DNA from: Leptospirales bacterium
GTDB taxonomy: Bacteria > Spirochaetota > Leptospiria > Leptospirales > Leptonemataceae
Assembly: GCA_019694655.1 (NCBI GenBank)
Contig: JAIBBN010000020.1
Coordinates: 1-47,999, forward strand
Reading direction: 5' to 3'
Length of the DNA: 47,999 nucleotides
The notes beneath the pieces are model-generated. The model had not been told where the DNA came from. It worked only from the letters and a program-made list of their open reading frames with translations, and ran no database searches. Positions 1-47,999 of the stretch are shown piece by piece (the first letter of the stretch is position 1; every line of letters starts with the position of its first letter). The translations under genes and the position numbers were made by a program.

Positions 1-129
1 CTCGGCCCTCGGCCTCTCGCTTCGCTCGCGCGGACAGGCGCAATTCTGGAATATGGCAGGGCGCCTGCCGCGACGGCCTTCTGGCACATTGCCGCTTTGC
101 GGCAACGTCGCGTAGCTAGAACGTTATAC
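1..129 (+). other. attC-like cassette site, 3' part (cut by window edge)
   Basis: This is the downstream part of an attC-type recombination site. The closing box GTTATAC is at 123-129 and is preceded by the inner motif GTAGCTAGAAC. The body is GC-rich and self-complementary. It is almost base-for-base the same as the complete site at 8763-8937, which is what identifies it. The opening box lies outside the window, so the cassette it belongs to cannot be named. Confidence 0.75.
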
Positions 130-153
130 GCCATTGGCTGCGGTGATTTTGTT

Positions 154-1218
154 ATGTTAACTTTTGTTTTAGGTGCCGGATTTTCTCATTCATTCAATCC
201 AGACCTACCTCTTACGAAGGATCTCCTAAGGATCGCAGAAACTCGAGGTCTTTTTCAATCCGACTCCTACAAAGAGCACCTTCAGAGCTATATTCACGAA
301 TACTTCAATGGAACATTTGATGACGTCAACTTCGAGGTAGTAGCAACGTTCCTCGTCAATACGCCCCTACCAATTGAAGGTGAAGACGTCGGCCAATTTC
401 GAACTTTATTCGGGTCTCTCATCTCCATTCTGAAGTCCGTGCTTGCCGACCGAAATGTTTTTTCAAAAGCTACCGGCCAGAATCGCGATCGACTACGCAA
501 ATGTATCAATCATCTAATTTTCAACAACGCTTACGTGATCACATTCAATTATGATCTTATAGTCGATAACGAGCTTCACAGCACAGATCATTGGTTTCCA
601 GCAACTGGCTACGGTCCGACATTGGATTTTCCTCCCCACTTTATCCCTAATTCATCGCTTCAGCCATTGCTAACCAAGTTTTACAAGAAGAGCAATGTTC
701 AGGTTCTAAAGCTACACGGATCATTTAACTGGGGCACTCCGCACCTCCCTTATCCCGGGATCCCTCAGAATGTATTCCTCGATTTTCCGTACGATCCAGG
801 AGGAAACAAGCGACCATTGGATCCAATTGAAGTAACTCGCTATCTCGACGCGAAATCTTCGAGTCGATTCCACTATTCCACTTATATTGTTCCGCCCATC
901 TACGGAAAACGATTCGAAGATCCTCTTATCACTGATATCTGGTACCGAGCTACACAAAGACTGACTGCCTCTAAGTCCACTTACATAATTGGTTATTCTT
1001 TTCCTGAGTCCGATATCACCGCAGAACGTATGTTTCGCGAGAGCCAGCGGAAACCTCTTTCCTTCGGCGCTGCGCGTCAGGTCACAATCGTGGACCCGTC
1101 GATTCCTGATTCACGCAAGGAGAGAATTCGTAGCATCTTTTTCAATTCCAATGTGCAATTCGAGGAGATGGATGCGTTTGCGTTTCTTGAAAAACTCACC
1201 GCAGCCAACGGCGTATAA
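154..1218 (+). CDS. SIR2-like domain protein (probable defence cassette gene)
   Basis: This 354-residue protein has the motif order of bacterial SIR2-like proteins. It has a nucleotide-binding GAGFS at residues 7-11, TFNYD near 129-133, KLHGSFNW near 186-193 and an IIGYSFPESD segment near 278 that precedes the C-terminal half. SIR2-like domains in bacterial defence genes usually consume NAD+ when phage is sensed; that role is inferred here from family and context. The frame is open from position 97, but 97-129 is attC sequence, so ATG 154 (start MLTFVLGAGFS) is the sensible start. The TAA stop lies inside the next attC opening box, GTATAAC, which is typical for cassette genes. No second effector or sensor gene shares the cassette. 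SIR2 fold confidence is high; biochemical activity is unknown. Confidence 0.8.
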   Translation: MLTFVLGAGFSHSFNPDLPLTKDLLRIAETRGLFQSDSYKEHLQSYIHEYFNGTFDDVNFEVVATFLVNTPLPIEGEDVGQFRTLFGSLISILKSVLADRNVFSKATGQNRDRLRKCINHLIFNNAYVITFNYDLIVDNELHSTDHWFPATGYGPTLDFPPHFIPNSSLQPLLTKFYKKSNVQVLKLHGSFNWGTPHLPYPGIPQNVFLDFPYDPGGNKRPLDPIEVTRYLDAKSSSRFHYSTYIVPPIYGKRFEDPLITDIWYRATQRLTASKSTYIIGYSFPESDITAERMFRESQRKPLSFGAARQVTIVDPSIPDSRKERIRSIFFNSNVQFEEMDAFAFLEKLTAANGV

Positions 1219-1421
1219 CTTCCGTTCCCCGCTCCGCGCCTTCGCTACACTGCGTTTCGCTCCGGTGCTCGGTCCTGACACTCTCAGCAAACGGCTCACA
1301 CGTTCGCCTTTTTGCTTCGCGCGGGTGCGCGCGGATTTAGGAATACTAGAAGCGCGCGCACCGCGCCGTGTTGCGGACAAATTGCGCTTCGCGCAACTTC
1401 GGGGAACTAAATACGTTACGC
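1213..1421 (+). other. attC site (type A, about 209 bp)
   Basis: The opening box GTATAAC is at 1213-1219 and the complementary closing box GTTACGC is at 1415-1421. Between them is a long, imperfectly self-complementary GC-rich body. The body is closely similar to the sites ending at 4966, 12253, 13189 and 15697, defining one attC family in this array. It contains the stop codon of the preceding SIR2-like gene. Confidence 0.85.
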
Positions 1422-1565
1422 GAAATGCCGCCCTTGGTGCTTTCCCCAGCATTTGTCTTGTCAAAATTTTGAGATTGCAAAAAGTGTGCTTCTCCGACAA
1501 TGATGTAAAGAATTATGTCCCCTAAATGGAGACTTGTCGCGTGTATAGCATATAAGTAGGTGTCT

Positions 1566-1751
1566 ATGCCTTTGATCCCTGATTTCGATCCCGTCGCAGT
1601 TCAGAAAGCCATTGAGAAAGTCTTTGCCGAAGAGAAAAACGAGGCTCCTCGATATAATCCGTTTCTTCTCCTTGAACCCGATGCCGAATTTGATGCAATG
1701 ATTGCAGAGAATGCAAAGGAGCAATCCATAAAGCAACTTCTGGGAAAGTGA
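1566..1751 (+). CDS. small hypothetical protein, first gene of a two-gene cassette
   Basis: This encodes about 61 acidic residues starting MPLIPDFDPVAVQ. The frame is open from GTG 1560, but ATG 1566 has the better-placed purine stretch (taagtagg) upstream. I do not recognise a domain. The stop TGA at 1749-1751 lies 1 bp before the TTG start of the next gene, so the two are probably translationally coupled. A small acidic protein followed by a larger one resembles an antitoxin-toxin or regulator-effector pair in layout only; no motif supports that. The 140 bp upstream, after the closing attC box, is AT-rich and includes the palindrome CAAAATTTTG at about 1463-1472; it probably holds the promoter. 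Confidence 0.55.
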   Translation: MPLIPDFDPVAVQKAIEKVFAEEKNEAPRYNPFLLLEPDAEFDAMIAENAKEQSIKQLLGK

Positions 1752-1752
1752 T

Positions 1753-2454
1753 TTGGACACTGAACTGACCCGGAAGGTTCGGGATTACTTTCTCGCGCGC
1801 GACAAAATCGACAAGATCCTCGAGGACAATAGCGCTGAAATCCAGCGAAACCTCAAGATCGTTGTGGGATACCGTGTTGAGATCTTCCATGCGCTGATGA
1901 ATCAATGGTCTCGTCACGTCGAAGCATTGGGGTACCCTTTTTCGGAGCTTGTTTCAGTCGGCCCGCTTGATGCTGCGCTCGCCGGAGCGTACACCGAATA
2001 CATTCGGTACGTATTTTACTACCGGTTCGCCAACAATTTGCCGCGTAATATCATTTATAGGAAGATTTTTTCCTTTGAATTTTACTATTTCCACAAACGC
2101 CACGTCCTTCAACGCAGGGATGACGCTCCGCAAGCACCTTTGGACGATCTCTCTCCGGATGCCAGATTATTCCATCTCTCGCCATTGGCCCATTTTTTTG
2201 CCTACCGGCTCCTCAAGGAATTTCGGCTCGTGAAAATCGACCTGCCGGAAGCAGTCACACTCTTTCGGCGAGTGCAGGGCATTGTCACGCAAAAGGTCCT
2301 CGATTTTGTAGCTCGTGATGGAAGTGCAGAAACGCAACACGATTCATTCCGGATTTTTCTGAACCAACCGGGCAATGAAGATATCAGAAGCGTCTTCGAT
2401 GTTATCGAAGACGAAAAATATCCACGGCGTCAACCAAACCTCTTTGAAATATAG
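1753..2454 (+). CDS. hypothetical protein, second gene of a two-gene cassette
   Basis: This encodes 233 residues from a TTG start (LDTELTRKVRDYF). No in-frame ATG lies near the beginning, and coupling to the upstream stop makes TTG plausible. The protein is mixed-charge and mostly helical, with a tyrosine/phenylalanine-rich middle (residues about 75-115, including FEFYYFHKRH). I see no signal peptide, membrane segment or catalytic motif and do not recognise the family. It ends 12 bp before the next attC opening box, the normal position for a cassette gene. With its 61-residue partner it may form a two-component accessory module, but that is inferred from layout alone. Confidence 0.6.
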   Translation: MDTELTRKVRDYFLARDKIDKILEDNSAEIQRNLKIVVGYRVEIFHALMNQWSRHVEALGYPFSELVSVGPLDAALAGAYTEYIRYVFYYRFANNLPRNIIYRKIFSFEFYYFHKRHVLQRRDDAPQAPLDDLSPDARLFHLSPLAHFFAYRLLKEFRLVKIDLPEAVTLFRRVQGIVTQKVLDFVARDGSAETQHDSFRIFLNQPGNEDIRSVFDVIEDEKYPRRQPNLFEI

Positions 2455-2466
2455 GGCGGCACGTTC

Positions 2467-2666
2467 GCATAACTTCCGGGTAACCGCTGCGCCCTCGACA
2501 GGCTCGGGCTCGGCCGCTCGGCCCTCTCCGCCCAAACGGCTTCGCCTTTTTGGGCTACGTCCGGACACGCGCCGCCTTACGGCAGAATAAATGGCGCGCG
2601 CCGGAGCGGGCCTTCGGGCAAATCGTTCGCTTCGCTCACGACTTCGGTTACCCTCTTTCGTTATGC
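2467..2666 (+). other. attC site (type B, 200 bp)
   Basis: The opening box GCATAAC (2467-2473) is exactly complementary to the closing box GTTATGC (2660-2666). The inner boxes are also complementary: GGGTAACC near 2479-2486 pairs with GGTTACCC near 2647-2654. This R''-L''...L'-R' arrangement is the diagnostic secondary structure of attC sites and is the clearest example in the window. Confidence 0.9.
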
Positions 2667-2721
2667 AAAAGGCCGGCATGCGATCTTATCAAGATCTTTG
2701 ATTAATGAAGGGAGGCAAACA

Positions 2722-3639
2722 ATGCGTTCGAGATTCTTACTGGTAGTCCTCATGAGTATTTTTTCCATATGTCGCGCATCGCCTGTGCGAATTCCAAATG
2801 AGGAGGCCGTTGACGTGGCTGCGCGACAACTCAAGCTCACTCTTTTGGAAAACTATCGCTCCTCGGAGAAGAAAACCATAGGTATCGCCTCATTTGCCCG
2901 GACAGACTTAATAACGCCGAATGCCGAGTATCGTTCGGTCGTACCAAAGCTTGGCGTTTTATTGGGGAACGCTCTGCAAAACGAGATGTTCGCTCCAGAA
3001 ACTTTCGACCTGGTCGAACGCCTGCGAATCGAGGAGTTGCTCAAGGAATCCAACTTGTACCAAACAGGCCTCATGGACCCTAACACGCTTCGTTCTGTGC
3101 AACTCACCGGGGTCGATTACATACTTCTGGGTACCCTACAGAAGCGCGAGTCAAGTATCCGAGTCGATGCGCGGCTAGTGTCGCTTGATGGCGGCAAAGT
3201 GGTTTCGGTGGCCACCGCCATAGTCCCGTTAACCGGCAATGTAGTGCAGCTATACAACGACTACCCGGAGCGATCGTCCACATACACGCACGCGGTAACG
3301 GCGAATCAGGGTTGGCAGCAGGTCCAGGCGCCCATTCAGGGCGGTGTCACAGTTGAAGTCACGACAGAGGGGAACTGGTCCATGACCAATGATGGTTATC
3401 AATTCGACGGAACGGGAGTTTCAGCGAATCCATCGCGTCATGGTGATTATCGCATCGACCGCAGTTTCAACCATGGCGCCTTGCTCTGTCGCGTAACGGG
3501 CCAGCAGACATTCTTTACAGTCGGCAATTCAGACATTCACGGGACGGGCCTCATTGAGTGCACCATTAACGATAAAGACCAGCAAAACAATAGAGGTGCC
3601 TTAACCGTTACTTTTAAAATAGCGCCCCTGGATCGTTAA
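2722..3639 (+). CDS. secreted CsgG/FlgO-like protein with lectin-like C-terminal domain
   Basis: This 305-residue protein starts with a signal peptide (MRSRFLLVVLMSIFSICRAS; cleavage likely after ASP/RAS). ATG 2722 follows a good ribosome site (gggagg, 2710-2715), so it is preferred to the in-frame ATG further upstream. Residues about 45-180 match the CsgG/FlgO N-terminal fold of periplasmic and outer-membrane secretion proteins, seen in LGVLLGNALQNEMF, FDLVERLRIEELLKE and VDYILLGTLQ. Residues about 210-300 (GNWSMTNDGYQFDGTGVSAN, GALLCRVTG, FFTVGN, TINDKDQQNNRGALTV) resemble PA-IL-type galactose-binding domains. That pattern suggests an envelope protein that binds sugar. The lectin assignment is from pattern only. 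It is the single gene of its cassette. Confidence 0.7.
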   Translation: MRSRFLLVVLMSIFSICRASPVRIPNEEAVDVAARQLKLTLLENYRSSEKKTIGIASFARTDLITPNAEYRSVVPKLGVLLGNALQNEMFAPETFDLVERLRIEELLKESNLYQTGLMDPNTLRSVQLTGVDYILLGTLQKRESSIRVDARLVSLDGGKVVSVATAIVPLTGNVVQLYNDYPERSSTYTHAVTANQGWQQVQAPIQGGVTVEVTTEGNWSMTNDGYQFDGTGVSANPSRHGDYRIDRSFNHGALLCRVTGQQTFFTVGNSDIHGTGLIECTINDKDQQNNRGALTVTFKIAPLDR

Positions 3640-3650
3640 GCCGGTCCTTC

Positions 3651-3840
3651 GTAGAACTTCACATACACGCTGCGGCGTGCCTTTCGGCACGTCCTCGGCC
3701 ACTCGTTGCTCTCGCGGAAACATTTCATTTGTTCCGCTCGCGCCGGTGCGCGCAATTTTGGTAAATTGCAAAGGCGCGCACGGCGCCGCCACTCGGGCAC
3801 ATTCGCCGCCGGCGAACGTCGTGTATGCATATCATTGCAT
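3651..3840 (+). other. attC site (type C) with altered closing box
   Basis: The opening box GTAGAAC is at 3651-3657. The body matches the site at 11367-11570 (shared TTCACATACACGCTGCG-like start and CGGAAACATTTCAT segment). The expected closing box is ATTGCAT (3834-3840), where the invariant first G of GTT is replaced by A. That base lies at the integrase cleavage triplet, so the site may be inactive. Confidence 0.7.
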
Positions 3841-3864
3841 GAAATGCTGCGGGGTTTTTAGTTC

Positions 3865-4089
3865 ATGAACAAAGGAGGTAAGGCAGTTCAAAAGGTTTTA
3901 TGTACATTGATAGAATTATATCAAAAAATTGCCCCTATAAGGATTAGGCAATCTTGCAGATTTGAGCCAACTTGCTCAAACTATATGATTATGGCAATTC
4001 ACAAATATGGTTCTATAAAAGGTATTTCATTAGGAATAAATCGACTATTCAGATGTCGATATCCTAATGGCGGTCAAGATTGCCCATAA
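3865..4089 (+). CDS. yidD: YidD-like membrane protein insertion factor
   Basis: This 74-residue protein carries the YidD family signature: an amphipathic N-terminal stretch (TLIELYQKIAPIRIRQ), the CRFEPTCSNYMIMAIHKYG core at residues about 31-49, and the RLFRCRYPNGGQDCP tail. YidD aids YidC-dependent insertion of inner-membrane proteins and is normally encoded beside rnpA and yidC. Here it is an extra copy in a cassette, well away from that locus. Its DNA is strikingly AT-rich compared with the neighbouring sites, and AAA, ATA and TTA codons are common, so it was probably acquired from a low-GC donor. A ribosome site (aaaggagg) sits just inside the start region. It shares a cassette with the DUF4177-like gene 17 bp downstream. 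Confidence 0.85.
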   Translation: MNKGGKAVQKVLCTLIELYQKIAPIRIRQSCRFEPTCSNYMIMAIHKYGSIKGISLGINRLFRCRYPNGGQDCP

Positions 4090-4106
4090 GACAAAAGGAG
4101 AAAACA

Positions 4107-4358
4107 ATGGCACAGTTTAACTACAAATGCGTTCCCGTTCCGACTGTACTCGATACAGGAAAGGCTGGAAAGGACCCGCATGGTGCAGCTGTAATTGCTT
4201 ATCAAAATATAATCAATGAATCTGCAAAAGATGGGTGGGAACTTGTTCAAGCGGATCAGATTTCTTCCGTTCAAAATCCTGGTTGCTTTGCAGGATTATT
4301 CGGAATGAAAGCTGAAGCAATGACGTTCAAGTTGCTCATATTTAAAAAAGCAATTTAA
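4107..4358 (+). CDS. DUF4177-like small protein
   Basis: This 83-residue protein starts MAQFNYKCVPVPT. ATG 4107 follows a strong ribosome site (aaaggag, 4094-4100). The pattern of an N-terminal strand (FNYKCVPV), a helix (AVIAYQNIINESAKDGWELV) and a C-terminal strand (MTFKLLIFKK) is that of DUF4177-type proteins, whose role is unknown. It follows yidD by 17 bp with the same AT-rich base composition, so the two probably arrived together. No signal peptide or membrane segment is visible. The gene ends about 20 bp before the next attC opening box. Confidence 0.65.
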   Translation: MAQFNYKCVPVPTVLDTGKAGKDPHGAAVIAYQNIINESAKDGWELVQADQISSVQNPGCFAGLFGMKAEAMTFKLLIFKKAI

Positions 4359-4385
4359 CGACACCGCGGTAGCACTTCATACAAC

Positions 4386-4759
4386 CAGACTGACGAATAA
4401 GTACAGAATTTGAAGCTGCCTGTCCTCGCCTGCCCCTTCGGACAGATCGAGGCGAACTTTTTGGATCGAAGCCAGCCGATTCGACGTTTTTCGCAGGGCG
4501 GTGCGCGAATGGCGGCCCGGGCGCACGGATTGCGCGATCACAAACGCCGGAGATCAGCAGCGTTGGCGATCTTTTCGATGTTGTGGACCATGCAATAGAG
4601 CAGCCATTGGGCGTTTACTTTTTGTTGACCACGCAGCGTGAAACGATTGAGCCCTTTCTGGAAGGTAATGTTCGCAAACACGGGCTCCACGATGCCCATG
4701 CGTTTTGAATAGAGCTGGCGACCGGGTCAGTTTCAGATTGGCGGGTACATCGACAGACT
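4386..4759 (-). mobile_element. IS1182-family remnant A, inside an attC opening box
   Basis: This 374-bp internally deleted element is flanked by the 4-bp direct repeat CAAC (4382-4385 and 4760-4763). Its ends are imperfect inverted repeats: AGACTGACGA..GTAC on the left, and AGTCTGTCGAT.GTAC read inward from the right. It keeps only the C-terminus of a transposase on the minus strand. About 230 bp of its left part recurs at 15346-15575 and, more diverged, at 16391-16690. All three copies start exactly after the AAC of an attC opening box. Confidence 0.75.
4538..4735 (-). pseudogene. IS1182-family transposase, C-terminal fragment
   Basis: Translation of the minus strand gives PGRQLYSKRMGIVEPVFANI, then NRFTLRGQQKVNAQWLLYC and MVHNIEKIANAADLRRL followed by a stop at 4538-4540. 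This is the conserved C-terminal region of DDE transposases of the IS1182 group (KR.GIVEPVFAN, FTLRG..KV, HN..K). In-frame stops lie immediately upstream, so the catalytic domain is gone and the fragment cannot transpose alone. Confidence 0.8.
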
Positions 4760-5032
4760 CAACTCTCGATCCCCGCTCCGCGCCTTCGCTGCACTTCGTT
4801 CGCCTCCGGTGCTCGGTACTGACACTCTCAACAAACGGCTCACTTTGTTCGCCTGCTTGTTTCGCGCGGGCGCGTGCGGATTTTTGATTATTAGAGCCGC
4901 GCGCACCGCGCCGCGCTACGGACAGATTGCGTTGCGCGCAACTTCGGCTACTTAAATACGTGACATGCCATTCCGCGTGAAGAGCAGTGACCTGCCCCCC
5001 GCGTGGATACCAGAGTGTCTGTTAGATTTTGC

Positions 5033-5683
5033 CTATGAGGCCATATGTTGTTGTAAAGCAAATTCCTCCGGGGTCATGTACTTCAATGAGCTGTGGGGGC
5101 GCTCCGTGTTGTACTGTTTACGCCAACTTTCGACGGTTCGGCGAACTTCTCGGATGTTCCTGAACCAGTTGCTGTTGAGCAGTTCGTCGCGCACCCTTCC
5201 GTTGAAGCTCTCGATGAAAGCGTTCTGAGTCGGCTTCCCCTTCTCGATGAAGTGGAGATCAATACGGTGATCGGTCGCCCAGCTTTGCATCGCTTTGCAG
5301 ATGAATTCCGGTCCATTATCGACAACAATCTGACCCGGCCGACCGCGGAACTCGATTAATCTTTCAAGCTCCCTGATGACCCGGATCCCCGGCAGAGAGA
5401 AGTCCGGCTCCATTGCGAGGGCTTCGCGGGTGCAGTCGTCGATAACATTCAGCAGCCGGAACACGGTTGCGTCATACAGGGTATCGCTCATGAAATCCAT
5501 CGACCATCGTTCATTGGGCTGTTGTGCCTGCCGCAGCCGGCGTCTGAGGTCCTCGTCGTTTTTCTCTTTCGGTTTGCGCCGGTATGCGGACCGGCCTGCC
5601 TGCAAGACACGGCAGGCATGGCGCTCGGTGAGCCCGTGCTTCTTGAGCTGGTCCACGGCCCATCGTCTCCGCGTCCGGCTCAC
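5033..5683 (-). CDS. IS3-family transposase OrfB (catalytic part)
   Basis: This 216-residue rve/DDE integrase core has the catalytic residues in WSMDFMSD (first Asp), VDNGPEF (second Asp) and FIESFNG (Glu). The tail RPHSSLKYMTPEEFA is typical of IS3 OrfB. The frame opens at GTG 5681-5683, overlapping the OrfA stop. The functional transposase is more likely the OrfAB fusion made by -1 frameshifting at the A6G run just upstream. No internal stop is seen, so the element may still be active. Confidence 0.9.
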   Translation of the reverse strand: MSRTRRRWAVDQLKKHGLTERHACRVLQAGRSAYRRKPKEKNDEDLRRRLRQAQQPNERWSMDFMSDTLYDATVFRLLNVIDDCTREALAMEPDFSLPGIRVIRELERLIEFRGRPGQIVVDNGPEFICKAMQSWATDHRIDLHFIEKGKPTQNAFIESFNGRVRDELLNSNWFRNIREVRRTVESWRKQYNTERPHSSLKYMTPEEFALQQHMAS

Positions 5684-5943
5684 AGCTTTTTTAGAACGGC
5701 CCTCGTCGCCTGAATCTCGAGAGCCTGGTTCGCGACGAGACGCTTGAGTTCCGAGTTCTCGTGCTCTAGCTCCTTCATGTGACGCAGGTCGCTCAGCTCC
5801 ATGCCTCCGTACTTCGCCCTCCAGCGATAGACGGTTTGCTCCGAGATCCCGTGCTTGCGACAGACATCGGTCATCGTCACGCCCGATTCCATTTCCTTCA
5901 AAACCCCGTGAATCTGGGGCTCCGTGAAGCGTTTCCTTTTCAT
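5680..5943 (-). CDS. IS3-family OrfA (HTH DNA-binding subunit)
   Basis: This 87-residue protein starts MKRKRFTEPQIHGVLKEMES. It has a Tnp_1-type helix-turn-helix (MTDVCRKHGISEQTVYRWRAKYGG, residues about 24-47) followed by a leucine-zipper-like coiled coil (LEHENSELKRLVANQALEIQ). The frame extends 12 codons upstream of ATG 5943, but the internal start matches the family. OrfA binds the terminal inverted repeats and limits transposition. It ends at VLKKL-stop directly after the frameshift site. Confidence 0.9.
   Translation of the reverse strand: MKRKRFTEPQIHGVLKEMESGVTMTDVCRKHGISEQTVYRWRAKYGGMELSDLRHMKELEHENSELKRLVANQALEIQATRAVLKKL
5686..5692 (-). promoter_or_regulatory. programmed -1 frameshift site (AAAAAAG)
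   Basis: Read on the minus strand this is A-AAA-AAG, the classic slippery heptamer of IS3 elements. It lies 3 bp before the OrfA stop codon and in the right phase to shift ribosomes into OrfB, which would give the OrfAB transposase. Confidence 0.75.
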
Positions 5944-6085
5944 CTTAAACCTCTTGTTCCCTTTCACGCTCCGGTACAAGAGGATTTTCTCAGTCCTGTT
6001 GGACCCCTTTCAGGGGGGCAGGTCAGCTACGCTCGCAATTTCCGTCAGCGTAACGTCTGCACCATGTGCCGGGTTGGGAGACGGA

Positions 6086-6694
6086 CTATTGAAGAGAACG
6101 TCCGTCAGTACCCTTCGGAATGCGCGGCACGTCTACGCTTTCGCTATCTTGCTCAACAACGACAATTTCGAGAATTCCGTCTTCAATATTCAGCGCCTTC
6201 CACAAATCGACATATGGTTGGAGCTCATTGAAATTTCCGACCCGATCAGTGAGGTACTGATAAAGGTTCCTCGATGGCACAACCAAGATTCCCACGTTCA
6301 GGGCTTTCTTAAGAATACCTAAGGCCATTTTGTTTAGAGCACGATGGCTCGAGGAAATGTTTCCCGTTTCCCATTCCAAGGCTATGATGATGTTGCCGAC
6401 TCTATTCACCGCATCCAGCTTCCCCGGCCGTACGTTCGTAGCAAGGTCTAGGGGTTGTTCCCTGTCCCAGCCTTGCGCTATTAGTCTTTGAATAAAGCCA
6501 TCTTTGATAGGAGTGACACCGTTACCTTCGCCCCGCCGCTTCCCACTTTGCGGATGAATCGTAAATTTTCCTGATCCCGGCGGCCAATCAATCCTCCGAA
6601 TCTCGGACAGCAGATTCTCCCTCAGCCGCGCCCATTCCGCGGAAGTGGAAAAGGGACCGACGTTGAGAAGCGTCTCAATATGAACGATTTTCAA
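6086..6694 (-). CDS. BamHI-like type II restriction endonuclease
   Basis: This 202-residue protein aligns by eye with BamHI over most of its length. Shared blocks are GNGVTPIKD near residues 58-66, EWETGNISSSHRALNKMALG near 107-126, YLTDRVGNFNELQPYV near 146-161 and VPRIPKGTDG near 189-198. The catalytic acidic residues are conserved: Asp in GKLDAV, and the two Glu of EWE correspond to BamHI Asp94, Glu111 and Glu113. BamHI cuts GGATCC; the same or a related specificity is inferred, not shown. The gene lies 7 bp downstream of the methylase gene on the same strand, so the protective enzyme is made first. Both genes run against the array direction. Several GGATCC sites exist in the window (for example 758-763 and 819-824), so an active enzyme would need active methylation. 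Confidence 0.88.
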   Translation of the reverse strand: MKIVHIETLLNVGPFSTSAEWARLRENLLSEIRRIDWPPGSGKFTIHPQSGKRRGEGNGVTPIKDGFIQRLIAQGWDREQPLDLATNVRPGKLDAVNRVGNIIIALEWETGNISSSHRALNKMALGILKKALNVGILVVPSRNLYQYLTDRVGNFNELQPYVDLWKALNIEDGILEIVVVEQDSESVDVPRIPKGTDGRSLQ

Positions 6695-6701
6695 GCCGCT
6701 C

Positions 6702-7577
6702 TCATCCTTCTACGAAGTCTCCGTTCTTGTGCGGTTTCACGTCGTCCGATTTCAGACGTTCCGCAATATCATCCGCATAGTCGATCTCCATGCCGATCCA
6801 GTGCCGATGTTTGTACTCGCAAGATACATAAGTCGTTCCGCTGCCACCGAAAGGATCAAGGACCAAGTCTCCGGGCATAGTGGACAGCTCAATAGCGCGA
6901 TCTGTGATCTTAGTGGACAGTGCGTTTGCAGTTCTATTCTTTGATTTGAACTTCGCGTGTCGCACAGGTGGAACATCGGTCCAAACATCCTTAAGGTTTA
7001 CGCCCTTCGGATTCATTGCCTTTCGGTGTCCTCCGTAATCCTTGATCTCGCCACCACAATGACGGCACAACTCAATCGGTGTGCGGATCTTCCGGAAGAC
7101 TCGTGGTTTTCCCTTTGTGAAATACAGAAGGCTGTAGTGGCTTGGGTACAGCCGCCCCTGGATTGGCAACAAGACACTAATTTCCAACGCTATCCAATGC
7201 CTAAAGTCCATTCCCAATTCATAGAGAAAGGCGCCGAACAAAATGTTCCACTTCGGAAGATTGTAAAGAAAAAAGGCGCCGCCCGGTTTCAACGTGCGTA
7301 CGCACTCTCGAATCCACTCTTTGCACCAATCCAAATATTGAGGTTCAGGTCTATTATCATTGGTTCTACTACGATAAACTTTTCCAATGTTGAATGGCGG
7401 ATCCGCAAAAACGGTGTCGACCGACCCTTCCTTTATCAGCGGCAGCATACTCATGCAATCACCCTCAAACAAAGCGCCCAAATTCGTTGAAAAATAGGGT
7501 TTCACAGCCTTTTTGAAAAATGGCCGCGAATCAAAGTGCCCAGGCTTCACCAATCTAAGTTGCTGCGAGCGTGCCAT
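6702..7577 (-). CDS. DNA methyltransferase of the BamHI-like R-M pair (beta class)
   Basis: This 291-residue amino-methyltransferase has the catalytic motif TVFADPPFNIG near residues 55-65 before the AdoMet-binding motif LVLDPFGGSGTTYVSCEY near 245-262. That order (motif IV before motif I) defines the beta class of N6-adenine/N4-cytosine methylases. The target-recognition region in between includes CRHCGGEIKDYGGH, a possible zinc site. ATG 7577 gives MARSQQLRLVKPGHF. It is followed 7 bp later by the endonuclease and presumably protects the same site. M.BamHI is an N4-cytosine methylase; whether this DPPF enzyme methylates C or A cannot be told from sequence alone. No controller (C) protein gene is present. 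Confidence 0.88.
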   Translation of the reverse strand: MARSQQLRLVKPGHFDSRPFFKKAVKPYFSTNLGALFEGDCMSMLPLIKEGSVDTVFADPPFNIGKVYRSRTNDNRPEPQYLDWCKEWIRECVRTLKPGGAFFLYNLPKWNILFGAFLYELGMDFRHWIALEISVLLPIQGRLYPSHYSLLYFTKGKPRVFRKIRTPIELCRHCGGEIKDYGGHRKAMNPKGVNLKDVWTDVPPVRHAKFKSKNRTANALSTKITDRAIELSTMPGDLVLDPFGGSGTTYVSCEYKHRHWIGMEIDYADDIAERLKSDDVKPHKNGDFVEG

Positions 7578-7664
7578 ATTGGGACAATTTGCGTTCGGCT
7601 CGAGAGAACGTCAAGCAAAGCACACATATGTATAGTATCCGCTATGCCCTCGAGCGCCGCGCAT

Positions 7665-7854
7665 GGCTGACGCTACGCCGCTCCGCGCCCCGGAGCCTGG
7701 CAATTGCAGTGTTCGGCCTCTCGTGCTCTTGCGGAAACTTTCCGCTCGCACGAAGCCAGCGCAGACCGGATTACGAGAATGCATCGGTTCGCGCCATACT
7801 TCTGGCATATTTGCTCGCCTTACTCGTGAACCTCGGGTAGCTAAAATGTTAGGC
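7665..7854 (+). other. attC site (about 190 bp)
   Basis: The closing box GTTAGGC (7848-7854) is a perfect consensus match. The best opening box is GGCTGAC (7665-7671), with inner boxes GCTACGCC and GGGTAGCTA that resemble the site at 8763-8937. The body is GC-rich and palindromic. The 87 bp between the methylase start (7577) and this site must hold the promoter of the reverse-strand R-M operon; I could not pick a convincing one. Confidence 0.7.
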
Positions 7855-7882
7855 GCAAATAGCCCCGCTTGGAATCTGAATA

Positions 7883-8488
7883 ATGAAAAAACTTTGGATC
7901 ATCGGTGCAATCGTTGGCGGCACTTATCTCTCCACCGTATTGGTCTATGTAATCCACTTTTCAGCGCATGGAGTCTCGGCCGACCCAGCAGACTGGGGGA
8001 CATTCGGTGACTATCTCGGTGGTGTCGTTAATCCACTTCTATCCTTCGCCACCTTTGTTGGTGTGCTGCTTTCACTGTACTTTACCCATCAAGAACTGCA
8101 AGGGGGCCGAGATCAACCTCATATGGAAAGCGCAATTCAATTGTTGGGCTTTTACACAGGTCGTCTGGATACTGTTACCGGGAGCATCATATCTTTGGTT
8201 GGGTCAACCGATGGGACCATCTACGCCACCAACCTTCCTCACAGGTCGCAAGTGGGTGTCTTCACAATGAATACCGTTGGCTGGCATGCGCAAGTAGGGA
8301 CAAAATTGCAAATCGCCATCTATAAGCTTCTCGAACAACTCAACCAATTGTCACCCGGCCATCCGCACCTAGTCTTCTATGCAACCCACAATTGCAATAT
8401 AGTGAAGAGGTTCTATGAGCAGGGTTGGACGGATCCCAAAGTCTGGGCTCTTGTTGAACGTTTGGCCGACAGGGATCTTGCTCAATGA
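7883..8488 (+). CDS. putative AbiC-like phage abortive infection membrane protein
   Basis: This 201-residue protein has two N-terminal membrane helices: residues about 4-27 (LWIIGAIVGGTYLSTVLVYV) and about 52-73 (NPLLSFATFVGVLLSLYF). They are separated by WGTFGDYLGGVVNP, followed by HQEL at the start of a soluble domain. The pattern of a first helix, W..FGDy.GG..NPllsf, a second helix and then a cytosolic domain is that of the putAbiC/phage abortive infection family. The C-terminal 125 residues are mixed helical with no catalytic motif I recognise. It is the only gene in its cassette. The domain match is by pattern; a defence role is inferred from family name and from the neighbouring R-M and SIR2 cassettes. 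Confidence 0.6.
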   Translation: MKKLWIIGAIVGGTYLSTVLVYVIHFSAHGVSADPADWGTFGDYLGGVVNPLLSFATFVGVLLSLYFTHQELQGGRDQPHMESAIQLLGFYTGRLDTVTGSIISLVGSTDGTIYATNLPHRSQVGVFTMNTVGWHAQVGTKLQIAIYKLLEQLNQLSPGHPHLVFYATHNCNIVKRFYEQGWTDPKVWALVERLADRDLAQ

Positions 8489-8511
8489 GCGGGCAATTTC
8501 GTCTAAAATGA

Positions 8512-8762
8512 GTTAAACGAAAGGCCCGTCGTGCTAGCGCGATTTTCGCGCAATGCGGCCGACGAAAGCTATATTCTTCTTTTCTTATGCTGACGGGCGA
8601 AGGTCTCCTCTCTTCGGAAAACTTCTCTAGATATGAATGCATTTTCTCAAACAAGCGCCCGATCGATGGCGCCTTGTGATTCGTTCTTTGCGACGGCGCT
8701 TCGGACGGCCGCATTGTCTGTCTGCGGCGATAGCTCACGTGATCTGCGCGCGAGGGCCAATC
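8512..8762 (+). other. cassette-like interval with no convincing gene
   Basis: A GTTAAAC box (8512-8518) followed by GAAAGGCCC resembles the cassette junction at 10779-10793 and may be the end of a collapsed attC directly after the AbiC-like gene. The next 244 bp, up to the following attC, hold no credible gene: a frame from 8633 runs straight through the attC. A perfect hairpin (GCGCGA-TTT-TCGCGC, 8537-8551) lies near the start. It could be an RNA-coding, promoter or degenerate cassette. Confidence 0.4.
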
Positions 8763-8937
8763 GTTTAACTCCCGCTACGCGCTACGCTCCTCGGCTTCGC
8801 CTGCGGTGCTCGGCCCTCGGCCTCTCGCTGCGCTCGCGCGGACAGGCGCTATTCTGGAATATGGCAGGGCGCCTGCCGCGACGGCCTTCTGGCACATTGC
8901 CGCTTCGCGGCAACGTCGCGTAGCTAGAACGTTATGC
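8763..8937 (+). other. attC site (type D, 175 bp)
   Basis: The opening box GTTTAAC is at 8763-8769 and the closing box GTTATGC is at 8931-8937. The inner motifs CGCTACGC and GCGTAGCTA are complementary. The body from about 8808 is nearly identical to the partial site at 1-129, so these two share a recent origin although their cassettes differ. Confidence 0.85.
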
Positions 8938-8953
8938 GAAACGGTCCGCTGAT

Positions 8954-9757
8954 ATGAAGATACCGGCCAGAACAAATTTACTCGCTCTCCTTGCTTGTGG
9001 TCAAATCTACGGCCAGGATCCTCGTACAAGATCGATTTCGGCCGACGGCGTTCGCATCAGAACGGAACCGTCGCTGTCAGGAAATGTCATTGGTTCATAT
9101 AACAAGGGCGACACTGTTATTGAACTTGAAAGAACTCATGACTTGCAAACTATTGATGGCAGGACAGCTGTCTGGGTGAAGGTTATTCGTGCCTGTTCAA
9201 ATCCAGGGTGGGTTTTCGGTGCCTTTGTTGCGCCGGAAAATCTTGGAGTCGATTTCGCTTTTTCGGCCGCCGGAGCAGTTGAAAGGTCGAATCCGACTCT
9301 GGCCATTGCAGAATATGGGGAGATCATCCAAAATTTTCCACACGCACAGCGCTCAGAAGGTTGCCATGGCCTGTACTCCGCCTCACGAGAAGCCCAGTAT
9401 CGAATGGATCTGATAACTTGCCGTCTCACAGCAAACCACGCAAATCTTACGCTGGCACAATTTGCTGAGATCATCAAAGCCGGAGTCCGTACGCAAAATG
9501 CACCGCAGTTGCAAACTCTCCTGAGCTGTGATTTTTCAATTCGAACCGGACCTTTACAATTGCAATTTCTACCATCGCAAGGCATCGCTGAGGTATTAAA
9601 GCTTTTTTCTGAAAATCCTGCCGATATGGAAAACATCTCTGTAACACCCAGTGAAATTCGTATTGAGTACGTTCGCCAGAGAGGCCACTTTTTCAGAATT
9701 CTTGTTACTGAAGAAAATGGAAAGCTTGTCTGGAGCAGTTTTTGTGCGGACTGCTGA
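8954..9757 (+). CDS. SH3b-domain lipoprotein
   Basis: This 267-residue protein starts MKIPARTNLLALLACG. The LLAC at residues 12-15 is a lipobox, so it is probably a lipoprotein. Residues about 28-95 form a bacterial SH3 domain (ADGVRIRTEPSLSGNVIGSY, GDTVIELER, WVKVIR, GWVFGAFV), a fold that often binds peptidoglycan or metals. The remaining 170 residues include a helical part (AIAEYGEIIQNFPHAQ) and a mixed region ending FCADC, with no recognised family. It is a single-gene cassette in array orientation. A similar SH3b plan occurs in the gene at 13894. Confidence 0.7.
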   Translation: MKIPARTNLLALLACGQIYGQDPRTRSISADGVRIRTEPSLSGNVIGSYNKGDTVIELERTHDLQTIDGRTAVWVKVIRACSNPGWVFGAFVAPENLGVDFAFSAAGAVERSNPTLAIAEYGEIIQNFPHAQRSEGCHGLYSASREAQYRMDLITCRLTANHANLTLAQFAEIIKAGVRTQNAPQLQTLLSCDFSIRTGPLQLQFLPSQGIAEVLKLFSENPADMENISVTPSEIRIEYVRQRGHFFRILVTEENGKLVWSSFCADC

Positions 9758-9772
9758 GCAGCTCGCCGCATC

Positions 9773-9981
9773 GCATAGCTTCGGGTAAACGCTCCGCTCC
9801 TTGCGCCCAATACGGCGCTCCGGTGTTTGGTCCTGGCCCTCTCCGCAAAACCGTCTCACTCCGTTCGCCTCGTTTTGCTCCGTGCGGACGCGCGCGATTC
9901 TGAAAAAAGAATCGCGCCCGTCGCACCGGGCTGCGGAGAAATTGGCCTTCGGCCAACTTCGTTTACCCTAATTCGTTATGC
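9773..9981 (+). other. attC site (type B, 209 bp)
   Basis: The closing box is GTTATGC (9975-9981) and the opening box GCATAGC (9773-9779) has one mismatch to its complement. The inner boxes GGGTAAAC (about 9784-9791) and GTTTACCC (about 9961-9968) are perfectly complementary over 8 bp. Confidence 0.85.
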
Positions 9982-10005
9982 GAAATTCCGCGCGAAGGGG
10001 AACCG

Positions 10006-10233
10006 CTATCTTGCTGAAACCGCAGGCCGCCAGTTCATATCGAGTTTCTTTCGCTTCGCGGCACAATCGGCCAAATACAGGTTGATCAGATTTTGATACG
10101 GGATTCCCGTCTCTTCTGCCATCCTCTTGAAATAACCCACCGTATCCACATCGAGCCGGATCGTCACAGGTCGGCGAAGTTTTTTTGCATAAGGATTCTT
10201 CTTGGATTTGCTGAAGTCGTATTCTTTCCTCAT
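10006..10233 (-). CDS. brnA: BrnA-type antitoxin
   Basis: This 75-residue protein (MRKEYDFSKSKKNPYAKKLR...) is the antitoxin of a type II BrnT/BrnA module. After a basic N-terminus comes the BrnA DNA-binding region (RPVTIRLDVDTVGYFKRMAEETGIPYQNLINLYLADCA, residues about 21-58), a ribbon-helix-helix. It would neutralise BrnT and repress the operon. Its ATG overlaps the BrnT stop (ATGA), giving toxin-then-antitoxin order as in other brnTA operons. It runs against the array direction. It appears intact whereas the toxin is not. Confidence 0.85.
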   Translation of the reverse strand: MRKEYDFSKSKKNPYAKKLRRPVTIRLDVDTVGYFKRMAEETGIPYQNLINLYLADCAAKRKKLDMNWRPAVSAR

Positions 10234-10516
10234 AAAAGCTCCTCGTATTGCCGGCTCTCCGGCCTCGTTGCCTTCCGGGCGGAAATGATCCGGATTACTT
10301 CGTCACTTTCACGGTAACAATGAACGACGACCAGCAGCCGTACATCGTGTGAAAGACCGAGCAAAACGAACCTATCCTCCCCGTCGGAATGGTCAGGATC
10401 GGGCATGAAGCGCGCATTCTCGTCATGAAAAACGCTCTGGCCCTCTTGAACCAGACTCCGTGCTTTCGGAAGTTCGCGCGGTTCTTCGCCTCGTCCCATT
10501 CGAACCGTAACTCCAT
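10230..10516 (-). pseudogene. brnT: BrnT-type toxin, frameshifted
   Basis: The start MELRFEWDEAKNRANFRKHG and the remainder (VFHDENARFMPDPDHSDGE, RLLVVVHCYR..., RIISARKATRPESRQYEELL) together make a complete BrnT ribonuclease toxin. They lie in different frames. The break is around 10440-10455, in the run aagagggccagag (minus strand), and one inserted base would restore the family pattern KEAQSVFHDE. Either the toxin is inactivated by a one-base deletion or the sequence has an error there. The start ATG 10516 abuts the promoter. The residues of the BrnT active region (histidine and RKATR arginine) are still encoded. Confidence 0.8.
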
Positions 10517-10531
10517 ATGTATACTGTCAAT

Positions 10532-10560
10532 ATGATAGCAATACGCATGCGGTCAAGCAA
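10532..10560 (-). promoter_or_regulatory. brnTA promoter with extended -10
   Basis: On the minus strand, -35 TTGCTT (10555-10560) and -10 TATCAT (10532-10537) are separated by 17 bp, and a TG precedes the -10 by one base. The toxin ATG begins 16 bp after the -10, so the leader is very short. The GTATAC palindrome at about 10518-10523 may be a BrnA operator. Confidence 0.5.
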
Positions 10561-10580
10561 ACGATTTCGAGCGGAACTGC

Positions 10581-10785
10581 GTATGGCTTCCGGCCAACAG
10601 CTCCGCTCCTCGGCTTCGCCTGCGGTGCTCGGCCGCTTGGCCCTCTCCGCCCAAACGGCTCATTTCATTCGTCTTTTTGCGCTCGTCTGGACACGCACCG
10701 CCCTGGCGTGCTGAAAATATGGCGCGTGCCGGAGCGGTCCTTCGGGCACATTGCTCGCACCGTCGTTTAGCCTGTTCCGTCAAAC
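10581..10785 (+). other. attC site (type B-like, 205 bp)
   Basis: The closing box is GTCAAAC (10779-10785), a GTC variant of GTT. The best opening box is GTATGGC (10581-10587). The inner boxes GGCCAAC and GTTTAGCC are partly complementary. The body resembles the sites at 2467 and 9773. Confidence 0.65.
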
Positions 10786-10809
10786 GAAAGGCCCGGTTCA
10801 GGGGTTACA

Positions 10810-11349
10810 ATGAGTCCAAAACCCAAGAAAGTTTCCCAATCGAAGCTTTTGCCGCTGGCGAAGCCCTATGCGCCGCCTAGCCCGCTCACCGCGCTGGAGA
10901 AAAAAGCCATCATCATTGCCGTGGAATCCGCGTTCATGAAACTTCGCAATCTTTATGAGCGGATAACTCCGGTGTTCGATCAATATGGGTTCAAAGCCCC
11001 CTCCGCTGGTGTGATTGCGCGCGATTTGTCGGAGAAGATCGAAACCTCTATCATTCAGCACTGTAAAACCTTCCACCGTGGCCTTGGCTTTGCGGATCTC
11101 GCTCGCGGGAAAGATCGTTGGGAAGTTAAAATATGCAAGAATGGCGGTCTCGCCATCAATCAATCTGCTGTTATAAAAGGGGAAAACTACATCGTCGTTA
11201 ACTATCACCGTGAGACCGAAATAAAGAAAATTTTCATTCTCTGGGCGGCGCAAGATGAGTTCTTTTCAGAACGCAAGCGAAATGCGAATATCCGCCACAT
11301 GCGTGGAGACGCGGCAAAAGCCCACATCGAAACGATTTTCCCGATCTAA
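10810..11349 (+). CDS. hypothetical protein, possible PD-(D/E)XK nuclease fold
   Basis: This 179-residue protein starts MSPKPKKVSQSKLLP with a basic, proline-rich tail. The middle (GLGFADLARGKDRWEVKICKN) has an Asp followed about 9 residues later by E-V-K, then a strand (ENYIVVNYHRE) and another (KKIFILWAAQDEFF). That spacing fits PD-(D/E)XK nucleases such as restriction enzymes, but so short a motif is weak evidence. There is no methylase in the cassette. A purine stretch (caggggttac) precedes ATG 10810. It is the sole gene between two attC sites. Confidence 0.5.
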   Translation: MSPKPKKVSQSKLLPLAKPYAPPSPLTALEKKAIIIAVESAFMKLRNLYERITPVFDQYGFKAPSAGVIARDLSEKIETSIIQHCKTFHRGLGFADLARGKDRWEVKICKNGGLAINQSAVIKGENYIVVNYHRETEIKKIFILWAAQDEFFSERKRNANIRHMRGDAAKAHIETIFPI

Positions 11350-11366
11350 CTCGAACCGGGCGCATC

Positions 11367-11570
11367 GTACAACTTCACATTCACGCTGCGACGTGCCTTG
11401 CGGTACGTCCTCGGCCACGCGGGACTCTCGCGGAAACATTTCATTGTTTCTGCTCGCGCCGGTGCGCGCAATTTTGGCAAATTGCTAAGGCGCGCACGGC
11501 TGTAATCCGGCCCCGCTACTCGGGCACATGCTCGCTTTGCTCGCACGTCGGTTAGCTCACTACGTTAGCA
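11367..11570 (+). other. attC site (type C, 204 bp)
   Basis: The opening box GTACAAC is at 11367-11373 and the closing box GTTAGCA is at 11564-11570. The body shares long stretches with the site at 3651-3840 (TTCACATTCACGCTGCG, CGGAAACATTTCAT, GCGCGCAATTTTGG), so the two form one family. Unlike its relative it keeps the GTT triplet. Confidence 0.85.
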
Positions 11571-11664
11571 GAAATGTCCTGCCGAGAGAAAAATCATCCG
11601 GCAAAGTCCATACCGGTGATCATGAGAGCTGCCACGCCGCTTCACACGCCATACGCAACACTTT

Positions 11665-11955
11665 TTGATGCTACAGCAGGAGGGCCTAACGTGCTTGCCG
11701 AAACGCAGAGGTCAGGTTTTCCTAGCGCTGGTGCCAGTATCCCCGAATTCAACGCTGGCCGAGATCGCCAATTTATCCATAGACGAGCAATTGGATGCGC
11801 TCTCCACTATCTGGGACACAATTGTTGCAAAAGAACCAGTAGATGTGCAAGATGATGTTCGGGACTTACTGGAGCGTCGGCTGGCGGAAGATGCTGAAAA
11901 ACCTGGCATTCCCTGGCAAGATTTGAAGGCCCAGCTCCTCGCCCGGCTACGGTGA
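11665..11955 (+). CDS. orphan addiction-module component (Unstab_antitox-like)
   Basis: The 96-residue frame ends with the sequence pattern of the short putative addiction-module antitoxins (Unstab_antitox): LAEIANLSIDEQLDALSTIWDTI followed by RRLAEDAEKPGIPWQDLKAQLLARL. These are normally about 70-80 residues, so the true start may be downstream of ATG 11665/11668, for example a GTG near 11730. In most genomes a ParE/RelE toxin gene follows; here the next sequence is an attC, so the antitoxin is alone. It could be a leftover of a lost pair or could neutralise toxins encoded elsewhere. The family call is good; the start is uncertain. Confidence 0.65.
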   Translation: MMLQQEGLTCLPKRRGQVFLALVPVSPNSTLAEIANLSIDEQLDALSTIWDTIVAKEPVDVQDDVRDLLERRLAEDAEKPGIPWQDLKAQLLARLR

Positions 11956-12042
11956 CATATTCCCTTTCCGTCTTTGCGGTTATCCACGAAAGTCGACAGT
12001 TTCGAAGAATCCTGCGTTAGCGCTGAAACGCCGGGGCATTTC

Positions 12043-12253
12043 ACCGAACTCTCGCTACCAGCTCCGCCCTTCGCGGCACTTCGTTTCGCTACGGTGTTCG
12101 GTCCTGGCACTCTCAGCATACGGCTCGTTTCGTTCGCCTTCTTCCTTCGCGCGGTTGCGCGCGGATTTGGGAATATTGGAAGCGCGCGCACCGCGCCGTG
12201 CGGCGGACAAATTTGCGCTTCGCGCAAACTTCAGATACACGAACACGTCATAC
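12043..12253 (+). other. attC site (type A, 211 bp)
   Basis: The opening box ACCGAAC is at 12043-12049 and the closing box GTCATAC (GTC variant) is at 12247-12253. The body is nearly the same as the sites at 1213-1421 and 12984-13189. Another GTTAGCG at about 12015-12021 lies just before it and may be a relic of an earlier junction. Confidence 0.75.
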
Positions 12254-12281
12254 GCAATTGCGCCACTCGGAATAGAAATAC

Positions 12282-12310
12282 TTGACACCCTATCCAATAG
12301 GGTATACATT
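12282..12310 (+). promoter_or_regulatory. promoter and palindromic operator of the higBA-like pair
   Basis: TTGACA (12282-12287) is followed by a -10 candidate TATACA (12303-12308) or TACATT (12305-12310; 17-bp spacing). The spacer is a perfect palindrome, ACCCTAT-CCA-ATAGGGT (12287-12303), which would place a bound antitoxin over the promoter. The GTG start is at 12316, so the transcript is almost leaderless. Confidence 0.7.
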
Positions 12311-12315
12311 GTTCT

Positions 12316-12651
12316 GTGACCAGGGAATTTGTCATCCTTGCGGAATTTGACAAGCAATGGGCTCGATTAGGCTTAACAGACGATGATTTACTGGAGCTAC
12401 AATACTCTCTCTGTCATCATCCAGATGCGGGTAAGGTGGTCTCCGGAACGGGTGGTTTGAGAAAGCTGCGATGGGCGCTTCCTGGTCGCGGAAAACGAGG
12501 TGGAGCTAGAGTTGCATACGTGGATATCGTGCTGAAAGAAACAATCTACCTGGTCACGGTTTATCCTAAGAATGAAAAGGATGATCTCTCTGAGACAGAG
12601 AAAAAACAGATTCGTAGCTTCATCAAAGCCCTTGCAGGAGAGAAATCATGA
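12316..12651 (+). CDS. RelE/HigB-family toxin
   Basis: This 111-residue protein runs from GTG 12316 (VTREFVILAEFDKQWARLGL). Residues about 35-75 carry the HigB-2/RelE signature (NPDAG-like HHPDAGKVVSGTGGLRKLRWALPGRGKRGGARVAYVD). It ends with VTVYPKNEKDDLSETEKKQIRSFI, typical of this RelE subfamily. These toxins cleave mRNA at the ribosome. The stop overlaps the antitoxin ATG by 4 bp (12648-12651), giving the toxin-first order of higBA. The promoter and operator are directly upstream. No frameshift is seen, so the module looks functional. Confidence 0.85.
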   Translation: MTREFVILAEFDKQWARLGLTDDDLLELQYSLCHHPDAGKVVSGTGGLRKLRWALPGRGKRGGARVAYVDIVLKETIYLVTVYPKNEKDDLSETEKKQIRSFIKALAGEKS

Positions 12652-12968
12652 AAAAGCAATCAGTTGCTGAAAGCATCCTCAAAGGTCTCGGTGAGGCAGT
12701 TCAGTATGAAGCAGGAAAAAAGTCTGCGGGCAGAACTGTAACCATCAAAATCGCGCCACTTCCGAAAATAAGTCGTCAAAAGATTAAGAAGATTCGTGAA
12801 AATCTTCATCTTTCTCAACGGCGCTTCGCTGATGTCCTTGGTGTTTCGATCAAAACGGTGGAAGCATGGGAATCCGGTCGGAACAAACCAGCTGGCTCCT
12901 CAATTCGACTTTTACAAATTATTGAGAGGCAACCAAAGGTTGTCGGAGAATTCGCTGCAGCAAAATAA
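12648..12968 (+). CDS. HigA-like XRE-family antitoxin
   Basis: This 106-residue protein has a C-terminal helix-turn-helix of the Cro/CI type (SRQKIKKIRENLHLSQRRFADVLGVSIKTVEAWESGRNKPAGSSIRLLQII, residues about 43-93). The N-terminal 40 residues are likely the toxin-binding part. It should bind the palindrome at 12287-12303 and repress the pair. Translation is coupled to the toxin by an ATGA overlap. The gene ends about 15 bp before the next attC. Confidence 0.88.
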   Translation: MKKQSVAESILKGLGEAVQYEAGKKSAGRTVTIKIAPLPKISRQKIKKIRENLHLSQRRFADVLGVSIKTVEAWESGRNKPAGSSIRLLQIIERQPKVVGEFAAAK

Positions 12969-12983
12969 GAGCGGCGCAACTGC

Positions 12984-13189
12984 GTATCACTCTCGTTACA
13001 AGCTCCGCCCTTCGTTGCACTTCGTTTCGCTACGGTGTTCGGTCCTGGCGCTCTCAGCAAACGGCTCGTTTCGTTCGTCTTTTTGTCTCGCGCGGTTGCG
13101 CGCAGTTTCGGAACATAAGAAGCGTGCGCACCGCGCCGTGCGGCGGACAAATGCACCTTGCGCGCTTCTGGTAACTTCACACGTTAGGC
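12984..13189 (+). other. attC site (type A, 206 bp)
   Basis: The closing box GTTAGGC (13183-13189) is a consensus match. The opening box is GTATCAC (12984-12990), or possibly GCGCAAC just upstream (12974-12980). The inner boxes CGTTAC and GGTAAC pair. The body is nearly the same as in the site at 12043-12253. Confidence 0.8.
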
Positions 13190-13240
13190 GCCATTGGCCA
13201 GCGTCTGAAGCCCTATATATGCTTAGGGGCCAGCCAGAAC

Positions 13241-13897
13241 ATGGGTATCCTCCTTCAGATGACGCACGATGGCGTTCGACCTGATCGTCTCATCTCCCTG
13301 ATCTCTGAAACCCTCTTCCTGCTCGAAGACGAACTTCAGCGCAACTCGCCCACGCCAGCTGACGATACCCTCATCTGGACATTGGCCGCCGAAGCGGCCC
13401 TTCTCCTCGAGCAGATTACGAACGCCTTCCCAGCATTACAACTTCAGGGGAATATTGCATTCGTTCGCGCTGCTATCGCCAGGCGCCAGCCGGCTGAGAA
13501 CATCGCGTTCTTCCTGGCTCGGTCTTTCGATGCCGTCAGGGCGCCCGTAGCCGATCTCTCCGAAGCCGATGTTTCCCGTTTGAGCGCTCCAGTAGAAGCC
13601 TTTGTAAGCGCCATCGCGCCCCTGCTATCGGGCCGCTGGTTATCGAAATGCTGGCCAACAGCGGATAACTTCCGGATACCTGCGGCGTCGGCACTGTCGC
13701 GCCTCCCTGGGTCTGCGCCCTCTACGGCCAAACGGCTCACGTCGTTTTTCTCATTGGCCTCCGTCCGGATGCGCGCCGTTTGGCGGCAGAATAGATGGCG
13801 CGCACCGGATCGGGCTGGACCGCATTTCGCCACCGACGGAACGCCGGCTATCCTCTCCGTTATACGCCCTGAACAACTTGGGGGAAGGATCTTGTGA
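13241..13897 (+). CDS. hypothetical helical protein whose frame runs through an attC
   Basis: The 218-residue frame opens with a helical region (LISLISETLFLLEDELQRNS, TLIWTLAAEAALLLEQIT, AENIAFFLARSFDAVRA). It reaches position 13663 without a stop and then reads through the whole attC to a TGA at 13895-13897. The native part is probably residues 1-141, and the last 77 are attC-encoded. That TGA overlaps the GTG start of the next cassette gene. No domain is recognised. The start could instead be ATG 13259 (MTHDGVRPDRL). The attC may have been joined to a gene that lost its own stop. Confidence 0.5.
   Translation: MGILLQMTHDGVRPDRLISLISETLFLLEDELQRNSPTPADDTLIWTLAAEAALLLEQITNAFPALQLQGNIAFVRAAIARRQPAENIAFFLARSFDAVRAPVADLSEADVSRLSAPVEAFVSAIAPLLSGRWLSKCWPTADNFRIPAASALSRLPGSAPSTAKRLTSFFSLASVRMRAVWRQNRWRAPDRAGPHFATDGTPAILSVIRPEQLGGRIL
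13663..13865 (+). other. attC site (type B, 203 bp)
   Basis: The opening box GGATAAC is at 13663-13669 and the closing box GTTATAC is at 13859-13865. The inner boxes GGATACC and GGCTATCC pair imperfectly. The site is read as coding by the upstream frame, so unlike the others it contains no in-frame stop for that gene. Confidence 0.8.
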
Positions 13898-14607
13898 ACA
13901 ACAGTCATATTCTCGCAGTCGCCCTGGTCTTCGCGAGCTTCTGCAAACCAAGCAGCCTCCCGTCCACAGATCCGCGCAGTGAAGCTGTGGGCTCCTTTGT
14001 GCCATACGAGGTGAACCACTTCGTACGCGTCATTGCGAAATCAGGCCTCAATATCCGCGAGCACGCGTCGACGACGGCCGCCGTTGAGATCACCATTCCG
14101 TACCCGGTTCATTTTCGCTTGCTGGGTTGCAGTTCCGAATCGACGCTCGTCGATGGAAAGTCAGGGCATTGGTGTTATGCCAATTATTTTCTTCATTCCC
14201 GTTCAGGCCATTCAACGGAAATTTCCGGCTGGGTCTTCGACGCGTACATAGGTGCGCCAGACTATCCTGCCGCGCATCTCAATCCTTCTAAGTTCACGGG
14301 CGGATGCATCGGCGTCGGGTGCTTTGTTTGCGATGCAAAGGCCTTTGATCCCGACGGAACTTACTGGGATTCGGCATATTGCGATGTGCCGGCGTTCAGA
14401 GGACGCTGGTCAACAAATGTCGATTCAATTCGCGCCTGTATGTCACCTGATTGCGACGAAAAAACTTCGCCCGATATGACTTTTTCACTTGCAGGGAGCA
14501 GGCTTGCGCTACGATGCTTGACGCCGATGTGCGAGCAAGTACACGGATCGGCCGAATACTTCGAATCAATTCAGTATTGGGAACCCCATGGATTTGGGAG
14601 AAAATGA
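13894..14607 (+). CDS. secreted SH3b-like, cysteine-rich protein
   Basis: This 237-residue protein runs from GTG 13894 (VNNSHILAVALVFASFCKPS). The N-terminus is a signal sequence; the Cys after ASF is a poor lipobox by standard rules but might serve under looser spirochaete ones. Residues about 45-125 contain an SH3b-like pattern (SGLNIREHASTTAAVEITIP, then GWVFDAYIGAP). The rest has many cysteines (GGCIGVGCFVCDAKAF, ACMSPDCDEK, RCLTPMCEQ), suggesting disulfides in an extracytoplasmic protein. A ribosome site (gggggaagg) sits 8 bp upstream. The start overlaps the stop of the preceding read-through frame. No enzyme motif is seen. Confidence 0.6.
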   Translation: MNNSHILAVALVFASFCKPSSLPSTDPRSEAVGSFVPYEVNHFVRVIAKSGLNIREHASTTAAVEITIPYPVHFRLLGCSSESTLVDGKSGHWCYANYFLHSRSGHSTEISGWVFDAYIGAPDYPAAHLNPSKFTGGCIGVGCFVCDAKAFDPDGTYWDSAYCDVPAFRGRWSTNVDSIRACMSPDCDEKTSPDMTFSLAGSRLALRCLTPMCEQVHGSAEYFESIQYWEPHGFGRK

Positions 14608-14619
14608 GTTGTTCACGGC

Positions 14620-14723
14620 GCATAACTCGCGTTACCCTATGGGCTGAATAAATGCGCGTAGCGGACCGCCCATCAACCGCCTCCGGACTGCGGCCGGACA
14701 TCCTGTAGCCTGTTCCGTCATGC
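14620..14723 (+). other. attC site (short, 104 bp)
   Basis: The opening box GCATAAC (14620-14626) and closing box GTCATGC (14717-14723) are complementary apart from the GTC variant. The site is half the length of its neighbours, and the downstream half (GTAGCCTGTTCCGTC) matches the site ending at 10785. The next gene starts inside the closing box (ATG 14720). Confidence 0.75.
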
Positions 14724-15265
14724 GACATTGTACTCCGAGCCTATCGCAAGCTCTGCTGCCTCTTCTGGCGCTCTTCGTCTTATTTGAAGCATCGGGGTGT
14801 CGGAGAATGGTGGCACAGCTCCACCGGCCGCTGGATAGCTTGTCTGCGGCTCTCGCTCGCGTTAAATTTCGACAGATCAAGCAACGCTCTGCGGCGGATG
14901 TGTCTTCTGCCCTTCGGGCCTGTTCGGGTTTTGACATATCCGAACCTCGGACCGTCTACGCATCATTCCTTGCCGAAACTGTTTTTCCGCCCCTCTACAT
15001 CTGGGCGGAATCATTTCGATTTGAACCCAACCTTCGATTGCCCGCCATCGGACAGAAGACGAGCGATCAATTCTTGGACGATTTTCAGAAGCTTAGCTCC
15101 CAACCGTTTCCGGGCGACTTCGCGCCGCCGAACTTGGTCCTCGCGCGCTCGGTCTACTTCCAGGGCTCCGGACAGTTTCCCGACGGCCCTGTGTGCGGTC
15201 TCCACCTCATCGTGGACACGCAGTCCGGGGACGCGTTCTCATGGATTGACGAGGGGTGGAACTGA
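14720..15265 (+). CDS. hypothetical lipoprotein
   Basis: This 181-residue protein has a clear lipoprotein signal: MRHCTPSLSQALLPLLALF, then VLFEASGC with the lipobox ASGC and Cys27. The mature part is mostly helical at first (LDSLSAALARVKFRQIKQRS) and then mixed, ending DTQSGDAFSWIDEGWN. I do not recognise a family. The ATG lies within the closing box of the preceding attC, so translation must use a site inside the recombination sequence. It is the only gene of its cassette. Confidence 0.6.
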   Translation: MRHCTPSLSQALLPLLALFVLFEASGCRRMVAQLHRPLDSLSAALARVKFRQIKQRSAADVSSALRACSGFDISEPRTVYASFLAETVFPPLYIWAESFRFEPNLRLPAIGQKTSDQFLDDFQKLSSQPFPGDFAPPNLVLARSVYFQGSGQFPDGPVCGLHLIVDTQSGDAFSWIDEGWN

Positions 15266-15338
15266 GCAATCCCGCAGTACTCCCCATGCGCCGCCTGTGC
15301 CGATATGAGCATGCCGTAACACCCCGGGGTGCAACTCC

Positions 15339-15697
15339 GCATAACCAGACTGACGGATAAGTACAGAATTTGAAGCTGCCTGTCCTCGCCTGCCCCTTCG
15401 GACAGATCGAGGCGAACTTTTTGGATCGGAGTCAGGCAATTCGACGTTTTTCGCAGGGCGGTGCGCGAATGGCGGCCCGGGCGCACGGATTGCGCGATCA
15501 CAAACGCCGGAGATCAGCAGCGTTGGCGATCTTTTCAATGTTGTGGACCATGCAATAGAGCAGCCATTGGGCGTTGCCTTTTTGCTTCACGCGCTCGCGC
15601 GCTGGTTTCGGAATATTCGAAGCGCGCGCGCCGCGCAGTGTTTCGGGCAAATTCGCTTCGCTTCGCTTGCAAACTTCGGCTAGCTATAACGTTATCT
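15339..15697 (+). other. attC site (type A) interrupted by an IS1182-like remnant
   Basis: The opening box GCATAAC (15339-15345) is followed immediately by IS remnant B (15346-15575). After it, type A attC sequence resumes in the middle of the body (GCCTTTTTGCTTCACGCG, matching about 1305 onward) and runs to the closing box GTTATCT (15691-15697). The first half of the body is missing, so the site can no longer fold. Confidence 0.75.
15346..15575 (-). mobile_element. IS1182-family remnant B
   Basis: This 230-bp fragment is nearly identical to 4386-4616 of remnant A, starting at the same base after the attC opening box. On the minus strand it encodes only the last 25 residues or so of the transposase (AQWLLYCMVHNIEKIANAADLRRL, stop at 15498-15500). 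Its right part and right end are missing. Confidence 0.75.
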
Positions 15698-15814
15698 GAC
15701 ATTTGCCCCGCAGGAAGCGCGGTCATCCGTGGCCGCGAGAGAACGCCAACTCTTTGATTTGACAGATTCCACGGATTGAATAACATTGCATCAGATTGTA
15801 GCGGATGTACTCAG

Positions 15815-16057
15815 ATGCCCAAAACCATAACCCTTCGCGTCGATGAACGCCTTTACAGGGCCCTCAAGCTGGCTGCCGGAGCTCAAAACCGCACACTTTC
15901 AAACTATGTCGAAACGGCCGCCCGGAGCTATCTTGTGGAGGATCAGTTTGTCTCCGATGAAGAAATGAACGAGATCCTGGCCGACCCTTCTTTCCAGACG
16001 AATTTCAAAGCCGCGCTTCAGGACATCAAGAAAGGCAGAATCAAGCGTGTCCTCTGA
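15815..16057 (+). CDS. ribbon-helix-helix antitoxin
   Basis: This 80-residue protein starts MPKTITLRVDERLYRALKLA. The strand TITLRVDE and the helices YRALKLAAGAQ and TLSNYVETAARSYL form a ribbon-helix-helix DNA-binding domain. The acidic C-terminal part (FVSDEEMNEILADPSFQTNFKAALQD) would wrap the toxin. ATG 15815 is preferred to the upstream in-frame ATG 15776, which adds a non-homologous N-terminus. Its last codons overlap the toxin start by 11 bp. It is antitoxin-first, unlike the other modules here. Confidence 0.82.
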   Translation: MPKTITLRVDERLYRALKLAAGAQNRTLSNYVETAARSYLVEDQFVSDEEMNEILADPSFQTNFKAALQDIKKGRIKRVL

Positions 16058-16322
16058 ATACGCCGTATTCGAAACTGAAGTCTATGCCAAATCGCTGAAG
16101 AAGCTCAAAATCAGTAACCTCTCCGGCAAGCTTCTGCGAACTGTCTATCCGTCTCTTAAGAGGTCGCCACATGCTGGACCAAACATCAAAAAACTCAAAG
16201 GTGAATTCCCTTTCGCTTATCGCTACCGTATTGGACGCTACCGAATTACTTATGTCATTGACGACGATGCCAGAGCGGTTTATCTCACCAATATCCAGCA
16301 CCGGAAAGATGCTTTCCGGTGA
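16047..16322 (+). CDS. RelE/ParE-family toxin
   Basis: This 91-residue protein runs from GTG 16047 (VSSEYAVFETEVYAKSLKKL). It has the RelE-type order: helix (YAKSLKKLKISNLSGKLLRT), KKLKGEF, YRYRIGRYRITYVIDDDARAVYLTNIQHRKDAFR. The R-YRIGRYRI-YVI strand and H-R near the end are hallmarks of YafQ/RelE-like toxins. Overlap with the antitoxin gene points to coupled translation. It is intact. The cassette ends at an attC opening box (16384-16390) that is invaded by IS remnant C. Confidence 0.85.
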   Translation: MSSEYAVFETEVYAKSLKKLKISNLSGKLLRTVYPSLKRSPHAGPNIKKLKGEFPFAYRYRIGRYRITYVIDDDARAVYLTNIQHRKDAFR

Positions 16323-16383
16323 AAAACGCCATCCGTGGCTTACTGCTTATGTGGAATAGCGATCTCGGTGCGGGGCAAACGGC

Positions 16384-16690
16384 AGATAACCAGACTGGCG
16401 ACTAAGTACAGAATTTGAGGCTGCCTATCCTCGCTCCGCCCTTTGGGACAGATTCAGGCGAACTTTCTGGATCCGATTCAGGCGAATCGAAGTTTTTTGC
16501 GGTGCGACGCTCGAATAGCTGCTCGCGCCCACGGACTGCGTTTTCACAAACGCCGGATATCAGCGGCGTTGGTGATCTTTTCGGTGTTGTGGACCATGGA
16601 GTAGCGCAGCCATTGCGCGTTGACCTCTTGTCGTCCGTACGGCGCGTCGATCCTTGCCATCTAGCGGCTGCCACGGAGTGCGTCTGGCCA
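16384..16690 (-). mobile_element. IS1182-family remnant C, with a leftover attC opening box
   Basis: AGATAAC at 16384-16390 looks like an attC opening box, and the next base (16391) begins a diverged third copy of the same IS end (CAGACTGGCGACTAAGTAC). The minus strand encodes a decayed transposase tail (NAQWLRYSMVHNTEKITNAA, then DIRRL and a stop at 16544-16546). No closing box follows, so this marks the broken end of the cassette array. Confidence 0.65.
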
Positions 16691-16696
16691 GGCTGC

Positions 16697-16833
16697 CGAA
16701 TAAGTAAGCAAATTTGATCTTGCCTATCCTCGTCCCGTGCTTTCGGGGCAAGCCGCGCCGGTATTTTAGCACTCCCCGAAATCTTGATCCTGACCGCCGG
16801 CTATTTTCGGGGAGCAGGTCAGCATGTCAGACG
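16697..16833. mobile_element. IS debris (fourth IS1182-like end and an IS3 right-end relic)
   Basis: From 16699 the sequence TAAGTAAGCAAATTTGATC, then CTTGCCTATCCTCG, repeats the left end of the IS1182-like element a fourth time, more degraded. Further on, TTTCGGGGAGCAGGTCAGC (about 16813-16831) matches the right end of the IS3 element at 6009-6027 apart from a base gap and a substitution. Nothing here is coding. Confidence 0.55.
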
Positions 16834-16846
16834 CGCCGTGAATAGT

Positions 16847-16874
16847 TTGAAAAGTTAGTGCGGCTCAATAGAAT
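16847..16874 (+). promoter_or_regulatory. candidate promoter of the defence operon
   Basis: TTGAAA (16847-16852) and TAGAAT (16869-16874) are separated by 16 bp and lie about 70 bp before the ATG of the first operon gene. It is the best sigma-70-type match in the AT-rich stretch 16840-16944. Confidence 0.4.
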
Positions 16875-16944
16875 TCGCTTTCCAGTATTGGCAGGTAGGA
16901 GCAAGACCCTCAACTGTCAGTATTCAGAGAACTATCGAATATCC

Positions 16945-19900
16945 ATGAAAACTGTTCAAGAACTCTGTACTCCACGGCCGGACGTACTCAAAAAGATCCA
17001 CCGCGATTATGCGCTCAACCTGACGGACCTGATCCAGGATGGCATTGATGCTGATTCGTTTTTCACCGAGAACTACGTTACGGAGGGCATGCAGCATCTT
17101 TTGAGGGCCGCCTTTGACCGTTTCCAGGGCAAGACCGGCATCAGCGTCATCAAACTCACACAAGCGATGGGCGGCGGTAAAACGCACAACATGGTAGCCT
17201 TGGGCCTCCTGGCGGCGCGTCCTGATATCAGGGAGAAGGTCGTGCCCGAGTTTGCCTCCTACCGGGAGAAGGTGCGGGTCGCCGCATTCTCCGGCCGTCA
17301 GAGCGATGTGGAAAACGGGGTTTGGGGTAGCATAGCGGCGCAGATCGGAAAGGAAGGGGATTTTGCCCCCTACTTCAAGAACGGTCTCAAGGCGCCCGGA
17401 GAAACAGCCTGGGTCAATCTATTGAGAGGGGAGCCCCTGCTGATCCTCCTCGATGAAATGCCGCCCTACTTCGAGAACGCTCAGAGCCTGAAGGTGGGCG
17501 ATTCAAATCTTGCAGTCGTCACGACAACCGCTCTTGCCAACTTGATTGTGGCCGCGAATAAGGCGGAATTGGGCAATGTGCTGGTCGTGATCTCCGACCT
17601 CCGCGCTACCTACGAGGGAGGCTCTGCCAGCCTGGGGGCGGCGCTCGCCAACCTTGACAATGAAGTGGGACGTACCGCTCTGAACCTGGAGCCGGTCAGG
17701 CAGAACTCGGATGAGGTCTACCACATCCTCAAGCGCAAGCTGTTTGCGGCGCTTCCAGCAGAAACGCAGATCGATGAGATTGCCGAGGGGTACCGCAAGG
17801 AGCTCGAAAAAGCCAAACAGATGGACCTTACCGATGCCCGGCCGGAAGATTTTGCCGCGCGCATCAGGGATTCCTATCCCTTTCACCCGGCAGTTAGGGA
17901 CCTCTACGCACGGTTCAAGGACAATGCCGGCTTTCAGCAGACTCGTGGGCTCTTGCGTTTGTTGCGGGCGCTCGTGGTTTCTCTGTACGAAAATTCCGGA
18001 AGGAAGCAGCCGACGTATCTGCTCGCTCCCGCGGACTTTAACCTGAACAATGCTGAGACGCATACGCAGATTACGCAGATCAATTCCGCACTGACGAACG
18101 CCATCAGTCACGACATCGCGGACGGAGGCAATTCTGAGGCCGAGCGCCTTGATGAGGGTCTGGAAGCGCCTCTCCACCAGATGGCCCTGACCACAATCCT
18201 CGTATCTTCGCTCGGTCAGGTTCAAAATACTGTTCGCGGTCTCACCGAGGCTGAGCTTGTGCACTATCTGGTGTCTCCCGGTCGGGACATCGGGCAAATT
18301 CGCCAGAAGGTGCTTCCGGCTCTGCGGACGAGCTGCTGGTACCTGCACGCGGATCGGGATGGCCGCTATGTCGTCAAGGATGTGCAGAACGTCGTCGCAC
18401 GGATCAACTCATTCGTCCGGACCTACAATCAGGATCAATCCGTTGAGGAGATTCGCAGGCGCATAGGGGAGATATTCGAGCCCGCCACGCGCGATGTCTA
18501 CCAGTCTGTGGCCGTGCTTCAGCCCTTGGACAGCATCCAGCTCAATGTGGATAAAGTGGTGCTGCTCGTTCAGAAACCGAACCCCGGGGTGCTGGATCCA
18601 GCCATTGCGTCTTTCTATGACGAGCAGGTGTACAAGAACCGAGTTCTATTTCTGAGCGGGGACCGGGCCGGTATGGACTCGCTGATCAAGACGGCCAAGG
18701 AATTGAAGGCCGTCGCAGCCGTCCTGAACGAGATGAGCGCCGACAAGATTGCCGAAAGCGACCCGCAGTTCCGGGAAGCTAAAGAACTGGGCGACCAGTA
18801 CCGCAATCACTTCACGAGTGCTGCCCGGGAAACGTTCACGCGTTTGTACTATCCCTCTCAGGACAAGCTGATGGCGGCCGACTTCAGCATGAACTTCGTG
18901 GGCAACGATTACAACGGGGAGCAACAGATCCGGAGCACTCTTGAGACCAAACAGAAGTTCACGACAGACGTGGACAGCGACACGTTTCGGAAAAAGTGCG
19001 AACAACGCTTGTTCGGCAGTCAGGAGATGGAGTGGGCGGAGGTAAGAAAGCGTGCGGCCATGCAGGCGGTTTGGCAATTCCATCGTCCCGACGCGTTGGA
19101 GCGACTCAAAGATCGAATGTTGCGGCAGGATTTCTGGCGTGAGAACGGGCGCTTCGTGAACAAGGGGCCTTTCCCACCGCCGGCGACGGGAGTGCAAATT
19201 GCCCTGCTGGATCGGGATCGCGAAACCGGGGCGGCCACTCTGCGCGTTGAGCCGCTGCATGGGGACCAGGTGTTCTTCGACGTCGGAGCTCCGCCGACAG
19301 AGGGGTCCACGCGCATCACGGACTTGAAGAGCTTTAAGACGGCGGCCATGCGCGTGGGCTTCCTCTGTGTGGATTCGCAGAACGGTCATCCGGTGGGAGA
19401 CGTGGTCTACTGGCAGAATGAAATCACGCTTGCCTACAATCCCCTGCACCAGGGCGGGAAGACGCTTGTGGAGCTGAAGGCCGTGCCGGATGCGCCGATT
19501 CGCTACACGACGGATGGCTCGCACCCGCGGGATGTGGGGGGAACGTACTCCGGACCCTTCGAAGTGAAGAAGAAGTGCCTCATCCAGGTGATTGCCGAAA
19601 AGGACGGAATTGAATCTGATGTGCTGCAAGTTACCATTGATCCGACCAGCGAAAGGCGGACTATCGATCCGCACAGGTCGCTTGTATTGAAGGCCAGGCA
19701 GGAGTTTGGAACGACGGAGGGCAGCTTTCGCTTCTATGAGGAACTAATCGCACGGCAGGGGCGTGCATTAGGGGTTCGTATCGTTATCTCTGCCGTGGGC
19801 CAGGACTTTGTTGAGTATAGCTCGAGCAACGGCGTATCGCTTGCCGGTGGAGACCTCAAGGAGCTGGTCGAAGTCTTGCGCAAGCCGTTCTTTGCAGAAG

Positions 19901-20028
19901 GTCAGGCGCGTGTGGATACCAACGTGAAGACAATTGTGCCGCGGCTGGAGTTTCCACGGGGCGCCGACTTCGAAGATTTCGTGGCAAAACTCTCGCTTTC
20001 CTATCGCGTTGAGGACGTGCAGCAATGA
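16945..20028 (+). CDS. DUF499 ATPase of an anti-phage operon
   Basis: This 1027-residue protein starts MKTVQELCTPRPDVLKKIHR. The frame is open from GTG 16858, but ATG 16945 begins the conserved part. It has a P-loop AMGGGKTH at residues 74-81 and a Walker B LLILLDE at 165-171, typical of DUF499 ATPases, which are large AAA-type proteins related to the BrxC/PglY kind found in BREX and Pgl defence loci. Residues about 848-900 (APIRYTTDGSHPRDVGGTYS) look like a chitobiase/FN3-type beta domain. It is the first gene of a five-gene operon, and its stop overlaps the DUF3780 start (ATGA). It probably powers DNA scanning or complex assembly with the downstream methylase and helicase. Family and fold are secure; mechanism is inferred. 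Confidence 0.88.
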   Translation: MKTVQELCTPRPDVLKKIHRDYALNLTDLIQDGIDADSFFTENYVTEGMQHLLRAAFDRFQGKTGISVIKLTQAMGGGKTHNMVALGLLAARPDIREKVVPEFASYREKVRVAAFSGRQSDVENGVWGSIAAQIGKEGDFAPYFKNGLKAPGETAWVNLLRGEPLLILLDEMPPYFENAQSLKVGDSNLAVVTTTALANLIVAANKAELGNVLVVISDLRATYEGGSASLGAALANLDNEVGRTALNLEPVRQNSDEVYHILKRKLFAALPAETQIDEIAEGYRKELEKAKQMDLTDARPEDFAARIRDSYPFHPAVRDLYARFKDNAGFQQTRGLLRLLRALVVSLYENSGRKQPTYLLAPADFNLNNAETHTQITQINSALTNAISHDIADGGNSEAERLDEGLEAPLHQMALTTILVSSLGQVQNTVRGLTEAELVHYLVSPGRDIGQIRQKVLPALRTSCWYLHADRDGRYVVKDVQNVVARINSFVRTYNQDQSVEEIRRRIGEIFEPATRDVYQSVAVLQPLDSIQLNVDKVVLLVQKPNPGVLDPAIASFYDEQVYKNRVLFLSGDRAGMDSLIKTAKELKAVAAVLNEMSADKIAESDPQFREAKELGDQYRNHFTSAARETFTRLYYPSQDKLMAADFSMNFVGNDYNGEQQIRSTLETKQKFTTDVDSDTFRKKCEQRLFGSQEMEWAEVRKRAAMQAVWQFHRPDALERLKDRMLRQDFWRENGRFVNKGPFPPPATGVQIALLDRDRETGAATLRVEPLHGDQVFFDVGAPPTEGSTRITDLKSFKTAAMRVGFLCVDSQNGHPVGDVVYWQNEITLAYNPLHQGGKTLVELKAVPDAPIRYTTDGSHPRDVGGTYSGPFEVKKKCLIQVIAEKDGIESDVLQVTIDPTSERRTIDPHRSLVLKARQEFGTTEGSFRFYEELIARQGRALGVRIVISAVGQDFVEYSSSNGVSLAGGDLKELVEVLRKPFFAEGQARVDTNVKTIVPRLEFPRGADFEDFVAKLSLSYRVEDVQQ

Positions 20029-20630
20029 CCAAATCGCCCCAAAGAAAGGCGGCCAGGAAGACGAGTACGCATAGGGCTCGTGGTTCGGAGGCCCCCGACA
20101 CGGAGAGCGGTCTCAGCTTCGGTTTGGTCCCGGAGGAATCGGCGCATCACTTTGTTGTCACAATTCCCGAAAAGGATGGTCCGCACGTCTACGTGAGCGA
20201 GCACTTTGAGTATTTCACGAGTCCGGAGCGCAGGCGGATTGACTACACGCTGCAGCCGACAGATGCGGGGATGCGCGTGATCCTGCCGCTGGCAAAGTGG
20301 TCGTTGATTGAAGATGCCGTGCAATTCGATTTTAACCAGCGACTGAAGCGAACCGGGCTGCGCAGCTCACGCTTTCGCAAAGGATACAACATCTTGCCGC
20401 GGCTTTTCGGCAAGGAGCTACTGGTGCTGTGCTGGGCCATTGAGGAGGCGGAACCCGGCGCGGTGCCAAGGGCTCTGTGCAACTGGCAGGGTCTGAAGCC
20501 CGAGGAGCGTTGGTGGCTCTTTACCATGACCAATGCAGCCACCGGGCAGGCCGTCCGCGGCCGGGGGCGCGGCTGGCGCAAGGCGCTGCGCTTTGCGCTG
20601 ACCGAGAACCCTGTGGAGCATGACGACTGA
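20025..20630 (+). CDS. DUF3780 protein of the anti-phage operon
   Basis: This 201-residue protein starts MTKSPQRKAARKTSTHRARG, a basic disordered tail. It then has the DUF3780-like core (FGLVPEESAHHFVVTIPEKDGPHVYVSEHF, WSLIEDAVQFDFNQRLK, GYNILPRLFGKELLVLCWAIEEA, LKPEERWWLFTMTNAATGQ). DUF3780 proteins are known mainly from loci with DUF499 and DUF1156 genes; their function is not known. The start overlaps the DUF499 stop by 4 bp. The Fic gene begins 18 bp after its stop, or 78 bp if a later Fic start is used. No catalytic motif is evident, so it is likely a structural or DNA-binding partner. Confidence 0.82.
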   Translation: MTKSPQRKAARKTSTHRARGSEAPDTESGLSFGLVPEESAHHFVVTIPEKDGPHVYVSEHFEYFTSPERRRIDYTLQPTDAGMRVILPLAKWSLIEDAVQFDFNQRLKRTGLRSSRFRKGYNILPRLFGKELLVLCWAIEEAEPGAVPRALCNWQGLKPEERWWLFTMTNAATGQAVRGRGRGWRKALRFALTENPVEHDD

Positions 20631-20646
20631 ACAAGCGACGGGCGCT

Positions 20647-20681
20647 ATATGTCGCAAAATGTGATGTCGCGGCGGACATAT
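20647..20681. promoter_or_regulatory. inverted repeat and ATGTCG repeats before the Fic gene
   Basis: ATATGTC (20647-20653) and GACATAT (20675-20681) form a 7-bp perfect inverted repeat, with ATGTCG occurring three times in 38 bp. If Fic translation starts at ATG 20700 or 20709, the repeat lies in its upstream region and could be an operator inside the operon. If it starts at 20649, the repeats are coding. Confidence 0.4.
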
Positions 20682-21782
20682 GTCGTAAAAAATGAAAAAA
20701 TGCAGCATATGGATCCCCAGAAGCCCTTTGCGCTGCCGGATCTGCCGCCCAGGTGGATTGCTGATGACCCGCCGATTTACCGGCGACTCCCGGACATCCG
20801 GGCCGCAGTGGCCGAGCTGAAAGGGTACACCGAGCAAATGTCGAACCCGATGCTGTTGCTTTCTCCCGCGGTCATCAAGGAATCACTGGCCAGTTCGGAA
20901 ATCGAGAACGTGCACACCACCCTGGAGGAAGTGCTGCAGGAGTCACTCTTTCCGGAGGTGGAGCAGCGGGAGGCCAACAAAGAAGTCCGCCGCTACGGTG
21001 AAGCGATTGCCTGGGGCTATGGTCAGTTGGGCGCTCTGCCGCTCTCCACACGACTGATCCTTGGGATTCACGAAAGATTGATGGGTCCGGGAGTGCGCGG
21101 CTATCGCCGTACGCAAAACAGCATCAAGAATTTGGCGACGGGAGAGGCCGTCTACACGCCGCCGGAAGCGCAGCACATTGCGCGACTGATGGCGAATTGG
21201 GAGACGTTCGCCAACAGTGATTCGGATTACGATCCGTTGATCAAGGCGGCGCTGGCCCACTACCAGTTTGAGGCCATCCATCCTTTCGTGGATGGCAATG
21301 GGCGTACGGGTCGGATCTTGATGGTGCTTCAGCTCGTCCAGGATCGTCTGCTTTCGGTGCCGGTGCTCTACATCAGCGCTTACATCAATCGCAACAGGGC
21401 AGAGTACTATCGCTTACTCCGAAATGTCTCGGCGCTCGGGGCCTGGGAGGAATACGTGTTGTTCATGCTGGCCGGATTCCATGAGCAGGCCCTGGACACC
21501 AAGCAAGTTGTCCTGCGCGTGCAGGAGCTGTACACCTGGATGCGTGAAGCCGCCCTGGAAAGCCACGGGAAAATCGTCCGCGCAGGAGTGATTGAGGAAC
21601 TGTTCACCAGTCCCTTCATTACGCCGACCCGACTTGCGGAGAGAATCGGAGTGCACTATATGACGGCCAGCCGCTACTTGAGCGAACTGCGCGACGCGCA
21701 GTACATCGGCGATCTGCACGTCGGTAAGTACCACATCTTTGCCAATACGCATCTTCTCAGAATGCTGGGAGACACCGCTTGA
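20649..21782 (+). CDS. Fic-domain protein embedded in the anti-phage operon
   Basis: The frame is 377 residues; later in-frame starts (20664, 20700 or 20709) are plausible because recognisable sequence begins at KPFALPDLPPRW. An N-terminal Fic_N-type domain contains SSEIEN at about residues 80-85, which fits the inhibitory motif (S/T)xxxE(G/N). The Fic core has HPFVDGNGRTGRIL at about 217-230, so the catalytic His and the phosphate loop are intact. A winged-helix-like C-terminus (TPTRLAERIGVHYMTASRYLSELRD) follows. Fic enzymes transfer AMP or related groups to proteins; the built-in inhibitory helix implies regulated activity. The stop overlaps the TTG start of the DUF1156 gene, so it is truly part of the operon. 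It may modify an operon partner, a host target or a phage protein. Confidence 0.9.
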   Translation: MSQNVMSRRTYVVKNEKMQHMDPQKPFALPDLPPRWIADDPPIYRRLPDIRAAVAELKGYTEQMSNPMLLLSPAVIKESLASSEIENVHTTLEEVLQESLFPEVEQREANKEVRRYGEAIAWGYGQLGALPLSTRLILGIHERLMGPGVRGYRRTQNSIKNLATGEAVYTPPEAQHIARLMANWETFANSDSDYDPLIKAALAHYQFEAIHPFVDGNGRTGRILMVLQLVQDRLLSVPVLYISAYINRNRAEYYRLLRNVSALGAWEEYVLFMLAGFHEQALDTKQVVLRVQELYTWMREAALESHGKIVRAGVIEELFTSPFITPTRLAERIGVHYMTASRYLSELRDAQYIGDLHVGKYHIFANTHLLRMLGDTA

Positions 21783-24700
21783 ACGACCGCACCTTCATTG
21801 AAGACCAGTTCCCGGTCTCCAAGGTCTCGAAGGAGTCCTACAAGGAGCGCATGGCCAACTACAGCCAGACGCTCACCGGATTGGGAAAGTGGTGGGGGCG
21901 AAAGCCGCTTGTACTGGTGCGTGCCGCTTTACTGGGACTTCTGCTGCCGGCCACGGATGATTCAGAGAAGGACCGTGAAGTCTTTCTGGCCCTGATGACC
22001 ATGGACGAAGAGGGACTCTGGCGCCGAAAGGAAGCGGCGAAGAGAAACATCGCGCCCACGGAAATCGTGCGAGTGCTCACGGACGAAGAGCATCACGACC
22101 GGGTGGTAGCCCGAGTAGGCGACTTTGCCAGCGCGCTTCCCGGACTGACGCACGACCTCAAGTCGACGCTGTTTGGATTTGTCACGACGAATTCCAGGAA
22201 GGAAGACTCGTTCCGTTGGAAGAAGGACGCCACGACCGCCGAGAAGGTGGCGCTCGAACGGCTGGCGTTCCAATCGCTCTACTATGATGAGAAGATCGAG
22301 TATGGCGTGCGCGCCGAGCATCTTGAAGGGCCTTCTCCTGAAGCGTGGCAGAAGATCAACTCCCACCTCGGCACCTCTGCCGCGTCCCTTCCCGAGCTCG
22401 TGCGTGAGTTGGGCATGCGGCGCTTCGGCCATGTCCCGCGCGTGGGCGATGCCTTCTGCGGCGGCGGCAGCATTCCCTTTGAAGCCGCACGACTGGGATG
22501 CGATGTCTACGCGAGCGATCTCAACCCGGTAGCGGCGCTCCTGACCTGGGCTGCTTTGAACATTGTGGGCGGCGGCCCCGAGGTGGCCGAAGAGGTGCGG
22601 CGTGCACAGGAAGAGATCTACAACGCCGTGGACAGGCAGATCACCGAGTGGGGCATTGAGCACAACGCCAAAGGCCATCGCGCGGACGCCTATCTCTACT
22701 GCATGGAGGTGCTTGATCCCGAGACGGGCTGGCGGGTGCCGCTTGCGCCGAGCTGGGTGATTGGCGAGAAGACCAAGACGGTGGCCATCCTGGAACCGCT
22801 GCCCAAAGAGCAGCGCTATCGCATCCGGATCAAGATGGATGCTACGCCGGCCGAGATGAAGGCTGCCAAGGCTGGCACGGTACAGGGCGGCTACGTGGTC
22901 CACCCCAAGAACAAGAACCGCGTGCCCATGTCTTTGATCCGCCGGGAGAATGCGGAGGGCCTGCGCCTGTGGGAGTCCGACGACATCGTTCCGCGACCGG
23001 ACGATGTATTTCAGGAACGATTGTACTGCATTCGGTGGGTGGCCCCCTATTACGAAATCAAAGACGGCAAAGTCTGGAAGCGACTGACGGTGGCCGAGGC
23101 CGAAGCACTGGACAACTTTGAGCGGCGTATCGCGGACAAAACCTTGCGCAAGCAGGAGGAGCGCTATTACGCCGAGCCCGATGCAGAGGATCAGGCGCGA
23201 GAAGAGCGCGTGCTGGAACTGCTGCGTGAACGCTTCGTGGATTGGCAGAAGCAGGGGTTCATTCCGGACAAGAAGATTGAGCCGGGGCCGAAGACTAGCG
23301 AGCCAATTCGGACGCGCGGGTGGACGCACTGGCATCAACTATTTCCTCCCCGTCAACTCCTCTTTCTTGGGGCGACTAGCCTACATCTCATGCGGCACAA
23401 TGATTCGGCACCCATGCGAGTGGCATCTTTGCTGGCTCTCGGCCGAGTGACCGACTGGGTCACCAAGCTTTGTCGGTGGGGAACGGGCCAGAACCGTGAA
23501 TCGATTGCGCAGACGTTCTTCAATCAAGCATTGAATGTCATGTATAACTTCGGGGCGAAAGGACTCTCCCTCACGCTGGGGAACTTCTTCAACGCGGATA
23601 TGTCTCGTGAGGCTTTTGTCTCAAGCACCGTCTGTGGCGTGTGCTCCGCTCTGGCTTTGGAAGCGGATTGCGACGTTTGGATCACAGACCCGCCCTATGC
23701 CGACGCCGTGAACTACCACGAGCTCTCCGAGTTCTTCCTAGCTTGGTATGAAAAGCACCTGGCCAAGCTCTTTCCGGAATGGTCCACCGACTCCCGTCGC
23801 GCATTGGCCATCAAGGGCGAAGGGGAGGACTTTCGCCGTTCCATGGTGGCCGCCTACTCGAACCTGACCAAACACATGCCGGACAACGGCCTGCAAATCG
23901 TGATGTTCACGCACCAGGATGCGGGCGTCTGGGCCGATCTGGCCGTGATTCTGTGGGCCTCGGGTCTGCATGTCACCGCCGCGTGGACGATTGCCACCGA
24001 GACGACCTCGGCGCTGAAAGACGGCAACTACGTGCAGGGGACCGTGCTGCTCGTGCTCCGCAAGAACACGTCCACCGAGACGGCTTTCCTGGATGAACTG
24101 GTACCGCGCATTGAAGAGGAAGTGCGCCGACAGGTGGAGTCCATGGAGCGCATCGAGGACAAGGAAGAACCCAACTTCGGCGACACGGACTACCAACTGG
24201 CCGCCTACGCCGCAGCCCTGCGGGTGCTCACCGGGTACGGGCAAATAGAGGACCTCGACGTGGAACGCGAACTGACCCGGCCGCGCGGCAAAGGGGTCAA
24301 GAGCGCTCTGGAAACGATTGTTGAAAACGCACGCGATGTGGCCGCTTCGATTCGGATTCCGGAAGGCCTCGGCAAACTGCTCTGGAACGATCTGGCCCCG
24401 GTGGAACGGCTCTACCTCCGCGGGTTGGATCTGGAATCCAAGGGTGAGCTGCGTGCCGGCGCCTATCAGGAGCTGGCGCGAACGTACGGCGTGCGGGACT
24501 ACCCGGAGCTTCTGGCCAGCGCTCGCGCCAATGAGGCGCGGGTGAAATCGGCGCGCGAGTTCAGCAATCGGAACCTCGGAACGGAGGGCTTCGGGTCGAC
24601 GCTGGTCCGCCAATTGCTGTACGCCGTGTCCGTGGCTACGACGGATGAATCGCCGCAATCGGGACGCAACTATCTGAAGACAGAAGTCGAGGGCTTCGGG

Positions 24701-24829
24701 CGCAAGCGCGCCCATATCGTGGCGCTCTTGCGTTACCTGGCTCGCTTTCAGCACACCCTCCCCGAACGCGCAGCGGAATGCCGCATGGCGGAACTGCTGG
24801 CCGGTCTCATCGAAAACGATATCGACTGA
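21779..24829 (+). CDS. DUF1156 DNA methylase of the anti-phage operon
   Basis: This 1016-residue protein starts at TTG 21779 (LNDRTFIEDQFPVSKVSKES), overlapping the Fic stop by 4 bp. The N-terminus KESYKERMANYSQTLTGLGK, then WWGRKPL, is the DUF1156 signature. Residues about 223-234 hold an AdoMet motif (VGDAFCGGGSIPFE) followed by DLNPVA, and residues about 635-642 hold the catalytic DPPYADAVNYHE. The roughly 400 residues between them would include the target-recognition part. The order motif I then DPPY fits an amino-methyltransferase acting on adenine or N4-cytosine. In this setting it most likely marks host DNA, leaving unmarked phage DNA to the ATPase and helicase. Confidence 0.88.
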   Translation: MNDRTFIEDQFPVSKVSKESYKERMANYSQTLTGLGKWWGRKPLVLVRAALLGLLLPATDDSEKDREVFLALMTMDEEGLWRRKEAAKRNIAPTEIVRVLTDEEHHDRVVARVGDFASALPGLTHDLKSTLFGFVTTNSRKEDSFRWKKDATTAEKVALERLAFQSLYYDEKIEYGVRAEHLEGPSPEAWQKINSHLGTSAASLPELVRELGMRRFGHVPRVGDAFCGGGSIPFEAARLGCDVYASDLNPVAALLTWAALNIVGGGPEVAEEVRRAQEEIYNAVDRQITEWGIEHNAKGHRADAYLYCMEVLDPETGWRVPLAPSWVIGEKTKTVAILEPLPKEQRYRIRIKMDATPAEMKAAKAGTVQGGYVVHPKNKNRVPMSLIRRENAEGLRLWESDDIVPRPDDVFQERLYCIRWVAPYYEIKDGKVWKRLTVAEAEALDNFERRIADKTLRKQEERYYAEPDAEDQAREERVLELLRERFVDWQKQGFIPDKKIEPGPKTSEPIRTRGWTHWHQLFPPRQLLFLGATSLHLMRHNDSAPMRVASLLALGRVTDWVTKLCRWGTGQNRESIAQTFFNQALNVMYNFGAKGLSLTLGNFFNADMSREAFVSSTVCGVCSALALEADCDVWITDPPYADAVNYHELSEFFLAWYEKHLAKLFPEWSTDSRRALAIKGEGEDFRRSMVAAYSNLTKHMPDNGLQIVMFTHQDAGVWADLAVILWASGLHVTAAWTIATETTSALKDGNYVQGTVLLVLRKNTSTETAFLDELVPRIEEEVRRQVESMERIEDKEEPNFGDTDYQLAAYAAALRVLTGYGQIEDLDVERELTRPRGKGVKSALETIVENARDVAASIRIPEGLGKLLWNDLAPVERLYLRGLDLESKGELRAGAYQELARTYGVRDYPELLASARANEARVKSAREFSNRNLGTEGFGSTLVRQLLYAVSVATTDESPQSGRNYLKTEVEGFGRKRAHIVALLRYLARFQHTLPERAAECRMAELLAGLIENDID

Positions 24830-24831
24830 CG

Positions 24832-27609
24832 ATGATACGGCGCTACTCCTCACGGCAACCCGGCCCGGGAAACAACTCGCTTGGGCGCACGTTCCTGGCC
24901 AAGGCACTCAAGCAGGCCAGGACCTACGACCGCATTGCGGGCTACTTCAGTCCTTCCATCCTGGAAGTGGCGGGCGAAGAAATCGAAGCCATCAAGCGTG
25001 TCCGTGTGATTGCCAATTCGCAGGTCACGTTCGGGCGATTCTCGGCCGGTGGTCGTGTTTCAGAAAGTGCCCGCAAAGAAGCGCTGTGGCAGGAGTGGTG
25101 CGCCGAGGATCCATCGGCCCGAGCGATGCCGAACAACGTACTCGAACGGCTCTACCACCTGCTGGACAGCGGCCAGATGACTGTGCGCATTCTGCCCAAC
25201 GACCGCTTCGGGCTGATCCACGGCAAGGCGGGTGTTATCACCTACTACGACGATTCGCAAACCAGTTTTGTGGGCAGCGCCAACGAGTCGCTGCAGGCCT
25301 TTCAGCTCAACTACGAGCTGATATGGGAAGATGACTCGCCCGAGGCGATTGCCTGGGTGCAAAATGAGTTCAACACACTGTGGGGCGCCCCCGATGCCTT
25401 CGACCTGACGCGCGACATCATCGACGACGTGTTGCGCACCGCCAAACGGCGCGTGCGCACGCAATTGGAGTGGTGCGCCAACCCGAATCCGGCGGCGCCG
25501 ATTGTGGAAAGCCCGGTGTACCGCAAGCACGCGGGACTCTGGAGCCACCAGAAATACTTTGTTCAGCGCGCCTTTGAGGAGCACCTTGAGCACGACGGCG
25601 CCCGACTGATCCTGGCCGACCAGGTGGGTCTCGGTAAGACGATCCAATTGGCCATGGCCGCGCAACTCATGGCGCTGCACAGCCCGGACAATCGTCCCGT
25701 CCTCATCGTCGTTCCCAGCACGCTACTCGGCCAATGGCAGGGGGAGCTCTGGAACCTGCTCGAAGTGCCTTCGGCCTATTGGAACAACCGCGCATGGGTG
25801 GATGAGTACGGCGTGGAAGGGGAACGCCACAAAGACGGTGAGATTGGCATTGCAAAATGCCCGCGTCGTATCGGCATCGTTTCGCAGGGTTTGATCTTCC
25901 GCGGCAGCGACACGGTCCAGGCCCTGCTGCGCAAGAAGTACGAGTGCGTCATCGTCGACGAGGCCCACCGCGCGCGAGCCCGTGCGACGCCCGGCGGAAA
26001 ACGCGGGAGCGGGTCCGCAGACGCAAACAATCTCTTGAGCTTCATTCGCGCGGTGTCGCCACGGACCCGCAGTCTGCTCCTTGCAACAGCCACCCCCGTA
26101 CAGATGGACCCTGTGGAGGCCTGGGACCTGCTCGCCGCTTTGGCCGAGGGCCGTACCGACGTGTTTGGCGGAAAGTACAGCCAATGGTGGAAGGACCCCG
26201 CTCAGGCGGTAGGCGCCGCGATTGAAGGCGTTCCCGGACTAAACGAGCAGGAATTCTGGAACTGGGTTCGCAGCCCCCTCCCGCCCGAAGGCGAAAAGGA
26301 TGCCGATGGCGGCGAGCCCTTCCGTGCCATCCGCGACAGTCTGGCGATGGGACCTCATGAATATGAGGCAAAACTCGATGACCTTGAAAGATTGGATGCC
26401 CCTGCCCGGAGTCGCGTTGCCAATCTACGCGGGACTTTCTTTCTATTTCACAATCCCTTCATTCGCCGCATCGTTCGCCGAACTCGCCTTGCCCTGGAAA
26501 CGACGCTCGACCCGGAAACTGGCCGACCGATGCTGGACCCTGTTGCGGTGCGCCTGTGCGGTGAATCCGGTCGGGATTCGCTCGAACTTTCCTCTTACCT
26601 GCAGGATGCCTATGACACAGCCCGCGAATACTGTGCAACTGTCGCCAAAGCGCGCCGTGGGAGCGGATTCCTGGAGACCTTGCTCTTGCGCCGTATCGGC
26701 AGCTCGATGGCCGCCGGCATGTCTACGGCTCAAAAGCTGCAGGGCGGGACTTCGGAGGAAGACCTGTCCAAAGAATATGAGGACAGTGAGGATGAACCGG
26801 AGCTACCCGGTTCTCTTCCCCGCCTTCAGTCAGAACAGCACCAGCTTCTCTCGCGGGTCATCCAGTGCCTGGCGACAGCAGCCGAAGAGGGCGCCGATCC
26901 CAAGCTCGCACGGATTCGCCAGATACTGGATCGTGGAGTTGAGGGCACGGGCCCCTGGCTCGAACGGGGTTGCATCATCTTTACCCAGTACTTCGACAGC
27001 GCACAATGGCTCGCGCAGGAGCTGACGAGCGCCTACCCAGAGCTGCCCATCGGGCTCTACGCGGGCTCAAACAAGTCTTCCCTCTTCTTCGGCGGCTATG
27101 CCGAGCCCATGGCGCGGGAAGAGATCAAGAAGCGCGTCCAGGATCAACGCATCCAACTGCTGATCGGGACGGACGCCGCCAGCGAAGGTCTCAACCTTCA
27201 GGTTCTCGGCTCGCTAATCAACATGGACCTGCCGTGGAATCCCACGCGTTTGGAACAGCGCAAGGGCCGCATCCAGCGAATCGGCCAACGTTTCTCGGAG
27301 GTTTACGTCTACAACATGCGCTATCGCAACTCAGTAGAAGACGACGTACACGCCGCACTCTCAGATCGTCTCCAGGACATCCATGCGCTTTTTGGCCAGA
27401 TCCCGGACACGCTGACCGACGTATGGGTTGACGCCGCTCTCAATAGCATCGACGAGGCCCGCAAGCGCATTGACGCCGTACCGACCAAGCACCCGTTTGA
27501 TATACGCTACAACCGCGATGTCGGCGCGGCCGGCGGGCCGCGGTGGGAAGCCTGCGCTGATGTGCTCAATGCGCGAGAACGCTTGCAGTCTCTTCGCGAC
27601 AATTGGTGA
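24832..27609 (+). CDS. PLD-like plus SNF2 helicase of the anti-phage operon
   Basis: This 925-residue protein starts at ATG 24832 (MIRRYSSRQPGPGNNSLGRT), 2 bp after the methylase stop; the frame opens 18 codons earlier inside that gene. Residues about 1-180 form a phospholipase-D-like domain with one HKD-type motif (IHGKAGVITYYDD, then FVGSANES, near 128-150). A SNF2/RapA-like helicase follows: Walker A ADQVGLGKTIQ near 262-272, DEAH in VIVDEAHRARA near 373-383, ATATPVQMDP near 419, and motifs V/VI in LIGTDAASEGLNLQ and QRKGRIQRIGQ near 778-823. A PLD nuclease fused to a translocase suggests DNA cleavage coupled to movement. This completes the ATPase, methylase and helicase set. Confidence 0.9.
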   Translation: MIRRYSSRQPGPGNNSLGRTFLAKALKQARTYDRIAGYFSPSILEVAGEEIEAIKRVRVIANSQVTFGRFSAGGRVSESARKEALWQEWCAEDPSARAMPNNVLERLYHLLDSGQMTVRILPNDRFGLIHGKAGVITYYDDSQTSFVGSANESLQAFQLNYELIWEDDSPEAIAWVQNEFNTLWGAPDAFDLTRDIIDDVLRTAKRRVRTQLEWCANPNPAAPIVESPVYRKHAGLWSHQKYFVQRAFEEHLEHDGARLILADQVGLGKTIQLAMAAQLMALHSPDNRPVLIVVPSTLLGQWQGELWNLLEVPSAYWNNRAWVDEYGVEGERHKDGEIGIAKCPRRIGIVSQGLIFRGSDTVQALLRKKYECVIVDEAHRARARATPGGKRGSGSADANNLLSFIRAVSPRTRSLLLATATPVQMDPVEAWDLLAALAEGRTDVFGGKYSQWWKDPAQAVGAAIEGVPGLNEQEFWNWVRSPLPPEGEKDADGGEPFRAIRDSLAMGPHEYEAKLDDLERLDAPARSRVANLRGTFFLFHNPFIRRIVRRTRLALETTLDPETGRPMLDPVAVRLCGESGRDSLELSSYLQDAYDTAREYCATVAKARRGSGFLETLLLRRIGSSMAAGMSTAQKLQGGTSEEDLSKEYEDSEDEPELPGSLPRLQSEQHQLLSRVIQCLATAAEEGADPKLARIRQILDRGVEGTGPWLERGCIIFTQYFDSAQWLAQELTSAYPELPIGLYAGSNKSSLFFGGYAEPMAREEIKKRVQDQRIQLLIGTDAASEGLNLQVLGSLINMDLPWNPTRLEQRKGRIQRIGQRFSEVYVYNMRYRNSVEDDVHAALSDRLQDIHALFGQIPDTLTDVWVDAALNSIDEARKRIDAVPTKHPFDIRYNRDVGAAGGPRWEACADVLNARERLQSLRDNW

Positions 27610-27716
27610 TGATGCGGTCCAGACCGTGGATAGGGATACGAAGGAAGCCGGGGCGCAATTTATTCGGCGTATCAAGGATGGTACTCTGTCTAAGAAAATC
27701 CTCCTAAACAGTTCTG

Positions 27717-28067
27717 ATGATTACCCGCGCAGATATCAAACGGTTGAAGGATTTTCATTCAATTGAGCGAACTCATGCTACGAAAGTGGCGGCATACGCC
27801 GCCTACTGGACAGCGCGCCGAAAACCAATTCAATTCTTGCAGGCCCGCCCGATTCCGTTCTCAAGGAATGGGACCATGTTAACGAGGCTTTCTCAGCTCT
27901 CTTGCTGATTGACATGGTCTATGACAATAACCGACCCATTGTCGGCGTCAACGATCGCGGCTACAAAGTCTTTCGAAGTCACTTGATGTACTCTCTAATA
28001 TTCAGAGCTCTTAATCCGCAAACACTAGAGCTCGTCTTGCTAGCTTTGGACGCTGAGCCGACTTTCA
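27717..28067 (+). pseudogene. frameshifted hypothetical protein downstream of the operon
   Basis: Two frames join into one sensible protein: MITRADIKRLKDFHSIERTH, then ATKVAAYAAYWTARRKP, and, after a one-base frame change near 27825, NSILAGPPDSVLKEWDHVNE, then AFSALLLIDMVYDNNRPIVG and VNDRGYKVFRSHLMYSLIFR. The first 107 bp after the helicase stop (27610-27716) have no convincing gene. I do not recognise the family. No ribosome site is evident. The frame runs into the 3' end of the convergent Fic gene, which probably truncated it. It looks like the decayed tail of the defence region. Confidence 0.45.
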
Positions 28068-29294
28068 CAGCAGACGCCGGTCCGCTCTTACTTTGGCCAT
28101 TGGTCCCCGCAAGACGGCGGTGTTGGCCCGGTAGCCCTGGTCGGAATGCACCAGCAGCCCGTAGGAGATAAGCGCCAGAATGTCGCGCTGCAAGGTCCTT
28201 CGACTGACCATCGCGTAGCTCACGCGCACGGCCGCGTTGACCTCTGCAAGATCGCTTTCCGAATATTCCTGCTCAAGCTTGACTGACAGAATCAACGCCA
28301 TCTGTCTCCTGTATGTAAGATTTGTCTTCATCCCGGAAACTTGAAAGGTCTCGCGAACATAATCGCGCCACGCGATCAACAGCTGGTTAGCGTGAACCGT
28401 TTCGAGGATTACAAGGAGGCCGTCCTTGAGTCCTTGGACCGCGTATGCAATAAACCCCGTTAAATCGCCTTTATTACGCGAGGAGAGAGCCAGTTGTCGG
28501 TAGTACTCGGAGCGGGTTTCATTGTAGAAGTTGGAAAGAATATGGGCGGCAATGTCAGGGACCCCGGCGCGCAAGAGCAGGTAAAACTCGAGTAATCTTG
28601 CGGTGCGGCCATTGCCATCACCGAAGGGATGGATCCACGCTACATAGACATGAGACACAATGGCTTGAATGATTGCGGTGGAGAAACTCTGTCCCTTCTC
28701 AAAGTGAAACTCTTTTCGGCTCCAGTCGCAGAAGGCAGTCATCAGCGGTCCGACCTCAGAACCAGCGGGCGGACGGTAGACGCGGCCGACGGTTACCTGT
28801 CCTCTGCGGAATTGGCCGGGCGCCGCCTCAAAGTGCGCCCCGAGGTCTTTGCCGATCATTCTGTGGAAGCGCCGAATCAGGTCTGGCGATACGAGATTGT
28901 CAATGGCGCCGCCAGTCACGACTTCATCGCGTAGTTCATTGAGCGCGTTGATGACATTTCTCACCTCCTGTTCCATGTACTGCTTGCTGCCGGGGAGGCT
29001 CTTCCCGGCGAGAATATCGCGAATCTCATCCGCTGAAAGTGTATTGCCCTCGATCGCGGTGGTCGCCTGGGCGCCGCGAATCAAGTTCACACGGTAGATT
29101 TCGGCGCGAGATTCGGGCATGATCGGCGTCGTGGAAATTGCCCGAATCAATGCCTCGCTCTGGCCGAGCTGGAACCAGGTATCGGGTCCCACATCCCAGG
29201 CTTTGCGGAAGCTGATAAATGGGTGCTGGACCGTGGCCATGTCATAAGCTTCGTCAGAAATTAAGTCAAAAAAGTCCAGTTTTTTGACGGACAC
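28065..29294 (-). CDS. Fic family protein, convergent to the defence operon
   Basis: This 409-residue protein runs from GTG 29294 (VSVKKLDFFDLISDEAYDMA); ATG 29242 is an alternative. An N-terminal inhibitory motif TTAIEGN (about residues 76-82) fits (S/T)xxxE(G/N). The Fic core HPFGDGNGRTARLLEF (about 222-237) has the catalytic His and the full loop. The C-terminal part ends with a helix-turn-helix-like region (AVRVSYAMVSRRTLQRDILALISYGLL). It differs clearly from the operon Fic (different flanks, no close sequence match), so it is not a duplicate. It lies on the opposite strand at the edge between the accessory region and core genes. Confidence 0.88.
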   Translation of the reverse strand: MSVKKLDFFDLISDEAYDMATVQHPFISFRKAWDVGPDTWFQLGQSEALIRAISTTPIMPESRAEIYRVNLIRGAQATTAIEGNTLSADEIRDILAGKSLPGSKQYMEQEVRNVINALNELRDEVVTGGAIDNLVSPDLIRRFHRMIGKDLGAHFEAAPGQFRRGQVTVGRVYRPPAGSEVGPLMTAFCDWSRKEFHFEKGQSFSTAIIQAIVSHVYVAWIHPFGDGNGRTARLLEFYLLLRAGVPDIAAHILSNFYNETRSEYYRQLALSSRNKGDLTGFIAYAVQGLKDGLLVILETVHANQLLIAWRDYVRETFQVSGMKTNLTYRRQMALILSVKLEQEYSESDLAEVNAAVRVSYAMVSRRTLQRDILALISYGLLVHSDQGYRANTAVLRGPMAKVRADRRLL

Positions 29295-29351
29295 AATTCA
29301 CGGGTCGCCTGCCTGTCCTTGCCCATCGCCGAAGCTTCCGCGCCGCAGCGA

Positions 29352-30002
29352 TCAGGCGCGCAGCAATTTGAAGGCGTGCGTCCAGCTATTGTTAATAAAT
29401 CCCGGAATGCACCACAGAATGCACAGCGGTTCGATGGCGCGGGCCGCCTCGACGCCGCCCATGTCGGCCGCGTCCCAGCCAAACTTCTTCAGCGCTTCGA
29501 TCACCTCGCCCTTGGCGGCGGCGGAATTGCCGCATAGAAACATGGTCGGCGGGCCGCCAGGCAGTTTGGGGTCCACCATGTAGGCATTGCCCACGCAGCT
29601 GAAGGCCTTCACGAAGTTGGCCGCCGGCGCCAGCTTCTGCAGCCGTTCCATCAACGATTCGTTGGGCCCGGTAAAGAATTGCAGAACGCCATTTACCGGC
29701 GGCAAATCGGAGATAGGATTGCTGACATCGATCACGGTCTTGCCGGCCAGCTGCTCGGCGCCAATCAAGCGCACCGCATCTTCGGCCGCCGTTCCCTTCA
29801 CCGCCAGAACCACAATCTGAGCGAAGGCCGCCGTCTCGGCGAAGTTGCCGGCGGCGATGCCGGCGCCTGCTTTGTGTGCGGCGTCCTCAGCCTTAGCCGA
29901 CTGCCGTGCGCCCAGCATCACCTGGTATCCGTACCTGTGAAAGCCTGCGGCAAGTACCTGGGCGACCTGTCCGCTGCCAATGACTCCAACCTTTGTTGCC
30001 AT
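29352..30002 (-). CDS. NADP-binding oxidoreductase (F420-dependent type)
   Basis: This 216-residue protein starts at ATG 30002 (MATKVGVIGSGQVAQVLAAG). GSGQVA is the dinucleotide-binding loop, and the motif order matches the coenzyme F420-dependent NADP oxidoreductase-like (NPD) family: VMLGARQ, IVVLAVKG, TVIDVSNPIS, FVKAFSCVGNAYMVDP, FLCGNS. Bacterial members often act as NADP-dependent reductases of unknown substrate and need not use F420. The frame extends eight codons upstream of the chosen start. The C-terminus (WCIPGFINNSWTHAFKLLRA) is shared by close relatives. It is divergent from pgk with 119 bp between starts and marks the beginning of the core chromosome. Confidence 0.82.
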   Translation of the reverse strand: MATKVGVIGSGQVAQVLAAGFHRYGYQVMLGARQSAKAEDAAHKAGAGIAAGNFAETAAFAQIVVLAVKGTAAEDAVRLIGAEQLAGKTVIDVSNPISDLPPVNGVLQFFTGPNESLMERLQKLAPAANFVKAFSCVGNAYMVDPKLPGGPPTMFLCGNSAAAKGEVIEALKKFGWDAADMGGVEAARAIEPLCILWCIPGFINNSWTHAFKLLRA

Positions 30003-30121
30003 GGGTCTGCCTGCGAACGGGCGCACGAAGCGACAAGCGCGATTCCGGCGCAGGCGGTGCTAAACGTCGCACAGGGAATGCGAATTGCCATTCCCGGCGA
30101 ACTTTGCCAGAACGGACAATC

Positions 30122-31324
30122 ATGGGCAAACAAAAGCTGTTTATCGAAGACCTGGATCTGGCCGGCAAACTTTGCGCAGTGCGCGTTGATTTCAACGTGC
30201 CGGTCAAAAACGGCAAAGTGGGCGACGACAAGCGCATCCGCGCTGCGCTGCCAACCATCCGCAAGTTGCGCGAGGCCGGCGCCCGCACCTTCCTGATGAC
30301 GCACCTTGGCCGTCCCAAGGGCGGACCGGAAGATAAGTATCGCCTGGCCCCCGTGGCCGCCCACCTTTCGCAATTGCTTGGCTCGCCGGTGGAATCGCTC
30401 AGCGATTGCATTGGACCCGAGGTCGATGCGCGCATTGCCGCCATGAAAAACGGCGAAACCATTCTGCTGGAAAACGTGCGCTTCTATGCCGAAGAAGAAA
30501 AGAACAACGCCGACTTTGCCCGCAAACTTTCGCACGGCGCAGACTACTTCATCAACGACGCCTTTGGCACGGCGCACCGCGCTCATGCCTCCACCGCCGG
30601 CATCGCCGCCTATGTGCAGCGCTCCGCCTGCGGCTATCTGATTCGCGACGAGCTGAAATACCTGGGACAGGCGCTGTCCAATCCCGCGCGTCCTTACGTG
30701 GCCATTTCCGGCGGCGCCAAGATCTCCGGCAAAATTGATCTGATGAAAAATCTGCTGCCCAACGTTGACACGCTGATCGTGGGCGGCGGCATGACCTTCA
30801 CCTTTCTCAAAGCGCAGGGTAAAGAGATCGGCAAGTCTCTTCTGGAAGCGGACAAGGTCAGTCTGGCGGGCGAATTATTGAAGCAGGGCGGATCGAAGCT
30901 GGCGCTGCCATCCGATTTCCAGGTCAGTACGGAGTTTGACTTTGATGGCGGCAAAGTGGGCGCCCTGAAGACGGTGAGCGATTCAACAATTCCGGCCGAC
31001 AGCTATGGTCTGGACATTGGTCCGGCAAGCGTCGAAGCCTTCCGCAAGATCTTGCTGGCGGCAAAGACCATCGTCTGGAACGGACCGATGGGCGTATTTG
31101 AAATCGACGCTACAGCAAAAGGAACCTTTGCCATCGCCCAGGCGCTGGCCGATGCCACTGCCGCCGGCGCCACTACCATCATTGGCGGCGGTGATTCAGC
31201 GGCGGCCATCGAGAAGGCCGGTCTCTCCAGCAAAGTGAGCTTTGTCAGTACTGGCGGCGGCGCTACCCTCGAATTTCTGGAAGGACGCGTGTTGCCAGGC
31301 GTGGATTGCTTGAGCGATGCTTAG
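30122..31324 (+). CDS. pgk: phosphoglycerate kinase
   Basis: This 400-residue protein starts at ATG 30122 (MGKQKLFIEDLDLAGKLCAV); the frame extends 43 codons upstream into non-coding sequence. It has the N-domain substrate loop VRVDFNVPVKNG (about residues 20-31), HLGRPKG, INDAFGTAHRAHAST (about 143-157), and the C-domain nucleotide site IVWNGPMGVFE and GGGDSAAA. It makes ATP from 1,3-bisphosphoglycerate in glycolysis. It is a full-length enzyme with no gap or tpiA gene directly beside it. No terminator is obvious in the 27 bp before the convergent PLD gene stop. Confidence 0.97.
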   Translation: MGKQKLFIEDLDLAGKLCAVRVDFNVPVKNGKVGDDKRIRAALPTIRKLREAGARTFLMTHLGRPKGGPEDKYRLAPVAAHLSQLLGSPVESLSDCIGPEVDARIAAMKNGETILLENVRFYAEEEKNNADFARKLSHGADYFINDAFGTAHRAHASTAGIAAYVQRSACGYLIRDELKYLGQALSNPARPYVAISGGAKISGKIDLMKNLLPNVDTLIVGGGMTFTFLKAQGKEIGKSLLEADKVSLAGELLKQGGSKLALPSDFQVSTEFDFDGGKVGALKTVSDSTIPADSYGLDIGPASVEAFRKILLAAKTIVWNGPMGVFEIDATAKGTFAIAQALADATAAGATTIIGGGDSAAAIEKAGLSSKVSFVSTGGGATLEFLEGRVLPGVDCLSDA

Positions 31325-31351
31325 TATCGGGCGCTGGCCTTAGAGCGCAGC

Positions 31352-31873
31352 CTAAACAACGGGATCGGGACAGACGGCGCGCAGTCCGCATCGGGCGCAG
31401 TGCTGGCCAAGAAACACGGCCTCAAACTGCTCCATCATGGCGGTCACCAGCGCCGCCTCGTCGGTCCAGATGCCCGCTTCAAAGTTGCGCCGGCGCACGC
31501 TCCTGGCGCCCATGCCGGCCCCGGTCAGATTTGCCGAGCCAATATAGGCCAGCCGTCCATCGACCACAATGCATTTGAAATGCACGCGCGGGCAGAGCAC
31601 GCGTTCGAATCGTTCGCTTTCAAAGAGCGCCGGGTAGCGATCAAAGTCGCGTCGAAAGCGTTCGCCGGGCTCCTTGGCGTGCAGCAAGCGAATCTCCACG
31701 CCGCGCTGCACCAGTTGATCGAGCAGCTGCAGGAAGGGCCGAAAGCGGCCGCCGATCTCCATGTGCATGTCTTTGATGTCGGCGGTGCCAATCCACAGAT
31801 AGCGGCGCGTTGCTGCACATGCCTTGAGGATCACTTCCTCGTACAGTTCGCGGTCGCGGACCATGCGCAGCAT
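31352..31873 (-). CDS. single-HKD phospholipase D-like protein
   Basis: This 173-residue protein starts at ATG 31873 (MLRMVRDRELYEEVILKACA); the upstream 14 codons of open frame are proline- and arginine-rich and unlikely. It has one PLD signature, VHFKCIVVDGRLAYIGSANLTGAG (about residues 109-132). Single-motif PLD proteins usually dimerise to form one active site, as in the nuclease Nuc. The C-terminus has a cysteine cluster (HCARCGLRAVC), perhaps a metal site. It is divergent from the DNA polymerase gene with 103 bp between starts. A nuclease role is plausible; lipid hydrolysis cannot be excluded. Confidence 0.72.
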   Translation of the reverse strand: MLRMVRDRELYEEVILKACAATRRYLWIGTADIKDMHMEIGGRFRPFLQLLDQLVQRGVEIRLLHAKEPGERFRRDFDRYPALFESERFERVLCPRVHFKCIVVDGRLAYIGSANLTGAGMGARSVRRRNFEAGIWTDEAALVTAMMEQFEAVFLGQHCARCGLRAVCPDPVV

Positions 31874-31976
31874 ACAAGGGCAAGCCGGGCCCCTCGTCGG
31901 CGGCCGGCGACGCATTTTTGCGGGCGCCAGCGGCTGCGCGGTTGACGCTCGCTACGCCCTTGCTCTGCTTCCGGCT

Positions 31977-34310
31977 ATGGCGGCCTACCAGGCCTTCTTG
32001 CTCTCGGCTGTGCAGGCCCCCGGCCCGGGCGGCGTCGTGCTGCGCCTCTTTGGCCGCTCCCCGGAGCTGGGTCCGGTGGAGTTGCGCTTCGAGCAACAGA
32101 GCGCCGTCTTCTTTGTTCCGCGTCGGGCGCAGCTCGACCAGCGCGCCCTGCGCTGCCGTCGCAAGGCCGTGGAACTGAAGAGCTTTGACGGCGAGTCCGT
32201 CGACGCCCTCTACTTTCAGAGCGAAGGCGACCTGCGCCGCGCCCGCGCCATCCTGCGCGAGGCTGGCGTGCAGTGTCTGGAAGACGACGTTTCGTTGCTC
32301 GATCGATTTTTGATGGAGCGCTTTCTCTGCGGCGCTGTGAGCTTTGAAGCAGAGGAGGGCGACGATCTGGGGCGGCGCGTCTTTCTCAATCCGCGCCTGA
32401 AGCCGGGCCGCGTACGCACCGCGCTTTCGGCGCTATCGCTGGATATCGAAACCGGCGTCAAAAGCGGCGCGCTCTATTCCATCGCCGTCGATCTGCGCGG
32501 CCCGCAGCAAAAGCAAAAGGTCGTCTTCTTACAGCGCAGCGGCGCTGCTCCACTAAGCGCCAGCGCTAGAAACGAAGGCTTTGAACTGCAGTGCTTTGAG
32601 GACGAACGCAGTTGTCTGGCGGCCTTTCTGCAATGGACTGCCGAGCGCGATCCGGATCTGCTGATTGGCTGGAACGTCGTCGGCTTCGATCTACGCTTTC
32701 TGGAAGCCAAATGTCGCGCCCACTCGCTGCCCTTCCGACTGGGGCGCGACGGACTGACAGCTGAAGTGCGGCCGCGGACCAGCGGCGGCGATCGCGCGGC
32801 GATTCCCGGCCGCGTCTGCATCGATGGCCCGCTGGCTTTGCGCGCCGCTTTCTATAACTTCGAAGACCTCAGCCTGGACAGCGTGGCGCACGAATTACTT
32901 GGCGAAGGCAAACTGATCAGCTCCGGCGGCAGCGATAAGATCGCCGAGATCGAACGCCTCTATGCCGAGGACCCGCTGCAGCTGGCGCGCTACAATCTGC
33001 GCGACGCCGAGCTGGTGCAGGAGATCTTTGCAAAGACCGGTCTGGCCGAACTGACCATGCGGCGCAGCGAAATATCCGGACTGCTGATGGGCGACATTGG
33101 CCAGAGCGTGCGCGCATTTGATTTCTTTATGCTGCCGCGTCTGCATCGCAAAGGCTACGTGGCCATCTCCCAGCAAGACGTACGCTTTAGCCAGAGCGCG
33201 CCCGGCGGTCGCGTTTTGCAGCCGGTCCCCGGCCTCTACCAGCAGGTCGTCGCCCTGGATTTTCGCAGCCTCTATCCCTCCATCATCCGCACCTTCCACA
33301 TCGATCCCTATTCGCTTTTGATGCGCGATCACGATCCGCTTTCCACGCCGGCCGGCGATCGTCGATTTTCACGCAGCGAACACCTTCTGCCCGACTTCAT
33401 CGGCGAACTCTTTGAACTGCGCGCCGCCGCGCGCCGCGAGGGCGATGAACATCTGTCAATGGCCATCAAGATTCTGATGAACAGCTTCTACGGCGTGATG
33501 GGATCGCCGGGTTGTCGTTTTTACCACGCCGATTTGCCCAACGCCATTACCCTGACCGGGCAGTGGCTGCTAACGGAGTGCGTGGCCTGGCTGGAAGAGC
33601 GCGGCTACCGTACGCTCTACGGCGATACCGATTCGCTTTTTGTTCAGCTGCGCCCGGAGGATGAGGCCGCGGCCGATCAACGTGCGCAGCAGCTGGCCGA
33701 CGAGTTAAACGAATACTGGCAGCGGCGGCTGGCTGATGAGTTTCAGCTGACCTCCTATCTGAAGCTGCAATTTGAACGCCGCTTCAGTAAGTTCTTTTTG
33801 CCGCCGATGCGCGGACAGGAGAAGGGGGCGCGCAAGCGTTACGCCGGCCTGCGCGTCGATGCCGGCGTCGAAACGCTGCACTTCACGGGAATGGAGGTAG
33901 TGCGCAGCGACTGGACCGAACTGGCGCGCGAGTTTCAGCGCGAGCTCTATGCGCGCGTTTTTCGCGGCGAAGATCCCTCGGACTGGATCCGAGCGGTCGT
34001 AGGCGAGGTGCGTCTCGGGCAGCGCGACACACAGCTGGTCTACCGCAAGCGACTGCGCAAGCCGCTGGCCGAGTACACGCAAAGCGCGCCGCCGCACGTG
34101 CAGGCGGCGCGAATGTTGCCGCAGGCGCGCGGCGTGGTGCGCTATGTAGTAACGCGCGAGGGTCCCGTACCCGTCGAACTCAAGCCGCAATCGCCCGACT
34201 ACGATCACTACGTCGACAAGCAGCTGGCGCCAATTGCCGATGGCGCCTTGTGGCTCTTTGGCAAAGATTTCGAATCGCTGGTCTCTTCCGTGCAACTCTC
34301 TCTATTCTAA
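31977..34310 (+). CDS. polB: family B DNA polymerase (Pol II type)
   Basis: This 777-residue protein starts at ATG 31977 (MAAYQAFLLSAVQAPGPGGV); earlier in-frame starts overlap the divergent PLD gene. The exonuclease domain has LDIETG near residue 153 and NVVGFDLRFLE (Exo II). The polymerase domain has motif A ALDFRSLYPSIIRTF near 424, motif B KILMNSFYGVMGSPG near 498 and motif C YGDTDSLF near 546. All catalytic Asp are present, so it is a proofreading family B polymerase like Escherichia coli Pol II, used in damage tolerance or repair. It stands alone, 110 bp before the acylase gene. Confidence 0.92.
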   Translation: MAAYQAFLLSAVQAPGPGGVVLRLFGRSPELGPVELRFEQQSAVFFVPRRAQLDQRALRCRRKAVELKSFDGESVDALYFQSEGDLRRARAILREAGVQCLEDDVSLLDRFLMERFLCGAVSFEAEEGDDLGRRVFLNPRLKPGRVRTALSALSLDIETGVKSGALYSIAVDLRGPQQKQKVVFLQRSGAAPLSASARNEGFELQCFEDERSCLAAFLQWTAERDPDLLIGWNVVGFDLRFLEAKCRAHSLPFRLGRDGLTAEVRPRTSGGDRAAIPGRVCIDGPLALRAAFYNFEDLSLDSVAHELLGEGKLISSGGSDKIAEIERLYAEDPLQLARYNLRDAELVQEIFAKTGLAELTMRRSEISGLLMGDIGQSVRAFDFFMLPRLHRKGYVAISQQDVRFSQSAPGGRVLQPVPGLYQQVVALDFRSLYPSIIRTFHIDPYSLLMRDHDPLSTPAGDRRFSRSEHLLPDFIGELFELRAAARREGDEHLSMAIKILMNSFYGVMGSPGCRFYHADLPNAITLTGQWLLTECVAWLEERGYRTLYGDTDSLFVQLRPEDEAAADQRAQQLADELNEYWQRRLADEFQLTSYLKLQFERRFSKFFLPPMRGQEKGARKRYAGLRVDAGVETLHFTGMEVVRSDWTELAREFQRELYARVFRGEDPSDWIRAVVGEVRLGQRDTQLVYRKRLRKPLAEYTQSAPPHVQAARMLPQARGVVRYVVTREGPVPVELKPQSPDYDHYVDKQLAPIADGALWLFGKDFESLVSSVQLSLF

Positions 34311-34419
34311 GAGTACGGCACGAAGCGCGTCCTTTTGTATTGCGCTCAAAAGAGTTGACTTCGTCCCAGCATTGCGCGGCGATCGAGCCCTTACTGCGCG
34401 CGGCGCAGTCGGGGGTGGC

Positions 34420-36873
34420 ATGTTGCGATTCTTGCGTCCGGCAGCCCTGGCGCTGCTGGCAGCGGCGGCAGTTCTTGCGCTGATTCTTCTGGCTTTTGTG
34501 GCGCTCTCCGAGGCTTCGCGACCGGTAAGAAGCGGCCTCGCTGATCTGCCCGGGCTGGGCGCGCCAGTGCGCATCCTCTACGACGAGCGCGGCGTTCCGC
34601 ACATTTTTGCTGACAGCGAACCGGACGCCTACCGCGCCCTGGGCTATGTGCAAACCAAGGATCGCTGGTGGCAGATGGAACTGGCCCGTCGTGTAGCGCG
34701 CGGCGAACTTTCCGAAATCCTGGGCGCGCCAACCCTGGAGGCCGATGTGCTGTTTCGCACCCTGGGTCTTTCGCGCTTTGGCCAGCAGTACCTGCAACGT
34801 CGCGGCGCCAGTCTGGATCCAGCAATGCTGCGCAATCTTCAGGCCTATGTCGATGGCATCAATGCCCACGTGGAGCGCGGCCCTTTGCCGCTGGAGTTTC
34901 GACTGCTGCAGGCGCCGCGCCGCAACTTTGAACTGTCCGATATCTTTGCCATCTCTGGCTACGTCGCCTATACCTTCCTGGACGCGATGGAAACCGATCC
35001 CACGGCAACCTACATCCGCGATGCGCTTGGCCCGCAGTATCTGCAGGGCGTCGCCTGGGACGGAGCGCAGGCCATGGCCGCCATCCGCGCCAGCGCAAAG
35101 CGCGAGACCTGGGGCGGCGATCTGCAGCCGGCAGCGTGGCTGCGCCGCGATCTACAGCCGGCGATACAACGAATGCAATCGATTGCAGCGCTTGCGCCGG
35201 CGGCGCGCAGCCTGGCCGGCAGCAACGCCTGGATCGTCTCTGGCGCGCGCAGCGACTCCGGCTATCCAATCCTCTGCAACGATCCACACATTGCCTTTTC
35301 GCAACCGGGCGCGTGGTATGAGGCGCATCTGCATACGCCGCAGCTCAATCTCTATGGCCACTACCTGGCTGCGCTGCCGCTGCCGCTGGTCGGTCACACC
35401 GACGACCACGCCTGGGGGCTGACCATGCTCCTGAATGACGACGCCGACTTCTATGTGGAAACGCCGGCGCCGGGCGTGGAGAACGCCATTCTTTACCGCG
35501 GCCAGGTTGCGGCCATGGAACTGCAGCGCGAGGACATCCAGATTCGCGGCGCCGGCATTCAAAGCATCGTGGTGCGCAGCAGCGTACACGGACCCATCAT
35601 CAACGATGTCTTTGATGGCTTTCGCTCGCAGCGGCGACCGGTTGCGCTGCGCTGGGGATACTTGAATTTTGACAACGATATTGCTGGCGCCTTTCATTCC
35701 CTGGCGCACGCTACAAGCCTGGCTGATGCGCGCCAGGCGGCCTCGCGCATCCTTTCGCCTGGTCTCAATGTGCTTTATGCCAATCGTCAGGGCGACATCG
35801 GCTGGTGGGCCGCCGGTCGTCAGGCGCGTTTGCAATCCAGCGCCAGTCGCGCCTTTCTGCTGGATGGCGCCAGCGGCCGCTATGATCTGCGCGACTTTCT
35901 ACCCTTTGCCGATAATCCGCATCAGGAAAACCCGCCCGATGGTCTGATCGTTTCGGCCAACAATCGTATGCTCTGGGGACAGGGCCATCCGCTGGAGGGC
36001 TACTACAGTCCCGATGCGCGCGCCCTGCGCATCCGCCAGCTGCTGGAGGCGCAGCCCAAACTGGGCGTCGCTGATATGAAGCGCATCCAGCTCGACCGGC
36101 GTGACAACCGCCTGGCCCTTGCCGTGCGCGATGCCGCCCGTTTGGCGCTGCACGGCGATCTGGATTCGACGCCCGCTGCATCGCTGTTGCAACAATACTG
36201 GCAGTGGGACGGCGCTTACGAAGCCGATCTGGCCGCGCCGATGCTGCACTGGGAATTCTCCTACCAGCTGCTGCGTGCGGCAATGGTCGACGAACTTGGC
36301 GAGGATTTCTTTGCCGTCTTTTTGCGCTCGCCAGCATCGATCTGGACCCTGCTTGAGCTTTTGCAAAATGATTCGGCGCCGTGGTGGGACGATCGCTCTA
36401 CGCCGGAACCGCGCGAGTCGCGGGCCACAATTGTCCGGCGCGCAATGCTACGCGCCATTGTCGTTCTGCAAGAGCGCTATGGCGCCAATTTCAACGACTG
36501 GCAGTGGCAGACAATGCACGCCGTTGTCCATCAGCATGCGCTGGGCGGGCTCTGGCCGCTGGGCTTGCTGCTAAATGTCGGTCCCTATCCGGCCCCCGGC
36601 GGCCGAGAGACCATCAACAACTACCATTTCCCCTTTGAAAGCGGCGCGGCGCAGGTCAGCATCGGGCCCTCCACGCGACGGATCATTGATCTGGCGGCGC
36701 CGCAGCGTGCGCTGGGCATCCTGCCCGCCGGTCAATCCGGCCACTGGCTGGATGCAAATTACCAGGACCAGGCCCTGGACCATTTGCAGGGCCGCTGGCG
36801 CACACAGTGGATGGACCCCGCCGAACTTACAGCGCATCAAGTGAATGAACTTATCCTGAGGCCGACGCTGTGA
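34420..36873 (+). CDS. penicillin acylase family protein (Ntn hydrolase)
   Basis: This 817-residue protein starts at ATG 34420 (MLRFLRPAALALLAAAAVLA), with an N-terminal signal or anchor at residues 7-30; the frame is open 62 codons upstream without coding character. The family pattern is clear: RDERGVPHI-like YDERGVPHIFADSEPDAYRA, LGYVQTKDRWWQMEL, then GSNAWIVSG, where Ser268 is the autocatalytic nucleophile exposed after self-cleavage. Next come CNDPHIAF and HGPIINDV. Such enzymes cut amide bonds of penicillins, acyl-homoserine lactones or other N-acyl compounds in the periplasm; the substrate here cannot be chosen from sequence. Its stop overlaps the DUF3187 gene start by 4 bp. Confidence 0.92.
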   Translation: MLRFLRPAALALLAAAAVLALILLAFVALSEASRPVRSGLADLPGLGAPVRILYDERGVPHIFADSEPDAYRALGYVQTKDRWWQMELARRVARGELSEILGAPTLEADVLFRTLGLSRFGQQYLQRRGASLDPAMLRNLQAYVDGINAHVERGPLPLEFRLLQAPRRNFELSDIFAISGYVAYTFLDAMETDPTATYIRDALGPQYLQGVAWDGAQAMAAIRASAKRETWGGDLQPAAWLRRDLQPAIQRMQSIAALAPAARSLAGSNAWIVSGARSDSGYPILCNDPHIAFSQPGAWYEAHLHTPQLNLYGHYLAALPLPLVGHTDDHAWGLTMLLNDDADFYVETPAPGVENAILYRGQVAAMELQREDIQIRGAGIQSIVVRSSVHGPIINDVFDGFRSQRRPVALRWGYLNFDNDIAGAFHSLAHATSLADARQAASRILSPGLNVLYANRQGDIGWWAAGRQARLQSSASRAFLLDGASGRYDLRDFLPFADNPHQENPPDGLIVSANNRMLWGQGHPLEGYYSPDARALRIRQLLEAQPKLGVADMKRIQLDRRDNRLALAVRDAARLALHGDLDSTPAASLLQQYWQWDGAYEADLAAPMLHWEFSYQLLRAAMVDELGEDFFAVFLRSPASIWTLLELLQNDSAPWWDDRSTPEPRESRATIVRRAMLRAIVVLQERYGANFNDWQWQTMHAVVHQHALGGLWPLGLLLNVGPYPAPGGRETINNYHFPFESGAAQVSIGPSTRRIIDLAAPQRALGILPAGQSGHWLDANYQDQALDHLQGRWRTQWMDPAELTAHQVNELILRPTL

Positions 36874-38021
36874 TACACTGGCGCCAGAGCCGAAGCGCAC
36901 TCCAATTTCTGCTTTGCAATCTGGCGCTGATTCTCAGCCCTTTTTCGGCGCTCTTGGCCGATGAGCACGACTATCCCTACGCCCTGGCCTTCCAGACGGT
37001 GCGCACGCCGCTCCTGCCGGCCACGGAAAGCGCCCTTGATGCCGGCGAAGTTCGCTTTCGCCTCAGCGCAGCCTGGGCCAATGTCTGGTCCATTCAGGAT
37101 GAACGCTTCATTGTAGATGGCGAAGAGTTGCGCACCACTGCTACGCTGCGCTACGGACTTGGCGATCGCCTGCAAGTTGGTATGCAGATGCCATATATTG
37201 TGCAGGGCGGCGGAACGATGGATTCCTTCCTGGAGGGCTTCCATCGTGCGACTGGCGTCACGCAGGGCGGACGCGATCGCTTTGCCCGCAATACCTTCAA
37301 CGTGAGCTATGAACCTTATGGCAAGTACTACGCCTTACTTGATGACGATCCGCTGCGCACCTATTTGCGTCGCTTCACGCCGCGTCCTTATCCGCGCCAG
37401 AGTGCAGCCGGTCCCACCGCGCCCCTCGTTGGCTTTCCTTTTGGCGACATTCGCGATCCGCTTTTCCTGAGCGTGCGTCGACCGTTGAGCGAGGAGGACA
37501 ATGGCGCCAGCGGCAAGCGCAGCGGCGCCGGCGGTCCGCGCCTGCAGCTGATCTACAGATTGCTGCAGGGCGCCGGCGACTTCAACGGCTTGCAGGCCGG
37601 ACTGATCTACCATATGCCAGGAAGCAGCGGCGCCTTGCTGGACAGCCTGGGCGCGGCCGCCGGGGCCTTTCTCAGCGGCGGCTGGCAGCTGGATGAGACT
37701 CTGCAGATGCAACTGGGCCTCTCCTACACGCGCTTCAGTCAGCACGAATTTGAAAGCCTGCGATTGCCCGTCGACCAGTGGAGCCTGCGCTTGCGCGGCG
37801 ACTACCAGCTGCGCTGGCTGGGACTTTTTGCCGAGTACGTGGTTTTCACTGCGCCGGTACGCAGCGATACGGAGCTGGGCCGCAGCGGCCACACCCTGGG
37901 CCTCGGTTTCTCGCTGCAGAGCGGAGAAATTCACTATCAGGCAGGCGTGGCGGAGAATTTTCTGAACTACGGGACCACGCCAGACTTTGGCCTGTTTTTT
38001 TCCGTAGAGCGCGGCATCTGA
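36870..38021 (+). CDS. DUF3187 outer-membrane protein
   Basis: This 383-residue protein starts at GTG 36870 (VIHWRQSRSALQFLLCNLAL), overlapping the acylase stop. A signal peptide ends near SALLADEHD. The mature part alternates short strands and turns (LRYGLGDRLQVGMQMPYIVQ, LRLRGDYQLRWLGLFAEYVV, LGLGFSLQSGEIHYQAGVAE) and ends in an aromatic-poor strand, as in DUF3187 beta-barrel proteins of unknown function. It appears co-transcribed with the acylase upstream, and glgB begins 1 bp after its stop. No enzyme motif is seen. Confidence 0.75.
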   Translation: MIHWRQSRSALQFLLCNLALILSPFSALLADEHDYPYALAFQTVRTPLLPATESALDAGEVRFRLSAAWANVWSIQDERFIVDGEELRTTATLRYGLGDRLQVGMQMPYIVQGGGTMDSFLEGFHRATGVTQGGRDRFARNTFNVSYEPYGKYYALLDDDPLRTYLRRFTPRPYPRQSAAGPTAPLVGFPFGDIRDPLFLSVRRPLSEEDNGASGKRSGAGGPRLQLIYRLLQGAGDFNGLQAGLIYHMPGSSGALLDSLGAAAGAFLSGGWQLDETLQMQLGLSYTRFSQHEFESLRLPVDQWSLRLRGDYQLRWLGLFAEYVVFTAPVRSDTELGRSGHTLGLGFSLQSGEIHYQAGVAENFLNYGTTPDFGLFFSVERGI

Positions 38022-38022
38022 T

Positions 38023-39960
38023 ATGAACAGCCTTACATTGCATCCGGGCAGCGATCTGGGCCTGGGCGTCTGGACGCACGACGATCTGCACCTGTTTGGC
38101 GAAGGCAGCCATTTTCATCTGCATCATAAGTTTGGAGCGCATCCGGCCACGCTCGATGGCGTGCGCGGCGTCTATTTCTCGGTCTGGGCGCCCAACGCCA
38201 CTTACACTGCAGTGGTCGGCGATTTCAACGGCTGGAATCGCGGCGATCAACCGATGCTGCGCATTGCCGAGATCGGCATCTGGGAGCGTTTTGTTCCAGG
38301 CGTTGCGCCCGGATCGATTTATAAGTACCACATAGCATCTCGTTTTCACGGCTACGCCGTGGACAAGGCCGATCCCTTTGCGCATGCCTCGGAAACGCCG
38401 CCGCACACCGGCAGCGTCTACCGCCCCTGGCAGTACCAGTGGAACGACCAGCACTGGATGGAAACGCGCGGCCCCCGGCAAACCGTAGAGTCTCCAATCA
38501 GCATCTACGAGATGCACCCCGGCTCCTGGATCCGCGATCCAGGCGATCCAGGCCGCTGGCCTACTTACCGCGAACTGGCGGCCAAGCTTCCTGGCTATTT
38601 GCGCGACGAAGGCTTCACCCACGTGGAGCTGATGCCAATTATGGTCCATCCGCTCTATCGCTCGTGGGGCTACCAGGTGACCGGCTACTTCGCGCCCACG
38701 GCGCGCTACGGTTCGCCGGAAGATTTCATGGCGCTGGTCGACGCCTTGCATCAGGCGGAAATTGGCGTGGTGCTGGACTGGGTGCCCTCGCACTTCCCCT
38801 CCGATGAGCATGGCCTGGGCTACTTTGACGGCACGCATCTCTACGAGCACGCCGATCCGCGCAAGGGCTTCCACCCCGAGTGGACCAGTTTAATATTCAA
38901 CTATGACCGCGGCGAGATCCGCTCCTTTCTGGTTTCCAGCGCCATGTTCTGGCTGGAGCAATGCCATGCCGACGGTTTGCGCGTCGATGCGGTGGCCTCG
39001 ATGCTCTATCTGGACTACGCCCGCAATCCCGGCGAATGGGTGCCCAACGAATACGGCGGCCGCGATAACATTGGCGCCATCGAGTTTCTGAAGCGCCTAA
39101 ACCAGGCCTGCTACGGCTACTTCCCCAATGCCCTGATGATTGCCGAGGAGGCCACCAGCTGGGGCGGAACCACCCGTCCGGTACACGAAGACGGCCTGGG
39201 CTTTGGCTACAAGTGGGACATGGGCTGGATGCACGATTCGCTGCGTTACTTCAAAGAGGACCCGTTGTTTCGCAAGGGTCGCCACAACGATCTTACCTTC
39301 CGCATGCTCTACGCCCACACCGAAAACTTCGTGCTGGCCATCTCCCACGACGAGGTCGTTTACGGAAAACGTTCGCTGCTCAATCGCATGCCGGGCGACC
39401 GCTGGCAGCAGTTTGCCAACCTGCGACTGTTCTTTGCCTGGATGTTTGCCATGCCTGGCAAGAAGCACATGTTCATGGGCCAGGAGTTTGGTCAGTGGAA
39501 CGAATGGAATTTTGAAACCTCGCTGGACTGGCATCTATTGAACGATCCGCTGCACGCCGGCGCAGCGCGCCTTTACCGCGATCTGAACGCGCTCTACCGC
39601 TCTGAAAATGCGCTCTATCAGGGCGACTGTCAGAACGGGGGATTTGAGTGGATCGACTGCGACGACGCCGCCGAGAGCGTGGTGGCCCTGCTGCGCCGTG
39701 ATACGCGTAGCGGCGATCTGATGATCATCGCGCTGAATTTCACTCCCATCCCGCGACAGGCGCGTCGCGTGGGTTCGCCGGAATATGGTCGTTACGAAGT
39801 ATTGCTGAATTCCGATGCCGTGGACTATGGCGGCAGCGGGCAGGGCGATCCGGGCCCCATCTGGACGTCGCCGCAGGGCGCACAGAATCGTCCCTTTTCG
39901 CTATCGCTGCAGCTGCCGCCGCTGGGCGCGCTCTTTCTGCGCTTCCGCGGCGCAAACTGA
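38023..39960 (+). CDS. glgB: 1,4-alpha-glucan branching enzyme
   Basis: This 645-residue protein starts at ATG 38023 (MNSLTLHPGSDLGLGVWTHD). A CBM48 domain (YFSVWAPNATYTAVVGDFNG, residues about 49-68) is followed by the GH13 barrel. EMHPGSW near 163, DWVPSHF near 252, DGLRVDAVASMLYLDY with the Asp nucleophile near 318, MIAEEATSW with the acid Glu near 374 and AISHDEVVYGKRSL with the third Asp near 442 are all present. The enzyme makes alpha-1,6 branches in glycogen. It lacks the extra N-terminal domain of long GlgB forms. There is 1 bp between it and the preceding stop. No other glycogen gene is adjacent. Confidence 0.96.
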   Translation: MNSLTLHPGSDLGLGVWTHDDLHLFGEGSHFHLHHKFGAHPATLDGVRGVYFSVWAPNATYTAVVGDFNGWNRGDQPMLRIAEIGIWERFVPGVAPGSIYKYHIASRFHGYAVDKADPFAHASETPPHTGSVYRPWQYQWNDQHWMETRGPRQTVESPISIYEMHPGSWIRDPGDPGRWPTYRELAAKLPGYLRDEGFTHVELMPIMVHPLYRSWGYQVTGYFAPTARYGSPEDFMALVDALHQAEIGVVLDWVPSHFPSDEHGLGYFDGTHLYEHADPRKGFHPEWTSLIFNYDRGEIRSFLVSSAMFWLEQCHADGLRVDAVASMLYLDYARNPGEWVPNEYGGRDNIGAIEFLKRLNQACYGYFPNALMIAEEATSWGGTTRPVHEDGLGFGYKWDMGWMHDSLRYFKEDPLFRKGRHNDLTFRMLYAHTENFVLAISHDEVVYGKRSLLNRMPGDRWQQFANLRLFFAWMFAMPGKKHMFMGQEFGQWNEWNFETSLDWHLLNDPLHAGAARLYRDLNALYRSENALYQGDCQNGGFEWIDCDDAAESVVALLRRDTRSGDLMIIALNFTPIPRQARRVGSPEYGRYEVLLNSDAVDYGGSGQGDPGPIWTSPQGAQNRPFSLSLQLPPLGALFLRFRGAN

Positions 39961-39988
39961 GCGCGCGCCATCGCCGCCGATTTTTACT

Positions 39989-41152
39989 TCAGGGAATTTC
40001 CAGCAACAGGATGGTGATGTCATCGACCACCTGCTGGCTGTGGTTCCGCCACGCATCCTGTAAGGCATGGAGGGTTTCGGCGACGCTGCTCTGCTGATGC
40101 CGCCGAAGCACTTCTACAATGCGCTCCGGTGCAAAGGGCTCGGATTTTGCGTCTTCCGCTTCGCTGAGTCCATCGGTGTAGACCAGCAACCGATCGCCCG
40201 CTTGCGCCTTGATTTCGCCGGGGCGATAGTTTGCATCCGGATTCATACCCAGCGGCGTGTCGCTGGCTTCCATCCACCAGACCTGGTCCTCGCTGGCGCG
40301 ATAAAGAATGCCCGGTGCGTGGCCGGCATTGGCAAAGCAAATTGTTCCGCCATAGTCAATGGTGGCAACGATGGCGCTGGCATAGAAGTAAGGCGGCAGC
40401 CGTCGGCCCAGTTCCTGGTTGAGAAAACTGAGCACGCGCTCCGGTCGCGGATCGTATTCGAAGGCGATTTCAGCAAGGATGGCGGCCTGCACCGTGATCA
40501 GCGAGGCGCTGATGCCGTGGCCGGCGGCGTCGGCCAGCAGCACGGCGGCGCCGCCCTTGGGCAGGCGCTGCATCATGTATAGATCGCCGCTGACCTTGCG
40601 CAGCGGCAGATAGAACAAAGCCGGCTGCCATTCCGGAAATTCGTCCAGATTGGTCAGCAGACAATCCTGGACCTCTTTGCCGGTGAGCAATTCGTTTTCC
40701 AGAACGCCATCCAGGTGATCGATGTGCTGCATCTGCTGCTTGATGGTCAACATCTGCGATTGGAGGTCGACGGCCATGCGTTGCATCGAATCGCCCACGC
40801 CTTGAAACTCGTCCGTGTCCTCTTCGGTCAGCATTTCGCGAGCCGCAAGTTCGCCGCGCTCCAGACGCCGCGCTGCCTCGCGCAATGCCACCAGCCGGCG
40901 GAAAACCAGACGATAAACCAGAAAGGCAAAGCCAACATGCAGCGCCAGGGCCAGCGCCAGAGTCGTTCCAATGCGCCCCGGCGAATCGAAGCGAGTTTGC
41001 ATGATTGCCAGCGCCGTAAGATCAAGGATTGTTAACAGCGTAAAGAGCAGCGCAATGCTGCGCGTCAGGCGACGACGCGGCGCGGCCGGCAGCGCGTTGG
41101 GCGCGCGGCGAATGCTTGCTGCGCTCTGGAGCTGAGTGCCAAGGCTGTTCAT
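39989..41152 (-). CDS. HAMP-SpoIIE (RsbU-like) serine phosphatase
   Basis: This 387-residue protein has two membrane helices (residues about 31-52 and 62-84), a short HAMP-like linker (RRLVALREAARRLERGELAA, then residues to about 140 with a coiled coil) and a PP2C-type SpoIIE domain (about 185-387). Motifs include GDLYMM, VLLADAAGHGISASLIT, NAGHAPGI, LLVYTDGLSEAED and VDDITILLLEI, with the metal-binding Asp present. Such phosphatases dephosphorylate anti-sigma antagonist proteins. It lies on the minus strand, downstream of serS by 128 bp, and converges on glgB. No partner anti-sigma gene is in view. Confidence 0.9.
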   Translation of the reverse strand: MNSLGTQLQSAASIRRAPNALPAAPRRRLTRSIALLFTLLTILDLTALAIMQTRFDSPGRIGTTLALALALHVGFAFLVYRLVFRRLVALREAARRLERGELAAREMLTEEDTDEFQGVGDSMQRMAVDLQSQMLTIKQQMQHIDHLDGVLENELLTGKEVQDCLLTNLDEFPEWQPALFYLPLRKVSGDLYMMQRLPKGGAAVLLADAAGHGISASLITVQAAILAEIAFEYDPRPERVLSFLNQELGRRLPPYFYASAIVATIDYGGTICFANAGHAPGILYRASEDQVWWMEASDTPLGMNPDANYRPGEIKAQAGDRLLVYTDGLSEAEDAKSEPFAPERIVEVLRRHQQSSVAETLHALQDAWRNHSQQVVDDITILLLEIP

Positions 41153-41280
41153 TGCGCTCTGGGCCCGGGCCGTGCGCCGCAGGAGACTGCCCTTCGATAG
41201 GACAGCGGCAGAGGTCAGAAATGCGGGAGCGCTTTGTGGACGGCAAGCAGAGATTTCAGCGATTTGCGTCGTCGCCGTTG

Positions 41281-42567
41281 CTAAGTAAGACGATCCTGCA
41301 TGTAAGGCTGCAGCGCCGCCGGAATACCAAAGCTGCCATCGGCGCGCTGGTAGTTCTCCATGATTGCAATCATGCAGCGGCCAGCGGCCACGCCAGATCC
41401 ATTCAGCGTATGTACGAATTGCGACTTCGCGCCGGCGCCCTTGCCCTTGTAGCGAATTCCGCCGCGCCGCGCCTGAAAGTCGCGACAGTTGGAAACGCTG
41501 GAAATCTCCAGCCAGCGATCGAGGCCCGGCATCCAGACCTCGATGTCATAGGTGCGCGCCGCTGTGGCGCCAATGTCTCCCGAGCATAGCTGTACCACGC
41601 GGTAGGGCAGGGCCAGGCGCTTGAGAACCTCTTCGGCGTGTCCCAGCATCTCTTCGTGCACGCGCTCCGAATCTTCGGGTCGCACCAGTTGCACCAGCTC
41701 CACTTTCTGAAATTGATGCACGCGCACCAGTCCGCGCGTATCCTTGCCGGCCGCGCCCGATTCGCGGCGAAAGCAGCTGGAGGCGGCCGTCAATCGAACC
41801 GGCAGCTGATCTTCGCTCAACAGCGTATCGCGGTAGAGATTGACCAGCGGCACCTCGGCCGTCGGAATCAGACTCAACTGGTCGCGCTCCAGGGTATAGT
41901 ATTCGCCGCGAAATTTTGGAAATTGGCCGGTCGTTACCATGCCGTCGTCGTTGATCAGGATTGGCACCCAGGCCTCGCTGTAGCCAGCCTTCTGCGTGTG
42001 CAGATCAAGCATGAAGGAGATCAACGCCCGTTCCAATCGCGCCAGTCCGTCGCGATAGACATAGAAGCGCGAACCGGCCAGACGTACGCCGGCCTCAAAG
42101 TCGACCCAGCCCAGCTTCACTCCAATCTCATAGTGCGCCTGCGGCTGGAAATCGAAAGCAGGCTTCTTGCCGACCTCGCGCACCAACACATTGGCCGAGG
42201 CGTCGTCGCCATCTGGCGTCGAGTCATCCAGCCAGTTGGGCAAACCAAGCACGATGGCGTTCATCTTCTCTTCCAGGCCGCCCTGCTCGCTTTCCAGCGC
42301 GGCAATGCGTTCGCCAACGCTCTTGACCTCGGCCTTGCGCGCCTCGGCCTCGTCCTTCTTGCCTTTGCCCAGCAGAGCGCCAATTTCCTTGCTGGCAGCG
42401 TTGCGTACGGCCCGCTGATCATTGAGTTCTGTTAACAATTTGCGATTCTTGGCAATTAGCGACTTGAGCTCGCTAACATCAACGCCGCTGGAGCGACGAC
42501 GACGCAGCATTTCATCCAGCGCTTCCGGCTTATCTTGAATCAATCGCAGATCGAGCATGGCCGCCAT
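41281..42567 (-). CDS. serS: seryl-tRNA synthetase
   Basis: This 428-residue protein starts at ATG 42567 (MAAMLDLRLIQDKPEALDEM); ATG 42558 (MLDLRL) matches the usual family start better. Residues about 30-110 are the long coiled-coil tRNA-binding arm (LKSLIAKNRKLLTELNDQRA). The class II core has TAEVPL, SSCFRRESGAAGKDTRGLVR (motif 2), HQFQKVELV and a C-terminal motif 3 (GVAAGRCMIAIMENYQ). It charges tRNA-Ser. It follows tatD by 9 bp or so on the same strand and may be co-transcribed with it. Confidence 0.97.
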   Translation of the reverse strand: MAAMLDLRLIQDKPEALDEMLRRRRSSGVDVSELKSLIAKNRKLLTELNDQRAVRNAASKEIGALLGKGKKDEAEARKAEVKSVGERIAALESEQGGLEEKMNAIVLGLPNWLDDSTPDGDDASANVLVREVGKKPAFDFQPQAHYEIGVKLGWVDFEAGVRLAGSRFYVYRDGLARLERALISFMLDLHTQKAGYSEAWVPILINDDGMVTTGQFPKFRGEYYTLERDQLSLIPTAEVPLVNLYRDTLLSEDQLPVRLTAASSCFRRESGAAGKDTRGLVRVHQFQKVELVQLVRPEDSERVHEEMLGHAEEVLKRLALPYRVVQLCSGDIGATAARTYDIEVWMPGLDRWLEISSVSNCRDFQARRGGIRYKGKGAGAKSQFVHTLNGSGVAAGRCMIAIMENYQRADGSFGIPAALQPYMQDRLT

Positions 42568-42576
42568 CCCGGCGCC

Positions 42577-43422
42577 TCAGGCGGCGCGCAGTTCCTCTTT
42601 CAGTTGTACAAATCGTTTGCAGTTCTCAATTACACAAGCGCGCACCATCTCGGGATCCTCGCCGCATTTTTCGGCGCGCAGATTGGCCAGAAAATCCAGG
42701 GTGTGCCTGACGTAGGCTGGCTGGTTGGTCTGGCCGCGGTGCGGGGCCGGCGCCAGGAAGGGCGCATCCGTCTCCACCAGCAGCCGTTCCAGCGGCAGGC
42801 GCACCGCGCCCTGCTGCACGGCGACGGCGTTCTTAAAGGTCAGCACCCCGCTGTAAGATACATACCAGCCGCGTTCCACAAAGGGCAGGGCCTCGGCCTC
42901 GGTGTAGGTGTAACAATGCAACACGCCTGCCACGCGCGGAAAATTCTTTAATATTTCCAGAGAATCCAGCGCCGTAGCAATGCGCTCCGGGTTGTAGTTG
43001 CGATCGTCGCGCAGGTGCAGCACTACCGGCAGCGCCAGCTCCTGGGCCAGCGCAAAATGGCGCTCCAGGCTTTGCTTTTGCTGCGCCTCGTGCTCGCGCG
43101 AGTGGAAGTAGTCCAGGCCCGTTTCGCCCAGTCCCATGAAACGCGGATGGTTGCGGTGCTCGCGCGCCAGTGCAAAGATTTCGTCCAGCTCAGCAATCTG
43201 CGCCGCCGACTCGGGGTGCAATCCCACTGTCCAGTAGAGCGGCGGCGCCTCCTGAATTTCCGCAGCGCGCAAACCAAGCGCACAATTCCAGCGCGCCGCC
43301 TTGAGATCCACGGAGATCTGCACCACGCCCTGCAGCCCGGCGCGACCGGCATTTTTCAGCGCCTGGTCGGCGTCAATGCCCTGGGCTTCCACCAGGTCCA
43401 GATGGCAGTGCGTGTCGAACAT
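42577..43422 (-). CDS. tatD: TatD family metal-dependent deoxyribonuclease
   Basis: This 281-residue protein starts MFDTHCHLDLVEAQGIDADQ, with the metal-binding HxH at residues 5-7. MGLGETGLDYFHSREHEAQ has the Glu and His ligands near 95-110. Further metal and active-site motifs are VVLHLRDD near 133, GVLHCYT near 162 and LLVETDAPFLAP near 209-220. TatD-like proteins are 3'-5' DNases or hydrolases involved in DNA repair; the start is well defined. The gene is divergent from the PhzF-like gene (118 bp between starts) and precedes serS. Confidence 0.93.
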   Translation of the reverse strand: MFDTHCHLDLVEAQGIDADQALKNAGRAGLQGVVQISVDLKAARWNCALGLRAAEIQEAPPLYWTVGLHPESAAQIAELDEIFALAREHRNHPRFMGLGETGLDYFHSREHEAQQKQSLERHFALAQELALPVVLHLRDDRNYNPERIATALDSLEILKNFPRVAGVLHCYTYTEAEALPFVERGWYVSYSGVLTFKNAVAVQQGAVRLPLERLLVETDAPFLAPAPHRGQTNQPAYVRHTLDFLANLRAEKCGEDPEMVRACVIENCKRFVQLKEELRAA

Positions 43423-43540
43423 GGTCGTGCCCTTCGGCGCGACGCCGCCGAACGGCGGTCAGGCTGCGGCGCTGGCCTGCGCCGTCAACGTACCCGCAAT
43501 CGTTTGCCATGCGCTCCGGCGCTGCCAGAATTGACCGGTC

Positions 43541-44338
43541 ATGAGCGAAATGCAGACTCTGCGCCAGTACCAGATCGACGCCTTTGCCGATCGTCCGTTC
43601 AGCGGCAATCCGGCGGCGGTAGTTTCGCTGGAGCGTTTTCTCCCTGACGCGCTGATGCAGCAAATCGCCATGGAGAACAACCAGGCGGAGACGGCCTTCA
43701 TCGCCCAGGACGATCAGGGTCTGGCCATACGCTGGTTCACGCCGCTGGTGGAAGTCGAGCTCTGCGGTCACGCTACTCTGGCCAGCGGCTTTGCGCTCTT
43801 TTTTCTGGAGGGATTGAAGTCCAGCGAGGTGCGTTTTTCTTCTAAGAGCGGCATGCTGCGCGTTTTACGTCGCGGCGATACGCTCTACCTTGATTTTCCG
43901 CGGCAACAGCTGAGTGCAGCCCGCATGGCGCCGCAGGCGGCGCAGGCCCTGGGCATGCCGCCGATGGAGTTTTTTCAAGGACGCTTTGGACTGGCGCTCT
44001 ACCGCACGGCCACGGAGCTGCGCACCTTGAAGCCGGATCTTGCCGCCCTGGCAAAAGAAGATGTGGAGGCCTGGATCTGCACCGCGCCAGGCGACGATTG
44101 CGATTACGCGCTGCGGCTCTTTGGCCCGCGCGTCGGCATCAACGAAGATCAGGCTACCGGATCAGCGCACTGCTTGCTGGCGCCCTTCTGGTCGGAACGC
44201 TTGAACAAAGAGACGATGCGCGCCCAACAGCTCTCCTCGCGCGGCGCAAGCTTTCACGTCGAGCTGTTGCCGGAGCGCGTGTTGATTGGCGGCCAGTGCC
44301 AGCATTTTTCCACCAGTGAGATTCGCGTTCCGCGCTGA
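43541..44338 (+). CDS. PhzF family isomerase/epimerase-like protein
   Basis: This 265-residue protein starts MSEMQTLRQYQIDAFADRPF. It has the PhzF pattern: FSGNPAAVV (about residues 20-28), NNQAETAFI with the catalytic Glu near residue 48, FTPLVEVELCGHATLASGF near 66-84 and EDQATGSAHCLLAPFW near 201-216. PhzF enzymes catalyse hydrogen shifts in small acidic substrates; only one member acts in phenazine synthesis, so no pathway is assigned. The gene ends 12 bp before creB and may share its transcript. Confidence 0.93.
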   Translation: MSEMQTLRQYQIDAFADRPFSGNPAAVVSLERFLPDALMQQIAMENNQAETAFIAQDDQGLAIRWFTPLVEVELCGHATLASGFALFFLEGLKSSEVRFSSKSGMLRVLRRGDTLYLDFPRQQLSAARMAPQAAQALGMPPMEFFQGRFGLALYRTATELRTLKPDLAALAKEDVEAWICTAPGDDCDYALRLFGPRVGINEDQATGSAHCLLAPFWSERLNKETMRAQQLSSRGASFHVELLPERVLIGGQCQHFSTSEIRVPR

Positions 44339-44350
44339 GGCTTGTGGGCG

Positions 44351-45058
44351 ATGAGCGGGCGCGTCATCATTGTCGAGGATGAGCCGGCCATTGCCGACAC
44401 GCTGCTCTACGCCTTTCGCAGCGAAGGCTTTGAGGCGGAACACGCCGCCACTGCCGCCGCCGGACTGCGCCTGGCGGCAAAGCCCGCGGACCTGATCATT
44501 CTCGATCTGGGCCTGCCCGATGGCAATGGCCTGGATGTCTTGCGCCGCCTGCGCAGCGAGGTCGCCACTCAGGAGGTTCCGGTGATGCTGTTAACGGCGC
44601 GCAGTGCAGAGATTGACCGCATCGTCGGACTGGAAGTCGGCGCCGACGACTATGTGACCAAGCCCTTCAGTCCGCGCGAGGTAACGGCGCGAGCGCGCGC
44701 CATACTGCGTCGCACCCGGAAGAGCGCCCGGTCAAGCGCCGAACCAGGCGATGCAAATTCGACGACGCCCCTTTTTCTTCACGATGCGGAAAAGCGACAG
44801 ATTCGCTTCAGCGGCGCCATTCTGGATCTGACGCGCTATGAGTACGGCGTGCTGGCGCTACTGTTGAAAAGGCCGGGCATGATCTTTACGCGCGAGATGA
44901 TATTGCAGCAGGTCTGGGAAGGTCCGCTGGAAAGCGAAGACCGCACGGTGGACGCCCACATTAAGACGATCCGCGCCAAGCTGCGCGGCGTGCGCGAAGA
45001 TTGCGATCCTATTCAGACCCATCGCGGCGTGGGCTATTCCCTGCGAGAGGAGCTATGA
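44351..45058 (+). CDS. creB: CreB-like response regulator
   Basis: This 235-residue OmpR-family regulator starts at ATG 44351 (MSGRVIIVEDEPAIADTLLY). The receiver has the acidic pair E9/D10, phospho-acceptor Asp52 (ILDLGLPDG), MLLTARS and the Lys of VTKPFSPRE. A winged-helix output domain follows (LTRYEYGVLALLLKRPGMIF, then TREMILQQVWEGP and DAHIKTIRAKL). Order with creC and creD and its length match CreB. Its stop overlaps the creC start (ATGA). A CreB-type tag lies upstream of creD, supporting the name. Confidence 0.9.
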   Translation: MSGRVIIVEDEPAIADTLLYAFRSEGFEAEHAATAAAGLRLAAKPADLIILDLGLPDGNGLDVLRRLRSEVATQEVPVMLLTARSAEIDRIVGLEVGADDYVTKPFSPREVTARARAILRRTRKSARSSAEPGDANSTTPLFLHDAEKRQIRFSGAILDLTRYEYGVLALLLKRPGMIFTREMILQQVWEGPLESEDRTVDAHIKTIRAKLRGVREDCDPIQTHRGVGYSLREEL

Positions 45059-46484
45059 AACTTACACTGCGTTTTCTGTTCGCTTTTTTTTTGTCTACGC
45101 CCTGGGACTGGCTTATCTGGCCAACGCCATCCTTGATGAGCTGCGTCCGCGCTACCTGGAAGCTGTAGAAGAAACAATGAACGACGCCGCGCACCTGCTG
45201 GCGGCGCGCGTCGAAGGCGATCTACAGGGCGGACAGTTGCGCACCGCTCCCACGGCCCAATCCATGCAGCGCGCCAATGATCGTCGCTTTCAGGCGCAAA
45301 TCTTTCGCGTGCTGAAAACGCACACCAGCATGAGTCTCTACATCACGGATCAAAATGGGCTCTTGTTGTTTGATGCAAATGGCGCGTCGCCGGGCAGCGA
45401 CTACTCGCAATGGCGCGACGTGGCGCGCAGTCTGCGCGGCGAATACGGAGCGCGCAGCACGCGCGCCGTCAGCGACGATCCTGCCTCCAGTACTCTTGTG
45501 GTTGGCGCGCCGATCTACGACCGCGGACGTATCGTTGGCGTGCTTTCCGTTACCAAGCCCGTGGATAGCATCACGCCCTTCATGGAGCTGGCCCGCTCGC
45601 GTTTGCTTTCCGGCGTGCTGCTTTCCGGCATTGGCGCGTTGCTGCTGGCCTTCTTGAGTTTCTGGTCGATTGGCCGACCGCTGCGTCGCTTCGAGGAGTA
45701 TGTAAAAGCCTTGCGTCGCGGCGAACGGCCGCCCACTCCCAGTTTCGGCCGCGGCGAGATTGGCGCCATGGCGCACACCTTTGAGGAACTGCGTCGCGAG
45801 CTGGAGGGCCGACGTTATATAGAAGAATATGTGCAACATCTGACCCACGAACTGAAAAGTCCGCTGAGCGCCATCCGCGCCTCGGCCGAGATCCTGAAGG
45901 AAAATCCGCCGCCAGCGGAGCGCGAGCGCTTTCTTGCCGCGATCGAACGGGAGTCGGCGCGCGCTCATTCGCTGGCCGAACGCTTGCTGGAGTTGGCCAG
46001 TTTGGAGGGCCGCGTCGAACTCAATGCAACAGGCCCTGTCGATCTGACCCTCGCCGTGCAGGCGGCAATGCAGGAGTGTGGCGTGGAGGCCGAGCGTCGT
46101 CAGATCAATCTGCAACTGGAGGCGCCGCGCCTGGCCTTTGTAAACGGCGACGCCTTTCTCCTGCAACGCGCCCTGGCCAATCTGTTGCACAATGCCATTG
46201 AGTTCAGTCCCGAGGGCGGCGCTGTTCTGCTGCGCGTGCTCCGCGGCGGCGCCACGGTGCGCGTCGAAGTGCGCGATCAGGGACCAGGCATTCCGGATTA
46301 CGCTGCGCCGCGCGTTTTTGAACGCTTCTTCTCCCTGCCGCGCCCGGATGGACGACAGAAGGGCGCTGGCATTGGCCTTTCGCTGGTACGCGAGGCGGCG
46401 CGTTTGCACGGCGGCGAAGCGCTGCTCTACAATCATCCTGCTGGCGGCGCCGTGGCCGAGTTGCGTCTGCCGGCTGGCGGCTGA
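45055..46484 (+). pseudogene. creC: CreC-like sensor histidine kinase, frameshifted at a T9 run
   Basis: The start ATG 45055 (MKLTLRFLFAFF) leads into nine T (45084-45092). In the reading shown, translation then runs into a stop near 45168. Adding one T gives VYALGLAYLANAILDELRPR and joins the rest, which is CreC-like: a periplasmic sensor, a second helix at about 45595-45680, HAMP, HisKA with the phospho-His in QHLTHELKSPLSAIRAS, and HATPase motifs NLLHNAIEFSPEG, DQGPGIP and GAGIGLSL. The frame from ATG 45177 would lack the first membrane helix. A sequencing error, true loss, or slippage at the T-run (phase variation or transcriptional slippage) are all possible. Confidence 0.75.
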
Positions 46485-46485
46485 C

Positions 46486-46501
46486 TTCACCGCGACTTCA
46501 C
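46486..46501 (+). promoter_or_regulatory. CreB binding tag (TTCAC-N6-TTCAC) upstream of creD
   Basis: TTCAC (46486-46490), six bases CGCGAC, and TTCAC (46497-46501) make a perfect match to the known cre/blr tag TTCACNNNNNNTTCAC bound by CreB and BlrA. It lies 1 bp after the creC stop and 92 bp before the creD start, the expected place. Confidence 0.75.
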
Positions 46502-46593
46502 GCTGGCTTCCGGCCCGCTTCGGCGGCATTTCGCCGCGCTCCCCGACTAATGGTGCATCAGGCGCCCGCTACACGGGGCGCCGGGGAGTATGT

Positions 46594-47949
46594 ATGGATC
46601 TCAAAGAACGTCTGCAGTCTTCGATTCTGTTGAAGGTTGCGCTGATTGGCTTTCTGTTGCTTGTGTTGTTGATCCCGATCTTTCGGGTCGAGTCGCTAAC
46701 TGAAGAACGCGAACAACGCCGCGGCGAGGCCGTTGCTGAAATTGCCTCCAAATGGGGACAGAGCCAGACGCTGGTCGGTCCGGCGCTGGTAGTACCCTAC
46801 AGCTATCGCAGTACAATCGTCGAAGAAAATCGCGAGGGGCGCAGTGTCGAGCGCGTGGTCACAAACAGAGCCAACGCCGTGTTCCTGCCGGAAGAGCTGA
46901 GGTTCAGCGGCGATATCGAGGCCGAGCGACGCTCGCGCGGCATCTTTGAAACGGCGCTCTACCAGACCGATCTGGAAGTCCGCGCCGTCTTTCATGCCGC
47001 CGATGTGCAGCGGCTCCACCCTGGCGCCACGCCTGATTGGAGCAAGGCGCGTCTGGTGCTTGGCCTCTCCGATCCAATTGGCGTGCAGGCCATTGCTGCA
47101 CAATGGAACGGACAGAATCAGTCCGTCGAACCGGCCGGCAGCGACAGCGGATTCAGCGACGCCGGCGTCTACATCAGCGCGCCTGGCATGGAACGCGGCG
47201 GCATCTATCAGGCAAAGCTGAAGCTGCGCGGCAGCGCCGAGCTGCTCTTTGCGCCGGCCGGTCGCAACACACAGATTGAACTGCGCTCGCCGTGGCCCGA
47301 TCCGGCATTCAGCGGGGCCTCGCTGCCCAACGCGCGCGAGGTCAGCGCCCAGGGCTTTAGCGCCAGCTGGCAGTTGGCGCACTTCAGTCGCAACGTGCCG
47401 CAGGCATGGGCCGCCGGAGGCGAAGAAAACATTGGCCGACTGCGCAACGCGGCCAGCGGCGTGCGTCTGATCCTGACCGCCGACATCTATCAGAAGACGC
47501 TGCGCGCCCTGAAGTATGCCTTCCTGTTCATCGGGCTGACCTTCGCCGCCTTCTTTCTGTTTGAGATCTTCTTCCAGCTGCGCATCCACCCCTTTCAGTA
47601 TCTGCTGGTTGGCGCCGCCATGATTGTGTTCTACACGCTTTTTCTGGCGCTTTCGGAACAGATTGGATTTGTAGCTGCCTATCTGCTGGCCTCCTCCGGC
47701 GTGATTGGCGTGATTGCCGGCTACTGTCGTTCGATCCTCGGCGACTGGAAGCGAGCAGGCGGTATTGCCAGCGTCCTCGCCGTGCTCTACGGCTACCTCT
47801 TTGTCACCCTGCAAAGCGAGGACATGGCGCTGCTCTTGGGCGCGCTTGCGCTTTTCGGCGCACTGGCGCTGGTAATGTATGCTACGCGTCGCATTGACTG
47901 GTACAACCTGCGACTCGGTGCGGTGCGCGCCGAAAGTAGGCATAGCTAA
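46594..47949 (+). CDS. creD: CreD-like inner-membrane protein
   Basis: This 451-residue protein starts at ATG 46594 (MDLKERLQSSILLKVALIGF) after a ribosome site (ggggag, 46583-46588); the frame is open much further upstream, but only from creC sequence in another frame. It has one N-terminal membrane helix (about residues 11-31), a long periplasmic part (VGPALVVPYSYR, LPEELRFSGDIEAERRSRGI, FETALYQTDLEVRAVF, LVLGLSDPIGVQAI), and a cluster of C-terminal helices from about residue 305 on. This is the CreD (inner membrane, colicin E2 tolerance) pattern. CreD is the main target of CreB in enterobacteria and Aeromonas, where it is linked to envelope stress and beta-lactam response. Confidence 0.92.
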   Translation: MDLKERLQSSILLKVALIGFLLLVLLIPIFRVESLTEEREQRRGEAVAEIASKWGQSQTLVGPALVVPYSYRSTIVEENREGRSVERVVTNRANAVFLPEELRFSGDIEAERRSRGIFETALYQTDLEVRAVFHAADVQRLHPGATPDWSKARLVLGLSDPIGVQAIAAQWNGQNQSVEPAGSDSGFSDAGVYISAPGMERGGIYQAKLKLRGSAELLFAPAGRNTQIELRSPWPDPAFSGASLPNAREVSAQGFSASWQLAHFSRNVPQAWAAGGEENIGRLRNAASGVRLILTADIYQKTLRALKYAFLFIGLTFAAFFLFEIFFQLRIHPFQYLLVGAAMIVFYTLFLALSEQIGFVAAYLLASSGVIGVIAGYCRSILGDWKRAGGIASVLAVLYGYLFVTLQSEDMALLLGALALFGALALVMYATRRIDWYNLRLGAVRAESRHS

Positions 47950-47961
47950 AGAATCTGCGCT

Positions 47962-47990
47962 GCGCCTGTCCGGCATGCGCCGGCAGGCGC
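47962..47990 (+). terminator. hairpin after creD, possible terminator
   Basis: GCGCCTGTCCGGC (47962-47974) and GCCGGCAGGCGC (47979-47990) form a strong GC stem with one bulged T and a 4-base loop, 13 bp after the creD stop. No T-tract is visible before the window ends, so termination is only a possibility. Confidence 0.4.
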
Positions 47991-47999
47991 GCGCTTGCC

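Follow-up and report, generated by a model that had tools for sequence, protein, structure and literature searches.

A complete type II restriction-modification (R-M) system of the BamHI family very probably resides in an integron-type cassette of a Leptospirales genome, where a methylase-first gene order would time the endonuclease without a C protein. The window (the whole stretch of DNA that was analysed, 47,999 nucleotides) contains two intact genes on the minus strand, a methylase (M; 6702..7577, 291 aa, ATG start) and, downstream of it, a BamHI-type restriction endonuclease (R; 6086..6694, 202 aa, TTG start) that keeps the catalytic and contact residues of BamHI, and the pair is flanked by attC-like sites. 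As for the specificity, methyl chemistry, activity and defence role of the pair, we infer that M would methylate GGATCC, most likely turning the inner C into N4-methylcytosine, like M.BamHI, and that R would cut unmodified GGATCC on incoming DNA.

A BamHI-type pair and its relatives

R matches the Pfam family BamHI (PF02923) over the entire profile (E 1.9e-52, positions 1-157 of 157), and a search of solved structures, with matches accepted up to an E of 1, returned exactly two, OkrAI (PDB 3odh; E 5.6e-55, residues 1-201) and BamHI itself (E 7.9e-23, 84.6 bits, residues 36-200 only). By these Pfam and structure matches, which lie far beyond chance, R is assigned to the BamHI family, with OkrAI the closer of its two solved relatives; no NCBIfam family matched R. 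M matches N6_N4_Mtase (PF01555; E 2.1e-36) and the PADLOC model PDLC03238 (E 1.2e-100), with no NCBIfam model over its cut-off. The matches of R to Pfam BamHI, OkrAI and BamHI and of M to N6_N4_Mtase uphold the proposal of an earlier note on this DNA that the two genes form a BamHI-like R-M pair.

The same note held BamHI to be an enzyme with few close relatives, a view refuted by the 211 stretches encoding an R relative that turned up when GTDB genome contigs were scanned with five aligned R sequences (the best 80 of the 211 were kept). The number of R relatives was nine in viral contigs and four in plasmids. Phage records contained no R relative at E 1e-5; with the M of a Geobacillus plasmid locus as query, six phage records matched at E 1e-20, each over less than 80% of the query. 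Among the host and 60 related genomes the Pfam BamHI family is present in two of the 61, the host and a genome of the same order (G025), whose contig C116 encodes the same M and R as a 10835-base Leptospiraceae contig among the best 80 (locus L013).

Cassette setting

The left boundary of the presumptive cassette is an attC-like site at 4759..4972 (+; profile match E 3.5e-57, part of the training set) and the right boundary one at 7678..7860 (+; E 5.8e-8, outside the training set), with the match to the latter beginning at model position 17, so that the site may start some bases earlier. The 12 attC-like repeats that went into the profile were drawn from contigs C20 (the window), C17 and C10, and the right boundary was not among them. 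At E <= 1e-3 the profile recovers 14 sites in the window, six of them from the training set, all within 1-15703 and all on the plus strand, and none in 17000-47999 or in loci L003-L095. attC sites run between cores of the GCATAAC/GTTATGC type, and many of the sites found here run from a GCATAAC-like to a GTTATGC-like core, the cores being degenerate in some, including the left boundary. The M-R pair sits between two such sites and is read against the array. On this profile evidence the pair is placed in a cassette-like unit of an array in one orientation, interrupted on its left side by an insertion element. The cassette-like setting claimed in the earlier note is thus borne out by the two boundary sites, as is its remark that the genes point against the array, the pair lying on the minus strand and every attC-like site on the plus strand.

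The insertion element is of the IS3 type (4988..6025, minus strand, 1038 bp), lies between R and the left attC-like site, and has a transposase in two frames with HTH_Tnp_1 and rve domains, a 13-nt perfect terminal inverted repeat and a single match in this assembly. No target-site duplication was seen at its ends, and the cassette may accordingly have undergone rearrangement on this left side, which counts against the main reading.

Related attC-like sites occur at the ends of contigs C10 and C17, so the assembly splits the array. Two sites of the window (1-130 and 8809-8938) are 97% identical, with a third copy (99%) at the start of C10, and such close similarity between sites may be why the assembly is broken at this place. 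For the integron integrase, the host assembly yields seven TIGR02249 matches, all of which score below the cut-off of 265. The match to the best protein falls into two segments, of 110 and 91 bits, with model positions 180-232 uncovered, and the model also gives sub-cut-off matches in every one of 14 control genomes. Since the assembly is broken at the array ends, an integrase may have been lost from it. Two tyrosine recombinase genes, below the integron-integrase cut-off, lie near the ends of host contigs C18 and C21 (L150 145-1221 and L149 6765-7226), one of them long (Phage_integrase, E 4.3e-42) and the other short with a stop inside the match.

A search that paired core sites and took stem energy into account failed to distinguish the array from control DNA (6 on the plus and 7 on the minus strand in 1-20000 versus 13 and 12 in 20001-47999) and was replaced by the repeat profile. 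Rfam has no match in the window, and the first 88 nt of one attC-like site fold no better than shuffled sequences (z -1.01).

Elsewhere in the array, a 373-aa cassette ORF at 97-1218 has weak PADLOC matches to SIR2-type defence proteins (E 1.2e-6) and no Pfam match, and is possibly a second defence cassette. Another cassette ORF, at 3865-4089, encodes a YidD domain (E 4e-20).

Gene order and expression

The canonical C-controlled layout, with C before R and M divergent, is absent from the window. M and R are in tandem, 7 bp apart from the M stop to the R start (6695..6701, minus strand, read from the sequence), and a BLAST search with two C proteins turned up no C-like ORF near R, in agreement with the earlier statement that the pair has no C protein. 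The layout was compared across 91 loci (the window, L004, L005 and L007-L094), from which L001 and L002 (the window itself), L003 (the same as L013), L006 (divergent, no M) and L095 (a weak match) had been omitted before counting. C was taken to be an ORF of <150 aa at <=2 kb with a BLAST match to either of the two C proteins at E 1e-3, calls among which some matches are weak and by which other C genes may be missed. R and M are convergent in 49 loci (20 with C) and M is divergent from R in 27 (24 with C); R precedes M in three (two with C), M precedes R in two (neither with C), and M was not found in ten (six with C). The tandem M-then-R order without C is therefore rare, occurring in the window and in the Leptospiraceae locus L013. 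Methylases of 387-423 aa are encoded in 25 of the 27 divergent loci, the other two being shorter, and methylases >400 aa also occur in two convergent loci. In a tree of R (86 rows, five loci with R ORFs <170 aa having been dropped) the window and L013 group together with support of 95/75. This is a little less than the tool asks of a firm branch, and the bootstrap had not settled, both of which count against the main reading; the grouping suggests that the M-then-R order arose once in Leptospirales.

The start codon of R sets the window apart from most of these loci: among the 85 others in which the codon of residue 1 is readable, it is ATG in 68, GTG in 14 and TTG in three. TTG is a weak start, and this is counted against the main reading. 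The last bases of M ahead of its stop codon are AAGGA, just upstream of the TTG of R.

The claim in the earlier note that genes opposing the array need their own promoter is a fair inference; the promoter itself was not recovered, a promoter scan giving no sigma-70-like match in 5900-7950, and this too counts against the main reading. By eye, TTGACG and CAAATT stand 17 bases apart just before M and agree with the consensus at 8 of 12 bases, a weak candidate. The missing promoter match and the insertion element without target duplication would both suit a silent or decaying cassette, in which intact genes that oppose the array, with no recognised promoter and an insertion element alongside, go unexpressed. 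This reading is nevertheless unlikely, as both ORFs are full length with conserved residues, which would argue against long neutral decay.

On the preferred reading, of a complete system timed by its M-first order, M and R would share one transcript and gene order would set their timing. M would be transcribed and translated first and R translated from the same message, with R initiation coupled through the TTG that lies seven bases past the M stop. The PvuII and BamHI systems were the first in which C proteins were recognised, and these proteins are believed to delay R relative to M (PMC12707154, in its available text); with M first here, AAGGA near the R start and a TTG start, the M-first order, coupled translation and weak start could together stand in for C control. 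More broadly, Leptospirales may carry a regulator-free form of the BamHI system, the place of C being taken by gene order and coupled translation, whose small size and built-in timing would let it move as one cassette and enter naive cells without killing them, a tentative extension that we would sooner doubt than assert. The two-locus M-then-R group, set against its C-containing relatives, offers a simple comparison for the timing of R-M expression.

The methylase and its DPPF motif

The translation of M has motif IV as FADPPFN near residue 57 and a motif I-like DPFGGSGTT near residue 241, the order of a beta-class amino-methyltransferase, and M is assigned to the M.BamHI type. It is 71% identical to the M of the Leptospiraceae locus and 51% and 48% identical to those of a Desulfocapsa and the Geobacillus plasmid locus, both with a C-like gene, and FADPPFN is common to all four. 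M differs from the methylases of the two plasmid loci in being a short form without their N-terminal extension of about 100 residues. The idea that the long methylases have a DNA-binding domain at the N terminus was dropped, as Pfam gave a single sub-threshold MerR match, in one of five.

The DPPF motif is usually tied to N6-adenine enzymes, which is counted against the main reading, and the earlier note took it as a departure from what a BamHI-type methylase should carry. That claim fails. In 81 of the 91 loci BLAST detected an M at most 3.5 kb from R, and DPPFN is present in 80 of these 81 adjoining methylases, including those of two C-containing loci, a count biased toward DPPF by the use of the window and Geobacillus methylases as queries; the exception is SPPYN in L050, a weak BLAST match. 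Among the ten loci without a BLAST-found M, a motif scan recovered an SPPYW methylase ORF in two (L026 and L036), an incomplete tally, as the scan missed the SPPY methylase of L015 and several of the ten loci end near R. DPPFN is thus the usual motif beside BamHI-type R, and the motif alone should not mark such methylases as adenine enzymes.

A quite unlikely alternative is that M methylates the A of GGATCC, as an N6-adenine enzyme, and that the R of this lineage is blocked by that mark. Apart from DPPF, the possibility draws on two NCBIfam adenine methyltransferase models that match M far below their cut-offs. An adenine mark within GGATCC is the Dam mark, which BamHI ignores, cutting Dam-modified DNA; a literature search found no paper on this Dam insensitivity. 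DPPF also occurs in the methylases of the two C-containing loci, and M.BamHI is an N4-cytosine enzyme (PMC2890505, PMC3646050, in the parts available), with GGAT-N4mC-C as its product (PMC3646050) and a use as a known N4mC control (PMC2890505, PMC8885841, likewise in part). The motif IV of the beta group is given as DPPY or SPPY in the accessible portion of PMC2890505. Judged from the Geobacillus relative, M.BamHI itself probably carries DPPF, and if it does, DPPF in this family would go with N4-cytosine methylation, the chemistry preferred here for M.

Methylases of other kinds accompany some BamHI-type endonucleases. In L026 (4664-5563) and L036 (4688-5566) the SPPYW methylase ORF stands beside a BamHI-type R and a C-like gene, a DPPF methylase not being found there, a possible methylase swap in Bacillota. 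In L015 a 457-aa ORF with an SPPY motif (1971-3344) lies between R and the DPPF methylase, and some BamHI-type loci may accordingly have two methylases; R-M gaps of a size similar to that of L015 occur in L016, L018, L020, L022, L024, L025, L027 and L033.

Predicted specificity

The alignment to BamHI that had been called for shows all ten checked positions kept. D94, E111 and E113, the catalytic acids of BamHI, correspond to D94, E107 and E109 in R, and its DNA-contact residues N116, S118, R122, D154, R155, D196 and G197 to N112, S114, R118, D150, R151, D197 and G198. With these positions conserved, GGATCC is the best prediction for the specificity of R; BamHI cuts this sequence as G^GATCC. 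In a sample of 20 stretches of 20 kb of the host (400 kb), 101.9 GGATCC sites would be expected and 84 were observed (z -2.21, rank 10 of 64 palindromes); with the window added, the expectation is 118.6 and the observed number 99 (rank 9). This mild scarcity is not enough for avoidance and counts against the main reading. A BamHI relative in which M and R moved together to a GGATCC-related site is very unlikely. In its favour are the modest score against BamHI itself (84.6 bits over residues 36-200) and the weak scarcity of GGATCC; against it, the checked contact positions are all kept and OkrAI is a BamHI isoschizomer (PMC4081073, PMC9416302, each in its available part).

Relation to known systems

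The BamHI system of Bacillus amyloliquefaciens H (M, C and R) shares with the window the R family, with its catalytic and contact residues, and the M family, the latter as judged via the Geobacillus and Desulfocapsa plasmid loci, M and C of BamHI being known here through relatives. It differs from the window in having C, which was not found here, and in a divergent rather than tandem arrangement of M and R. L013 resembles the window in its M-then-R tandem, with a 5-bp gap, a short M (294 aa) and no C found, its R being 60% identical to that of the window; it differs in the ATG start of R, in surroundings that are AT-rich by eye and in that no attC-like site of the window's type was found.

R-M genes on integron cassettes have already been reported (PMC9892861, citing other papers; PMC12444791), and the available portions of these two papers name no BamHI type and no Leptospirales host. 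Among spirochetes, only Treponema had then been found with integrons according to the accessible text of PMC3607928, and attC sites of Spirochaetes have been modelled (PMC8352920, available in part). A literature search by title and abstract, with subscription journals and REBASE outside its scope, found no BamHI-type system in a cassette. The window adds a cassette-borne, C-less member to the textbook BamHI family, with a gene order rare among the relatives examined.

The host may have further R-M capacity. On contig C17, below its cassette sites, a 520-aa ORF (L147 2706-4268) looks HsdM-like by eye and an HsdS-looking ORF lies at the edge, perhaps representing a type I R-M system.
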